Source: Haematococcus lacustris
Taxonomy: Eukaryota; Chlorophyta; Chlorophyceae; Chlamydomonadales; Haematococcaceae
DNA: 64,000 nt
Assembly (NCBI GenBank): GCA_030144725.1
Contig: JASKMD010000014.1
Span: forward strand, 7,280,284 to 7,344,283
Reading direction: 5' to 3'
Numbering within the stretch: the first letter of the stretch is position 1; every line of letters begins with the position of its first letter. The notes under the pieces were generated by a model. It searched no databases. It had not been told where the DNA came from and saw only the letters and a program-made list of their open reading frames with translations. This document shows, piece after piece, positions 1 through 64,000 of this stretch. Made by a program: the position numbers and the translations under genes.

Positions 1-2
1 TG

Positions 3-2486
3 CGCCACCTGGGGGTCCCTCTTGGGGCGGCCTCCTACGCTGCCACCAGCGAGGCCGCCTTCGGGGGGGCGGCCGCGGCCATGATGGCAGCCTCCCTCCC
101 TTGGCGACCCCAAGGCCTCAACCTCTTGGGGCGGGTACAGGTGGCCCAGCAGTGCCTGGCCTCCAAGTCCATCTACCAAATGGCCTTTGTGCAAGCCTCC
201 ACTCCTCTGGCGCAGGCCATGGCCTTGGCTGTCTATCGCTTTGTGGCAGCCTCAGACCTGCCCCAGGAGCGCAGCCCCAACAACAGCCGCCTCTACTCTA
301 GCAAGGCCATCTGCGTGATGCCCCGGGGGGAGGGAGGGGTGGGGCTTCCCGACCTGGGGGTCACCAGCATGGCCATGGTGGCGAAGATGCTGGCCCAGCT
401 CTGGTCGCCCAGGGTTCGACCCTGGCAGCCTCTGACCCACAGCCTGCTGGCAGACCCCTCCCACGGCCTCAGCATGTGGGTCATCACCGACCCCACCGCC
501 CCCCCCTCGCGAGGCATCAGCCCGCGGATGCAAGCTCACGTGGCGGCCCTGGCTGAGCTCAAGCTGTTCCGTGCGGTGCCCCCCGCTAGCCAGTCCTTCT
601 TCTCGGTGCTGGCGGAGCCGCTGTGGTACAACGCGCAAGTCCGCATGAACTCAGTAGCTAGTGAGGCAGCAGCTCAGCAGGGTTGGACCCACGTCCGCCA
701 CGTGAGGGAAACCCTCCACAGCCCCCAGCTGGAGGGGGAGGCCCGTTGGGCTGCGGACCTGGTCAGGGCTTGCCTCCCCGAGCCCTGGCAGGGCAAGGTG
801 GACCGCTTGCAGCCTCCACAGCCGGAGTGGGAGTGCCTGAGGGTTGGGCCAGGGGTGGGGTTTGTGATGCGGCGCACCCCCATGCTCCAGCTCTGCCACT
901 GGGTGGGCCCCAACAGCCGCCTCTACCCCCTAGACCCCACAGGGCAAGGGTCCCTCGGGGCTTTCTGGGCGGAGGAGGGGGCGGCCTGGGCGCCAGCTGC
1001 GGTGGCCCGGCACAAAAAGCCCAGCTACAGGCTGACCCCGGGGGAGCGAGCCACCCACCTCCGCCCTCTACCCGCCCAGCGTCACGTGGCGCAGGAGCAG
1101 GCTCAGGGGCAGGAGCAAGGAGGAGCCAGGGCGGTTGGCAGGGGAGGGGGGCGGGCAAGGGGGCGGGGCGGGGGCAAGGGGCGAGGGCGTGGAGGAGGTG
1201 GAGGGCGTGGGGGAGCAGGGGGCGGGGCGGGAGGGCATGTTGCCGACCCTGCTGACGAGGGGCCTGGCACCTGGCCTAAGGAGGAGTGGCTCTTGGGCCC
1301 CTCGGCTCACGTGCAGCTGGACCCTCAGGTGTGGGGCATGGGCACCACCACCCTGCTAGACTTCTCTGTCAAGCATGCCAGGGTGCGCCTCCACCAGCTC
1401 CAGCGCGTCAGTGCCGACCCCCTCTCCCCACCCAGTGGGAGCCTGTGGCCTGCGCTGTGGGGTGTGCGCCCCCCCCGGGCAGCGGGTGAACCGGAGGTGG
1501 CAGCGGTGGCTGATGGGGCCCTGAGGGAGCTGGAGCTCAAGTGGGAGGCCAGCGCGCAGCAGGTGGCAGACCAGGGGGCAGCGGGGGAGCGGGAACAGCA
1601 GGGCAGGGATGTGGAGGTGCGGCTCACCGAGGAGGTGCAGGGCAGCCAACCGCCTCGCTGGCTTGACACCTCCGCCAGGGCGCACCAGCGACCCTCGCCG
1701 CAGATGAGGGCGGCCCAGCAGGCTGAGCGGCAGCTGGAGGCCCACCAGCGGCGTGGGGGCAGGCGGCCACTTGCTCAGCCCGCCCTCCGGGCCGACACCG
1801 TGGACCAGCTGGCTGTGGGTGTTCAGGCGGGCCAGCCGTGTGCGAAGGTGTGGAAGGAGCTGCTAGACCCCACCCTCCGTCGGGAGCATGTCATCGTGGC
1901 CTGGCGGGTGCTTCATGCCAGCCTCATGGTGGGGGCCTTGTGGGGCCACATCCTCAAGGGTACGGCTGCCCCGGGCTCTTCCGCCTGCCGCTTCTGCCAG
2001 CCGGGGCACCTGGATACTCTAACCCACGCCTTCCTGGCCTGCCCCGCCGTGGTCCCAGCCTGGGAGTGGGTGTTGGACGTGTACGGCCGCCTCACAGGCA
2101 CCCGGCCCCCCTCGGGCGACGCCATGCTGCTCCTCAGTGGGCGCCCCACCCGCGGCGAGGCCCCCCCCTTCCAGCCCCCTGACAGCCTGTTGTGGCTGCG
2201 GCTGCGCGTGGCCTATCTATCTACCCTCACCACGGCCGTCAAGCGTGCCTGGCATCGGGTGGGGAGGGACATCCGGGTGGGCCTCTGCGGCGCTGTGCCC
2301 TCCACCTGGTTCAAGGGCAAGGACCCGGAGCTGGACGCTGCCCATTTCGACCAGCTATGGCCCGAGGCGTCGGGGGGCTGGTTTGCCAAGCAGCCTAGGA
2401 GGGAGCGGAAGGGGAGGGCAGGAGGGGGCAGAGGGGAGGGTTGGGGCAGGAGGAGTGGAGGAGGAGAGGGCAGCAGGGAGGCCTAG
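3..2486 (+). CDS. LINE pol polyprotein, C-terminal part (unit A, partial)
   Basis: This open frame enters from the left edge and ends in a stop at 2,486. It starts at the RHLGVPLG block that follows the RT palm in L1-type LINEs, then carries the RT thumb/connection region (SLPWRPQGLNLLGRVQVAQ, around 93-150). A Gly/Arg-rich low-complexity stretch (about 1,120-1,240) follows, and then a C-terminal zinc finger of the zf-RVT kind with the pattern CRFCQPGH...THAFLACP (about 1,987-2,045). The catalytic YADD block lies outside the window for this unit. The ATG at 81 is internal to the domain and is not a real start. The low-complexity insert is unusual for LINE pol but is shared by unit B. Confidence 0.75.
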   Translation, partial: RHLGVPLGAASYAATSEAAFGGAAAAMMAASLPWRPQGLNLLGRVQVAQQCLASKSIYQMAFVQASTPLAQAMALAVYRFVAASDLPQERSPNNSRLYSSKAICVMPRGEGGVGLPDLGVTSMAMVAKMLAQLWSPRVRPWQPLTHSLLADPSHGLSMWVITDPTAPPSRGISPRMQAHVAALAELKLFRAVPPASQSFFSVLAEPLWYNAQVRMNSVASEAAAQQGWTHVRHVRETLHSPQLEGEARWAADLVRACLPEPWQGKVDRLQPPQPEWECLRVGPGVGFVMRRTPMLQLCHWVGPNSRLYPLDPTGQGSLGAFWAEEGAAWAPAAVARHKKPSYRLTPGERATHLRPLPAQRHVAQEQAQGQEQGGARAVGRGGGRARGRGGGKGRGRGGGGGRGGAGGGAGGHVADPADEGPGTWPKEEWLLGPSAHVQLDPQVWGMGTTTLLDFSVKHARVRLHQLQRVSADPLSPPSGSLWPALWGVRPPRAAGEPEVAAVADGALRELELKWEASAQQVADQGAAGEREQQGRDVEVRLTEEVQGSQPPRWLDTSARAHQRPSPQMRAAQQAERQLEAHQRRGGRRPLAQPALRADTVDQLAVGVQAGQPCAKVWKELLDPTLRREHVIVAWRVLHASLMVGALWGHILKGTAAPGSSACRFCQPGHLDTLTHAFLACPAVVPAWEWVLDVYGRLTGTRPPSGDAMLLLSGRPTRGEAPPFQPPDSLLWLRLRVAYLSTLTTAVKRAWHRVGRDIRVGLCGAVPSTWFKGKDPELDAAHFDQLWPEASGGWFAKQPRRERKGRAGGGRGEGWGRRSGGGEGSREA

Positions 2487-3027
2487 GCAAGGGGGGGGGG
2501 CAGGGCGCAGGGGGGGGGAGAGCTGTTTGTTCGCCTCTCCTTGCAGTGGCCCGTCCCCTACCCCGTCGAGCCAGCCTGAGCTGCAGGGTTGCTGCTTGGG
2601 GCTTCGTGCGTTCTGTGGGTGGGGTGGGCTAGGCCTCGGGGGTTTGTCTGGGTGTCAGGGGAGCGGGGGCTTAGTTGGTCTTGGTCTGGGTGTTGGGGGG
2701 TAGGGTTTAAGGCCTCAGGTCGAGGGGCTGGGCTTAGGCTCGTGTGAATAGATTTGTGGGGAGGGTCTGGGGAGGTGTGTAGAGCTAGGGTGGAGGGCGT
2801 TGGTGTGGGGGAGTGTCTTGACGTTGTCCTTGGGAGGGGGTTGCTTGAGTTGTGTGGACCTTTGCTTGGGTTGTGTGGACCTTTGCTTGGGGTGTGTGGA
2901 CCGCTGTGTTTGGGTGGGGTGCTTGGGGGATCGTGTAAGGGGGAACCTTGTTTAATGTTGTCTTCTTTTTCCTTCTTCTCTTCAGTCACTCTCACTCTCT
3001 TGTAATGCTCTTCCTTAGAGGAAAAAA
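2487..3027 (+). other. LINE 3' UTR with TGTAA signal and short A tail (unit A)
   Basis: This is a noncoding G/T-rich segment after the pol stop. It holds three near-copies of a TTGTGTGGACCTTTGCTTGG motif (about 2,850-2,905), then a pyrimidine-rich run, a TGTAA at 3,001-3,005 and six A at 3,022-3,027. TGTAA is the usual green-algal polyadenylation signal, so this reads as a transcript 3' end with a residual A tail. The next truncated unit begins immediately after it. Confidence 0.6.
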
Positions 3028-6000
3028 CCTCCCCACCTGGGCCTGCTGGAGTACCTGCAGCAGCGGGGCAGCCCAGCCTGGTTGTTGTTGCTGGACCTGG
3101 CGGGGGCCTATGGCAACGTGTCCTGGGGCTTGCTCCAGGACACAATGGAGGCGATGGGGTTCTGCCGGGAGGGGCATGTGCGCTGGTCTCAGCTGCTGCA
3201 CCGGGGTGCCACGAGCCAGGTGCTGCTCAACGGCCACCTCACCGACAGCTTCCCCCTTGGGTCGGCGCTGTTGCGGGGCAGCGGGGCCTCCCCGCTCTGC
3301 TGGTGCATCGTGTTCCAGCCGCTGGTCAGCTACCTCAGCTCGCTCCAGCTGGCAGGCCGCATCAGCACCCCCACCATCCCCTCCAGCCCTCTGGCCATGC
3401 ACAGGGCCGCCCTTACCCCCGCGCTCCCCTCCAAGGAGTATGCGGACGACCTCACCATCGTGGTGCTCGATCGGGTAAGAGACGGGAAGGTGGTAGTGGA
3501 GGCCCTGGGCCTGTTCCGCGCCGCTGGGTGCCCTGCGCTGAATTTGAGCACGAGCTCAGCCCGGCCGTGCGCCCAGCCAGAGCCCGGGCTGGGTAGCCAG
3601 GGGGGCTCGGGCCCCGAGGGGGCAGGGAGGGGATGTCGGGGGGGGGAAGATGGGAAGGGGGCGGTCAGGGGAAGGCGGGCGAACAGGGGCTAGGGGGTGG
3701 GCTGGGGGAAGGTGGCGGGCAAGGGCAGCAGCAGGGCGGGCGGGAGCAGGGTGGGGAGCAGGAGCCGGAGGTGGTCATCCCAGCTGTCCGAGCGGGGGTG
3801 CCAGTGCGCCACCTGGGGGTCCCTCTTGGGGCGGCCTCCTACGCTGCCACCAGCGAGGCCGCCTTCGGGGGGGCGGCCGCGGCCATGATGGCAGCCTCCC
3901 TCCCTTGGCGACCCCAAGGCCTCAACCTCTTGGGGCGGGTACAGGTGGCCCAGCAGTGCCTGGCCTCCAAGTCCATCTACCAAATGGCCTTTGTGCAAGC
4001 CTCCACTCCTCTGGCGCAGGCCATGGCCTTGGCTGTCTATCGCTTTGTGGCAGCCTCAGACCTGCCCCAGGAGCGCAGCCCCAACAACAGCCGCCTCTAC
4101 TCTAGCAAGGCCATCTGCGTGATGCCCCGGGGGGAGGGAGGGGTGGGGCTTCCCGACCTGGGGGTCACCAGCATGGCCATGGTGGCGAAGATGCTGGCCC
4201 AGCTCTGGTCGCCCAGGGTTCGACCCTGGCAGCCTCTGACCCACAGCCTGCTGGCAGACCCCTCCCACGGCCTCAGCATGTGGGTCATCACCGACCCCAC
4301 CGCCCCCCCCTCGCGAGGCATCAGCCCGCGGATGCAAGCTCACGTGGCGGCCCTGGCTGAGCTCAAGCTGTTCCGTGCGGTGCCCCCCGCTAGCCAGTCC
4401 TTCTTCTCGGTGCTGGCGGAGCCGCTGTGGTACAACGCGCAAGTCCGCATGAACTCAGTAGCTAGTGAGGCAGCAGCTCAGCAGGGTTGGACCCACGTCC
4501 GCCACGTGAGGGAAACCCTCCACAACCCCCAGCTGGAGGGGGAGGCCCGTTGGGCTGCGGACCTGGTCAGGGCTTGCCTCCCCGAGCCCTGGCAGGGCAA
4601 GGTGGACCGCTTGCAGCCTCCACAGCCGGAGTGGGAGTGCCTGAGGGTTGGGCCAGGGGTGGGGTTTGTGATGCGGCGCACCCCCATGCTCCAGCTCTGC
4701 CACTGGGTGGGCCCCAACAGCCGCCTCTACCCCCTAGACCCCACAGGGCAAGGGTCCCTCGGGGCTTTCTGGGCGGAGGAGGGGGCGGCCTGGGCGCCAG
4801 CTGCGGTGGCCCGGCACAAAAAGCCCAGCTACAGGCTGACCCCGGGGGAGCGAGCCACCCACCTCCGCCCTCTACCCGCCCAGCGTCACGTGGCGCAGGA
4901 GCAGGCTCAGGGGCAGGAGCAAGGAGGAGCCAGGGCGGTTGGCAGGGGAGGGGGGCGGGCAAGGGGGCGGGGCGGGGGCAAGGGGCGAGGGCGTGGAGGA
5001 GGTGGAGGGCGTGGGGGAGCAGGGGGCGGGGCGGGAGGGCATGTTGCCGACCCTGCTGACGAGGGGCCTGGCACCTGGCCTAAGGAGGAGTGGCTCTTGG
5101 GCCCCTCGGCTCACGTGCAGCTGGACCCTCAGGTGTGGGGCATGGGCACCACCACCCTGCTAGACTTCTCTGTCAAGCATGCCAGGGTGCGCCTCCACCA
5201 GCTCCAGCGCGTCAGTGCCGACCCCCTCTCCCCACCCAGTGGGAGCCTGTGGCCTGCGCTGTGGGGTGTGCGCCCCCCCCGGGCAGCGGGTGAACCGGAG
5301 GTGGCAGCGGTGGCTGATGGGGCCCTGAGGGAGCTGGAGCTCAAGTGGGAGGCTAGCGCGCAACAGGTGGCAGGCCAGGGGGCAGCGGGGGAGCGGGAGC
5401 AGCAGGGCAGGGATGTGGAGGAGCGGCTCCCCGAGGAGGTGCAGGGCAGCCAACCGCCTCGCTGGCTTGACATTTCCGCCAGGGCGCACCAGCGACCCTC
5501 GCCGCAGATGAGGGCGGCCCAGCAGGCTGAGCGGCAGCTGGAGGCCCAGCAGCGGCGTGGCGGCAGGCAGCCAGTTGCTCAGCCCGCCCCCCGGGCCGAC
5601 ACCGTGGACCAGCTGGCTGTGGGTGTTCAGGCGGGCCAGCCGTGTGCGAAGGTGTGGAAGGAGCTGCTAGACCCCACCCTCCGTCGGGAGCATGTCATCG
5701 TGGCCTGGCGGGTGCTTCACGCCAGCCTCATGGTGGGGGCCTTGTGGGGCCACATCCTCAAGGGTACGGCTGCCCCGGGCTCTTCCGCCTGCCGCTTCTG
5801 CCAGCCGGGGCACTTGGAGACCCTCACCCACGCCTTCCTGACCTGCCCCGCCGTGGTCCCAGCCTGGGAGTGGGTGCTGGACGTGTACGGCCGCCTCACA
5901 GGCACCCGCCCCCCCTCAGGCGACGCCATGCTGCTCCTCAGTGGGCGCCCCACCCGCGGCGAGGCCCCACCCTTCCAGCCCCCTGACAGCCTGTTGTGGC

Positions 6001-6284
6001 TGCGGCTGCGCGTTGCCTATCTATCTACCCTCACCACGGCCGTCAAGCGTGCCTGGCATCGGGTGGGGAGGGACATCCGGGTGGGCCTCTGCGGCGCTGT
6101 GCCCTCCACCTGGTTCAAGGGCAAGGACCCGGAGCTGGACGCTGCCCATTTCGACCAGCTATGGCCCGAGGCGTCGGGGGGCTGGTTTGCCAAGCAGCCT
6201 AGGAGGGAGCGGAGGGGAGGGCAGGAGGGGGCAGAGGGGAGGGTTGGGAGGAGTGGAGGAGGAGAGGGCAGCAAGGAGGCCTAG
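3028..6284 (+). pseudogene. LINE pol, 5'-truncated, with -1 frameshift (unit B)
   Basis: The coding sequence opens directly after the A6 tract at PPHLGLLEYLQQRG, which leads into the first RT palm block (LLLLDLAGAYGNV, near 3,082). The catalytic YADD box is at 3,439-3,450. This frame stops at 3,693. The remainder of pol (thumb, Gly-rich insert, zf-RVT near 5,790-5,850) continues in the -1 frame from about 3,633 to 6,284. The switch falls at or next to a G9 run at 3,638-3,646. The endonuclease and N-terminal RT are missing, so the unit cannot be autonomous. Relative to unit A the zinc finger region carries D to E and A to T changes and there is a cluster of changes around 5,350-5,580. Confidence 0.75.
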
Positions 6285-6824
6285 GAAGGGGGGGGGGCAG
6301 GGCGCAGGGGGGGGGAGAGCTGTTTGTTCGCCTCTCCTTGCAGTGGCCCGTCCCCTACCCCGTCGAGCCAGCCTGAGCTGCAGGGTTGCTGCTTGGGGCT
6401 TCGTGCGTTCTGTGGGTGGGGTGGGCTAGGCCTCGGGGGTTTGTCTGGGTGTCAGGGGAGCGGGGGCTTAGTTGGTCTTGGTCTGGGTGTTGGGGGGTAG
6501 GGTTTAAGGCCTCAGGTCGAGGGGCTGGGCTTAGGCTCGTGTGAATAGATTTGTGGGGAGGGTCTGGGGAGGTGTGTAGAGCTAGGGTGGAGGGCGTTGG
6601 TGTGGGGGAGTGTCTTGACGTTGTCCTTGGGAGGGGGTTGCTTGAGTTGTGTGGACCTTTGCTTGGGTTGTGTGGACCTTTGCTTGGGGTGTGTGGACCG
6701 CTGTGTTTGGGTGGGGTGCTTGGGGGATCGTGTAAGGGGGAACCTTGTTTAATGTTGTCTTCTTTTTCCTTCTTCTCTTCAGTCACTCTCACTCTCTTGT
6801 AATGCTCTTCCTTAGAGGAAAAAA
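6285..6824 (+). other. LINE 3' UTR with TGTAA signal and short A tail (unit B)
   Basis: Nearly exact repeat of 2,487-3,027, with TGTAA at 6,798-6,802 and A6 at 6,819-6,824. It separates the stop of unit B from the truncated start of unit C. Confidence 0.6.
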
Positions 6825-8545
6825 CCTCCCCACCTGGGCCTGCTTGAGTACCTGCAGCAGCGGGGCAGCCCAGCCTGGTTGTTGTTGCTGGACCTGGCGG
6901 GGGCCTATGGCAACGTGTCCTGGGGCTTGCTCCAGGACACAATGGAGGCGATGGGGTTCTGCCGGGAGGGGCATGTGCGCTGGTCTCAGCTGCTGCACCG
7001 GGGTGCCACGAGCCAGGTGCTGCTCAACGGCCACCTCACCGACAGCTTCCCCCTTGGTTCGGCGCTGTTGCGGGGCAGCGGGGCCTCCCCGCTCTGTTGG
7101 TGCATCGTGTTCCAGCCGCTGGTCAGCTACCTCAGCTCGCTCCAGCTGGCAGGCCGCATCAGCACCCCCACCATCCCCTCCAGCCCTCTGGCCATGCACA
7201 GGGCCGCCCTTACCCCCGCGCTCCCCTCCAAGGAGTATGCGGACGACCTCACCATCGTGGTGCTCGATCGGGTAAGAGACGGGAAGGTGGTAGTGGAGGC
7301 CCTGGGCCTGTTCCGCGCCGCTGGGTGCCCTGCGCTGAATTTGAGCACGAGCTCAGCCCTGCCGTGCGCCCAGCCAGAGCCCGGGCTGGGTAGCCAGGGG
7401 GGCTCGGGCCCCGAGGGGGCAGGGAGGGGATGTCGGGGGGGGGAAGATGGGAAGGGGGCGGTCAGGGGAAGGCGGGCGAACAGGGGCTAGGGGGTGGGCT
7501 GGGGGAAGGTGGCGGGCAAGGGCAGCAGCAGGGCGGGCGGGAGCAGGGTGGGGAGCAGGAGCCGGAGGTGGTCATCCCAGCTGTCCGAGCGGGGGTGCCA
7601 GTGCGCCACCTGGGGGTCCCTCTTGGGGCGGCCTCCTACGCTGCCACCAGCGAGGCCGCCTTCGGGGGGGCGGCCGCGGCCATGATGGCAGCCTCCCTCC
7701 CTTGGCGACCCCAAGGCCTCAACCTCTTGGGGCGGGTACAGGTGGCCCAGCAGTGCCTGGCCTCCAAGTCCATCTACCAAATGGCCTTTGTGCAAGCCTC
7801 CGTTCCTCTGACGCAAGCCATGGCCGCGGCTGTCAACCGCTTTGTGGCAGCCTCAGACCTGCCCCAGGAGCGCAGCCCCAACAACAGCCGCCTCTACTCT
7901 AGCAAGGCCATCTGCGTGATGCCCCGGGGGGAGGGAGGGGTGGGGCTTCCCGACCTGGGGGTCACCAGCATGGCCATGGTGGCGAAGATGCTGGCCCAGC
8001 TCTGGTCGCCCAGGGTTCGACCCTGGCAGCCTCTGACCCACAGCCTGCTGGCAGACCCCTCCCACGGCCTCAGCATGTGGGTCATCACCGACCCCACCGC
8101 CCCTCCCTCGCGAGGCATCGCCCGCGGATGCAAGCTCACGTGGCGGCCCTGGCTGAGCTCAAGCTGTTCCGTGCGGTGCCCCCCGCTAGCCAGTCCTTCT
8201 TCTCGGTGCTGGCGGAGCCGCTGTGGTACAACGCGCAAGTCCGCATGAACTCAGTAGCTAGCGAGGCAGCAGCTCAGCAGGGTTGGACCCACGTCCGCCA
8301 CGTGAGGGAAACCCTCCACAGCCCCCAGCTGGAGGGGGAGGCCCGTTGGGCTGCAGACCTGGTCAGGGCTTGCCTCCCCGAGCCCTGGCAGGGCAAGGTG
8401 GACCGCTTGCAGCCTCCACAGCCGGAGTGGGAGTGCCTGAGGGTTGGGCCAGGGGTGGGGTTTGTGATGCGGCGCACCCCCATGCTCCAGCTCTGCCACT
8501 GGGTGGGCCCCAACAGCCGCCTCTACCCCCTAGACCCCCCAGGGC
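6825..8545 (+). pseudogene. LINE pol fragment (unit C), frameshifted and 3'-truncated
   Basis: Same 5' truncation point as unit B and the same YADD box (7,236-7,247) and G9-associated frame change near 7,435. An additional single-base deletion at about 8,119 (loss of an A relative to units A and B) throws the thumb region out of frame, so the open frame that begins at 7,430 ends at 8,248. Homology stops at 8,545 inside the segment corresponding to position 945 of unit A. Sequence from 8,546 onward is a different element, so unit C was probably cut by insertion or recombination. A 45-bp patch at 7,802-7,846 is unusually diverged. Confidence 0.75.
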
Positions 8546-9458
8546 ACTTTTCGCCTCTCGCACTTTTCGCCTCTCGCACTTTTCGCAGCCTCCCGTTTCG
8601 CGTGGGTCGCGAGATAGCGCCTCCCGTTAGCACAGCTAGCGTTTTCGCAGCAGGAGCAGCCGGAGGAGCGTTGTTTCGCAGTTTTTGTTGCTAAGGCAGC
8701 AAGTCGCGAGTTTCAGCCTGCGGAGCAGCTAAACAGCAAGGAGCAGGAGCTGCGTTAAGGTGGTGTGGTCGTCTCTGTCTGTCTGCTCTCAGCCGCAGCC
8801 AGCCGCCAGCAGCCGCCAGCAGCCGCCAGCAGCCGCCAACGGCCGCCAGCAGCGCTTTTGCTCTTTTCGGCTTTCCGCTTCATAACGTCTGTCAGGTAGC
8901 GCCAGCCGCAGCCGTTTCTCTCAGGCGCCGCCACCTGAGCGCCTCATTCCAGCCGCCGCTACCTCGCAGCTGCCGAAGGTGTAACCGCTCCAACCGCCTC
9001 CAGCAGCCTTTCCAGCCGCAGGTCCTTTCCTGCTATCGTTGTGTGCAGCTGCTGTCGCTTCTTGTGCGAACCACAGCCAGCAGTTCGCGGGAGCCTACAG
9101 CGCTATCGGTTTCCTGAGGCGTCCGCCTTAACCGCTGCAGCTTCCGCCCAGCTGCCCTTCCCCCATCCTCTTCACCTTCTCCCCCCCTTCCTCCTCCCCC
9201 CCGCGTGCCTCGCCTTCTGCCGGCGCCTGTCGCGTCACTGCCAAGGAGACGACAACGGTCGGAGGCCCACCGCCGGGGTTTGCTCCACTGAATTCAGTGC
9301 GAGCCGGCGTACCTGAGAACCAAGCCTAGCCCCCGGGTCAATGGGGGAAGGCTGAGTCAAGTGCTCAACCAGTGCGCTTGACCCTTAGTTTGTGCCCGTC
9401 TCAAGCTCGCGTGTTGCCTGCGCCTGTGGCCCTCCAGGTTGCTTCGGCTTATCGCGTC
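8546..9458 (+). other. Probable 5' UTR of a LINE-type ORF1 element
   Basis: No convincing ORF. The segment opens with about three copies of a 16-bp motif (ACTTTTCGCCTCTCGC, 8,546-8,590), and has a short CAGCCGCCAG tandem run near 8,790-8,850. It abuts the truncated LINE unit on its left and leads into the ORF1-like gene on its right. Tandem motifs at a 5' end fit an internal promoter region of a non-LTR element; that role is inferred. Confidence 0.4.
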
Positions 9459-11570
9459 ATGGAGGCCAGCTGCAGATCGCAGCAGCTTGTGCCTGTCTTT
9501 CGGCACTTTGCGTGGTCCCGGGCCCCTCTCTTGTCCCGGGACCCATGCCCTCCCCTTTTTGAGCCCCTGGTCGGCGGGCCCATGGCATGGCTCATGCCAA
9601 TCGGGCGCGTCGCCAGCAAGGAGCTGCTGCGGCTCCAACAGCTTAACCCCCTGCTGCCTGCCCCTTATGAAGATGCCTGGGCTCTCGCAGAGACTTGCAG
9701 CACAGCCCTGCTGGCTCACAAACAGCGGCATGGCAGTGCTGTTGCCTCCCTCTCCACCCTCCACTCTGCAGGCCACCCCCTCTACAGTTTGGTGGTCGTG
9801 CATGATGCAGCCAGCATGGAGGGAAGGGCCTTGGACTCCCAGTTCATCTCCCAGCCGTGGTTGGAGATGCCTCTCTTTGGCCGGAACGTGCGTGTGCCCG
9901 TGGAGCCCATGGACCATGGCCCCCCCCCAGGTGCAGTCAAGCTGGTCTTCCACCACCACTACCCCCTGGCGTCTAGGGAGGGTCTGGTAGAGGGGGTGCT
10001 CAAGGCAGTGGGGTACAAGGTCAGCCCGGCCCCAACAGCGGGCTTGCCGGAGGCCCTGGACCTGCACACAGCAGTCGTGCTTAGCGAGCGGCTGGGTGCC
10101 CATTCCCGCACAAGCAGTTTCTGGGGGTCGCCTGGGGGTAACGGGGCCATAGTGGAGGCTGTCGTGGTGCCCCCTCTAGGGGACCCAAAGCTAGCCCTGC
10201 TGCCTGAGGTGTATGCCACTCCTACTGGCTGGGGCAAGCTGCAGATCCTGCAGCTGTGGGGGGACACACAGCCTCTGCTCGACCAAGGACCCCCCCCTGC
10301 TCAGGCCCCTGCCCAGCCACCAGGTGACCCCCCTGCTCAACCTCCCCCGCCTCCCCCTGCGCATCCTCCTCCCCAACCCCCTGCCCAGCCACCAGCCCAG
10401 CCTCCTGGTGGACCCCGCGTTCATCCTCCCCCGCCTCCCCCTGCTCAACCTCCCCCACCTCCCCCTGCTCAACCCCCCCCACCACCCCCTGCCCAGCCAC
10501 CAGGTGACCCACCTGCTCTTTCTCCCCCTCCACCCCCTGCCCAGCCCCATACCCAACCACCAGGTGACACCCTTGCTCAACCTTCCCCCCCTCCCCCTTT
10601 CCATCCTCCTCCTCAGCCCCCTGCCCAGCTCCCTTCCCAGCCACCTGATGACCCCCTTGCTCTACCTCCTCCACCCCCCCTTGCTCAACCTCCCCCACCA
10701 CACCCTGCTCAGCCCCCTACCCAATCACCAGGTGACCCCCCAGCTCTACCTCCCCCTCCCTCACCCTCACCCTCCCTCCCTCCCTCCCTCCCTCCCTCAC
10801 CCTCCCTCACCCTCCCTCACCCTCCCTCACCCTCCCTCACCCTCCCTCAGCTGCTGCCGCCCCCCTCCAGCGCACCTCAGATGGGGGTGGCACAGCTGGG
10901 GATGAGGGGGCCCGGGTGGCGCAGGGCGCCCAGGTGGCCCAGAAGCGGCAGCAGCACAGCCCTACCTCCCGGGACCCTGACCCTGCCTCAGCTGCTACCG
11001 CCCCCCTTCACCGCACCTCAGATGGGGGTGGCACAGCTGGGGATGAGGGGGCCCGGGTGGCGCAGGGCGCCCAGGGTGCTCAGCAGCAGCAGACGCTGCA
11101 TAGCCCTACCTCCCGGGGCCCTCACCCTGCCTCAGCTGCTGCCGCCCCCCTCCAGCGCACCTCAGTTGGGGGTGGCACGGCTGGGGATGAGGGGGCCCGG
11201 GTGGCGCAGGGCGCCCAGGGTGCTCAGCAGCAGCAGACGCTGCATAGCCCTACCTCCCGGGGCCCTCACCCTGCCTCAGCTGCTGCCGCCCCCCTCCAGC
11301 GCACCTCAGTTGGGGGTGGCACGGCTGGGGATGAGGGGGCCCGGGTGGCGTAGGGCGCCCAGGTGGCCCAGCAGCGGCAGCAGCACAGCCGTACCTCCCG
11401 GGACCCTGACCCTGCCTCAGCTGCTGCCGCCCCCCTCCAGCGCACCTCAGATGGGGGTGGCACAGCTGGGGATGAGGGGGCCCGGGTGGCGCAGGGCGCC
11501 CAGGTGGCCCAGCAGCAGCAGCAACAGCACAGCCCTGGGTTGGGAGCGGGGGCGGGGAAAGAGGCTATAG
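9459..11570 (+). CDS. LINE ORF1-like protein with Pro-rich and tandem-repeat tail
   Basis: The first in-frame ATG is at 9,459; the open frame extends upstream only without an ATG. The product is about 703 aa. The N-terminal 280 residues are a globular region ending in AVVVPPLGDPKLALLPEVY...GWGKLQILQLWG, reminiscent of the RRM-like/DUF4283-type part of plant and algal LINE ORF1 proteins. This is followed by about 200 residues of PPPPPAQPP repeats and then 47-48-residue tandem repeats with GMRGPGWRRAPR. ORF1 proteins of this kind bind the LINE RNA. It lacks any enzymatic motif. It could be a host low-complexity protein, but the neighbourhood of LINE pol units favours ORF1. Confidence 0.45.
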   Translation: MEASCRSQQLVPVFRHFAWSRAPLLSRDPCPPLFEPLVGGPMAWLMPIGRVASKELLRLQQLNPLLPAPYEDAWALAETCSTALLAHKQRHGSAVASLSTLHSAGHPLYSLVVVHDAASMEGRALDSQFISQPWLEMPLFGRNVRVPVEPMDHGPPPGAVKLVFHHHYPLASREGLVEGVLKAVGYKVSPAPTAGLPEALDLHTAVVLSERLGAHSRTSSFWGSPGGNGAIVEAVVVPPLGDPKLALLPEVYATPTGWGKLQILQLWGDTQPLLDQGPPPAQAPAQPPGDPPAQPPPPPPAHPPPQPPAQPPAQPPGGPRVHPPPPPPAQPPPPPPAQPPPPPPAQPPGDPPALSPPPPPAQPHTQPPGDTLAQPSPPPPFHPPPQPPAQLPSQPPDDPLALPPPPPLAQPPPPHPAQPPTQSPGDPPALPPPPSPSPSLPPSLPPSPSLTLPHPPSPSLTLPQLLPPPSSAPQMGVAQLGMRGPGWRRAPRWPRSGSSTALPPGTLTLPQLLPPPFTAPQMGVAQLGMRGPGWRRAPRVLSSSRRCIALPPGALTLPQLLPPPSSAPQLGVARLGMRGPGWRRAPRVLSSSRRCIALPPGALTLPQLLPPPSSAPQLGVARLGMRGPGWRRAPRWPSSGSSTAVPPGTLTLPQLLPPPSSAPQMGVAQLGMRGPGWRRAPRWPSSSSNSTALGWERGRGKRL
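10744..11560 (+). repeat. CT-rich run followed by five 141/144-bp in-frame repeats
   Basis: 10,760-10,850 is a run of CCTCCCTCAC units. After it, five copies of a longer unit start at CTGCTGCCGC (10,851, 10,992, 11,136, 11,280 and 11,421), spaced 141, 144, 144 and 141 bp. All spacings are multiples of three, so copy-number change would leave the ORF1 frame open. Confidence 0.85.
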
Positions 11571-12281
11571 CGGGGGCAGGGGATGTTTCAGGGGCTAGAG
11601 GGCCAAGGCTCAAGGGTCTCGGGATCCACCCGTCTGCTCCGCCCCGTGGAAGGCCTTCCCGGTTCGATAGCTCTTGGGGCCCAACTACAGCAGAGGTTTC
11701 TGGGGGGACTCCGTGGCTGGGCCCGTCCTGGGCTGCCCGGGTGTGCTCAAGGGGTGAGTCAGCGCAGCCGGGGGAGAAGGAGGCGCATGGTCTGTCGCCG
11801 AGCAGCCCAGCCGCCCCCTCCACTGGTCAGGGGCCCGCGAGTTGGCCTTTCCAGCTTGGCGGTGCAGCAGCTCCTACACGAGGCAGGAGGTCCCTTCTTC
11901 CCCGCATGGACATGACCAACTCCACCGGAGGTAAGTCGGGGGATGTGGGGGGCAAGGCTCTAGCCGTCGTGTTCTCCGCCGCTAGCAGGGCCCTCCGAGC
12001 CGGTAGGAGCACCCTTGTCCCTCAGCCGGAGCTGCTATCAGCTCTCCTCCCCTCCCCCTCAGCCTCACCCGCTTCTACCCAAGTTGAGGCCTCTCGGTCC
12101 GACTGCGGAGGGGCACAGTCGCTGGACGGCAGGGTTATCACAGCTAGTCAGCCCCAGGCTGCCGCCACACCTCACCAGCGCACCTCAGCAGGGGGTGGCT
12201 CTGCTGGCACAGAGGGGGCGAGGTTGGTGCCTGTAGCGCAGCAGCAACAGCAACAGCAGCAGCAGCAGCGGCAACAGCACC

Positions 12282-12312
<31 letters not shown>

Positions 12313-12886
12313 CCAGCACCAGCAGCACCAGCAGCAGCAGCGGGCTGGGGCTGGGGCTGGGGCTGGGGCTGGGGCTGGGGCTGGGGCTGGGGCTGGGGCT
12401 GGGGCTGGGGCTGGGGCTGGGGCTGGGGCTGGGGCTGGGGCTGGGGCTGGGGCTGGGGCTGGGGCTGGGGCTGGGGCTGGGGCTGGGGCTGGGGCTGGGG
12501 CTGGGGCTGGGGCTGGGGCTGGGGCTGGGGCTGGGGCTGGGGCTGGGGCTGGGGCTGGGGCTGGGGCTGGGGCTGGGGCTGGGGCTGGGGCTGGGGCTGG
12601 GGCTGGGGCTGGGGCTGGGGCTGGGGCTGGGGCTGGGGCTGGGGCTGGGGCTGGGGCTGGGGCTGGGGCTGGGGCTGGGGCTGGGGCTGGGGCTGGGGCT
12701 GGGGCTGGGGCTGGGGCTGGGGCTGGGGCTGGGGCTGGGGCTGGGGCTGGGGCTGGGGCTGGGGCTGGGGCTGGGGCTGGGGCTGGGGCCGTGCCTTCTC
12801 CGATGGTTTTGGATCGCCCACGCCTTACCCCACTCGAGGCCGGAAGTCGACTACATCATTTCTCCCGGGAGGCATACTGCAGATAG
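11571..12886 (+). CDS. Ser/Gln/Ala-Gly-rich ORF continuing in another frame
   Basis: After the ORF1 stop at 11,570 an overlapping frame (open from 11,363) runs to 12,886. Its product is low complexity: Ala/Gln-rich, a polyglutamine tract (12,238-12,340), then about 74 Ala-Gly dipeptides from a hexanucleotide array, and a short unique tail. No domain is recognised. It may be the C-terminal part of ORF1 separated by a frameshift within the tandem repeats, or not coding at all. A TGTAA at 12,914-12,918 followed by A5 at 12,925 could be the transcript end. Confidence 0.25.
12342..12788 (+). repeat. (GGGGCT)n hexanucleotide array, about 74 copies
   Basis: Nearly uninterrupted GGGGCT for about 447 bp, preceded by a CAG-rich stretch. 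The plus strand encodes Ala-Gly and the minus strand Gln-Pro dipeptides. Runs of four G every six bases can form G-quadruplexes on the plus strand. Confidence 0.95.
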
Positions 12887-12969
12887 CCCCAGGAAAGGCC
12901 GACTCATCGCCGTTGTAATCATTGAAAAACTCAAAGTTGCTGCGATGTTATAACTATTTGAAAAATCGC

Positions 12970-13890
12970 CCGAACCTGTACAGGGTCCTACCGACCCTGT
13001 ACAGGGTCCTGGGCCACAGGGTTCTGCCGCACGGCTACAGGGTCCTGCGACATACGTCTACAGGGTTCTGCCGCACGCCTACAGGGTCCTGTGACCCACG
13101 TCTACAAGGTTCTGCCGCACGGCTACAGGGTTTTGCGACCAACGTCTACAGGGTTCTGCCGCACGCCTACAGGGTCCTGCTACATTAGGCTACAGGGTCC
13201 TGCCGCACGCCTACAGGGTCCTGCTAAATTAGGCTACAGGGTTCTGTCGCACGCCTACAGGGTCTTGCGACACATGGCTACAGGGTTCTGCCGCACGCCT
13301 ACAGGGTCCTGCGACGTTTGTCTACAGGGTTCTGCCGCACGCCTACAGGGTCCTGCGACGTTTGGCTACAGGGTTCTGCCGCACGCCTACAGGGTCCTGC
13401 GACGTTTGGCTACAGGGTTCTGCCGCACGCCCACAGGGTCCTGCGACGTTTGGCTACAGGGTTCTGCCGCACGCCTACAGGGTCCTGCGACGTATGTCTA
13501 CAGGGTTCTGCCGCACGCCCACAGGGTCCTGCGACACACGGCTACAGGGTTCTGCCGCACGCCTACAGGGTCCTGCGACGTTTGGCTACAGGGTTCTGTC
13601 GCACGCCTACAGGGTCCTGCGACACAGTTTTTCAGGGTCCTGCCGCACGGCTACAAGGTTCTGCGACACGTTCTCACAGGGTTCTGCCGCACGCCTACAG
13701 GGTCCTGCGACACATGTCTACAGGGTTCTGCCGCACGCCTACAGGGTTGTGCGACCAACGTCTACAGGGTTCTGCCGCACGCCTACAGGGTCCTGCGACC
13801 AACGTCTACAGGGTTCTGCCGCACGGCTACAGGGTTGTGTGACCCATGTCTACAGGGTTCTGCCGCACGCCTACAGGGTCCTGCAGGTCA
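12970..13890 (+). repeat. Left 44-bp minisatellite array
   Basis: The unit is CTACAGGGTTCTGCCGCACGC (21 bp shown in two parts elsewhere: a CAGGGTTCTG half and a CAGGGTCCTG half), total about 44 bp, repeated about 20 times. The half-unit core CAGGGTCCTG is nearly self-complementary. The outer edge (12,993-13,008) has a 16-bp palindrome GACCCTGTACAGGGTC. 44 is not a multiple of three, so the long YRVLPHAYRVL-type frames are artefacts. Confidence 0.9.
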
Positions 13891-14019
13891 CACCGCTAGG
13901 TAGCTAAGTCATCCTATCACTAGTTGCTGATGGTGTGACAGTGGCAGCAGCAGCAACATGACAGTGACGCAGCCCTGTCATCCGTGCTTACTAGGTGCAG
14001 CACCGTGATTGATGTATGA

Positions 14020-17000
14020 CTAGCTGCGGCTGAGGCTGTGCGCTGGCACAAAGAACATACGGCCGTAGCCCTCCCCATCCTCAAAGCTGGTCACAAAGAC
14101 TGTGAAGATCTTGGTGGCATCAAACATATACCAATGCTCATCTCCATAGCCATGGTGCATGCTGCCCATGGCTGACCGCTGCGGGCGGTCCTCAACAGGT
14201 GGAAGGGGGTCAGCCTGCCGCTGTGATGCACTGGCTGCGAGCCTCTGGGACTTCCTGGCGCCACCTGTGCTGGCTGCCCCCGCTGCTGCCTGCTCCACGC
14301 CACGCTTTGCTGACATGTGTTGCTGTGGCCCACCTATACCGCTGGGTCCAGCACCCCCATCTGCATCCCCGTCTCCTGGTGGCTCTCCCCCCTGGCCGCC
14401 TGCCTCAGCCGCTGCGCCTGCTCCTGCTGCCTGCTGTGGCCTGGGAACAGCCTGACCAGTTGCTGCCACACATGAGGGGTGGGATGTAGGGCGTGTCAAG
14501 TAGATGCGGCTGACTGCTAGGCGTAGGAACACCCCAGGCAGCTTGGGGTGCTCCAAACGAACCCAGAACTGCACATGGCCAGCCCAAATGGCCCACTTGT
14601 CGTTATCGAGCCTGAACGGGATGCTGACCCAGGTGTTGTTGCGGGCTGAGGTGCGTTTGTACACACTGCTGAACACGATGGTGCCATTGCAGTCTGCTCG
14701 CTGGTAGTACCGCACTGGATACGGGGGTGCAGCGACCCGTGGAGCCTCCTTGGCCTCCTCCCCTGCCTCCCTTGCGGTTAGGGCCTCACCGAACACCTGC
14801 TTGACGTGCCATGGGCGCCATGGGGTGGCCTCGTCGCTTTTCTGCAGATCCTGGACTGCCTTCATGCAGCCCCTCATCATGGCACCCGGGCTGTTCCGCA
14901 GTGGGCACTCTGCACTGCCCGCTCCCAGCAGCAGGGCCTGCTGCCCGTCCTGTGTCAGCTCGTCCTTCAGGCGGGCCTTGTAGTCCTGCTGTGCCTCTGG
15001 CTCAGCCCGGTCAAGCAGCCTCTTGCTGGCGTTATGCCCGGCCACCCGCATGGCAATGTGGGCATCCAGCTGTGCTCCAGGAATGCCGCTGGTGGTGATG
15101 GACTTCAAGTCATGCAGGTCACGCTCGATCCAGAGCTCGCCAAACAGGCATGTCCTGCCCACATTGCTCTCTTGCATGAACAACCTGTGCACACCACAGC
15201 CATGATATCATGTTGATGCATGGTCTGCCTGCAGCATGCATGCATTGTTGATGGGTAAGGTTGGCCTGCATGTTACTGTTAAAACTCTCACCTGCAGGCC
15301 GTTGTGTGGAGGTTTGGGCAGACTTGGTCAGTAGGCACAGACAGCTTGTCCTTGTTGTCGCCATGCGCAGCTGGAAGCAGAGGATCACGGCGGCAGCGCT
15401 CCAACCTGGCTGCATAGGTCTTCAGATGTGCATAGCCTGCCTCCATCCCCGCAGGTGTGGCGCTATTCTCCGAGCCTGAATTGGGCAGACAAATCCTCAT
15501 TGTTAGGTATATGTTAGTCATCATGCACCGGGGGATTGTTAGGTATATGTTAGTCATCATGGGACCGTGCCTGTAGATGCTTGTTTGTAATTTACCTGGT
15601 GTCAAGTAGTGCAGCATAGCGCCCTCCAAGGCTGTCCACAACCCACGGTAGGGCTCTGGCAAAAGGTTGCCCCGCAACACGATGGGTGAGAAGTGCACAT
15701 ACCAGTGCTTGTAGTCCTCCATGCGCCATCCACTGCATGATGACATGGGCATTGCAGCACCAGGGCAATCATAAGCGTGTCATGACATGCACCTTGCATT
15801 GACAGCATCCTTGCCTGTCAGTTGTGACATGATTATGATATACTGCACAATATGATTATGGCTTACGTGCGGTTGGCAAGGTCTCCCAGGTCCCGTCCCA
15901 AGTCTGATGGTGATTGAATGGCTGCTCCACGCTTCACTATCTCACGCCGCACATCAATGTGAAGGCCATCTGCACTCATGAACCACTCCAGCTGGTGCTT
16001 GAGCAAGCCATACATGAAGCCGTGGTACACAGGCACCAGGTGTGCGAGCCGGGCGTCCAGGTGTTGCAGCAGCAGGGGCAGGAGGGGCTGGGCGTGGCAG
16101 CCCACCACCCTAGGTTCGCCTTGGGACCACCCATGGATGAAGGGGGCACCACGGCTCATGATCTGCTCGTGGGTGAACTTCATGCGCACGTCATAGATGA
16201 GCACATACTCCTGCAGTCCGCCACCGCAAGCAAGGATGGTGTGTGCCCAGGGATCCTTGTGTCTGATTTCAATAGCACATGCTGATGTGTGTGTCAAGTG
16301 TTCCATACCTCCCGGTTGGAGCCTGGTAGGGTCTGCAGCGTTGGCGAGTCGTAGCCAAGGGGCGCCTTCTCTGTAGGGGGGTTGGGGGGCTTGCTGATGT
16401 TGCAGTTGTAGCACATCTTCAGGGCGCTGTGGCCCATGCCCCTGGTCAAAGTGGCTCTACATGCACACAATCACGAAATTCATTCCTCAATGGTTGTAAT
16501 ATGTTTGTGGGTGGTACATGGCAGGGTACAAGTTGTATAGGGATAGACTGGACTGGGAGGTGGTGGAATCATTTGTAGGTGCAAGCTGTTGGCCTTTGTC
16601 TCACTCACGTGGCTGGGGTATCAGCGATCGATACCACTGGGACTCCATGGATGCGGACAGGCTGAACACGGGCGGGAGCCACACCATCAACACCTGGGCC
16701 TGGGTGTGGCTCCACTATCACACCCAGGTCACCCGGGCCCTCGATGTGCTTGCTGACTTCCTGGCAGATGGCTTTCATGTAGCCTGTCAGGTGAGACTGG
16801 TGCTTTCCTCCGTTGATGACGGCCAGCACTGAGCTGCACGCCCGCTTGCCGCACACCTCAGCCGGCACATCCAGCAGCCTCAACAGAATCACACCCACTG
16901 ACCAGGTGCCGTTCTTGCCCATGGTCATCCAGTCAACCCCTATCATGAAGTGGGCTGTGTTGGGGGAGGTGGCCACAACCTCTAGTAGCTTGGGCTGCAT

Positions 17001-18765
17001 CTCTCGCCATGCAGGGCCTGCCAAACAACAACATCATGGTATGGTGCATGTCACTGTACTAATCACCTGGCTATGTTGTGAATTCTATGCCAAGGTCAAC
17101 CCATGACCACTCACTTGCTCGAAATGAGCCAGGAGGTGGGTCCACGCCCCGAGCTCGCCTGAACCAGGTCATCACGTCCTTGCGCTCCATGATGTTCCGC
17201 ACCACTGTGTCCCAGCCGAACAGGGACATGCTCCACCGAGGCTTTAAGGTGAACTCTTGTGGGCTCCTTGTAACCAAGCAAGGGGCAGCATACAACCCAT
17301 GTATACCTGTACAAGTGTCAATAGAGCTTCACCATGCCCATGTAGATTGGTTTCACCTTTTTTGTTGTTCACATGGAAGCGAGGCGTCTCACAGTAGTCG
17401 CACTTGTCATCCTGGTGGGCGAGCCACTCAGACCTATGCATGCATGCACATGAAGGCAACCTTGACCCCAACAAACACCATGTGTAATGCGCCATGCATG
17501 CATAGCCTAATCCACACCCTTTCCCCTGATCTCACCGTCGTATTTTCGGGTAGGCGAAGCCTGGGCAGTACTTGTTGTTGGCCTTGTTGTCCTTGCCCGC
17601 GTTGCACACATGCACCTCGTACTCATTTGCGTGTTGGACGCCCTGCAAACTCATCAGCTGGTAGAAGCTGGTGATGAGGTTGAGATCAGGCTGGTTTGCA
17701 AGTAGCGCACGGATCAGCTTCAACACCCCCTTCATCTGCTCCTTGGTCAGCCTCATGTCCAAAAGCTGGCTCAGCCTGTCCAACAGGTCCTTGCCTGTCA
17801 AGGGGCAGTTCCTGTAATGGCATGCACAATGACAAGCAACTACTATATTGAACAACTCACTGCTTGTGATACTAATATCTGTTATTTCTAAGTACCTGAA
17901 CACGGGTTGGTGAAGGTTGGCATCAAGCTTGAACACCTTGCTTCGACGTGCCCTGGCGCCATCCCCCCCTCCTTCATCCCCCTCTGGACCCCACGGAGCT
18001 CCTGGACCTCCTGGACCTCCTGGACCTCCTGGGCCTCCTGGACCTCCTGGACCCCCGGGACCTCCTGGATACCCTTCTTCATCACTGTCTTCACTCCCAC
18101 TGTCATCACTACCACCTCCGTCCCCTCCTCCGTCGACTCCTCCCCTTCCTCCTACACCCCCCTCTTCTCTGTCTCCGCGCTGTCCCCCCCTGTTGTCCTC
18201 CTCTCCCCTCCCACACTGTTCGTCCCCTCCTCCCTGTCCTCTCCATGCACCCTCTGGAATCCTGCCACCCTCTTGTCCCGCTGGGGCTGCCTGATCCCTG
18301 CCTCCTTGCCCGTCCTCAGCCACCCCTCCGCTATGTCCTTGCCCGTCCTCATCCACCCCTCCTCCATCTCCACAGCTCCCCTGCACACATGTCGTCACAT
18401 CATGCGGACAACATGTGGCCTGCGGCGCAAATTGTCCGCGATGAGGTGCACGCATTAGCTGCCTCATGCGCACATGTACGTCAGCGCGTACTAACTAAAT
18501 GCAAGCGACATCTTACTGCAGACTCTTGCGATGTGTGTTGCTGAGCGTTTGGGGACTGGGCTTTCGCCTTAGCCTGCCTCTCCGCCCAAGCCTTCGCGCC
18601 TTCAGCCCCCACGAACTGGTGATGGCTCTTGGAACAGTGAGTGCGCATTCCTTTTATGCCGCCTGATACTCCGCACACTAGGCATTGATAGGCAGTCTTC
18701 ACCATGACTGCCTGTGTCTTGGGAAGCCTGGAGAGCAAATGGTCGCACTGTGTCCGCTGGGCCAT
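14020..18765 (-). CDS. CACTA/EnSpm-like DDE transposase, 11 exons
   Basis: My model has exons 18,765-18,517, 18,419-17,896, 17,811-17,536, 17,433-17,357, 17,255-17,115, 17,017-16,609, 16,456-16,309, 16,255-15,867, 15,732-15,596, 15,475-15,292 and 15,184-14,020. All introns are GT-AG and the 3,699 nt stay in frame (1,232 aa). The N-terminus has a C2H2 finger (C28, C31, H43, H48) and then a Gly/Asp-rich region with a collagen-like GGP run. Later come CDYC (361-364), the FMIGVDW block (D451), VVSIAD (D555), CYNC (574-577), a YHGFMYGLLKHQLEW block and FGELWIERDLHDLK (E861/E865). The order and the paired Cys blocks resemble Transposase_21-type CACTA transposases; the DDE assignment is inferred. 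It is probably nuclear and should bind element ends. No break is visible. Confidence 0.65.
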
Positions 18766-18915
18766 CGCGGCCCGCTGTCAGTGTACCCACCCGGCGTCGC
18801 TTGCTGGCCGACAAAGTGACTTTTGGTTAACTGTGGCGTGGACTCGAATTTTGTGAGTAAGCACCGCTACATCGTGTTGTGGCCGTCTTGCTAACCCGTA
18901 ACAACAGCCTTAAAA
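18766..18915. promoter_or_regulatory. Divergent promoter between transposase and acidic-protein gene
   Basis: Only 150 bp separate the two opposed start codons (18,765 minus, 18,916 plus), so both genes probably share a bidirectional control region. I see no clear TATA box. The A-rich TTAAAAATG context precedes the plus-strand start. Confidence 0.5.
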
Positions 18916-21846
18916 ATGTACCGCAACACGCTCGCCAAGAAGCCCACCGCCAAGAAGGTATAGTAATTCCTGTATCAATACCGCCTGCCTGCCGCGATGC
19001 CTTACCGTGCCAGACACCTTCATGCGTTCATTAACTCCATGAACTATCGTTGCTGCAGGTTAAGGCTGCAGCCCCTCGCACAGCTGACTCTGGGCACGAG
19101 TCCGATGAATTGCCTTTGGCCCAGCGACCCCATGAGCCTTTTGCCTCTTCTGTTGATGAAGGGGAGGGGGTGGGAGAGGAGGAGGAGCTGGAGGATGAGG
19201 GGGAGGGGGAGGAGGATGAGGGGGAGGGGGAGGAGGATGAGGGGGAGGAGGAGGAGGGGGTGGAGGAGGAGGAGATGGAGGGGGAGGAGGAGGAGGAGGA
19301 GGAAGAGAAGCAGAAGCAGGGGCCCGCCAAGAAACGGTCGCGCAAAGGGGGGAAGCAGGTCCCCGATGAGTTCAGCAAGATCGTCTATGCGCGGGTGAGC
19401 ATGGTGTTGCGTGCCTATGTTGCCTGATTTGCTGGTGTCACGTTGCCTGTGGTTACGTTGCCATGTGATGCCATGTGATGTGTAGCGACCATGTGTCACG
19501 TTGCCATGTGTCACGTTGCCATGTGTTGCCATGTGTCACGTTGCCATGTGATGTGTAGCGACCATGTGATTGCAGTTCAGACATCATGCACCCAACGCCG
19601 ACAAGCCCTTCAGCGTGTTGGGCAAATATGAGGTTAGTGTAGTGTTCACACAGCAATTGACCATAGCCTCAATTCATTACTGCCCATGTCACCTTGGTTA
19701 TCTATACCCAATGCATCCTTGCAGAAAGATGCCGTCAGTCTCTGGGGCAAGTTCGCCCCCAAATACATCCGGATGTGGTGCCCGCGTTCTGTGGGCCAGG
19801 TGATTGTGCAATGAATGGTGTAGCCATGTAACCAACCTCATTTGCCTTCTGATGTGAGTGTTTGTGAATCAGTATTGGTGTGTGTTGTGCAGTACACCAT
19901 CCCCGGCTGTGCACCAGGGGAATACCCCAAACTGGGCAGCAACTCGGTGGAGGCCAGGTGGAATGTCCCCATACGGGCAATCATCGGGCTCGTTTGGAAG
20001 GAATTCATCAAGGCCAACCCACCCTACCTGGCTTTGCTGAGCTACTGGATGTTGCTGGCGGCATTCAAAAAGTGGGTAGCATGCATTCACCCATAGCATG
20101 CACCCATAGCATGCAACCCATAGCATGCACCCATAGCATGCATCCACCCATCATGCACCCATAGCATGCATCCACCCATCATGCACCCATAGCATGCATC
20201 CACCCATCATGCACCCATAGCATGCATCCACCCATCATGCACCTCATCATCGGCCTGGCACCCTTGTACGTGTAGGTCATACGATTGGGTCAGACGTCCG
20301 ACCACTCCTAAGCAGCTGGCCAAAAAGCCGCAGACACCTCGTCAAACAGAAGCGGCCCAGAAGACACATGAGGGGTGGGAGTCGAAGTTTGGATGCCGGC
20401 TGTTGGAAGCCAAGGCAGCAGCGGTGGCTGCTGGCATTCCGTTCAGCAATGACGATGTTGTGCCCACTGACATGGAGCCATTCCTGCCTGTAGCAGCTAA
20501 GCTGAAAGCAGACTCAGGTGAGTGGTGCCCGGACCCTGTGGTGACACTATCACACCCAGGTCACCAGGACCCTGTGGTGAGGTGCCAGGACCCTGTAGGT
20601 GTCACCAGGACCCTGTGGTGAGGTGCCAGGACCCTGTAGGTGTCACCAGGACCCTGTAGTGAGGTGCCAGGACGCTGTAGATGTCACCAGGACCCTGTAG
20701 TGAGGTGCCAGGACCCTGTAGGCCAGGACCCTGTGGAGCTAACCCATGACATTGCGTGCACCCCTGATCGCAGAGAACTGGAAGAAACCAGACCAGACGC
20801 CAGCAAGCAAGCACCCTGAAGCTGCCAAGGCCTGGAAAGCAATGTCACAGACATTCTATGACCAGTTTGACGAGGTGGCCCTAGACCTAGCAAGGTCTAT
20901 CCCCGGCGGTAGCAACGCAGACCCGGTGAGTATCTCGTTACAATGCTGGTAGAGGTATGTGATTTTACATGTTGGCCGAGTATGTGTGCTTTGCTTGATG
21001 CTGGCAGGTGGCGGCGGAGGCGCAGGCCAAGACGCTGCTGTTGGAGGCATGCACCCAGGACCAATCCTGGTGGAAGGCAAGTAGCTGACATCTTACGAGC
21101 ATACCCTACCATGCCCTACCATACCACATACCATGCCTTACCTTCCAAGCTTCATATTGCCACCTTGTTGTGTGCAGTTGACGACCAAGACCCGGCTTGT
21201 GGAGTACAAGGAGAAACTGTTGCTGGAGCTGCAGGATGCCAGCGGTGCAGGGCAGCAGGCAGGCCCAGCGGCACCCCCTCGCCGAGGGGGCAAGGCAGCT
21301 CACCCCACACCAGCTGCAGCCAAGCGTAAGGCTCTGGGAGGCGGGGGTGCCAAGAAGAGGCCTGCAGGCCGAGAAGCAGGGGCAGAGGTAGAGGAGCTCG
21401 CCGCTGCGCTAATGACAGGCTTGGCAGCAGGGGCAGCAGTGGCGGCAGAGGCAGCAGCAGGGGCAGCAGGGGTAGGGGCAGGGGCACAGGCAGGGGCAGG
21501 GGCAAAGGCAGGGGCAAAGGCAGGGGCAAAGGCAGGGGCAAAGGCAGGGGCAAAGGCAGGGGCAAAGGCAAGGGGTAGACGCAGTGGTGGCGCAGTGGTG
21601 GCAGCAGGGGCAGTGGGGGCAGCAACAGCTGTGGCAGGGGCAGAGGCAGGGGCAGAGGCAGGGGCAGGGCCAGTGGCACCCGGCACAGCAGGGGCAGAGG
21701 CAGGGGCAGGGCCAGTGGCAACCGGCACAGCAGGGGCAGAGGCAGGGGCAGGGGCAGGGGCAGTAGCAGAGGCAGTGGCAGCAGCAGAAGCAGATGCAGA
21801 TGCAGCAGTGGCAGCAGCAGCAGCACGCTGTGACTTGTTTGATTGA
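18916..21846 (+). CDS. Transposon-borne acidic/Ala-rich nuclear-type protein, 9 exons
   Basis: Model exons: 18,916-18,957, 19,059-19,394, 19,576-19,632, 19,725-19,799, 19,893-20,071, 20,276-20,517, 20,774-20,925, 21,008-21,076 and 21,178-21,846. These sum to 1,821 nt and encode 606 aa without a stop. The last intron has a GC donor (GCAAGT). Residues about 41-95 are a Glu/Asp/Gly tract followed by KKRSRKGGK, a likely nuclear localisation signal. The middle (exons 3-8) is globular, Trp/Lys-rich and unrecognised. The C-terminus is an AGAK/AGAE tandem region. A DNA-binding accessory role like the second protein of CACTA elements is possible but is inference from position. Confidence 0.6.
19436..19575 (+). 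repeat. Intronic tandem repeat (CATGTGTCACGTTGC type)
   Basis: Short imperfect repeats of GTTGCCATGTG/TGTCAC fill intron 2 of the acidic-protein gene, ending at its 3' splice site. Confidence 0.75.
20085..20242 (+). repeat. Intronic tandem repeat (CACCCATAGCATGCATCCA type)
   Basis: About six copies of an approximately 30-bp unit built from CCCATAGCATGCA and CCACCCATCATGCA in intron 5 of the acidic-protein gene. Confidence 0.85.
20527..20745 (-). repeat. Array-motif repeats inside an intron
   Basis: Intron 6 of the acidic-protein gene holds about nine CCAGGACCCTGT motifs alternating with GGTGAGGTG and AGGTGTCA spacers. The core is the reverse complement of the left flanking array motif and matches the 25,526-25,727 and 27,137-27,795 arrays. 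Confidence 0.85.
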
Positions 21847-21949
21847 TGATATGCTAGGATTCATGGTATCATACACATGTCGTACATTGACAATGAAAAT
21901 GAATGAGCCATGAACAAGGCAGGGCACCAGGTGCAGGACACCAACTGGC

Positions 21950-22060
21950 GACTAGGCAGTTCAAACCTTGCACGAGGTTTTGTGACCTAGCAAAGGGTTT
22001 CATAGACCTAGTGCAGGGTTTCATAGACTGTGTGCAAGGTTTCAGTGAACCCGTGTAAAG
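21950..22060 (+). repeat. Degenerate CAAGGTTT/CAGGGTTTC repeats between genes
   Basis: About five 20-22-bp units (GTGCAGGGTTTCATAGACCTA and variants) between the two plus-strand genes. A related set lies at 23,965-24,060 in an intron. A TGTAA at 22,053-22,057 may end the upstream transcript. Confidence 0.7.
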
Positions 22061-22239
22061 GGATCCAGGTGACTAGATAGTGTTCACAAATACCCGAAGG
22101 AGGCATAACACGCGACAATACTGAACACTGGGTTGATGCAAGCAGTGCCTCAGGTTTGTAGTGATGATGATCCCATGCCATTTGACTAGACATTCGGAAG
22201 TAAATTGAGGCCACGCGCACACTAGCAAGGCTACGCACA

Positions 22240-25200
22240 ATGGCAGCAGCAGCAGACAATAAGGCATTGGAAGCAGTCGCCGTTGACCTGATTAACTTCC
22301 TGGCGCGATGCGGCCCCCGCAATCAGGTAAACGCAAAATCTAGCCTAACACGCCACATCGGTAGCACTACACTCATCCACGATGGCTACTTGCATGTAGG
22401 ATGGGACAGGCCTGGCCAGCATGAATGCCCCCTGGCGTGATGTGTGTTGTGGATTTTGCGTGGCCAAAACTGTTGTGCCCTGTGATATGGCCACACAGAG
22501 TAAGACAGAGGCGATAGTGGACAGGTGAGTGCCCATGCACCCCAATGCTCATGAGGACGTGCCCAAGTGTGTGACTTGTTTGCAATACAGGACCTGGAAA
22601 TTGGTTGCAACGAAGTACCCCCAACCAGGTTCCCCAAAACTGCTCAAGTGGGACAAGTACTTCGCCTACTTCAACGACCACTTCGAGGGCATACAAGAAC
22701 CCAGTCCCCCTGAGGGGTTAAAGCCATTCGCTAGCTTGTGGAACATATACAAGCAAGGTGATGAGTGGGCATGGCTAACTATTTGTCAGCAGGCCTTCAA
22801 GTAGCCATGCCTTCATGTCACTATTAACTATCATGTGCAGATGCGGAGATGAAGAGTCAAGGAGACACAGATTATGTGTACCTATGTGAAGTGCAGGGCA
22901 GAAAGGAGTGTGCTACTTTGACAGAGTTTGTGTTGAGCACAGAGCCCCCTACCCTTCCCTCTCCAGCCCCCTCCCCTGCCCCACAGCCATCCCCAGCAGC
23001 AGGAGTGCAGCAGCTTCCTGCCCCCTCCCCTGCCCCCCAGCCATCCCCAGCAGCAGGAGTGCAGCAGCCCCCTGCCCCCTCCCCTGCCCCCCAGCCATCC
23101 CCAGCAGCAGGAGTGCAGCAGCCCCCTGCCCCCTCCCCTGCCCCACAGCCAGCCACAGTAGCAGGTGCGCAGCAGCACCCAGCCCCAACCACTGTCCAAC
23201 AGCCAGCCTCAGCAGGGGTTGTGCGACAGCCCCCCGCCACACCAACAGCGGGTGTACCTGGGTTGAAGGCCCCCACCACAGGCCTAGGAACTGCCCTGCC
23301 TGCAGGTGTGCAGCGGAGCCCTGCCCACTCACCTGTCCTGCGGCGTGCACCAGCACGTGTGCAACTCAGCCTTGCCCCCTCCATTCCCCTGTTGCCTACA
23401 CCAGCAGCAGGAGCACAGCATCAGCACCATCCGCCAGTGCAGCCCCACCGCCAGACACGCAGAGGGCAGTGGCCACAGGTGGGCACCAGCACCCGGGCGA
23501 CAGGCACAGCAGCAGGTGGGCAGCAGCACCAGCATCAGCAGCAGGACCAGCGACAGGTGACTGAAGAGGAGCAGCAGCAGCCTGGAGGGGAGGGTGCTGG
23601 TCCCTCATCATCCAAGAGGCCGAGGCCTGCCGAGGATCAGGTAGGATCACAACATTACAGCACATAGGAGCAAGACAGCATCATAAAGCATTGTGACAGT
23701 GGCTCAGATTCCCATTGCTTCATTTGCCATTGCAGGCCCTCATACAGTACCTGATTCAGAAGGTGGACACCGTGCAGGACACAGTCAACAGATTGGAGGT
23801 GAGACCCAAGCTGCCAAAGAGGCATAACTGCATTTCCAACTTGTAAACGACCACACTGAACGTAGGATGAGCTGGTGGGCAGAAGGAGGCTCCACGTGTT
23901 GGCAAACACAGCCCTGACTGGAAGTGGCCAGTCAGGAGAGCAGGTGATCAGCTACAAACAGCCTACAACAGGTTTAAACCTTGTGCAAGGTTTCGTTGAC
24001 CTTGTGCAGGGTTTCAGCTACGTGGTGCAGGGTTTCATTAACCTAGTGCAGGGTTTAACTGACTCCAGCTGTGGCTCAGGAGGATATGTGTGGATTGTGT
24101 TTGCAGGCAAGCACAGGAGGCACCCTGCTGCATGGAGGAGCAGTGCGGTTTCCCAAGAATACACAAGTACGAGTGGCATAAAAACCTGATATGAATCCAT
24201 AGTGACGGGTACTTGTGAGCATGTCGTGCATTGCTGCCTTGCACGCAGGGAATGATGTATCAGCTGCCCACCTTGCTGCCATACACAGGGGATGTCTACC
24301 AGCCTCATGAGCTAGAGCAGTGTCGCCGAGCAGCTCTAGTTAATGGCCTGACCATCTTCCAGCTGCCCCAGCTAGCCATAGATATGGCAGCGGTGGTTGC
24401 GGCCAGCATCTTGATCACCAGGGTCTATAACCACATGGTGTTCAGCTCGGTCAATGCCAACAGCAAGACACAGTATGGCACTGGCCAGAGGGTGCAGGTG
24501 GTGTTGGCCAAGTCGGACAAGAACAGCAGTGGCGACCTAGACACCACCCTAACGCTGTTGACAGACAAGTACAACGCGGCTGTGTACAGCGCGCTGACAG
24601 CAGAGAAGAAGAAGGAGGTAAGAGACAGATAGATTAAAGTGTGCAGCAGATGACACAAGCCACAACAGTAGTACATAGCCATTGCTGCAGAAGCATTTCC
24701 TAACTTACCAAGAGTCAGGGCTGCATGAAGCACAATAGACAGCACTCTGGGTGTGTTTGCAGGTGGATGAGGCCAAGAAGGTGTTGGCCTTGTACCTCAC
24801 TCTCCTGCAGCCGGTGCTGAGGCAGCTGCTGGGCCGCCCCCTGAACGCCCTAGCAACCATCATCACTGACCCCACCTGGCAGCGTCGCCTGAACAGGACG
24901 GGGAAGCTGGTGACTACACCGGCCGAGCAGCTGGCTCAGGCCCAGGCTCCCCACACCGACTTCCTCCCTGTTGGCCCAGGGATGGATGACGGCCTGGTGT
25001 TCCTGCTGGCTCTCCAGGACTTCCCTCTGGTTGCCTACATGGGCAGCCACAAACTGTCCCAGTTGGCTGCAGCCCATTGCTGCCGGACGGCTGATGGTAA
25101 AAAGCAAGTGGTGGAAGTGAAGGACATGGACGCCCTGGCCCTGACCTTGCCACATCAACTGGGCACAGAGGTACTGGTGAAAGCAGGGCAGCTGGTGTTA

Positions 25201-25461
25201 TTCCGAGGCAACACAGTACATGCTGGCAACGTGGGGGTGGCTGGCTCATGCTGCGCCAGGCTGTATGGCTTTGGGCGGCCAGACACGGTGGCTGACAACA
25301 CCACCATGAACACCTCTGAGCTAGGGGACTTGTACCATGGGTTGTTTCAGCCCATCCAGGATGAGGGCATTGGGCCCAAGATGGCAGACTGGAACAGGCG
25401 CGGCATGGCAGGCCAGTGGGTCAGAATCTCAGAGCCATACAGGCCTGATCAGCGTATTTGA
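22240..25461 (+). CDS. Transposon-borne 2OG-Fe(II) dioxygenase-like protein, 9 exons
   Basis: Model exons: 22,240-22,326, 22,499-22,524, 22,591-22,757, 22,841-23,640, 23,736-23,798, 23,866-23,943, 24,107-24,166, 24,249-24,617 and 24,763-25,461. These total 2,349 nt and encode 782 aa, with all introns GT-AG. The middle has in-frame PAPSPAPQPSPAAGVQQ repeats and a basic SSSKRPRP motif; a short helix follows (ALIQYLIQKVDTVQDTVNRLE region). The last 230 residues look like a double-stranded beta-helix oxygenase: HTD at 614-616 (HxD), a GSHKL turn, GQLVLFRGNTVHAG with the distal His 703, and Arg 716. These would be Fe(II) and 2-oxoglutarate ligands. The substrate is unknown; a base-modifying (TET/JBP-like) role is a hypothesis. 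Confidence 0.6.
22950..23160 (+). repeat. In-frame 60-bp Pro/Gln repeats in the dioxygenase gene
   Basis: Three to four copies of a 60-bp unit (CCCTCCCCTGCCCC... GCAGCAGGAGTGCAGCAG) encode PAPSPAPQPSPAAGVQQ. The period is a multiple of three. Confidence 0.85.
23965..24060 (+). repeat. Intronic CAGGGTTTC repeats
   Basis: Four roughly 24-bp units with the core GTGCAGGGTTTC in intron 6 of the dioxygenase gene, related to the 21,950-22,060 repeats. Confidence 0.75.
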
Positions 25462-25525
25462 ACGATTGACAATGCATGGACAGCATGGGCTGGGGTTGGG
25501 CTACAGCAGAGGGTCTGGTGTGGTG

Positions 25526-25727
25526 CCAGGACCCTGTGGACCAGGACTCTGCGGTGTGGAGCCAGGACCCTGTGGTGAGGGACCAGGACCCTGTGGTGCC
25601 AGAACCCTGTGGTGAGGGGCCAGGACCCTGTAGGTGTGCAGCAGGACCCTGTGGTGAGGTGCCAGGACCCTGTGGTAACAGGACCCTGTGGTGTGGTGCC
25701 TGAACCCTGTGGGCCAGAACCCTGTAG
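25526..25727 (-). repeat. Right array, GT-rich variant, proximal block
   Basis: Units of CCAGGACCCTGTGGTGAGGTG type, starting about 65 bp after the dioxygenase stop. The core is the same CAGGACCCTG as in the 44-bp arrays but the spacers differ. Confidence 0.85.
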
Positions 25728-27136
25728 GCGTGCGGCAAAACCCTGTAGACGTGGGTCGCACAACCCTGTAGGCGTGCGGCAGAACCCTGTAGACATGTGT
25801 CGCAGGACCCTGTATGCGTGCGGCAGGACCCTGTAGACATGTGTCGCACAACCCTGTAGGCGTGCGGCAGAACCCTGTAGACGTAAGTCGCAGGACCCTG
25901 TAGGCGTGCGGCAGGACCCTGTAGACATGTGTCGCAGGACCCTGTAGGCGTGCGGCAGAACCCTGTAGACAAACGTCGCAGGACCCTGTAGGCGTGCGGC
26001 AGGACCCTGTAGACATGTGTCGCAGGACCCTGTAGCCGTGCGGCAGAACCCTGTAGACGTTGGTCGCAAAACCCTGTAGGCGTGCGGCAGAACCCTGTAG
26101 ACATGTGTCGCAGGACCCTGTAGGCGTCCGGCAGAACCCTGTAGACGTGGGTCACACAACCCTGTAGGCGTGCGGCAGAACCCTGTAGACGTTGGTCGCA
26201 CAACCCTGTAGGCGTGCGGCAGAACCCTGTAGACATGTGTCGCAGGACCCTGTAGCCGTGCGACAGAACCCTGTAGTTATTTGTCGCAGGACCCTGTAGG
26301 CGTTCGGCAGAACCCTGTAGCTAAACGTCGCAGGACCCTGTAGGCGTGCGGCAGAACCCTGTAGACGTGGGTCGCACAACCCTGTAGCCGTGCGGCAGAA
26401 CCCTGTAGTTATTTGTCGCAGGACCCTGTAGGCGTGCGGCAGAACCCTGTAGCTAAACGTCGCAGGACCCTGTAGGCGTGCGGCAGAACCCTGTAGACGT
26501 GGGTCGCAAGACCCTGTAGGCGTGCGGCAGGACCCTGTAGACATGTGTCGCAGGACCCTGTAGGCGTGCGGCAGAACCCTGTAGACAAACGTCGCAGGAC
26601 CCTGTAGGCGTGGGCAGGACCCTGTAGACAAACGTCGCAGGACCCTGTAGGCGTGCGGCAGGACCCTGTAGACATGTGTCGCAGGACCCTGTAGCCGTGC
26701 GGCAGAACCCTGTAGACGTTGGTCGCACAACCCTGTAGGCGTGCGGCAGAACCCTGTAGACATGTGTCGCAGGACCCTGTAGGCGTGCGGCAGAACCCTG
26801 TAGACGTGGGTCACACAACCCTGTAGGCGTGCGGCAGAACCCTGTAGACAAACGTCGCAGTACCCTGTAGGCGTGCGGCAGGACCCTGTAGACATGTGTC
26901 GCAGGACCCTGTAGCCGTGCGGCAGAACCCTGTAGACGTGGGTCGCAGGACCCTGTAGGCGTGCGGCAGAACCCTGTGAGAATATGTCGCAGGACCCTGT
27001 AGGCGTGCGGCAGAACCCTGTAGACGTTATCGCAGGACCCTGTAGGCGTGCGGCAGGACCCTGTATACAAACGTCGCAGGACCCTGTAGGCGTGCGCCTG
27101 GACCCTGTAAACAAACGTCGCATGACCCTGTAGCCC
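25728..27136 (-). repeat. Right 44-bp minisatellite array
   Basis: About 32 copies of the reverse complement of the left array unit (GGACCCTGTAGGCGTGCGGC plus AGAACCCTGTAGACATGTGTCGCA). Together with the left array it forms a large inverted repeat around the three genes. Confidence 0.9.
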
Positions 27137-27795
27137 CAAACCTGGTGGTATGGTGCCAGGACCTGTGGGGTGTTGCCAGGACCCTGTGTGCCAGGACCCT
27201 GTGGTGTGGTGCCAGAACCCTGTGGTGTGGTGCCAGGACCCTGTGATGCCAGGACCCTGTGGTGTGGTGCCAGAACCCTGTGGTCCAGGACCCTGTGGGT
27301 GTGCAGCAGGACCCTGTAGGCCCAAACCTGGTGGTGTGGTGCCAGGACCCTGTGGGTGGTGCCGGGACCCTGTGTGCCAGGACCCTGTGGTGAGGGACCA
27401 GGACCCTGTGGTTCCAGGACCCTGTCATGTGGTACCAGGACCCTGTTGGCCAGGACCCTGTGGTGTGGTGCCAGGACCCTGTGGTGAGGTGCCAGGACCC
27501 TGTGGTGCCAGGACCCTGTGGTGAGGTGCCAAGACCCTGTGGGTCAGGACCCTGTAGGTGTGCAGCAGGACCCTGTGGTATGGTGCCAGGACCCTGTGGT
27601 GCCAGAACCCTGTGGTGTGGTGCCAGGACCCTGTGTGCCAGAACCCTGTGGTCAGGTGCCAGGACCCTGTAGGTGTGCAGCAGGACCCTGTGGTGAGGCA
27701 CCAGGACCCTGTGGTGCCAGAACCCTGTGGTGAGGTGCCAGGACCCTGTGAGCCAGAACCCTGTGGTGTGGTGCCAGGACCCTGTGTGGAAAGGC
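27137..27795 (-). repeat. Right array, GT-rich variant, distal block
   Basis: About 35 copies of a short CCAGGACCCTGTGGTGTGGTG-type unit (18-21 bp). It is the same variant as 25,526-25,727, so the 44-bp block is sandwiched between two blocks of the variant. Confidence 0.85.
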
Positions 27796-27804
27796 ACTCA
27801 TCGT

Positions 27805-27824
27805 AGGACCCTGTACAGGGTCCT
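27805..27824. repeat. 20-bp perfect palindrome at outer edge of right array
   Basis: AGGACCCTGTACAGGGTCCT is self-complementary over all 20 bases. Related copies lie at about 27,954-27,975 (one mismatch type) and 28,000-28,013. It joins the two orientations of the array core motif. Confidence 0.9.
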
Positions 27825-28022
27825 GGAACACATAGTCAAAAGCATCCAAACGGGGTCAACAGGACCAACCACAAGCTTTGTAGGAATCCTAACAGGGTTC
27901 TATCACATAGGGATGCAAGGAATGATTAAAACATCTACACTCATCAGGTACACAGGACCCTGTACCGGGTCCTACGACCATGATGTCGCTAGGAACCTGT
28001 ACAGGGTCCTAGGACACGGGCC

Positions 28023-28314
28023 ATAGCTCATCACTGGCTTGGACTTTTTGCATGCCATCTACTAGGTTGGGCAGCTGTAACCACCCTTTACAATCGCTCA
28101 TACTCATAATTCATGAAAAATCACTTTGGTCACACGGTGCCAACTCCCTTAGCCAAAATCAGGGTCACAGCCCCACACCTGGCCCAGCAACTCGACACCG
28201 AGTGAGAATTACACTTTGGCCCAAGAGAGTCTTGTCATCCTCTAGGTCACAGCAACCCACATACCAAGTTTCAGACCTCAACTCTCAGGTTTTTCATACC
28301 AGCCAGGCCTTAAT
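28023..28314. other. Unassigned junction sequence
   Basis: I see no gene or repeat here. It lies between the last array motif and LINE-type sequence and may contain the true end of the transposon. Confidence 0.5.
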
Positions 28315-28863
28315 TTGCACGAGTGCCGACCCGTGCTCTTTACCCTCTTTCCAACGCCCACCACCTTCCAGCCCAGCGCCCAGGGGGCTTTTGTGTCCCG
28401 AGCGTATGCGCCTTGCTCTGTCCCACCACGAGGGGTGCATCTACCCCACATCCCTCTTCCCCACCAGCAGCTCTCTGCCCCCCTGAACCCCCCTTGGGCC
28501 GCCCCTCCCCCCCTTGTTATTCCTCCCGCTGTCCATCCCGTGCCTCTTGAGGGGTCTGTTGCCACTGGCTCCCTTGCCGGTATTCCCCCATCAGCCTCTC
28601 CGCGCTCCCCGGGGCACATGGGGTTGCTGGGCAAGGCCCTCTTGAAGGGCGCGGTGCTGGCCTCCAAGGGCAAGCTCGCTGCCCGTAAGCTGAGAGATGC
28701 CACAGCTAGGGGCGTAGCCGCAGCCGGGCAGTGGGTGGGTGGGGAACCTTCCGCCAGCTCTCCCTCCCTTGACCCCATGGACGCCGAGGCAGCGGCCCCC
28801 ACCGCCTCTTGCCGCACGGAGGTCACGGGGCCTGGCGCAGTTGCCCATCGGGGCTGGCGGTGA
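28315..28863 (+). CDS. Pro/Ala-rich ORF, possible LINE ORF1 part
   Basis: A 183-codon frame without a convincing ATG start. It begins Pro-rich and ends with a basic helical stretch (GLLGKALLKGAVLASKGKLA). No domain is recognised. Its base composition and its position upstream of the LINE endonuclease suggest an ORF1 fragment or an exon, but it could be noncoding. Confidence 0.25.
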   Translation: MHECRPVLFTLFPTPTTFQPSAQGAFVSRAYAPCSVPPRGVHLPHIPLPHQQLSAPLNPPWAAPPPLVIPPAVHPVPLEGSVATGSLAGIPPSASPRSPGHMGLLGKALLKGAVLASKGKLAARKLRDATARGVAAAGQWVGGEPSASSPSLDPMDAEAAAPTASCRTEVTGPGAVAHRGWR

Positions 28864-28916
28864 GGCACCTCCACGCGGTGGCCCTGGTAACAATCCGCGT
28901 TGACTTCGGTCGCACG

Positions 28917-28959
28917 GATTGGCTAAGCTACCTCACCACCGCACCCAGCGGTATATAAA
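28917..28959 (+). promoter_or_regulatory. Possible promoter: ATTGG plus TATATAAA
   Basis: ATTGG (an inverted CCAAT box) at 28,917-28,921 is followed 30 bp later by TATATAAAT at 28,952-28,960. It lies upstream of the 29,510-30,199 ORF and endonuclease ORF. The TATA match is clear; its function is inferred. Confidence 0.35.
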
Positions 28960-29509
28960 TTGGGATGCAACGGGAAAGCCTTCCCAGGCTTGAACGGGCA
29001 CCGCTTTGTCCAGCGGAATACAAATGAGGTCCGGGTGCCGCACACGACCGTTGCGGGTCATCGAGCTGTTGTGGAGTTGCTGGCGTCGTCAAGGAGGGAG
29101 CAGAGCTACCTCAATGCGGGACGTTGGCTGACAGCTGAAGTTTGGACTTTTGGAGCCTGAACTTCAGCTTTTAGTGCGACATCCGGCGGACAAGGCTGGA
29201 ATTGCTCTCGTCAACGAGGAGAAGAGATAAGGCCAGCTGCCAAGTGCACTAGTCTTTGCTCCTCTCATGCCTCTTTGTTTGCCTTGGGTGCTAGCTGTGG
29301 TCTGTGGCTACAGTTAGGGCAGCTTGATGGGGACATGTCCAGCCTGTGTCCAACGTTTGGAGGTGGGAGCAGGCCGCGCCACAGGCGGAAGCTCCTCCCT
29401 TAATGCACGCCGGTTTGTACCGGAGTAGTTTTCTTTCTTTCTTTCAGTTGCCCATCTCCCAGCCCAGGAGCTTGGTCCCTCCTCCGGGCTGGGCACCCGG
29501 CTCGGCACG

Positions 29510-30199
29510 GTGCGGGTTGGGCCCGGTGAGCTGCAGGGTAGTCAGCCTCCCCGCTGGCTTGACACCGCCGCGAGGGCACCTCCGCGCCCCTCCCCGGATG
29601 ACAGGAGGGCTAGGCGGGAGGAGCGGCAGCGGGTGGCTCAGTGTAGGTCGAGGCGAGGCAACACGCAGCCAGCTACCCAGCCAGCCAGAGGGGGGCCTAG
29701 CCGGCGCCGGTATGGCATTCCCTCTTCCGGTTCCAGCTCTGAGGAGTGGGAGGCACGGCGTGAAGGGCACCAGCAAGCTGGCAGGCAGCGAGCTGCGCAG
29801 CTTGGCCATGGGTCCCCACACGTGCGCCGCTACGGGTTGCTCAGCCCCTCTGTTAGCCTGGCCAGCTCGCTGGGGGCCTCCTGTGATAGCCCTGTAGTTG
29901 AGCCAGCAGGGCCCCGGGAGGGGAGGTTGAGGGTGCCTAAGCGGCAGCAGCCCGAGCAGGCAGCTCAGCCTGGGGAGGAGGTCGAGCAGCTCGGTCCTCT
30001 GCCCCTGCGGCCCCCGCTAGCCATCTATTCCCGTGAGCCTCGGGTCCGCCTGCGCCGCCCGGGGGCCAAGTTGGCGTGCATTGAGGCCACCCCGCCCCCA
30101 CCCCCCGGCCCTCCTCCTTTGCCAGGCCCGCCTCCCCTTCCCAGCCCACCCGCCCTCCTCTACACACGCGTAGCCCGCGCGGGGGCAGGCCAGGACTAG
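29510..30199 (+). CDS. LINE ORF1 C-terminal part
   Basis: About 229 codons, open without an ATG near its start. A strong polypyrimidine tract and TTTCAG at 29,440-29,446 just upstream look like a 3' splice site, so this may be a downstream exon. The product is Arg/Pro-rich and basic with no recognised fold. It contains a GSQPPRWLDT module that is also present in the C-terminal half of the LINE pol units (around 1,640 and 5,445). Its stop is at 30,197-30,199 and the endonuclease ORF starts two bases later, typical of closely packed LINE ORF1/ORF2. Confidence 0.45.
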   Translation: MRVGPGELQGSQPPRWLDTAARAPPRPSPDDRRARREERQRVAQCRSRRGNTQPATQPARGGPSRRRYGIPSSGSSSEEWEARREGHQQAGRQRAAQLGHGSPHVRRYGLLSPSVSLASSLGASCDSPVVEPAGPREGRLRVPKRQQPEQAAQPGEEVEQLGPLPLRPPLAIYSREPRVRLRRPGAKLACIEATPPPPPGPPPLPGPPPLPSPPALLYTRVARAGAGQD

Positions 30200-30201
30200 C
30201 C

Positions 30202-30710
30202 ATGCAGCGCCCAGGTGTGGCCGCCAAGTTCTTGGCAGTCACCCTCAACGTGCAGGGCCTTGCCCAGCCGCACAAACTGCAGGCCCTGCTTGACTGGGCC
30301 GCTGACAGCCCGGCGCAAGTGGTGTTCCTCCAAGAGTGCCATAGGGCGGAGAGCGTGTGGCAGTGGGCAGAAGCCCACTCGGGGGCCAAGCCCGCCTGGC
30401 GGGGGCAGTGGTTTTACACCCCTGGCACCGGCAGCTCCCAAGGCTGCCTGGTATTGGTCAAGCCCTCCACCATCCTCCGGGGGTGCACCCAGGTGCAGCT
30501 GCAGGCAGAGGGGGCCCAGGGGCGGGTGCTGCGGGTAGACGGGGAGCTCGCAGGCATGCCGGTGTCCCTAGTGTGCGTGTACGCCCCGGCGCAGCAGGCA
30601 GAGCGGCCAGCGTTCCACGCAGAGTGCCTCCCCGCTTGCCTCCCGCCAGCCGCCGACCGCCGCCTCCTCCTCATGGGGGGCGACTTCAACTGCATCCTAG
30701 CCCCCGTGGA
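30202..30710 (+). CDS. LINE ORF2 N-terminus: APE-type endonuclease (cut by gap)
   Basis: Starts with ATG at 30,202, two bases after the previous stop. Motifs of an exonuclease-endonuclease-phosphatase domain appear in order: TLNVQGL (Asn), VVFLQECH (Glu), SQGCLVLVK, VSLVCVYAP and, just before the gap, LLMGGDFNC (Asp and Asn). This enzyme nicks target DNA to prime reverse transcription. The frame is intact for 169 codons and then runs into 500 N, so the RT part is not visible. It may belong to the same or a related family as the RT units at 1-8,545. Confidence 0.75.
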
Positions 30711-31210
30711 NNNNNNNNNNNNNNNNNNNNNNNNNNNNNNNNNNNNNNNNNNNNNNNNNNNNNNNNNNNNNNNNNNNNNNNNNNNNNNNNNNNNNNNNNN
30801 NNNNNNNNNNNNNNNNNNNNNNNNNNNNNNNNNNNNNNNNNNNNNNNNNNNNNNNNNNNNNNNNNNNNNNNNNNNNNNNNNNNNNNNNNNNNNNNNNNNN
30901 NNNNNNNNNNNNNNNNNNNNNNNNNNNNNNNNNNNNNNNNNNNNNNNNNNNNNNNNNNNNNNNNNNNNNNNNNNNNNNNNNNNNNNNNNNNNNNNNNNNN
31001 NNNNNNNNNNNNNNNNNNNNNNNNNNNNNNNNNNNNNNNNNNNNNNNNNNNNNNNNNNNNNNNNNNNNNNNNNNNNNNNNNNNNNNNNNNNNNNNNNNNN
31101 NNNNNNNNNNNNNNNNNNNNNNNNNNNNNNNNNNNNNNNNNNNNNNNNNNNNNNNNNNNNNNNNNNNNNNNNNNNNNNNNNNNNNNNNNNNNNNNNNNNN
31201 NNNNNNNNNN
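30711..31210. other. Assembly gap (500 N)
   Basis: Exactly 500 unknown bases, the usual placeholder for a gap of unknown size. It removes the rest of the LINE and possibly the N-terminal part of the Fanzor-like gene. Confidence 0.99.
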
Positions 31211-31496
31211 GCCAGCTCTGTACCACAAACTCATGTGTAGTCACTAGCGCAGGTCGCTCTCTGCAGCTAGCTCCGTGTAGGTAGCTATCGGCCGCTGTTC
31301 CCTGGCTGTCGCTGCGCAGCTCGTGCTGCACCCAGCTGACCGCAGCTCTGAATGTCATGGCGGTGGAGGAGGGGCGTCGGGCCGAAGCATGGGGCAAAGC
31401 GCATCACCTGCAGAAGTTGCGGAACTGGGGAGAGGCGTCGATGGCTGCCATCGGGCCCAGGCTGCGCGCCACAGCCCTGGCTGCCACAAGGCGTGA

Positions 31497-32067
31497 GGTG
31501 CGGCACGAACGCACTGCCCGAAGCTGCCCGGGCGCGTGGTGCTGGTGCATGAGTTTCGTACCAGCCGGGTCAGCTCTGCCCGCACCAACGTGGTGCAAGG
31601 TCAAGCAGAGTCCTTCAGGTGAGAGACCTCAGATGCATTCGCACTGTAGGAGTGGAGTCATTGCATAGCTGTAGAATGGCATCGCACACAGCAGCCTAGA
31701 CTGTGCCCAGTTCAGGCTATACATGGCATGGCTCAACACGTTGTTTAGCAATCTTACAAGTGAGCATTGATCTATGTCGCCTTGCAGGTGGCTGTACCCG
31801 GTGCGCAGCATGGCGACGCGGTCCCGGATCCGGGGCTTGATGTGCTCTACAAGCAATGTCATCAAGCGCAGCTTCTACGACCGAGACGTGTCAGCCGCGC
31901 TGAACATCGCCCGCATTGCAGCCGGGCCGGGCCGCCCACGCGAGCTCAGCAGCTGGCTGGGCCGCCCCGCCATGCCTAACCCAGGCACAGTGGGCCAGGA
32001 GTGGGTGCAAGTGCGCGACAGAGGCCTGCTGCGGAAGTGGCAGCGGCGGCACCAGCGGCAGCTGTAG
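31497..32067 (+). pseudogene. Fanzor (eukaryotic TnpB-like) C-terminal fragment
   Basis: Two exons, 31,497-31,618 and 31,788-32,067, join in frame across a GT-AG intron. The product reads GRVVLVHEFRTSR, a RuvC-II motif with the catalytic Glu (codon 31,551), and after the intron RGLMCSTSN then FYDRDVSAALNI, the RuvC-III motif with its Asp (near 31,885). TnpB/Fanzor nucleases share E-x-TS, zinc-ribbon and RD-x-x-AA-x-NI in this order. The first CxxC of the zinc ribbon is missing (SRVSSAR instead) and the second pair has only one Cys. A stop at 31,494 in this frame and the gap upstream leave no RuvC-I or N-terminal domain, so this is a remnant or an incomplete view. A basic tail (LLRKWQRRHQRQL) ends the protein. 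Confidence 0.6.
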
Positions 32068-34330
32068 TGTCATGTGTGTCATGCCACGAGCCAAGCAAAC
32101 AAACAGACAAGCTGGTTGCCCCTTACAAAGGGGATGTGTGTGCGTTAGAGTGTGCATAGGGTAAGGCTCTAGCGAATAGGTTAGGGACACAGTCCCGACT
32201 CCTAGGTTAGGGACACACACCGGTCTCTCACTGCTGTGGATAAGTGTAGGGGGCTCCACAGGAGGACAGGGATACAGCATGGTTGAAATATCCGTTTAGA
32301 TATATATACTGTCATACAGGTAGTACAGGTGTATGGCAGAGCTGCCCGAAGCTGGGACGTAATTGCTGCTAACTAGGGGGTGTGCTGTAGTATTACATGG
32401 AGTGGCAGAGTTCCTAACGCCTAATGCCTGACGGCAATACGCAGGGGCGCGACACGGAAGCAGGTTCGCAGCTCAGTGGGGTTCGACGAATCAGTCGAGC
32501 TCGAGGACCGCGACCTAAACGCGGTGAACGGTGGATCGCAATATTTAATGACGCGAGTGGTGCTCCTTCGATGCCCCTTGCTCCTGCCTTGTTGTGTCCG
32601 TGCCTAGCTGGTGCGTGCCTAGCTGGTGCGTGCCTAGCTGGTCCGTGCAGGCTGCGGGAGCTGTCCCGTTGTCCGACCGCGACTGTCCATCCTGGTCACC
32701 GGGCGCAGGCAGTGGGTGGTTTGACATCCTGGACGCCGAGGCCAGCCTGGACCAGCAGGTTCGTTCGCCGCAGCGGGACTTTCACCGGTTTGACGAGCGT
32801 CTGCAGCGCCTGAGCCGCCTGGCACAGAACGTGGCCCTTGTGCAGCTCGACAGGGACCGCCAGCAAGAAGACTAGGGCCGGTGCCAGTAAGGAGTGCATG
32901 CCGACTAAGGAAAACCCACGCCGGCCCCGAAGCGGCAGCGCTGAATGAACCCTCAAGGCGAGGGGGTGTTACACAAGCTGAGCTTGAGCCATCGTTATTA
33001 GCAGCAGCAGGAGGAGGAAGGATATCTACTTCCGGCGAACACCACGTCGCTGCTGCTGGCACCACACGGCACCACATCGCTGCTGCTGGCACCTGCACCT
33101 TAAGCCTTACAGCCCTTTTGTCCCTCACTAGGTCGTCCATTTCAGCCGGACCACCAGCGACCACTAGTAGCCACTAGTGGGAATACAAGGGACCACTAGT
33201 GGGCAATAGTCGCCCGACTCAAGTGGTGTTATTGGGCTGTGTGGAGTATACCCAATGCACATGGACATGGTGCATGAGTGCCTACCACCTACATCATTGC
33301 CTGACCCCTTAGGGCTATTGTGTAAAGTTGACATGGCAAAACATGCGCTAATGTAAGCTGATGACAGCTCAACAAGGGGGCACACAAAACTGTGCCACAG
33401 CAGGCTGCTGCTGCAGCCCTATTAGCCACCTCACCTACTCCTTGCAAACCTCCAAGTCATAAGCCAGCCTTGTGCAAGTCCACATGATTCGTCTATATGG
33501 GTAAGGCTGGCCATCGAGCGTTGAAAGCCTACTTATCAGGGGTGTTAATAGAACGGTTACGGCTAAATACTGTTGAGTGGGACGGTGTCTGTGAGGTAGT
33601 AGCAGTTGTTAAGGGAGCTTGAAGGTGAGGGGGGAGAGACCTCGAGAAGCGGAGGAGCTAGAGACACAAAAGGTTTGAGACAAGAGGGCTAGAAAGGAGA
33701 GGGGAGTGAAACACGTTAAGAATCAGTGGGTTACGGGTCTGACCATCTAGTTGCTTACAATGCCTTGACAAATAGCCAAAGCGAAACAAAAACCGTAACC
33801 AAGGACCAGGCGCACACCTTGCAGGCACCAGCTACCACACACATCTGCAAGACACACAGCTCAGGGTCATCATCGTCAAGCCTGCAGTTGCAACCCACGC
33901 TGTCATGGAGAAGTGAACATGCCTCCAGGCTGCTGCAAGGAATGCTCGCTACTGGTATCACTACTGCAGAGAAGCAGGACCGCCCTATGACTATCACGCA
34001 CTGATGACATTATTGTACAGACACCTCAAGCCAGACGCATTGTGTGCACCAGGCTCCTGCTGTGCAGCCTGCTAATACTATCGAGCTACATATAGTCCCA
34101 AAGCCGCTGCTAGTGGAGCCCAACAAGGCGCTGGGACGGAAAAGGGTACAGGAGCAGGCTGCAGTGCAGCCAGGCTGGGTCCACTCGAAGCTGAGAGGCA
34201 GCTCGCCTGGCAGCGCTGCAGCTGCATGGCCGGACTGGCATTGACAGGGCCACAACCCTAATGGAGAAATGTCGAAAGCAACGACGGTGCGCTGCGGTAT
34301 CACGTTGCAGGGACAATTGATGTGTCCGCA
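32068..34330. other. No confident gene
   Basis: The only candidate is a 94-codon frame at 32,594-32,875 without an ATG start, preceded by a short tandem repeat (three GTGCCTAGCTGGTGC units, 32,600-32,645) and ending in a charged helical stretch. I do not recognise it. A CTGCTGCTGGCACC pair lies at about 33,049-33,092. The remainder holds no domain-like frame. Confidence 0.5.
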
Positions 34331-34552
34331 TCAAAAAGCCCTCATCCGCGAACGCAACATATCTCGCCCGCTGTGGAAGCCACCCAGCACCAGGACTACC
34401 AGCGAGATTAGGGGCAACCCCACGACGCCCAGGAGGACGCACAGCGACTCCAAAGCTACCGCCACAGGCCCAGTCAGCACCAGCTCCTTGCTTGCGTTGG
34501 GCTTGGGCTTGGTGATGGTAGGTACCAGCGGGTGCGCAGAAGTGGAGGCCAT
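34331..34552 (-). CDS. Small membrane protein, unknown function
   Basis: A 73-aa frame starting at an ATG at 34,552 and ending at 34,331. After a polar N-terminus (MASTSAHPLVP) there is a long hydrophobic stretch (about residues 26-55: GPVAVALESLCVLLGVVGLP and ISLVVLVLGGF), enough for one or two membrane spans, then a short basic tail (SGRDMLRSRMRAF). It is divergent from BIN4 with 227 bp between starts. It could continue in further exons downstream. I do not recognise the family. Confidence 0.4.
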   Translation of the reverse strand: MASTSAHPLVPTITKPKPNASKELVLTGPVAVALESLCVLLGVVGLPLISLVVLVLGGFHSGRDMLRSRMRAF

Positions 34553-34779
34553 TTTCTGCTGACGAGGCTGGCGCGGTCGCCTAACTATTTGGACGGAGGC
34601 GAGCAATGATGCTGCGGTTGCTTACGTCAGACTGTGCAAGCTTTCAGGCTGGTCAACGTGAGAAGCGAAGAATGCTTGCGCTAAAGCTAGCCTCATCCCT
34701 GTTCACACCTTTCATTTCGAAACCTTTTTGTCCCCACTCCCCCCACTGGAGTACAGCACGCACCAGACAGCGCTCAAGA
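34553..34779. promoter_or_regulatory. Divergent intergenic region upstream of BIN4
   Basis: This 227-bp stretch separates the two opposed starts and probably drives both genes. No clear TATA box is seen. Confidence 0.4.
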
Positions 34780-37700
34780 ATGGAGGATACAGACTCTGAC
34801 TCGCCACCATTGATTCACCGAACCCGCAGAGCTCCTGGCCGCCCCTCGTCACCTGCTCCTACTGGTTTTCAAGTCAGCAAGGATGAAGACGACCTCCCTG
34901 ACTGGGCACAAAACTTTAAGGTCTAGTGTTGGACATGGCAACTATGCGGTCCGCCTGTCTCAAGCCAGTGGCATATCTGCATGACTGCAGAGCCCCTACA
35001 CCATTGCACGAGCAGCATCAAGCCCAGACGATGACGACATGGTCGACCTGACAGGCAGCCAGCTCAACGCCCCAGCCCACCCCAAATCTCTCCCTGGTAA
35101 TGACGTGCACACTGTACGTTCCCACGCCATGGACTATGCAGTCTCCTCTAACTTGCCCCGCATGGTACCGCAGCACCCCTGCAGCCAGAAACCACGCATG
35201 GCGCCCAGCCACCAAAGGTACAGACACGGCAGCCCACTGCTCCCACATCCCTCGCCTCCATACCAGCCGCCTCTAAGCGAGGATCAGCCCAGCCTGTGAA
35301 GCTGGCGACGCCCAGTGTCTCTGTAACCCCCGCCGGCCCTGCCGCCCCATCTGCCCCAGCACTCCCACCAAGCAGCACAGCAGCAGGGGGGCAGGCAAGT
35401 GCAGCAGCGCGTGGCGGTGTGGGGGTGAAAGCTGCCAGCCCCATCAAGGCCAAGCTGCCCCTGCTGCTGCCAGACAAGGTGCCCCGCAACAAGGTAGGTC
35501 TCAGGGCCCAGGTTACACCAGGGTCACACTGTAGGTCAAGGTTACACCAGGGTCACACTGCAGGTCAAGGTGACACCAGGGTCACACTGTAGGTCATGGT
35601 TACACCAGGGTCACACTGTAGGTCATGGTTACACCAGGGTCACGATGTAGGTCTGGGTTACACCAGGGTCACACCGAGGCACACTCAGGATTGGGCATGG
35701 TCATGGCCCTGCCCCGGCTGAGCAGGCCCTGTCCCTGTGAGCTGCAGGCGCTGCTGGAGCTTGTGGCAGGCGGTGATGAGGCAGTGGTGGACCTGGCAGG
35801 GGATGCCGGGGCGGTGGGACGCCTGTCAGTGACGGGCAAGGCTGGTGAGGGCCTGCCTGCCTGCCTGCCTGCCTACCTGGACATACACTACCTCATCCGC
35901 CCTCCTGCCCGCCCACCTACCGCCCACCTGCTTTCCTGCTCTAATGCTTTACACCTGCCTTTACACTCTCCCTCAAACCTGCCCCCATATCTGACCTCAC
36001 ACCTGTCCTCACACCTGCCTTTACACCCACCCTCACACCCACCTTCACACTTGCCCTCACACCTGCCCTCGCACCCACCCCCACAGGCAGTGAAGAGCTC
36101 ATTGTGGACCTGAAGGGCGTCATGTTTGCCGCCACCATCCTGCCGCTGGCTGCAACAGCCATGGTCATCAACATCCAGCCAAACGGAGCCAAGGTACAGC
36201 CCAGGCAGTCCTGACTGATGCCAGGCCCAGGGACTCAGGAGAGCATGAGCAGCAGCACCACTTACCTGGACAGCTAGACAGGGTCAGATGACCCCGACCC
36301 TACATAATGGCTGGGTGTGCTCAGTGTCGGGCCAGGGTTCACTTCATGCAAGCCCCAGATTGCATGACCTTCAGCTGCGCAAAGGGCGGATTGAGCTTGA
36401 TGCCGCACGCCCGCCAGCAGCTGGTGGGTGTGCCGCCCCTTCACCCAATGCATGCTGGCTAGGGGCGCAGCATGGCCGGCCCACTCTCCATGCCCATGCT
36501 GATCACTGCTCCATGCCCCCTGCCTCCTGACCCCTCCTCCCCAGAAACTGAGCCAGCAGAACTCGACTGCTTCATCAGCTCAGCGTTGCACAGCTCAGGT
36601 TGATGTGCTGCGCCTCACATCCAGCAGCCGACAGCGTGAGCGATGCAAGTCACCACCATCACAGTTCCACAAGCTGCTGCATGACCCCACAGGGGTGAGG
36701 GCTGTAAGATGCGGGCGGGTGGGCGGGCGGGCGGGTGAGCAAGGGGTGAGCAAGGGGCTGGGGTCCCCATCAGTGGTACCAAACGCGACAGCTCGTACAG
36801 TGCGTCCTGCCGTACTGCCGTTTTCTTGTATGGTCGGGGTCGTGTTCAATCGTATTGCGAGACTGCCCATGCTTGGCCCCTGCCCAGCCCCCTTGAACAG
36901 CCTGGGCTCTCTCTGCTGGCGCTGGCGCCGGAAACCATCCAGCCCTGCGAGTCAAACCCTGCGCCATTAGACCACTTGTGCAGCCCACGTGCATGGCCCG
37001 AGCAGCCCCCTGAACAGCCTGCCCACTCAGTGCTGGTGCTGGCATGTGGAAAAGATCGTCAACAATGCTGAGGCAGCCACCACCCTGAGAGTGCTGAGCG
37101 CCATCAAGCCACCTGAGCAGTCCCCCTGAACAGCCTGCCCACCTGACCAGCCACCCTGAACAGTCTGCTCACCTGAACAGCCTGACCAGCTCCCCTTACC
37201 AGCCTGAACCCCTGAATAGCCTGCCCCCCTGACCAGCCCCCGGCCTGGCCCCAGCCCCCTGAGCCGGCCTCCTGGGCCCTGTCTGTCCGGCTGCAGGTGG
37301 AGGCCGTGTTCAATGACTTTGTGCGGCTCAGTGAGCTGCGGGGGGGCTGGGGTGAGGAGGAGGGGGAGGGGGCCGGCCTCACCTCCCTGCTGGCTGAGGA
37401 GGATGATGAGGAGCACTACATGGTGCAAGGTGGGCCAGGCCACAGGCAACAGCTCCCTGCAGAAGACCACACTGGCAGTGATGATGACCCCTGCCCCTCC
37501 ACTCCCCCTACCCTCCCTCCCCTGACCCCCTGCCCCTGGCCCTGCCTCTCTGACGGCACAGCTCAGGGCAGGCTCAGTATGTGGGCAGTGTGCAAGGCAG
37601 TGCCCCTACGGCTCTCTCCCCTCCCCTCCCCTCCCCTCCCCTCCCCACCCTCCCCCTGCAAGGCAGTGCCCCCTGCCCCTGGTCCTACATCTCAATCAGC

Positions 37701-38482
37701 AAGGCACGGCGGGAGCTTGGCAGTGCAGCCTCCGTCCCCTCCCCCTCTTGGGCGGCATGCCACAAGGCGTGGCCCCGTCCCCCTCCTCCTCCTCCATACT
37801 AAACCTGGCGCCTGAGCTCAGCCCCTGCTTTGCTGTCCTGTGTCCCCGACACTGTTGATACGATTCACTGGTATGGCCTGTCCTCTAGGCCTGGAGCCAA
37901 CTCCCGCCTAGCCCTCTGCCCCCTCCATCATTCTGCCCAACTGTGAAATGGCGACCTTCTTGGCTGACAGGAGTTGACTAATGCCTAAGACCCTTGTGCT
38001 TGCTTGGTTGAAGCTGGCATGGGCTGTCCTACCTTCTCACCAATGCCAACCTACATCCCTCCCCGAACCCAACAAGGCTAGCTGTCACAGTAGTTTGAAA
38101 CCATAGCCTGGCCCACAGCTGACCCTGTGTCACACAATAAGTACTCTTATATATATTGTAAAACCATAGCCTGGCCCACGGCCAACCCTGGCGCTTGCAT
38201 GCTTGCATGCCTCATGGTGGTCCAGGTGAGGGGGAGGCAGCAGAGGGGGAGGTCACAGACGGCAGCGGGCGCAAGAAGCCCGCCAAGAAGGCCAAGCCCG
38301 GCAGCAGCAAGGCGGCAGGTGGCAGTGCAAAGAAGGGCGGCAGCAAGCCTGCAGCAGCAACAGCCGGCAAACCGGCAAGCAAAGGCAGCGCAAGTGGCAA
38401 GGGTGGGGGCAAAACCAAAGCTGGGGGCATGGGAGGCACGAGGGGGGTGAAGAAGGCGGCGGGGAAGAAGGGCAGGGGGTGA
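34780..38482 (+). CDS. BIN4: BIN4-like topoisomerase VI complex subunit, 7 exons
   Basis: Model exons: 34,780-34,920, 34,991-35,096, about 35,174-35,493, 35,748-35,844, 36,087-36,193, 37,297-37,429 and 38,226-38,482. The 1,161 nt stay in frame (386 aa). The N-terminus is acidic with a DLPDWAQNF motif like the SPDW start of plant BIN4. The conserved core reads LLLPDKVPRNK, VVDLAGDAGAVGRLSV, ELIVDLKGVMF, MVINIQPNGAKVEAVFNDF and, after an acidic linker, EEHYMVQG, all in the BIN4 order. The C-terminus is a Lys/Gly/Ser-rich tail with PAKKAK and KKAAGKKGRG, likely DNA-binding and nuclear. BIN4/MID acts with topoisomerase VI in endoreduplication in plants. An upstream in-frame Met at 34,606 exists but the motif order favours 34,780. 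The third exon could start at 35,189. Confidence 0.8.
35510..35675 (+). repeat. 29-30-bp tandem repeat in BIN4 intron 3
   Basis: Six copies of GGTTACACCAGGGTCACACTGTAGGTCA-type units (split here as GGTTACACCAGGGTCACAC plus GTAGGTCA) inside the intron. Confidence 0.85.
36194..37296 (+). other. Long BIN4 intron 5
   Basis: This 1.1-kb intron has degenerate CCCCTGAACAGCCTGCCCAC repeats near 37,000-37,250 and a GGGC run at 36,713-36,735. Protein-level continuity across it (GAK to VEAVFNDF) matches plant BIN4, so no exon is expected inside. Confidence 0.55.
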
Positions 38483-40639
38483 GGGCAGGGGGAGGGCAGG
38501 GGGAGAAGAAAATGAAGAGCTGGGCGATCTATGAGCCATGAGCTGCAAGGGTAGGCTGCATTGGGGATGCTGCCTGGGGCAGGGTGCCTGCTAGGTGAGG
38601 GGGTGAGGCAGGGCTGCCCTGACTTCACTGCCACTACACAACCGTGCCCAACCAGTCCCCCTGCCCAGCCGGTGTCGTCACCACAGCATCAACCACACTC
38701 TTCTGATACCCAACTGCCCCAGTTGCCAGCCCCTTAGCCTCCACCCAGCTGGCAGTCACTCTAGTTGCACTGTCCGCAGCAGCGGTGTTATAATGCCCGC
38801 AACAGCATCAGGAGTGGTGGCGGTGGTTTGAGGAGGGTGACCAGGTGGCAGTGTGAGGTGTGACCAGGTGGCAGCGTGAGGTGTGACACCTGTTGCTGGC
38901 CAGCAGTAGCAGGGGCTGGGCCTGGCTTTGCTCCAGCTGCCCCCCTTGGCAGTCAGGGCTTCTGACACCGGAGGGCAACCAGGGCACATACGGCTGGTGG
39001 AGGCTGTCCAGCTGCCTGCAGCGGCGGTGGTGGTGAGAGGAGGAGGGGGAGGAGGAGTGTGGCGGCGGGGCAGCGCGAAGCCTGTAGCATTCAGTGGCTA
39101 CAAAAGGCTGTGAGAGCAGCCCTGCCGCAGGCGCAACGCATCCCCTCACTCCTAGCTAGCAGCAACACTAGCCGCTGCTGGGGTGGGCAGAGGGTGTGAG
39201 GCGCGCCTGGCTGTGCAGGGGGGGCAGCAAGGGAGGTGGTGGACTGAGGGGGTGAGTGTGACCAAGTGGTGGCAGTAGCCTGGTTGCTGCCAGCCAGGTC
39301 TGCCTGCTGAGCCTTGACAGTCAGCAGCTTGGGCATGAAGCCTGGCATGGGTGTGTGCGTTCAATGTGACTTGCAACCCATTCCATGACGGCATGCGCAT
39401 GGATGGGACCACATCACTCCACCGTACACGGCTGCATGCCCCTTCATGTCTGCATCATGATGTGCACAGCTGTGCAAGTCAGCAAAGGTTTTCAGTGCAA
39501 TGCATACAGCAGCAGCCAAACATGACCCCTGTGGGTCAGTACGCACACACCATGCAGAACCTGTTGCAGTACATGAATGCATGGTTGAAGTCCTGGGTCA
39601 GGTTGTCCTCAGTTTGGGCGAAGGTTAGGTGACAGTGATAATATGCGATGGCTCACACAGCCAGACTCGTGGCTATTGGGTTGCTTGGCCGCCCTCCTCT
39701 TAGGGTTAGGATCCCTAACTTAGGGACAGGATGCAATGACATGGCGTGATACATGGCCACACACAAAATGGCTTACATCGTTCTGGCAGCTAGCCACTAG
39801 GATGCTTGACCGCCCCTCCCCGCTAAGGTTAGGGATTTTCTGATGCATGGCCATGGAAGTGCTGTAAGGGAGGCGCATGCGGTCTGGGTACGCCATATTG
39901 TCACCACCCCCTGTGCCATGTCAGCTATCCATGCAGCCAGCCATGCTGAGACATGCCAGCGGAGTGGTGGGAAAAATAGGGCGGACACAGTTAAACACGA
40001 AATGAGTGCATCCAGCAGTCGTGGCAGCCTCTCATCATGAATTGTGGGGACTCATGTTTACCAAACCTTGCTGGCGCACAGGAAGCGAACAACTCCTTTC
40101 GTTTTCACGGCCATCCATAAACAGTCAGCTAGAGACCTGACTTGCCACAGGGCTGGTTTGATCAGCCTCCCTGAGCCTGCATTTCTCCCTCCCTGCCCCT
40201 GCTTTGCTTTGACTCGTCTGTTACGGGGCCGCTGGCGCGGCCGATCACCTACGGCATGGAGCTGACCAGAAGCTGAGCATGGACGTGCGAACGGCGCCAG
40301 GCTGTGTGGCGGTGCGGGTGAACGGCGCGATGTGAGCGCATAATTGTCCTGAAAGCCCCGTCGACGCCTGGCACCGAAAGCGCTCGACCAGCGCCTTTGA
40401 CTCCTTCTGCCGGGCACGCCGCTGGCTTTCGGCTGCCGGTGCGTGCAGTTGTGCTACGTCATTGTTCACCTAGACCGGACTGGGCCGGGCGATGCGCGCA
40501 TGGTGGCAATGATGGGTGGTCGCACATGAATAATAAGGGTGGCAACTCCACCGAGGAGACAGACACGCAGTGTCAGCGCTTGCTGCAGACTTGCAACTCG
40601 CACCAGCTTCACCTGTTCCGCTCAAGCGCACCTGCAACG
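38483..40639. other. No confident gene between BIN4 and FAS1
   Basis: Several short frames but no recognisable domain. Near 38,840-38,890 there are GTGACCAGGTGGCAG repeats. No TGTAA signal was found close to the BIN4 stop. Confidence 0.5.
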
Positions 40640-43198
40640 ATGCGGCGCTCTTCAACTGCGGGGAAGACACACGCACGCCCCTCTGGCGTTGGCGCCCCTG
40701 CAGCCGTGCTGCTAGCGGCAGTCGCCATCTGCTGCTGCTTCGCGGCGATCCCCCATGGTGAGGCGACAGCGAGCTGCCAATTTGAGAGGAGCTGCCGACT
40801 TGGACTTTGTGAGGAAGCTGACGGAACCTTACCAATACACTGCCGCACGCAGCCGAGGCCCAGGCCTTCCAGCCCGCTACGATGGTGGACGCGATCGATG
40901 CAGCGCTGTTCCTGACCCAGGCAAGCCTCCCGACCAGCAGCAGTCGCAGCGCAGCTGCAGTGATCTGCGAACGACAGAAAGACCGGCGGTGGGCTAAGCC
41001 CGATGCAGCAATGCCTTCAATGCTTCATCGAACAAAATCTCTCCGGCAGCCTGCACGCCGTTGAGCTTCCTGAGCAATCCTTCGCTCGGCCCCCTCTTTG
41101 GCCGAGTTGAGACATCAATCAGAAGCCACCCCACCTCAGCTTCCATTGATTGATAGCCCTACAGCAGCCCCCAACCACACACCCCAGCAAGCAATGTGTG
41201 GCCAAACATGGCTGAGCATGGGGTGCCAGCCAGCAGCCCCTTCCGCTCCCTCTTTCGCAGCCCTCTCCCAGCCCTTTCCCCTTGCCCCTGCTGCCTCCCA
41301 CTCCATGTAACAAGACGCTGGCAGCCCTGGCTGCATGCAAGGCCATGCACCGCATGCATGCGTACTTCGTACATGCATACTTCGTACATGCAATCTCCAT
41401 ATCCTGCACCTGCCCATTGCCCAGCCACATCGGGAGTGCTGCCAGGCCAGGCAGGTACCAGGCGAGCTGGGGAAATGACTTGTGGTCATGCAGGCAGTGC
41501 AGCCTCCTGAACAGTTGAGGTGATGTGAGGGAGACCCTGCCAAGTGCCCGACATGCCTTCTGCTCAGCCTCAAGTCACACAAGCCAAGCACCCTCCCCTG
41601 CTGATCCTACACACAGGCCTCCCCTGTTACACCACCACCACATGCTGCTCCATGCAAGGCACTTCTACGCTGCCCTACATCCCCACAGCCGGCCGCCCCA
41701 CCTGGCCTGCCCTGCCCTGCCCTGCCCTACGCCTCCTGCTGCCCGCAGTTCAAGCAGGCGCTGTCCTCTGCTGGCCTGCTCAGCACCCTGGCCTCACCAG
41801 ACTTCAACGGCACAGTGTTTGCGCCAACTGACCTGGGCTTCACCAGCTTCCTCACCACCCAGAACACCACTCTGGCCGCCCTGGCCGCCAACAATGCAAC
41901 CCTGTTCAACACAATGGTAGGGTGTAACTGCATGCTACCACACACACCACACCACACCAAGGTTGCATGCCCCATGTGTATGAAACATCACACCCAGTAC
42001 TGTGACCAACGCTGCTGATTGCTGCCAGTGCCGCTGATTGCTGCCAATGCTGCTGATTGCTGCCAGTGGTACACCATGTTGCACACCATGTTGTACACCA
42101 TGTTGTTCACCATGCTATACACTGCAGCCCATGCACTGGGTGTTGCTGGGATGCGGCTCTTGCTGCAGCTGCTGATGCCATGGTGGTGGTGATGGTGGTG
42201 GCTGGTGTGGCAGGCGTTCCACATCGTCCCCTCCATGAAGTACTTCCCAACCGGCACACTGCGTCAGGGCGTGAAGATGGCCACGCAGGCAGGGCCAGAG
42301 TTGACTGTTGACCGCAGGCAAGTGGCAGCTGCAGCAGGGTCAGGCTGGGTGTGGGAACAGGAGCGCATGCGAGCAGGAGCCTGTGCACTGCTGCCGGCCT
42401 CTTGCTGATGCCTTGCTGATGGCTGCTGCTGTCGCTGACTTGCGCTGCTTGCTGCCTGCTGCAGCGTGCCAGGCCTGATCCACATCTATGGCGGGGACAT
42501 GGTCAACGACCCAACCAACTTTGGCACCATCCTGCAGGCAAGCAGCTGACCCTGACCCCTGGACCCCACCACTGCCCTCCGGCCTTCCCACCTTCCTTGC
42601 CCCCTGCCCTGACGCCTTACCCCTCATGCCCATGCCTGCCCCTGTGCTGCTGCCCCTGCGTGTTTGCAGTACCAAGAGATCCGTGGGGGCAAGGTGGGCG
42701 GCAGGAGGTGCCGGGTCCAATGCTTGGCAGCAGCAGCAGCATGTCGCATGCAAGGGATAGCCCGGCCCTGCAGCCACCCCATGGATTTGTGACCAGCTCA
42801 GCTGCATGGCAAAGTGATTCCTTAGCTGCCAGCACTGCTGCTTACTGACTGACTGAGAATGCTGTCGTGAGGCATTGAACCCCGCACCTGCCAGTCAGTT
42901 GACCAACCCACCAACTGCTGGCACTTCCACTAGGTGGACCTGTCCCAATTTGGCGAAGCGCCACGGCGTACTAGGATTGACTCAGCGGGCAGCAGCAGGC
43001 AGGCCAGGCTGTCCACAGGCTGAGCTGCACAGCCTTCAGCACCCTCCCATGCACCCACACCCTCTCACCCTCTACCCCTGCTCCCATACCCCCTTACCCT
43101 CCTCCCCTCCACCCCACCCCTGGCTGCAGGCAGTGCTGTACGTCATTGACAAGCCCCTCCTGCCACCAGCGCCCAAGGTGGTGTCCACAGGGAAGTGA
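40640..43198 (+). CDS. Secreted single fasciclin (FAS1) domain protein, 7 exons
   Basis: Model exons: 40,640-40,757, 40,853-40,920, 41,749-41,916, 42,214-42,317, 42,465-42,537, 42,670-42,693 and 43,130-43,198. The 624 nt stay in frame (207 aa). Residues 1-39 look like a signal peptide (VGAPAAVLLAAVAICCCFAA, cleavage near HAEA-QA). The FAS1 fold follows: TMVDAIDAALFLTQ, ALSSAGLLSTLASPDFNGTV, FAPTDLGF (H1 motif), AFHIVPSMKYF (H2 HIVP box), and VLYVIDKPLLPP at the end. FAS1 proteins are extracellular or surface adhesion proteins. Introns 2, 4 and 5 have GC donors (GCAAGC, GCAAGT, GCAAGC). The 24-bp sixth exon is the weakest part of the model. No GPI signal is apparent. Confidence 0.75.
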
Positions 43199-43827
43199 GG
43201 AACAGACCATTCCTGAGGCCATAATCTTCCATGCGCTCTCCATGTGGCATTTACAAAATCGAGGGATGGCACCAGCTCTATACCTCTTGGTTGGCCGACT
43301 CTTGCCAGTTCGTGAGCGGTCAATACGCTGGGGCAGCTAGGGATGTGTGAACGCATGGCTTCACGCCAAACCACCCCCATGTACCATGTATGTGGCATGC
43401 ATGCTAGCTGTGGTGCATGGCGGTAGTAGCATGCTGCAGAGCGCTAGTCGACGTGTTGACTGTGGCAACAGCTTGTGCTCCACTGGCCCAGTGAGTGACA
43501 CATCCTTGACTTGCGGTTGAGCAGGTTGCACTTGATGCCCATCATCCTTTCCATCACACCTCGGCTGCTAGTGTGACTTAGTTTCCCTCATGTGCAAGGT
43601 GGTGGGCCTGTGGATGCCATGACAGCATGGAACATGAATTCCTTGATGCTTCGTGACTCAGATTGGATGACTGAATCTGCATGATAGATGGCGGCTCATG
43701 GTTGTTGCATTGTTGCATTGCGGGGAGGTAGAAGTGTAATTATGACTGAGCCTCTTGCATTCCTACCCACCTGCCCGCCGCTGCCAGTATACGCTGTCAC
43801 GATAGTGCTCTGCTCACTAACGGTGTA
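43199..43827. other. 3' flank of FAS1 gene
   Basis: No gene seen. A TGTAA at 43,735-43,739 is the first clear polyadenylation signal downstream of the FAS1 stop, 540 bp away. Confidence 0.35.
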
Positions 43828-44698
43828 AAGCCAAGCACTAGGTGTACAACGCCATGCAAAGCAATGGAGTGCCCTAGCTCTACTCGCCAGCACCAAACAC
43901 CAGGCACGTCAAAACTCGGTTGTCTAGATAAATGACGGATCCACACTCAACCATGGACAGATCTTGCTCTCAGTGATGTGACTAGCTGGACTGATGATGA
44001 CACGCACGCCTCATGCACTCGCCACCCAACACAGCATCGAACATGACAGGGCATGCACTTATTGGCTTACATACCGATCTCACCCGTGACAAGGACATAC
44101 AGACAAGCTCGTGTAGACAGAACAGCATCCATGCAAGTCATAGTACCGGCACACCCATGCAAGGTGCAACAATAAAACAGGCACGTCCATGTACAAGGCA
44201 TGTCAGGTCTGATGTGTGATGCGTCATCTAGGGTGTGAACATGCCAAGCCCTGCACTGCCCAATCAGCAGTGAGGGCTCAGTGTGGCCTAGGTGAGGAAA
44301 GATGCGGCAACCAGCTCATGCAATGGCATGGGACTCAATTCATTCAGTGTGCAATCCATGCGGCCAGGCGTGCGCTGCGCAAGGCTGACGGCGCTGGCTA
44401 GTACGAGTGCGACCCAACCTGGACTAGACCAACACAACCCCTGCTGTGTGGTGATGGCATGGTGCCACCAGCCCACTACTGCTACCTAGCCCCGTAGTCC
44501 TCTATCTTCCAGTGAACCACTAGGCGTCCTTGCTCTGTGCCCATATGGGCAGTTGTGGGTATCCTGTGGCATGCTTGCGCCTACAGATGGCGATGGGCAG
44601 GGAAGGGCAGGGAAGCGTGCCCGGTTCACTGAAGCTGGTTCGGGAGGCCGCAGCAAGTAGGGCCACGTGAGCCCCCACTGCCGCTTGGGAGTTAGACG

Positions 44699-44900
44699 TG
44701 CTGAGGACAGACGTGCTGCGGGTTGACCTGCTGTGGGTAGCTGTCATGTTGGTCGAGGTGTCGCAAGCCAACGTGCTGCGGGTTGACTTGCTGTGGGTCG
44801 CTGTAATGTGGATCGAGGTATGGCGAGCCGACGTGGTGCTGGTAGCTGTGATGTGGGTCGAGGTGTCGCGGGATGACTTGCTGCAGGTCGTCGTGCCGCG
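44699..44900 (+). repeat. 60-bp minisatellite inside each 3-kb unit
   Basis: Three to four units of the type GACGTGCTGCGGGTTGAC...CTGTGGGTAGCTGT...GTCGAGGTGTCGCG, with periods of about 60 and 45 bp. It recurs at 47,786-47,990, 58,931-59,135 and 61,998-62,200. It produces the 79-codon plus and 184-codon minus frames in each copy. Confidence 0.8.
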
Positions 44901-46127
44901 GGCCTGCGACCACCAGGGCGGGACAAGGGCAAGTTGAGATCAATAGCAGGATTGGGTCCAGCGGCGCTTGCATTTGGTGTGCACAAGGTGTAGCAAGCAA
45001 GGTAAGGGGTGCTGGGCCGCGTAAGCCCGCCCTGCGAGGAAACCCAATAGTCAAACGGCGCACCAACGATGCAGCGATGCTTGGTTGCGCCTGGATGGAG
45101 TCTGTGCGGTTCATGATGATGGGCTGCACTGTGCAGGGAGGCAGCGTTCGCGCGTATGCCCGTAGGCACGCATCGCTGTACAAGCAGGGCTGCCTGGGCG
45201 GGAGCCATATCTGCAGTTCAGCCCAGCCTCCGCTGCGGATGCACAAGAAATGGGAACGGGGTTAGGTCCTCCGGACTGCCTCAAGCCAATGTGCCTTGTA
45301 GTCAACAGCACCGTTGCGGCCTGACCTGCCCTTACCTGGCATAGCTGATGTCAAGTGCCTCGCACGCAACCACCTGCGCCAACAAGGATGGCGCATTGAT
45401 AGTTTGCTGTGGCTTCTCGCGGCTGCTGGCTGAACCCATTTCGTGGTTAGCTACGTTGGTAGCAATGCGGCCATATTCCAGGAGGGGGGGTATTTGTACC
45501 GTGCATGGCCAACTTTGCGCGCTACTGTATTTCAAATGTGCGGTGACAACACAAGATAGCGAGACCAATCACATGTTTTCGCTGTGCTATCGTGGTATCA
45601 CGGCGTCCTGGTATGAAGGCAGTCTAGCTAGGGATATGTCCTATGACAACATGTCAAGATCCAGATGTAAAGAAGCTTATCGGGGCAGCCTAGCAATCTG
45701 AGAGGTGGCGGCGACCATGTCATGAGCATATCGAACATGGCAGAGCTTAGGGACCATGCTGCACGTGGACAAGGACCGGGTACTCATGCAAGTTGTTGAT
45801 TGCTGTCTGTGTTGTCATCCCCAGCACCATCAGCTCATGCCTAGGCGGCAGTGGTCTGGGGCTTGGAAAGGTGTGCTGTACGGCCACCACTGTCGCTGAC
45901 CACACTTACATAACACGCACTGCTGGGGTGACTGACAGCCACAGGCTCATGCGCAGTCACAGCAAGCAGCAGCAGCGGTGGCACCAGGACCAGCTTGCAC
46001 ACAATGAGGCAATGTGCCTGGCCCAGTGGGAGAGGCAGCTCACGCAGAAGGAGCAGACAAGGCAGCGGTGCTGCGGGTTCCTTCAGAGCTGTGCCTCAGC
46101 TTCAGGCAACGGTCCAGCCAAGTGGAC

Positions 46128-46572
46128 TGCTGCAGCTGCAGCTGCCATGATGGTAGTGGTGGTAGCTGGTGTGGCAGGCATTGAGCCTTGTCCCCATCAT
46201 GAAATACATACACACGGGCATGCTGCGTCAGGGCTTGAAGATGGCCATGCAGGCAGGGGCAGGGTCGACTGTTGACCACAGGCAAGTGGCAGCTGCAGGG
46301 GCGGGGTGGGGTTGGGAGCAGTTGTAGGGGCATACAGGCTGACCCTGACCCCTGGACCCCACCACTGCCCTCCAGCCTTCCCACCTTTCTTGCCTCCTGC
46401 CCTGACGCCTAACCCCTCATGCCTATGCATGCCCTTGTGCTGCTGCCCCTGCGTGTTTGCAGCATCAAGAGATCCGTGCGAGCAAGGTGGGCGGCAGCAG
46501 GTGCCAGACCAATGCTTGGCAGCAGCAGCAGCATGTCACATGCAAGGGCTAGCCCGGCCTTGCAGCCACCCC
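46128..46572 (+). pseudogene. FAS1 gene fragment in copy 1 (introns retained)
   Basis: Matches 42,170-42,780 of the FAS1 gene: end of intron 3, exon 4, start of intron 4, then a deletion of about 180 bp removing exon 5, then intron 5, exon 6 and the start of intron 6. Intronic sequence is kept, so this is a genomic duplication, not a retrocopy. Exon 4 stays open but its HIVP box has become LVP, and the GC donor GCAAGT is retained. Confidence 0.8.
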
Positions 46573-48894
46573 GCAGACCTTGCAAGCAGCAGTAGCCACA
46601 AGGCAGTCCTCTCCAAGCCCTCTAGCTGTTTTGCCTGTAGTGAAAGGCTCATGCACATGCCCGTCACCAATGCCTGGTGCTGCCATTGTCTGAGATGGGT
46701 GGATCCGTGGCTGTGATGATATGAATGAAAGTGGCATGCTGCATGGAGTTCATCATTTGCTTCATGGCGTAGTTGCCTTGACTTGTCCATGCACCCTGAG
46801 AGATGTTCACAACACGACTTTGCAGCCAGCATGTGATGTGTAATCAAACGGTGATGTACTCGGAGTGTGATACGATTCAGTAGTGTGATAGAAGCCAAGC
46901 AATAGGTTTACAACGCCCTGCAATGTACACATTTGCAAACCACACACACAACGCACTGCCCTAGCTCTGCTCGCCAGCACCAACCACCAGGCACGTCAAA
47001 GCTCGGTGGTCTAGATAAATGACGGATCCACACTCAATCATGGACAGATCTTGCTCTCAGTGATGTGACTAGCTGGACTGATGATGACACGCACGCCTCA
47101 TGCACTCGCCACCCAACACAGCATCGAACATGACAGGGCATGCACTTATTGGCTTACATACCGATCTCACCCGTGACAAGGACATACAGACAAGCTCGTG
47201 TAGACAGAACAGCATCCATGCAAGTCATAGTACCGGCACACCCATGCAAGGTGCAACAATAAAACAGGCACGTCCATGTAGAAGGCATGTCAAGTCTGAT
47301 GTGTGATGCATCATCTAGGGTGTGAACATGCCAAGCCCTGCACTGCCAAATCAGCAGTGAGGGCTCAGTGTGGCCTAGGTGGGGACAGATGTGGCAACCA
47401 GCTCATGCAATGGCATGGGACTCAATTCATTCAGTGTGCAATCCATGCGGCCAGGCAAGCGCTGCGCAAGGCTGACGGCGCTGGCTAGTATGAGTGCGAC
47501 CCAACCTGGACTAGACCAACCCCACCCCTGCTGTGTGGTGATGGCATGGTGCCACCAGCCCACTACTGCTACCTCGCCCCGTAGTCCTCTATCTTCCAGT
47601 GAACCACTAGGCGTCCTTGCTCTGTGCCCATATTGGCAGTTGTGGATATCCTGTGGCATGCTTGCGCCTACAGATGGCGATGGGCAGGGAAGGGCAGGGA
47701 AGCGTGCCCGGTTCACTGAAGCTGGTTCGGGAGGCCGCAGCAAGTAGGGCCACGTGGGCCCCCACTGCCGCTTGGTAGTTAGACGTGCTGAGGACAGACG
47801 TGCTGCGGGTTGACCTGCTGTGGGTAGCTGTCATGTTGGTCGAGGTGTCGCGAGCCAACGTGCTGCGGTTTGACTTGCTGTGGGTCGCTGTGATGTGGGT
47901 CGAGGTATCGCGAGCCGACGTGGTGCTGGTTGCTGTGATGTGCGTCGAGGTGTCGCGGGATGACTTGCTGCAGGTCGTCGTGCTGCGGGCCTGCGACCAC
48001 CAGGGCGGGACAAGGGCAAGTTGAGATCAATAGCAGGATTGGGTCCAGCGGCGCTTGCATTTGGTGTGCACAAGGTGTAGCAAGCAAGGTAAGGGGTGCT
48101 GGGCCGCGTAAGCCCGCCCTGCGTGGAAACCCAATAGTCAAACGGCGCACCAACGATGCAGCGATGCTTGGTTGCGCCTGGATGGAGTCTGTGCGGTTCA
48201 TGATGATGGGCTGCACTGTGGAGGGAGGCAGCGTTCGCGCGTATGCCCGTAGGCACGCATCGCTGTACAAGCAGGGCTGCTTGGGCGGGAGCCATATCTG
48301 CAGTTCAGCCCAGCCTCCGCTGCGGATGCACAAGAAATGGGAACGGGGTTAGGTCCTCCGGACTGCCTCAAGCCAATGTGCCTTGTAGTCAACAGCACCG
48401 TTGCGGCCTGACCTGCCCTTACCTGGCATAGCTGATGTCAAGTGCCTCGCACGCAACCACCTGCGCCAACAAGGATGGCGCATTGATAGTTTGCTGTGGC
48501 TTCTCGCGGCTGCTGGCTGAACCCATTTCGTGGTTAGCTACGTTGGTAGCAATGCGGCCATATTCCAGGAGGGGGGGTATTTGTACCGTGCATGGCCAAC
48601 TCTGCGCGCTACTGTATTTCAAATGTGCGGTGACAACACAAGATAGCGAGACCAATCACATGTTTTCGCTGTGCTATCGTGGTATCACGGCGTCCTGGTA
48701 TGAAGGCAGTCTAGCTAGGGATATGTCCTATGACAACATGTCAAGATCCAGATGTAAAGAAGCTTATCGGGGCAGCCTAGCAATCTGAGAGGTGGCGGCG
48801 ACCATGTCATGAGCATATCCAACATGGCAGAGCTTAGGGACCATGCTGCACGTGGACAAGGACCGGGTACTCATGCAAGTTGTTGATTGCTGTC

Positions 48895-49310
48895 TGTAAC
48901 AGTGCAGGCACTCAGCTAGGATGAATGGTAGGTTTGTGTTTCTTTTCTGCATGCAAGATTCTGTGAGATTTGAATTGCATCTTACTTATGACGAGATCTT
49001 GCGATGCTTAGAGACTTCTTGAGTGCTAGATGCTGGAGGGGCTTGGTTCAGACTTCTTGCAGCCTTCTGATGGACTTGCTTTTGTTCTGCTTGCAATGAC
49101 TACTCTTCTCTGGATGGATTAGTTCTTTACGACGTCTTCACGATGTAAGTACACTGCACTACCCACTGCGCGACTCGGAGGCTGTCGATAAGTATGTAGA
49201 CAGCCGCAGCGGCAGCAATAGCCGCACAAGTCAGCATGCTCGACGGCTGCAAGCCGGCACTTATGCCTCAGCCGACCATGCATCCTGACCGCACAAACAC
49301 TACTGTTACA
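48895..49310 (+). repeat. 5' LTR of the deleted element
   Basis: 416 bp, TG...CA ends, 415/416 identical to 51,635-52,050 by eye. Confidence 0.92.
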
Positions 49311-49312
49311 TC

Positions 49313-49321
49313 TGGTTTCCG
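49313..49321 (+). other. Putative primer binding site
   Basis: TGGTTTCCG, two bases after the 5' LTR. TGG is expected opposite the CCA end of a primer tRNA. The same nine bases at the same offset follow the LTR of the neighbouring element. The tRNA is not identified. Confidence 0.5.
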
Positions 49322-50847
49322 CAATTGTTCGATCGTCGCGGCCTTTGCGCAGAGTGACACCGGACCCAACTCAGTCGGAGGTACCATTGGAGCCGGAACT
49401 GATGGCTCCAGCTCCAGCACTTGTCGCGGTGCCTGCTGCTGCAGAGACTCCTACTTCTAGAAGTCGCTGTACAGCCTGTACCTGCTGTACCTGCTGTGCT
49501 TGCACTGCTGCTTCGCAGATTACCTTTGCCCGTTTACACGGAGACCCCGCTTAAGCGGAGCCTGCTGTTATGCAGAGCCTGCGTTTGCAGAGGCTTGTCT
49601 TGCTGACTTGCTTTGCCCGTTCACACGGAGAATCCCGCTTGCGCGGAGCCTGCTGTTGCAGAGGCTTCCTGATTGCTAACTTGCTTTGTCCCGCTCATGC
49701 GGAGAAATGCTTAACTTGCCTTGCACAATGTCATGTGCGCTGCTTGCCACCTTCATCCCCGCCACCACCCCAGCCAATGAGAGCCTAGCACCAAACCTGG
49801 CCAAAGAAGCAGCCAACCGTCCATAGCCTGCCCTTAGCAGAGTTACACAGTGAAAACTGCAGCCAACACACATCCAGCGCCTTGCTGAGACCCTACAGCA
49901 TATCAGGCTGCACATCCTTACACCAACCTGATCCTACCCTATGCAGAGCCTCATCTCCATCAACACAATCAGCCTGCTCAAACAGAGAACACATAGCTGC
50001 ACTCCTGCCCTGAGCAGAGACGCCTAACACCAGCAACAACACATACCTGGCCACCTCTAGGCACAGAGCACACCCAGCATGTGACCACCAACAACATCAC
50101 CCTGCTCAAGCAGAGAACAGTACCCTGCAGTGCACCAGCCTGCAGAGAGCCACATCATGCACCTGGCAGTCTATCTAATCTATCTACCAGGCATTGTCTG
50201 AAACTGACAGAAACGACAAGCAGGGCAAAGTGGCATGGGGGCCAGCCCAGTAGTCATATCTCGACGTCTTGGCATGCACTCTCATCTGACCCAGCACTAT
50301 TCGCCACCCTTCGCCGCTTCTCCAACCCACAGTTCTACTGTCGACATCGCTCTGGGACGACTTGGTCGACCATTTGCAGCTCAACTCCAACATTAGCGGA
50401 GCCCCACAGCGGAGAGCTCGGATGCCCTTCTACGCTACTATGAGGAGAACACCTTGCACAGGTACAGTTGTTGCACCGTCGCATCCCGCTTCGAGCGAGA
50501 CCTCACAGCACAGTCGCAGTCCCATTACACACCCTGTTGGCATCAGCCACAGAGACGCACACAACATCTCTAGCTTCATGTATCCTGCTGGCTTCAGCCA
50601 CAGAGACCATCAGCTACAGCCTACACTCCTGCATTCCATGCAGAGAACATCATACACAACATGGCAGCAAAGCTATCCAGCCTAGCAGCCCGCCAAGACA
50701 CTCAAGCCGCATAGCTGCACAGCATGCGCACACACTTGCGGGCCAGGTAGCACCTGAGGTAGCAGACATACATCAGGGCAGCAGAGCTACACAGCCCAGC
50801 AGCCAGCCAGAACACTCAAGTCGCATTGCGCACGGCATGCGCACATC
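49322..50847 (+). other. Interior of deleted LTR element, no intact gene
   Basis: Cys/Ala-rich short frames and repeated CAGAGA-containing segments; no gag or RT motif seen. Confidence 0.5.
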
Positions 50848-51260
50848 ATGCCAGCCCAGGTAGCACCTGAGGTAGCACACAACAACGGTCAACTCGACCA
50901 CATCCCAGGCAAACTCAACGTGGGGGCGGACGCGCTATCCCATAGGCCTGACTATCACGTGTATGCTCACATCATGCAGCTGCACACACTCAAATCGGGC
51001 ATCACCGCCCAGGGCACAGATCACTCGCACTCTGTCACCCAACAAATCATACTTGCTGGCAAATCATGCCGGTTCACAATCGCGGGCAATCTGTTGTTCC
51101 ACACTGGCTGAGGGCTCCGCAGGCTTTATATCCCTGTTGGCACAATGGCTCCAACCTGACATGTGAGGCACATGACATACCCATATCTGGTCATCTTGGT
51201 AGGGCAGAACTTTCCCGCCATTTCTTTTGGCCGCGCATGACAGCATCGGTGCATACCTGA
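50848..51260 (+). pseudogene. RNase H tail and integrase zinc-finger remnant
   Basis: The frame to 51,111 carries DHIPGKLNVGADALSHRPDY, the connection between RNase H and integrase in Ty3/gypsy pol. After a frame change, HDIPISGHLGRAELSRHFFW (about 51,170-51,235) corresponds to the start of the integrase HHCC finger. Frameshifts and stops break it, and the catalytic core is absent. Confidence 0.7.
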
Positions 51261-51634
51261 AATAGCTGTCAGCGTAGCAAGACCAACACACCCAACTCCA
51301 TTGGCTTCGATGGATTGATCACCCATTGCAACATGCGCTGAACACAACTACCACATCTTCTGTTTCTCAGTTTCTGTCACGATGGTTTCTTCAGTCAGCT
51401 TGGAAGGAGGAGGAGAACGAGACGATGGTCAGCTCAAGACTCTGATTTCATAGTTTCAGCATGGTTTGCATGGAGCTCGTTGCATTTGCTTGTCTGTTGC
51501 ATGTAGCTTGAAGCAAGCCTGTTCCTGCCTGCCTGTCATTGCCTGCCTGTCTATGCTTGCTGTGGCATGATTGTGAACATGACTCATCTCAAAACTGCAA
51601 GCTCCGGGACGTAGCTTTTCGGAGTGGGGGAGAG

Positions 51635-52050
51635 TGTAACAGTCCAGGCACTCAGCTAGGATGAATGGTAGGTTTGTGTTTCTTTTCTGCATGCAAGATT
51701 CTGTGAGATTTGAATTGCATCTTACTTATGACGAGATCTTGCGATGCTTAGAGACTTCTTGAGTGCTAGATGCTGGAGGGGCTTGGTTCAGACTTCTTGC
51801 AGCCTTCTGATGGACTTGCTTTTGTTCTGCTTGCAATGACTACTCTTCTCTGGATGGATTAGTTCTTTACGACGTCTTCACGATGTAAGTACACTGCACT
51901 ACCCACTGCGCGACTCGGAGGCTGTCGATAAGTATGTAGACAGCCGCAGCGGCAGCAATAGCCGCACAAGTCAGCATGCTCGACGGCTGCAAGCCGGCAC
52001 TTATGCCTCAGCCGACCATGCATCCTGACCGCACAAACACTACTGTTACA
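51635..52050 (+). repeat. 3' LTR of the deleted element
   Basis: 416 bp; preceded by the purine tract GGAGTGGGGGAGAG and followed by the target duplication GCTGTC. Confidence 0.92.
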
Positions 52051-52300
52051 GCTGTCTGTGTTGTCATCCCCAGCACCATCAGCTCATGCCTAGGCGGCAG
52101 TGGTCTGGGGCTTGGTAAGGTGTGCTGTACGGCCACCACTGTCGCTGACCACACTTACATAACACGCACTGCTGGGGTGACTGACAGCCACAGGCTCATG
52201 CGCAGTCACAGCAAGCAGCAGCAGCGGTGGCACCAGGACCAGCTTGCACACAATGAGGCAATGTGCCTGGCCCAGTGGGAGAGGCAGCACACGCAGAAGG

Positions 52301-52472
52301 TGTTACGTGACCATGTAAGGCTAAGCTAATGCCGGTTGAGAGATCTGGATCTCCCCTGTGAGAAGTGTGATGTGGTGAGGTGATCTGAGGCCGGGTTCGA
52401 TTCCCGGGCAGACTTCCTGACAACGCCCAGTCTGTCACGGAGAACTCAGTCATCGCCACTCATCACGCAACA
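52301..52472 (+). repeat. 5' LTR (172 bp)
   Basis: Identical to 57,040-57,211. It contains a TGTAA at 52,314-52,318 and a tRNA-like T arm. Confidence 0.95.
52391..52407 (+). promoter_or_regulatory. tRNA-like T arm / Pol III B box in LTR
   Basis: CCGGG-TTCGATT-CCCGG is a perfect 5-bp stem with a 7-nt T loop, and GGTTCGATTCC (52,394-52,404) matches the B-box consensus exactly. It is repeated in the 3' LTR at 57,130-57,146. I found no anticodon arm or convincing A box, so it is not a full tRNA gene. Confidence 0.6.
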
Positions 52473-52939
52473 GTTGGTTTCCGACCGATGCCGTCCGACT
52501 GGATCTATTTGCCACGTATCTGCCTGAGGATGAGCGGCAGAGGGCGTTCTGGTTGGCGTGTGTAAACGCGGTTGAGTCGGAACTGGCTGTAGTGCGCCAG
52601 TTGTGGAATTGTCGCGAAGCGACGGCTGTGTGTGGGCTCTGAGCTGAGCGAAGAGGCTAGAGAGCCTGAAACCAGTGGCTAATGAGCCTTTGTGCGGTAC
52701 AACCAGTCGGCGGAGGTTTATTCTGCGAGAGTGGCGATGGAGGTGACAGTAGTCGCCGAGAGGCCGGTGATGGCTCAGTGCGAAGAAGATGCGTGACTCA
52801 GGAGCGTGCAAGCCGAAATGCCGAGGTGCAAGCCGAAGTGTTGCAACTGTTGTTTAGGCGGACTTGGCCTGGGAGAAGCTCTTGATCTTGTGCCTATGTT
52901 TGAGGCCAACTCTGGGTGTAGGAGAACGGCTATGGGGCT
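52473..52939 (+). pseudogene. Gag remnant
   Basis: A short frame (about 52,489-52,641, with RLDLFATYLPEDERQ) ends in a stop and resembles a capsid-type helical segment. A CxxxCCNCC cluster follows near 52,830 but no CCHC knuckle can be read. Too short for a complete gag. Confidence 0.35.
52475..52483 (+). other. Putative primer binding site
   Basis: TGGTTTCCG two bases after the 5' LTR, the same sequence and offset as in the element at 48,895-52,050. Confidence 0.5.
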
Positions 52940-53461
52940 ATGGATGCACCACCGGATGTTGCGGAGGTACAGCCTGGAAGGCTGCAGCTACCTTTTCTGT
53001 TTGAGGGCCGGCTAGGTAACAAGCCGTGCAGAGTCATGCTTGACACAGGTGCCAGTTGCACCATCATCAGCCAGGAGCGGTTGGAAAGACATGAAGGCAA
53101 TGTTAACCCTGCTGCACTACAAAGGAAGATCATGATGGAACCCCTGAGAGTGCTGACCGCAACCAATCAGCCTGTGGTAATCACTGAACGTCGTTGTGGC
53201 CTGCTGGAGGTGCAAAAAAGCAAGACGAATTGCAATGCAGTGGTCATGCCAGGAATGCTGAACGGTGTCGACCTGATCCTAGGTGTCGATTGGATGCACG
53301 AGCACGATGCAGTGCTGAAGGTTAAGCACGGGGTGTGCACGCTGTTTGAGGCACTGGGAGAGTCGGGGAAGCCTGTAAACGTGTTCGCAACCAAAGCACC
53401 TGCCTGGGTTTGCGGCTGTCGCTGCTATGAAAGAGCAATGGGAAAGCGCAGCCGAAATTAA
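52940..53461 (+). CDS. Retropepsin-type protease of chromovirus
   Basis: Starts with ATG at 52,940. VMLDTGASCTIIS (about 53,036-53,075) is the aspartic protease active-site motif, followed by a second LILGVDWM motif near 53,275 typical of Ty3/gypsy proteases. It matures the polyprotein. The frame stops at 53,461, but homology moves to another frame near 53,400, where the RT linker starts. Confidence 0.8.
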   Translation: MDAPPDVAEVQPGRLQLPFLFEGRLGNKPCRVMLDTGASCTIISQERLERHEGNVNPAALQRKIMMEPLRVLTATNQPVVITERRCGLLEVQKSKTNCNAVVMPGMLNGVDLILGVDWMHEHDAVLKVKHGVCTLFEALGESGKPVNVFATKAPAWVCGCRCYERAMGKRSRN

Positions 53462-54848
53462 GCTGCTCCGTCCGGGCCAGGCCGTGCGACAATTGCGGAA
53501 AGGCTGCAGTAGCTGGCTGATGTTAGTGAAACCTGGCGATGCTGGCGACCAAGAGGGCTGGTACCAGGGCAGCTTGGCAGCTGCAGTGGCTGGATGCAGT
53601 GAGCAGAACACGAAGGCTAAGCAGGACCCCGAGCTGGTGCCACAAGCTGTGCTAGATGGGTTGCTATCTGAGTATGCAGATGTGTTTGGGGACATGCCAC
53701 CGGGGTTGCCCCCTGACAGGCCAGTGGGGCACACAATCAGGACACCACCCGGGGCTGAAGCTCCCTACAAACGTATGTACAAGCTCAGCCCTAGAGAGGA
53801 GGCTGAGGTGAAGAAGCAGGTGGCTGAGCTGCTGGCCAAAGGGTTGATTGAGCCAAGCAGCAGCCCATACGGGGCACCAATCTTGTTTGTGCAAAAGAGA
53901 GCCTGAGAATGTGTATTGATTACCGTGCTCTCAACAAGTTGCCAAGTAAGGGACAGGTACCCCCTGCCCAGGATTGATGACCTATTTGACAAGCTGGCTG
54001 GCAAGAGGGTGTTTAGCTCCCTAGACCTGCAGTCTGGGTACCACCAGATCAGGATTACAGAGGAGGATGTGCCCAAGACTGCCTTCTTGACGCCAATGGG
54101 CCAGTTCCAGTTCAAGGTGCTCTGTTTTGGGCTAACCAACGCTCCTGCTACGTTCCAACGGATGATGGATAACGTATTCAAGCCTTTGATCAATGAGTGT
54201 GTGTTGGTGTACATTGATGACATTCTGGTGATGAGCAACACCCCTGAGGAGCATGTGCAGCACCTGAGGCAAGTCCTGCAGCTCATGCGAGAAAACAAGT
54301 TCTACGCCAAACTGGCAAAGTGCGAGTTCAACAGAACGCAGCTGGCGTTCCTGGGCCACATCGTGGGCAGCAAAGGCATTGCTGTCGACCCTGCGAAAGT
54401 GCAAGTCGTGAAAGAATGGCCGACGCCGCGCAACCTAAAAGACCTGCAGGCTTTCCTGGGGCTGGCAAACTACTTCAGGCGGTTCATATCAAACTTCAGC
54501 TCTCTGGCTGCACCGTTGACGAACTTGACCAGCAAGCAAGTGGCTGCTGCGTATGACTGGGAACACTTTGGGGGGGCTGAGCTGGAAGCTTTTAATGCCC
54601 TGAAAGAGGCGCTCTGCTCTGCTCCTGTGCTGGCTCTGCCTGACTTCAGCAAGCCTTTTGTAGTGTGCACCGATGCGTCGCTGGTAGGCACCGGAGGGGT
54701 GCTGATGCAAGATGGCAGACCAATTGCTTACACAAGTAAAAAGATGTCCCCAGCCGAGACGCGCTATGCCACTGGAGAGCAAGAGCTGCTGGGTATCATC
54801 AGAGCAGTCAGAGAGTGGAGGTGTTATTTGGATGGAGCACAATCCTGA
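53427..54848 (+). pseudogene. Reverse transcriptase and RNase H of chromovirus, frameshifted
   Basis: The RT begins with YADVFGDMPPGLPPDRP and KGLIEPSSSPYGAPILF, then a stop at 53,904-53,906. Roughly 40 bp here can be read as the conserved MCIDYRALNK block only in another frame, after which the original frame resumes (RYPLPRIDDLFDKLAGKRVF). So two compensating indels damage the palm. The rest is good: FGLTNAPATFQRMM and the catalytic YIDD box at 54,210-54,221. RNase H has CTDAS and GEQELLGI, and its last part (LTDHNPL) lies in the next frame after another indel near 54,835. Confidence 0.8.
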
Positions 54849-56608
54849 CTGATCACAATCCCCTCATCTACCTGCAAACACAGCCCAACTTGTCGAGGCG
54901 GCAGGTCAGATGGATGGAAGAGCTATCACGCTACAAGTATGAGATCAAGTACATACCCGGTGCAACTAATGTGGCTGACCCTATCAGCCGTAACCCCGCT
55001 CTGGCCAATGAGGTGGCGCTAACAAGCTCATCATCACCACAAAATGCTGACTCTGAAGACGCCATGACTGTGATCATGACGCTAAGCTCCCGGGCTGAAA
55101 GGCCAGTCTACGCCATAACTACACGCCGCACTGCTGCCCGGCTGCGAGAGAATGCTGAGCTGGGGCAGGTGGCTGCCCGGGAGGCTGCCCAAAGAGCAAA
55201 CCAGCTGGTCCCACCAGATGATTTGGCTGCTGCCCATACGCCTGGCCAGGCAAGAATGACAAGTACACATAAAAAGGGGGCGCAGCCAGGTGGGGGGGAA
55301 TCCCTGCGGCAGCAACAACAAACAACAGAGTCACATAACAAATCAAACAAACAAGGTGATGACGGGCAGTCCACATCTGAGTCGGGCCCCTTAACCCTAA
55401 TGCAGGCAATCAAGCAAGCCTATGCGGCTGACACACGCTTTGCTGATGAGGCCTTCACATCGCAGCTGTACCAGCATGAGGGGCTGTGGCTGACTGAGTG
55501 GGACAGAGTGGTGGTTCCTGATGACGCTGCGCTGCGGAAGAGAGTGATACACACCATGCATGACACCAGATGTGCTGATCACCTGGGTATGACGAAGACC
55601 CTTGAGCAGGTGACGCGCTGGTTCACATGGCCTGGTGTGTCGGAGAATGTGAAGAGCTATGTGCGCAGCTGCCACTCGTGCCAAGTGAACAAGTCAAGTG
55701 CCAAGAAGCCTGCTGGCCTGCTGCAGCCGCTGCCCATACCTGAGAGACCGTGGGACAGCGTGTCAATGGACCTCATAGTGAAGCTCCCTGCAAGTGGGCC
55801 CAACAAATATGACTCAATATTAGTGTTTGTGGACAGACTAACAAAGATGGTACACCTGGTGAAGACCTGGGAGAGCATGACTGCCACACAGTATGCCAAG
55901 CTGTTCCTCGAGCACGGGATGCCGAGGAGTGTGGTCAGTGACAGAGGACCCCAGTTCCACAACAAGTTTTGGGCTGAGGTTACCAAGCTGCTCCAGGTCC
56001 AGGTGAACCTATCCAGCGCCTACCACCCTGAAACAGATGGCCAAACAGAGCGTGTTAACCGGGTAATTGAGGAAATGCTGAGGCACTTCATCAGGCCTGA
56101 CCAGCGGGACTGGGCGGAGTACTTACCTCTGGTGGAGTTCGCCATCAACAATGCCTGGCAGGAGTCGGTCCGCAGTACGCCCTTCTACCTGAATTATGGC
56201 TATCATCCGCGGCTGGCTGAGCTGCTCGACCTGCCGCAGAAGGTGCCGCAGGCGCACGAATTTGTCGAGGGCATGAAGAAGGCGGTTGAGCAGGCGAGGC
56301 AGTGCCTAGTGCGGGCGCAGAAGCGCATGAAGTCATATCAGGATAACAAACGGCGTGAGGCACTTTACCTGCCTGGTGACATGGTGCTGCTGAGCACACA
56401 GAACATGAGGGGTAAGGCTAACCAGCCTGGAGTCCGTAAGCTAAAGCCTCGCTATGTGGGCCCGTTCAGTGTGCAGTACATGGTAGGCAAGGCAGCTGTG
56501 AAGCTGTGGCTGCCAGATGAGTGGTCTCGACTCCACAACGTGTTTCATGTGTCCTTGGTGAAGCCCTATCGCACGGATGCTTCAGGGGCAGTGCCTGGGC
56601 TGGCTTGA
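54815..56608 (+). CDS. RNase H end and integrase of chromovirus
   Basis: Begins with the RNase H end (LTDHNPLIYLQ, GATNVADPISR). The integrase has a HHCC finger (HTMHDTRCADHLG...CHSCQ, about 55,550-55,685), and a DDE core with Asp in SMDLIVKLP, Asp in VVSDRGPQF and Glu in GQTERVNRVIEE. A GPF module (PRYVGPFSVQYMVG, near 56,450) and HNVFHVSLVKPY close it. It inserts element cDNA into the genome. The frame ends at a TGA (56,606-56,608) that separates it from the chromodomain in the same frame. Confidence 0.85.
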   Translation: MEVLFGWSTILTDHNPLIYLQTQPNLSRRQVRWMEELSRYKYEIKYIPGATNVADPISRNPALANEVALTSSSSPQNADSEDAMTVIMTLSSRAERPVYAITTRRTAARLRENAELGQVAAREAAQRANQLVPPDDLAAAHTPGQARMTSTHKKGAQPGGGESLRQQQQTTESHNKSNKQGDDGQSTSESGPLTLMQAIKQAYAADTRFADEAFTSQLYQHEGLWLTEWDRVVVPDDAALRKRVIHTMHDTRCADHLGMTKTLEQVTRWFTWPGVSENVKSYVRSCHSCQVNKSSAKKPAGLLQPLPIPERPWDSVSMDLIVKLPASGPNKYDSILVFVDRLTKMVHLVKTWESMTATQYAKLFLEHGMPRSVVSDRGPQFHNKFWAEVTKLLQVQVNLSSAYHPETDGQTERVNRVIEEMLRHFIRPDQRDWAEYLPLVEFAINNAWQESVRSTPFYLNYGYHPRLAELLDLPQKVPQAHEFVEGMKKAVEQARQCLVRAQKRMKSYQDNKRREALYLPGDMVLLSTQNMRGKANQPGVRKLKPRYVGPFSVQYMVGKAAVKLWLPDEWSRLHNVFHVSLVKPYRTDASGAVPGLA

Positions 56609-56914
56609 CCACCTCCTGTGCAGTGGCTGGATGGAGCGCCCCAATACACAGTAGAGAAGGTGGTGGGCCACAGGCTGGAGCCCAACAAAGGCAAGCGCAA
56701 GGGCAAGTGCAAGAAGAGAAGGCTTGAGTTCCTGGTCAAGTGGCAAGGACACGGTGACGAGCATAACACATGGGAGTTGAGCACTCAGCTGGTGGGCTGC
56801 CAAGAGCTGTTGGCCAGGTACCTGACAGAGCATAACCTGAGTGCCGAGGCTGAGGAGGCGGCTGATGGCGAGGCTGGAGCTAAGGATGATGTTGAAGCTG
56901 AGGCCCAGGCCTGA
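56609..56914 (+). pseudogene. Chromodomain of chromovirus integrase, after an in-frame TGA
   Basis: Same frame as the integrase, starting right after the TGA. QYTVEKVVGHR...RRLEFLVKWQGHGDEHNTWE is a chromodomain with the aromatic residues in place (Y, W, W). In chromoviruses this C-terminal domain guides insertion to heterochromatin. A GTG/no-ATG start makes separate translation unlikely; the TGA probably arose from CGA. A charged Glu/Ala tail follows. Confidence 0.75.
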
Positions 56915-57028
56915 TGGTAGAGGCATGGTTGGAACTCAGACACCTAGCGCTAGTGTGGGCGCGAGTGATGGCACAACGTGCCTGAGCGGGGCAACACCAC
57001 AGTGGTCAGCTGAGGACAGCTGAGCCAG

Positions 57029-57039
57029 GTGGGGGGGAA
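57029..57039 (+). other. Polypurine tract
   Basis: GTGGGGGGGAA immediately before the 3' LTR, the expected primer for plus-strand synthesis. Confidence 0.8.
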
Positions 57040-57211
57040 TGTTACGTGACCATGTAAGGCTAAGCTAATGCCGGTTGAGAGATCTGGATCTCCCCTGTGA
57101 GAAGTGTGATGTGGTGAGGTGATCTGAGGCCGGGTTCGATTCCCGGGCAGACTTCCTGACAACGCCCAGTCTGTCACGGAGAACTCAGTCATCGCCACTC
57201 ATCACGCAACA
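57040..57211 (+). repeat. 3' LTR (172 bp)
   Basis: Identical to the 5' LTR over all 172 bases; followed by GAAGG. Confidence 0.95.
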
Positions 57212-57291
57212 GAAGGAGCAGACAAGGCAGCGGTGCTGCGGGTTCCTTCAGAGCTGTGCATCAGCTTCAGGCAACGGTCCAGCCAAGTGGA

Positions 57292-57737
57292 CTGCTGCAG
57301 CTGCAGCTGCCATGATGGTAGTGGTGGTAGCTGGTGTGGCAGGCATTGAGCCTTGTCCCCATCATGAAATACATACACACGGGCATGCTGCGTCAGGGCT
57401 TGAAGATGGCCATGCAGGCAGGGGCAGGGTCGACTGTTGACCGCAGGCAGGTGGCAGCTTCAGGGGCGGGGTGGGGTTGCGAGCAGTTGTAGGGGCATAC
57501 AGGCTGACCCTGACCCCTGGACCCCACCACTGCCCTCCAGCCTTCCCACCTTTCTTGCCTCCTGCCCTGACGCCTAACCCCTCATGCCTATGCATGCCCT
57601 TGTGCTGCTGCCCCTGCGTGTTTGCAGCATCAAGAGATCCGTGCGAGCAAGGTGGGCGGCAGCAGGTGCCAGACCAATGCTTGGCAGCAGCAGCAGCATG
57701 TCACATGCAAGGGCTAGCCCGGCCTTGCAGCCACCCC
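57292..57737 (+). pseudogene. FAS1 gene fragment in copy 2
   Basis: Same structure as the copy 1 fragment: exon 4, deletion of exon 5, exon 6 with flanking introns. It starts 75 bp after the LTR element. It differs from copy 1 by the donor becoming GCAGGT and by a few substitutions. Confidence 0.8.
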
Positions 57738-58036
57738 GCAGACCTTGCAAGCAGCAGTAGCCACAAGGCAGTCCTCTCCAAGCCCTCTAGCTATTTTGTC
57801 TGTAGTGAAAGGCTCATGCACATGCCCGTCACCAATGCCTGGTGCTGCCATTGTCTGAGATGGGTGGATCCGTGGCTGTGATGATATGAATGAAAGTGGC
57901 ATGCTGCATGGAGTTCATCATTTGCTTCATGGCGTTGTAGCTGAGAGATGTTCACAACACGACTTTGCAGCCAGCATGTGATGTGTAATCAAACAGTGAT
58001 GTACTCGGAGTGTGACACAATTCAGTAGTGTGATAG

Positions 58037-61000
58037 AAGCCAAGCAATAGGTTTACAACGCCTTGCAATGTACACATTTGCAAACCACACACACAACGCA
58101 CTGCCCTAGCTCTGCTCGCCAGCACCAACCACCAGGCACGTCAAAGCTCGGTGGTCTAGATAAATGACGGATCCACACTCAACCATGGACAGATCTTGCT
58201 CTCAGTGATGTGACTAGCTGGACTGATGATGACACGCACGCCTCATGCACTCGCCACCCAACACAGTATCGAACATGACAGGGCATGCACTTATTGGCTT
58301 ACATACCGATCTCACCCGTGACAAGGACATACAGACAAGCTCGTGTAGACAGAACAGCATCCATGCAAGTCATAGTACCGGCACACCCATGCAAGGTGCA
58401 ACAATAAAACAGGCACGTCCATGTAGAAGGCATGTCAAGTCTGATGTGTGATGCATCATCTAGGGTGTGAACATGCCAAGCCCTGCACTGCCAAATCAGC
58501 AGTGAGGGCTCAGTGTGGCCTAGGTGGGGACAGATGTGGCAACCAGCTCATGCAATGGCATGGGACTCAATTCATTCAGTGTGCAATCCATGCGGCCAGG
58601 CAAGCGCTGCGCAAGGCTGACGGCGCTGGCTAGTATGAGTGCGACCCAACCTGGACTAGACCAACCCCACCCCTGCTGTGTGGTGATGGCATGGTGCCAC
58701 CAGCCCACTACTGCTACCTCGCCCCGTAGTCCTCTATCTTCCAGTGAACCACTAGGCGTCCTTGCTCTGTGCCCATATTGGCAGTTGTGGATATCCTGTG
58801 GCATGCTTGCGCCTACAGATGGCGATGGGCAGGGAAGGGCAGGGAAGCGTGCCCGGTTCACTGAAGCTGGTTCGGGAGGCCGCAGCAAGTAGGGCCACGT
58901 GGGCCCCCACTGCCGCTTGGTAGTTAGACGTGCTGAGGACAGACGTGCTGCGGGTTGACCTGCTGTGGGTAGCTGTCATGTTGGTCGAGGTGTCGCGAGC
59001 CAACGTGCTGCGGTTTGACTTGCTGTGGGTCGCTGTGATGTGGGTCGAGGTATCGCGAGCCGACGTGGTGCTGGTTGCTGTGATGTGCGTCGAGGTGTCG
59101 CGGGATGACTTGCTGCAGGTCGTCGTGCTGCGGGCCTGCGACCACCAGGGCGGGACAAGGGCAAGTTGAGATCAATAGCAGGATTGGGTCCAGCGGCGCT
59201 TGCATTTGGTGTGCACAAGGTGTAGCAAGCAAGGTAAGGGGTGCTGGGCCGCGTAAGCCCGCCCTGCGTGGAAACCCAATAGTCAAACGGCGCACCAACG
59301 ATGCAGCGATGCTTGGTTGCGCCTGGATGGAGTCTGTGCGGTTCATGATGATGGGCTGCACTGTGGAGGGAGGCAGCGTTCGCGCGTATGCCCGTAGGCA
59401 CGCATCGCTGTACAAGCAGGGCTGCTTGGGCGGGAGCCATATCTGCAGTTCAGCCCAGCCTCCGCTGCGGATGCACAAGAAATGGGAACGGGGTTAGGTC
59501 CTCCGGACTGCCTCAAGCCAATGTGCCTTGTAGTCAACAGCACCGTTGCGGCCTGACCTGCCCTTACCTGGCATAGCTGATGTCAAGTGCCTCGCACGCA
59601 ACCACCTGCGCCAACAAGGATGGCGCATTGATAGTTTGCTGTGGCTTCTCGCGGCTGCTGGCTGAACCCATTTCGTGGTTAGCTACGTTGGTAGCAATGC
59701 GGCCATATTCCAGGAGGGGGGGTATTTGTACCGTGCATGGCCAACTTTGCGCGCTACTGTATTTCAAATGTGCGGTGACAACACAAGATAGCGAGACCAA
59801 TCACATGTTTTCGCTGTGCTATCGTGGTATCACGGCGTCCTGGTATGAAGGCAGTCTAGCTAGGGATATGTCCTATGACAACATGTCAAGATCCAGATGT
59901 AAAGAAGCTTATCGGGGCAGCCTAGCAATCTGAGAGGTGGCGGCGACCATGTCATGAGCATATCGAACATGGCAGAGCTTAGGGACCATGCTGCACGTGG
60001 ACAAGGACCGGGTACTCATGCAAGTTGTTGATTGCTGTCTGTGTTGTCATCCCCAGCACCACCAGCTCATGCCTAGGCGGCAGTGGTCTGGGGCTTGGAA
60101 AGGTGTGCTGTGCGGCCACCACTGTCGCTGACCACACTTACATAACACGCACAGCTGGGGTGACTGACAGCCACAGGCTCATGCGCAGTCACAGCAAGCA
60201 GCAGCAGCGGTGGCACCAGGACCAGCTTGCACACAATGAGGCACTGTGCCTGGCCCAGTGGGAGAGGCAGCACACGCAGAAGGAGCAGACAAGGCAGCGG
60301 TGCTGCGGGTTCCTTCAGAGCTGTGCATCAGCTTCAGGCAACGGTCCAGCCAAGTGGACTGCTGCAGCTGCAGCTGCCATGATGGTAGTGGTGGTAGCTG
60401 GTGTGGCAGGCATTGAGCCTTGTCCCCATCATGAAATACATACACACGGGCATGCTGCGTCAGGGCTTGAAGATGGCCATGCAGGCAGGGGCAGGGTCGA
60501 CTGTTGACCGCAGGCAGGTGGCAGCTTCAGGGGCGGGGTGGGGTTGCGAGCAGTTGTAGGGGCATACAGGCTGACCCTGACCCCTGGACCCCACCACTGC
60601 CCTCCGGCCTTCCCACCTTTCTTGCCTCCTGCCCTGACGCCTAACCCCTCATGCCTATGCATGCCCTTGTGCTGCTGCCCCTGCGTGTTTGCAGCATCAA
60701 GAGATCCGTGCGAGCAAGGTGGGCGGCAGCAGGTGCCAGACCAATGCTTGGCAGCAGCAGCAGCATGTCACATGCAAGGGCTAGCCCGGCCCTGCAGCCA
60801 CCCCGCAGACCTTGCAAGCAGCAGTAGCCACAAGGCAGTCCTTTCCAAGCCCTCTAGCTATTTTGTCTGTAGTGAAAGGCTCATGCACATGCCCGTCACC
60901 AATGCCTGGTGCTGCCATTGTCTGAGATGGGTGGATCCGTGGCTGTGATGATATGAATGAAAGTGGCATGCTGCATGGAGTTCATCATTTGCTTCATGGC

Positions 61001-61103
61001 GTTGTAGCTGAGAGATGTTCACAACACGACTTTGCAGCCAGCATGTGATGTGTAATCAAACAGTGATGTACTCGGAGTGTGACACAATTCAGTAGTGTGA
61101 TAG
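58037..61103 (+). repeat. 3-kb unit, copy 3
   Basis: Uninterrupted 3,067-bp copy; empty sites for both LTR elements are present (GCTGTC near 60,034 and GAAGG near 60,279). Confidence 0.92.
60359..60804 (+). pseudogene. FAS1 gene fragment in copy 3
   Basis: Nearly identical to the copy 2 fragment. Confidence 0.8.
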
Positions 61104-64000
61104 AAGCCAAGCAATAGGTTTACAACGCCTTGCAATGTACACATTTGCAAACCACACACACAACGCACTGCCCTAGCTCTGCTCGCCAGCACCAACCACC
61201 AGGCACGTCAAAGCTCGGTGGTCTAGATAAATGACGGATCCACACTCAATCATGGACAGATCTTGCTCTCAGTGATGTGACTAGCTGGACTGATGATGAC
61301 ACGCACGCCTCATGCACTCGCCACCCAACACAGTATCGAACATGACAGGGCATGCACTTATTGGCTTACATACCGATCTCACCCGTGACAAGGACATACA
61401 GACAAGCTCGTGTAGACAGAACAGCATCCATGCAAGTCATAGTACCGGCACACCCATGCAAGGTGCAACAATAAAACAGGCACGTCCATGTAGAAGGCAT
61501 GTCAAGTCTGATGTGTGATGCATCATCTAGGGTGTGAACATGCCAAGCCCTGCACTGCCAAATCAGCAGTGAGGGCTCAGTGTGGCCTAGGTGGGGACAG
61601 ATGTGGCAACCAGCTCATGCAATGGCATGGGACTCAATTCATTCAGTGTGCAATCCATGCGGCCAGGCAAGCGCTGCGCAAGGCTGACGGCGCTGGCTAG
61701 TATGAGTGCGACCCAACCTGGACTAGACCAACCCCACCCCTGCTGTGTGGTGATGGCATGGTGCCACCAGCCCACTACTGCTACCTCGCCCCGTAGTCCT
61801 CTATCTTCCAGTGAACCACTAGGCGTCCTTGCTCTGTGCCCATATTGGCAGTTGTGGATATCCTGTGGCATGCTTGCGCCTACAGATGGCGATGGGCAGG
61901 GAAGGGCAGGGAAGCGTGCCCGGTTCACTGAAGCTGGTTCGGGAGGCCGCAGCAAGTAGGGCCACGTGGGCCCCCACTGCCGCTTGGTAGTTAGACGTGC
62001 TGAGGACAGACGTGCTGCGGGTTGACCTGCTGTGGGTAGCTGTCATGTTGGTCGAGGTGTCGCGAGCCAACGTGCTGCGGTTTGACTTGCTGTGGGTCGC
62101 TGTGATGTGGGTCGAGGTATCGCGAGCCGACGTGGTGCTGGTTGCTGTGATGTGCGTCGAGGTGTCGCGGGATGACTTGCTGCAGGTCGTCGTGCTGCGG
62201 GCCTGCGACCACCAGGGCGGGACAAGGGCAAGTTGAGATCAATAGCAGGATTGGGTCCAGCGGCGCTTGCATTTGGTGTGCACAAGGTGTAGCAAGCAAG
62301 GTAAGGGGTGCTGGGCCGCGTAAGCCCGCCCTGCGTGGAAACCCAATAGTCAAACGGCGCACCAACGATGCAGCGATGCTTGGTTGCGCCTGGATGGAGT
62401 CTGTGCGGTTCATGATGATGGGCTGCACTGTGGAGGGAGGCAGCGTTCGCGCGTATGCCCGTAGGCACGCATCGCTGTACAAGCAGGGCTGCTTGGGCGG
62501 GAGCCATATCTGCAGTTCAGCCCAGCCTCCGCTGCGGATGCACAAGAAATGGGAACGGGGTTAGGTCCTCCGGACTGCCTCAAGCCAATGTGCCTTGTAG
62601 TCAACAGCACCGTTGCGGCCTGACCTGCCCTTACCTGGCATAGCTGATGTCAAGTGCCTCGCACGCAACCACCTGCGCCAACAAGGATGGCGCATTGATA
62701 GTTTGCTGTGGCTTCTCGCGGCTGCTGGCTGAACCCATTTCGTGGTTAGCTACGTTGGTAGCAATGCGGCCATATTCCAGGAGGGGGGGTATTTGTACCG
62801 TGCATGGCCAACTTTGCGCGCTACTGTATTTCAAATGTGCGGTGACAACACAAGATAGCGAGACCAATCACATGTTTTCGCTGTGCTATCGTGGTATCAC
62901 GGCGTCCTGGTATGAAGGCAGTCTAGCTAGGGATATGTCCTATGACAACATGTCAAGATCCAGATGTAAAGAAGCTTATCGGGGCAGCCTAGCAATCTGA
63001 GAGGTGGCGGCGACCATGTCATGAGCATATCGAACATGGCAGAGCTTAGGGACCATGCTGCACGTGGACAAGGACCGGGTACTCATGCAAGTTGTTGATT
63101 GCTGTCTGTGTTGTCATCCCCAGCACCACCAGCTCATGCCTAGGCGGCAGTGGTCTGGGGCTTGGAAAGGTGTGCTGTGCGGCCACCACTGTCGCTGACC
63201 ACACTTACATAACACGCACAGCTGGGGTGACTGACAGCCACAGGCTCATGCGCAGTCACAGCAAGCAGCAGCAGCGGTGGCACCAGGACCAGCTTGCACA
63301 CAATGAGGCACTGTGCCTGGCCCAGTGGGAGAGGCAGCACACGCAGAAGGAGCAGACAAGGCAGCGGTGCTGCGGGTTCCTTCAGAGCTGTGCATCAGCT
63401 TCAGGCAACGGTCCAGCCAAGTGGACTGCTGCAGCTGCAGCTGCCATGATGGTAGTGGTGGTAGCTGGTGTGGCAGGCATTGAGCCTTGTCCCCATCATG
63501 AAATACATACACACGGGCATGCTGCGTCAGGGCTTGAAGATGGCCATGCAGGCAGGGGCAGGGTCGACTGTTGACCACAGGCAAGTGGCAGCTGCAGGGG
63601 CGGGGTGGGGTTGGGAGCAGTTGTAGGGGCATACAGGCTGACCCTGACCCCTGGACCCCACCACTGCCCTCCAGCCTTCCCACCTTTCTTGCCTCCTGCC
63701 CTGACGCCTAACCCCTCATGCCTATGCATGCCCTTGTGCTGCTGCCCCTGCGTGTTTGCAGCATCAAGAGATCCGTGCGAGCAAGGTGGGCGGCAGCAGG
63801 TGCCAGACCAATGCTTGGCAGCAGCAGCAGCATGTCACATGCAAGGGCTAGCCCGGCCCTGCAGCCACCCCGCAGACCTTGCAAGCAGCAGTAGCCACAA
63901 GGCAGTCCTTTCCAAGCCCTCTAGCTATTTTGTCTGTAGTGAAAGGCTCATGCACATGCCCGTCACCAATGCCTGGTGCTGCCATTGTCTGAGATGGGTG
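61104..64000 (+). repeat. 3-kb unit, copy 4 (cut by window edge)
   Basis: Nearly identical to copy 3 except for a patch around 63,573-63,620 that matches copy 1 instead. Confidence 0.9.
63426..63871 (+). pseudogene. FAS1 gene fragment in copy 4
   Basis: Same fragment; exon 4 end and start of intron 4 have copy 1-type bases (GACCACAGGCAAGTGG). Confidence 0.8.

Follow-up and report, generated by a model that had tools for sequence, protein, structure and literature searches.

A 15,495-bp stretch of the Haematococcus lacustris genome is one mobile unit, probably a CACTA-like cut-and-paste DNA transposon of this alga in which a dioxygenase gene is a regular part. Its ends, an inverted terminal repeat, a 2-bp target duplication, inverted subterminal arrays, a recurring gene order, many further copies and a gene-less derivative were all observed. 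The window referred to below is the whole stretch of DNA analysed, 64 kb in length, in which the element and its three genes, g1, g2 and g3, have the following layout (with the strand where a feature has one).

12829..12830: target duplication CC, left, from copy comparison
12831..28325: whole transposon, 15,495 bp; homology between copies begins and ceases at these positions
12831..12845, plus strand: left terminus CACTCG, with a terminal repeat 9 bp shorter than at other left ends
12970..13884, plus strand: left subterminal array, 44-bp unit, with 34 cores ACAGGGTYCTG, from core counts
14020..18765, minus strand: g1, putative transposase, 11 exons, 1,236 aa, rebuilt gene model
18766..18915: gap of 150 bp between the divergent g1 and g2, from the gene model coordinates
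18916..21846, plus strand: g2, 606 aa, 9 exons, one GC-AG intron, rebuilt gene model
20560..20735, minus strand: small array of the core ACAGGGTYCTG in a g2 intron, from repeat search and core counts
22240..25461, plus strand: g3, PhyH-type 2OG/Fe(II) dioxygenase, 782 aa, 9 exons, rebuilt gene model
25519..27786, minus strand: right subterminal arrays, oriented inversely to the left array; the 44-bp part is 25715-27133
27801..28010: palindromic copies related to AGGACCCTGTACAGGGTCCT
28011..28325, minus strand: unique right end, with the terminal repeat CACTCGTGCAAATTAAGGCCTGG reading inward from 28325
28326..28327: target duplication CC, right, from copy comparison

Ends, target duplication and subterminal arrays

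Ten other H. lacustris copies were picked by a full-length-looking g1 alone, and their surroundings were aligned to the window. Homology set in at window position 12837 in seven of the ten, C49 being an eighth by separate alignment, and it ended at 28325 or at most 5 bases past it in seven (C157, C182, C175, C420, C127, C136 and C64). The extent given in the preliminary description, 12970..28022, is thus too narrow, as copies end at 12831 and 28325. Its proposal that the 15 kb form a single mobile unit was borne out by the shared sharp ends, the inverted terminal repeat and the target duplication, and where it had allowed for independent boundaries of arrays and genes, one common pair of ends was found. 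A search confined to the window showed no long inverted repeat in the immediate flanks. The first hint of the right end came from the gene model P0032, before other copies supplied the reading of both ends.

The copy alignment gave the termini CACTCG..CGAGTG with an imperfect inverted repeat of about 20 bp, which answers the earlier suggestion to look for terminal inverted repeats and 2-3-bp duplications. The left terminus of the other copies is CACTCGCGCCGATTAAGGCCGG, and the right one, read inward, is CACTCGTGCAAATTAAGGCCTGG with small variants among copies. In the window copy CACTCG is followed directly by AGGCCGG, so that its left terminus is 9 bp shorter than the other left ends. The full-length form was present in eight other left ends found by alignment; six further ones came from a pattern requiring those 9 bp, which could not reveal their loss. 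In C127 no left end was found by copy alignment. The preliminary description had suggested that the element may still be active, and for the window copy the genes are indeed open; we leave its activity unasserted because its left terminus is 9 bp short compared with these 14 other left ends, six of them pattern-biased.

Flanking dinucleotides matched in all nine copies with both ends (CC, CC, TA, AA, TA, AA, CA, TA and TA), and flanking trinucleotides in none of the nine. When the nine left and right dinucleotides were paired at random, nine matches arose in 23 of 100,000 trials. A gene-less derivative of 3,864 bp at locus L039, with both array ends and no gene match, is flanked by TT on both sides, bringing the 2-bp target duplication to 10 of the 10 copies with both ends read. 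For the right ends L036 to L038 no left end was found inside 4.2 kb. Two of the targets, those of C49 and C64, are palindromic around TA.

The opposite orientation of the minisatellite arrays, already pointed out in the preliminary description, held in the core counts. The core ACAGGGTYCTG occurs 34 times forward and never in reverse in 12970-13890, once forward and 91 times in reverse in 25481-28022, eight times in reverse in the g2 stretch 18801-21900, and not at all in the remaining parts of the 64-kb window. The left and right 44-bp arrays are reverse complements of each other at about 86-89% identity. Exceptions among the copies were C147, whose right half has no reverse cores, and C420, whose reverse cores lie mostly in the left half.

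The three genes and their products

Rebuilding the three gene models on explicit splice sites gave frames free of internal stops; 25 of their 26 introns are GT-AG, the exception being a GC-AG intron of g2. In-frame closure of all three, as described before, was confirmed together with the lengths of g2 (606 aa) and g3 (782 aa), and that of g1 was corrected from 1,232 to 1,236 aa. The 150-bp gap between g1 and g2 is presumably a shared promoter.

Independent support for the unit came from the gene models of 77 homologous proteins, which were mapped onto the window. The models of P0001 and P0016 span antisense g1, g2 and g3, that of P0075 runs from antisense g1 to g2, those of P0019, P0039, P0041 and P0077 from g2 to g3, and those of P0064 and P0072 extend from g1 into the left array. 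Three models, P0027, P0046 and P0050, run contrary to the element order by linking g3 and g1 on a single strand; we regard them as copies that are adjacent, rearranged or mis-predicted.

By eye, g1 reads as a C2H2-like finger (residues 28-49), candidate catalytic residues D455, D559 (in ADTPA) and E865 or E869 (ELWIER), a CxxC (CYNC, residues 578-581) and an H-rich stretch at 684-690. The CxxC is invariant in eight of eight aligned transposase rows; of the candidate second motif, H-x5-H, the first H is not conserved, being Y in P0067 and P0068. CACTA transposases have the order D(T)PA...CxxC. The motif layout of g1 resembles theirs, and g1 would be a DDE-type transposase cutting the CACTCG ends. 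In the Pfam scan g1 had no match, Transposase_21 (tnp2) included, and its eight homologues gave two chance-level matches to other families only; NCBIfam and PHROG yielded nothing credible for g1 and the homologues scanned. A profile search of the genome with PF02992 gave no signal anywhere and its controls were equally silent, which makes it uninformative, and AlphaFold on P0061 with seven homologues returned a useless model (mean pLDDT 31). With about 8,000 candidates scored in the protein search, 18 of 19 transposase rows were from H. lacustris, the remaining one, P0070, carrying no name.

The g2 protein has an acidic stretch followed by a basic one and no significant match in the family profile scan, and all six rows of its protein search (about 8,000 candidates scored) were from H. 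lacustris. It is a candidate array-binding protein. Across the copies, C157 and C182 have a reduced g2, C147 a diverged one and C420 a barely recognisable one, and in C127 none was found.

The earlier identification of g3 as a dioxygenase was upheld: it matches PhyH (PF05721) at 25.0 bits, the cut-off being 22, and the HxD...H facial triad (H614, D616 and H703) and the 2OG-binding R716 are intact. All 13 dioxygenases aligned, which come from two families, share these four residues without exception. With E values up to 1 allowed, PhyH matched all 13 and Tet_JBP (PF12851) none, the second-family protein P0051 reaching only 14.7 bits against PhyH. Judged by these matches and residues, g3 is a 2OG/Fe(II) dioxygenase nearer to PhyH than to TET/JBP. 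The genome profile search with PF12851 says nothing, as no signal arose anywhere and the controls were equally silent. Profile comparison with the PDB turned up nothing credible, a weak hit to 8zyb over the distal-His stretch (E 0.29) not being significant; the NCBIfam and PHROGs scans likewise lacked credible matches, and AlphaFold on P0006 with 12 homologues produced another useless model (mean pLDDT 31).

The C-terminus of g3 is backed by the homologues P0005, P0006 and P0010, with a similar one in P0051-P0053, and P0002 matches 96% of the dioxygenase region searched at 100% identity. All 57 dioxygenase rows of the protein search were from H. lacustris, and no relative outside Haematococcus was found among the 7,998 candidates scored; none was found either in viral or prokaryotic contigs, from which the window's own genome may have been excluded. 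A second, P0051-like kind of dioxygenase is 43-53% identical to g3, depending on the alignment.

Copies, gene order and selection

The order left array, g1 (minus), g2 (plus), g3 (plus) and right array recurs among the copies, and in the ten others the genes run g1, g2 where present and dioxygenase. Although these were chosen by g1, dioxygenase sequence lies on the g2 side, opposite to g1, in all ten: the kind found in the window in seven, and the P0051-like kind in three (C147, C420 and C127). The dioxygenase of C182 is a C-terminal fragment only, that of C157 is split by about 3.8 kb close to its end, and in C2 the sequence retrieved covers N-terminal dioxygenase exons only, a core being listed 18.6 kb from g1.

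The preliminary description had left room for the genes never occurring together elsewhere in the genome. At 60 g1 loci drawn from the matches listed, the window's own locus not included, a divergent dioxygenase lay upstream within 25 kb in 37, many of them at 10-11 kb, and the same loci gave three same-strand neighbours and two on the wrong side as controls, all among the matches listed. The other 23 loci had no dioxygenase on the expected side among the matches listed, some elements being truncated. Conversely, 36 of 107 dioxygenase places were paired with a g1 among the matches listed, some copies being partial.

An exact count of the left 20-mer gives 509 occurrences in the genome and none for its reversed control. 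Copy numbers may be doubled, since the assembly measures 308 Mb, against 151 Mb, about half as much, for a published Haematococcus assembly that the available part of its report describes as diploid (PMC7617258). For the right end the best 40 of 1,208 first-look candidates were scored, and all 40 were at least 96% identical. Checked by hand among the matches listed, five of these 40 were preceded on their own strand, at no more than 6 kb, by a dioxygenase; as so few right ends lie near a dioxygenase, non-autonomous derivatives are probably common.

Codons were compared between the window and the ten copies, for g2 and g3 only where at least 100 codons were comparable. The dN/dS of g1 was 0.28-0.40 in all ten copies (dS 0.03-0.12), that of the g3 core 0.28-0.37 in five (dS 0.085-0.123, with no stops in those five) and that of g2 0.46-0.61 in six; the aligned g1 exons contained one or two stops in five of the ten copies. 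We read these ratios as suggesting that transposase and dioxygenase were both under preserving selection until recently. Compared with the window, the g1 of the three elements with the second dioxygenase has dN 0.026-0.036 and dS 0.09-0.12, and that of C175, C136, C49, C2 and C64, which carry the first kind, dN 0.021-0.035 and dS 0.08-0.10. Because the g1 distances are about equal although the dioxygenases are only 43-53% identical, the right half may be read as having been exchanged between subfamilies.

Most of the window's stretches are poor in CpG (observed/expected 0.30-0.67), the ratio being 0.80-0.85 in the 44-bp arrays and 0.02 in the 21-bp array. Between copies, transitions were about twofold higher at CpG than at other C/G sites; a methylation signature is not established by this, because CpG transversions were also raised, about 1.6-fold.

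Relationship to known transposons and possible role of the dioxygenase

It is by its termini, its arrays and the reading of its motifs that the element resembles CACTA transposons. Because g1 matches no Pfam family, the CACTA assignment of the preliminary description is kept as a label resting on these three features, without the Transposase_21 profile it had expected. The element has CAC..GTG ends with a short inverted repeat (the left one 9 bp short in the window copy) and inverted subterminal repeats. As far as the available parts of the sources go, CACTA/EnSpm elements make 3-bp duplications and the wider CMCT group 2-5 bp (PMC12730594, PMC2613891, PMC4158355), so that the algal 2 bp fits the wider group and not the narrower one. 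Of the C(2)C and H(3-4)H that CMCT transposases place between the second D and the last E, g1 has the CxxC and, as a candidate for the latter, an H-x5-H whose first H is not conserved, with D, D and E read by eye.

En/Spm and the Tgmt CACTA elements, as portrayed in the accessible text on them (PMC2613891, PMC4158355), share with the algal element the CAC..GTG ends, a short terminal repeat, subterminal repeats, a transposase accompanied by a second, presumably repeat-binding protein, and a size of 8-20 kb. The algal element differs from them in a g1 without a tnp2/Transposase_21 match, in subterminal repeats that are long 44-bp minisatellites, in the extra dioxygenase, in a 2-bp rather than 3-bp duplication and in divergent g1 and g2. 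PlavakaB, in the excerpts of PMC12730594, likewise has a 2- or 3-bp duplication, CA..TG ends and in some cases a dioxygenase, but its ends are CATCA..TGATG, and the algal g1 matches no Pfam family.

Assignment to a separate superfamily, outside the CACTA, Mirage, Chapaev and Transib group, appears rather doubtful to us. The missing profile match of g1, the H-x5-H spacing with Y for the first H in P0067 and P0068, and a duplication of 2 and not 3 bp speak for it, but the CAC..GTG ends, the subterminal arrays, the invariant CxxC and the D(T)PA...CxxC order known from CACTA transposases argue against it. That three unrelated genes lie amid unrelated minisatellites has next to no probability: Haematococcus is very repeat-rich in the available account of its genome (PMC7617258), but independent copies have a common order and common ends, and the latter refute this explanation.

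The nearest known case is that of the fungal DNA transposons, EnSpm and Plavaka among them, that encode TET/JBP dioxygenases and between which TET genes have been transferred, according to the portion of Kojima 2025 (PMC12730594) at hand. Common to them and the algal element are a 2OG/Fe(II) dioxygenase gene beside the transposase and a dioxygenase moving between elements, as we likewise read the algal copies. Differences are the algal host, PhyH instead of Tet_JBP, a transposase matching no Pfam family, the 2-bp duplication, the CACTCG ends and two diverged dioxygenases per family. Among the open-licence PMC titles listed, none concerned a transposon that carries PhyH or the Haematococcus element described here.

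In the mechanism that we propose for the CACTA-like transposon, g1 would cut at the CACTCG ends and insert with a 2-bp stagger, g2 would hold or bind the 44-bp arrays, like TNPA in En/Spm, and g3 would remove or alter a silencing mark on DNA bases or chromatin. With silencing countered, the element could stay expressed or excisable. We infer this counter-silencing role of g3 because of the fungal parallel, the selection on the gene and its regular place in the element. Tentatively, and with a probability below one half, a PhyH-type dioxygenase may have been taken up by an algal CACTA-like family, in a recruitment independent of the fungal TET/JBP case, as an eraser or modifier of DNA or chromatin marks; the element would spread poorly without it, hence two diverged versions would have been kept and even exchanged.

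It is unlikely, in our judgement, that the dioxygenase is instead a captured host gene, a passenger or of benefit to the host, and uninvolved in transposition or silencing. Small molecules are the usual substrates of PhyH-family enzymes, dioxygenases accompany few of the listed right ends (the five of 40 given above), and the gene-less derivative still has both ends and a target duplication. Set against this are the low g3 dN/dS (0.28-0.37) in copies from many contigs, the retention of two roughly half-identical dioxygenases next to similar transposases, and relatives confined to Haematococcus among the candidates scored. Quite unlikely, too, is a far-diverged TET/JBP enzyme, which would make the element the algal counterpart of the fungal TET-carrying transposons. 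The available text of Kojima 2025 (PMC12730594) reports the like association in fungi, the recognition of PE-type TET/JBP proteins by structure-based comparison and a TET homologue, CMD1, in Chlamydomonas; yet it was PhyH and not Tet_JBP that matched the 13 dioxygenases, and g3 has HxD where the PE type has HxE.

Haematococcus is an industrial alga. Many of its 'hypothetical protein' entries are explained as genes of this transposon or as models reading into its arrays. If the proposed recruitment is true, a PhyH-type enzyme would act on the genome, and transposons would have arrived at counter-silencing convergently. It becomes testable whether g3 acts on 5-methylcytosine, on 6-methyladenine, on histones or on small molecules. 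Transposons with a demethylase-like enzyme are already known in fungi; if a green alga added another, seemingly independent instance based on a different dioxygenase family, eraser cargo would look like a general way for large DNA transposons to escape silencing.

Sequences around the element

Right next to the left end of the element lies a microsatellite, (GGGGCT)n, with some 75 units (window 12342-12789). On the right side and further along the window, the following features were noticed:

Window 30085-30710, just right of the element: LINE-type endonuclease-like frame, start only
Window 31540-32060: frame with a Fanzor/TnpB-like end, FYDRDVSAALNIARI
Window 53600-56900: Ty3/gypsy-like stretch

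The first frame, which we take to resemble the beginning of a LINE-type endonuclease, is directly followed by 500 bases reading N (window 30711-31210). The end of the second, FYDRDVSAALNIARI, resembles Fanzor/TnpB protein ends, and a similar stretch terminates the homologous database protein P0076. Window 1-8546 and 43870-64000 contain large duplications that are nearly identical (98-99%): a tandem repeat of 3.8 kb, and units several kb long that recur.

Domains joined to transposon genes in database models

In several database gene models, retroelement domains of the Ty3/gypsy-like kind are fused to transposon genes. The domain scan also matched a hAT dimerisation domain in one of the 13 dioxygenase members (best E 2e-12); the stretch was assigned by reading to P0055, a gene model combining this domain with a second-family dioxygenase. 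The hAT domain may be an accidental neighbour, or the dioxygenase may lie inside a hAT element.

Insertion targets

The insertion targets of two copies, on contigs C49 (loci L024/L033) and C64 (L028/L035), are palindromes centred on TA, which hints at a target preference.
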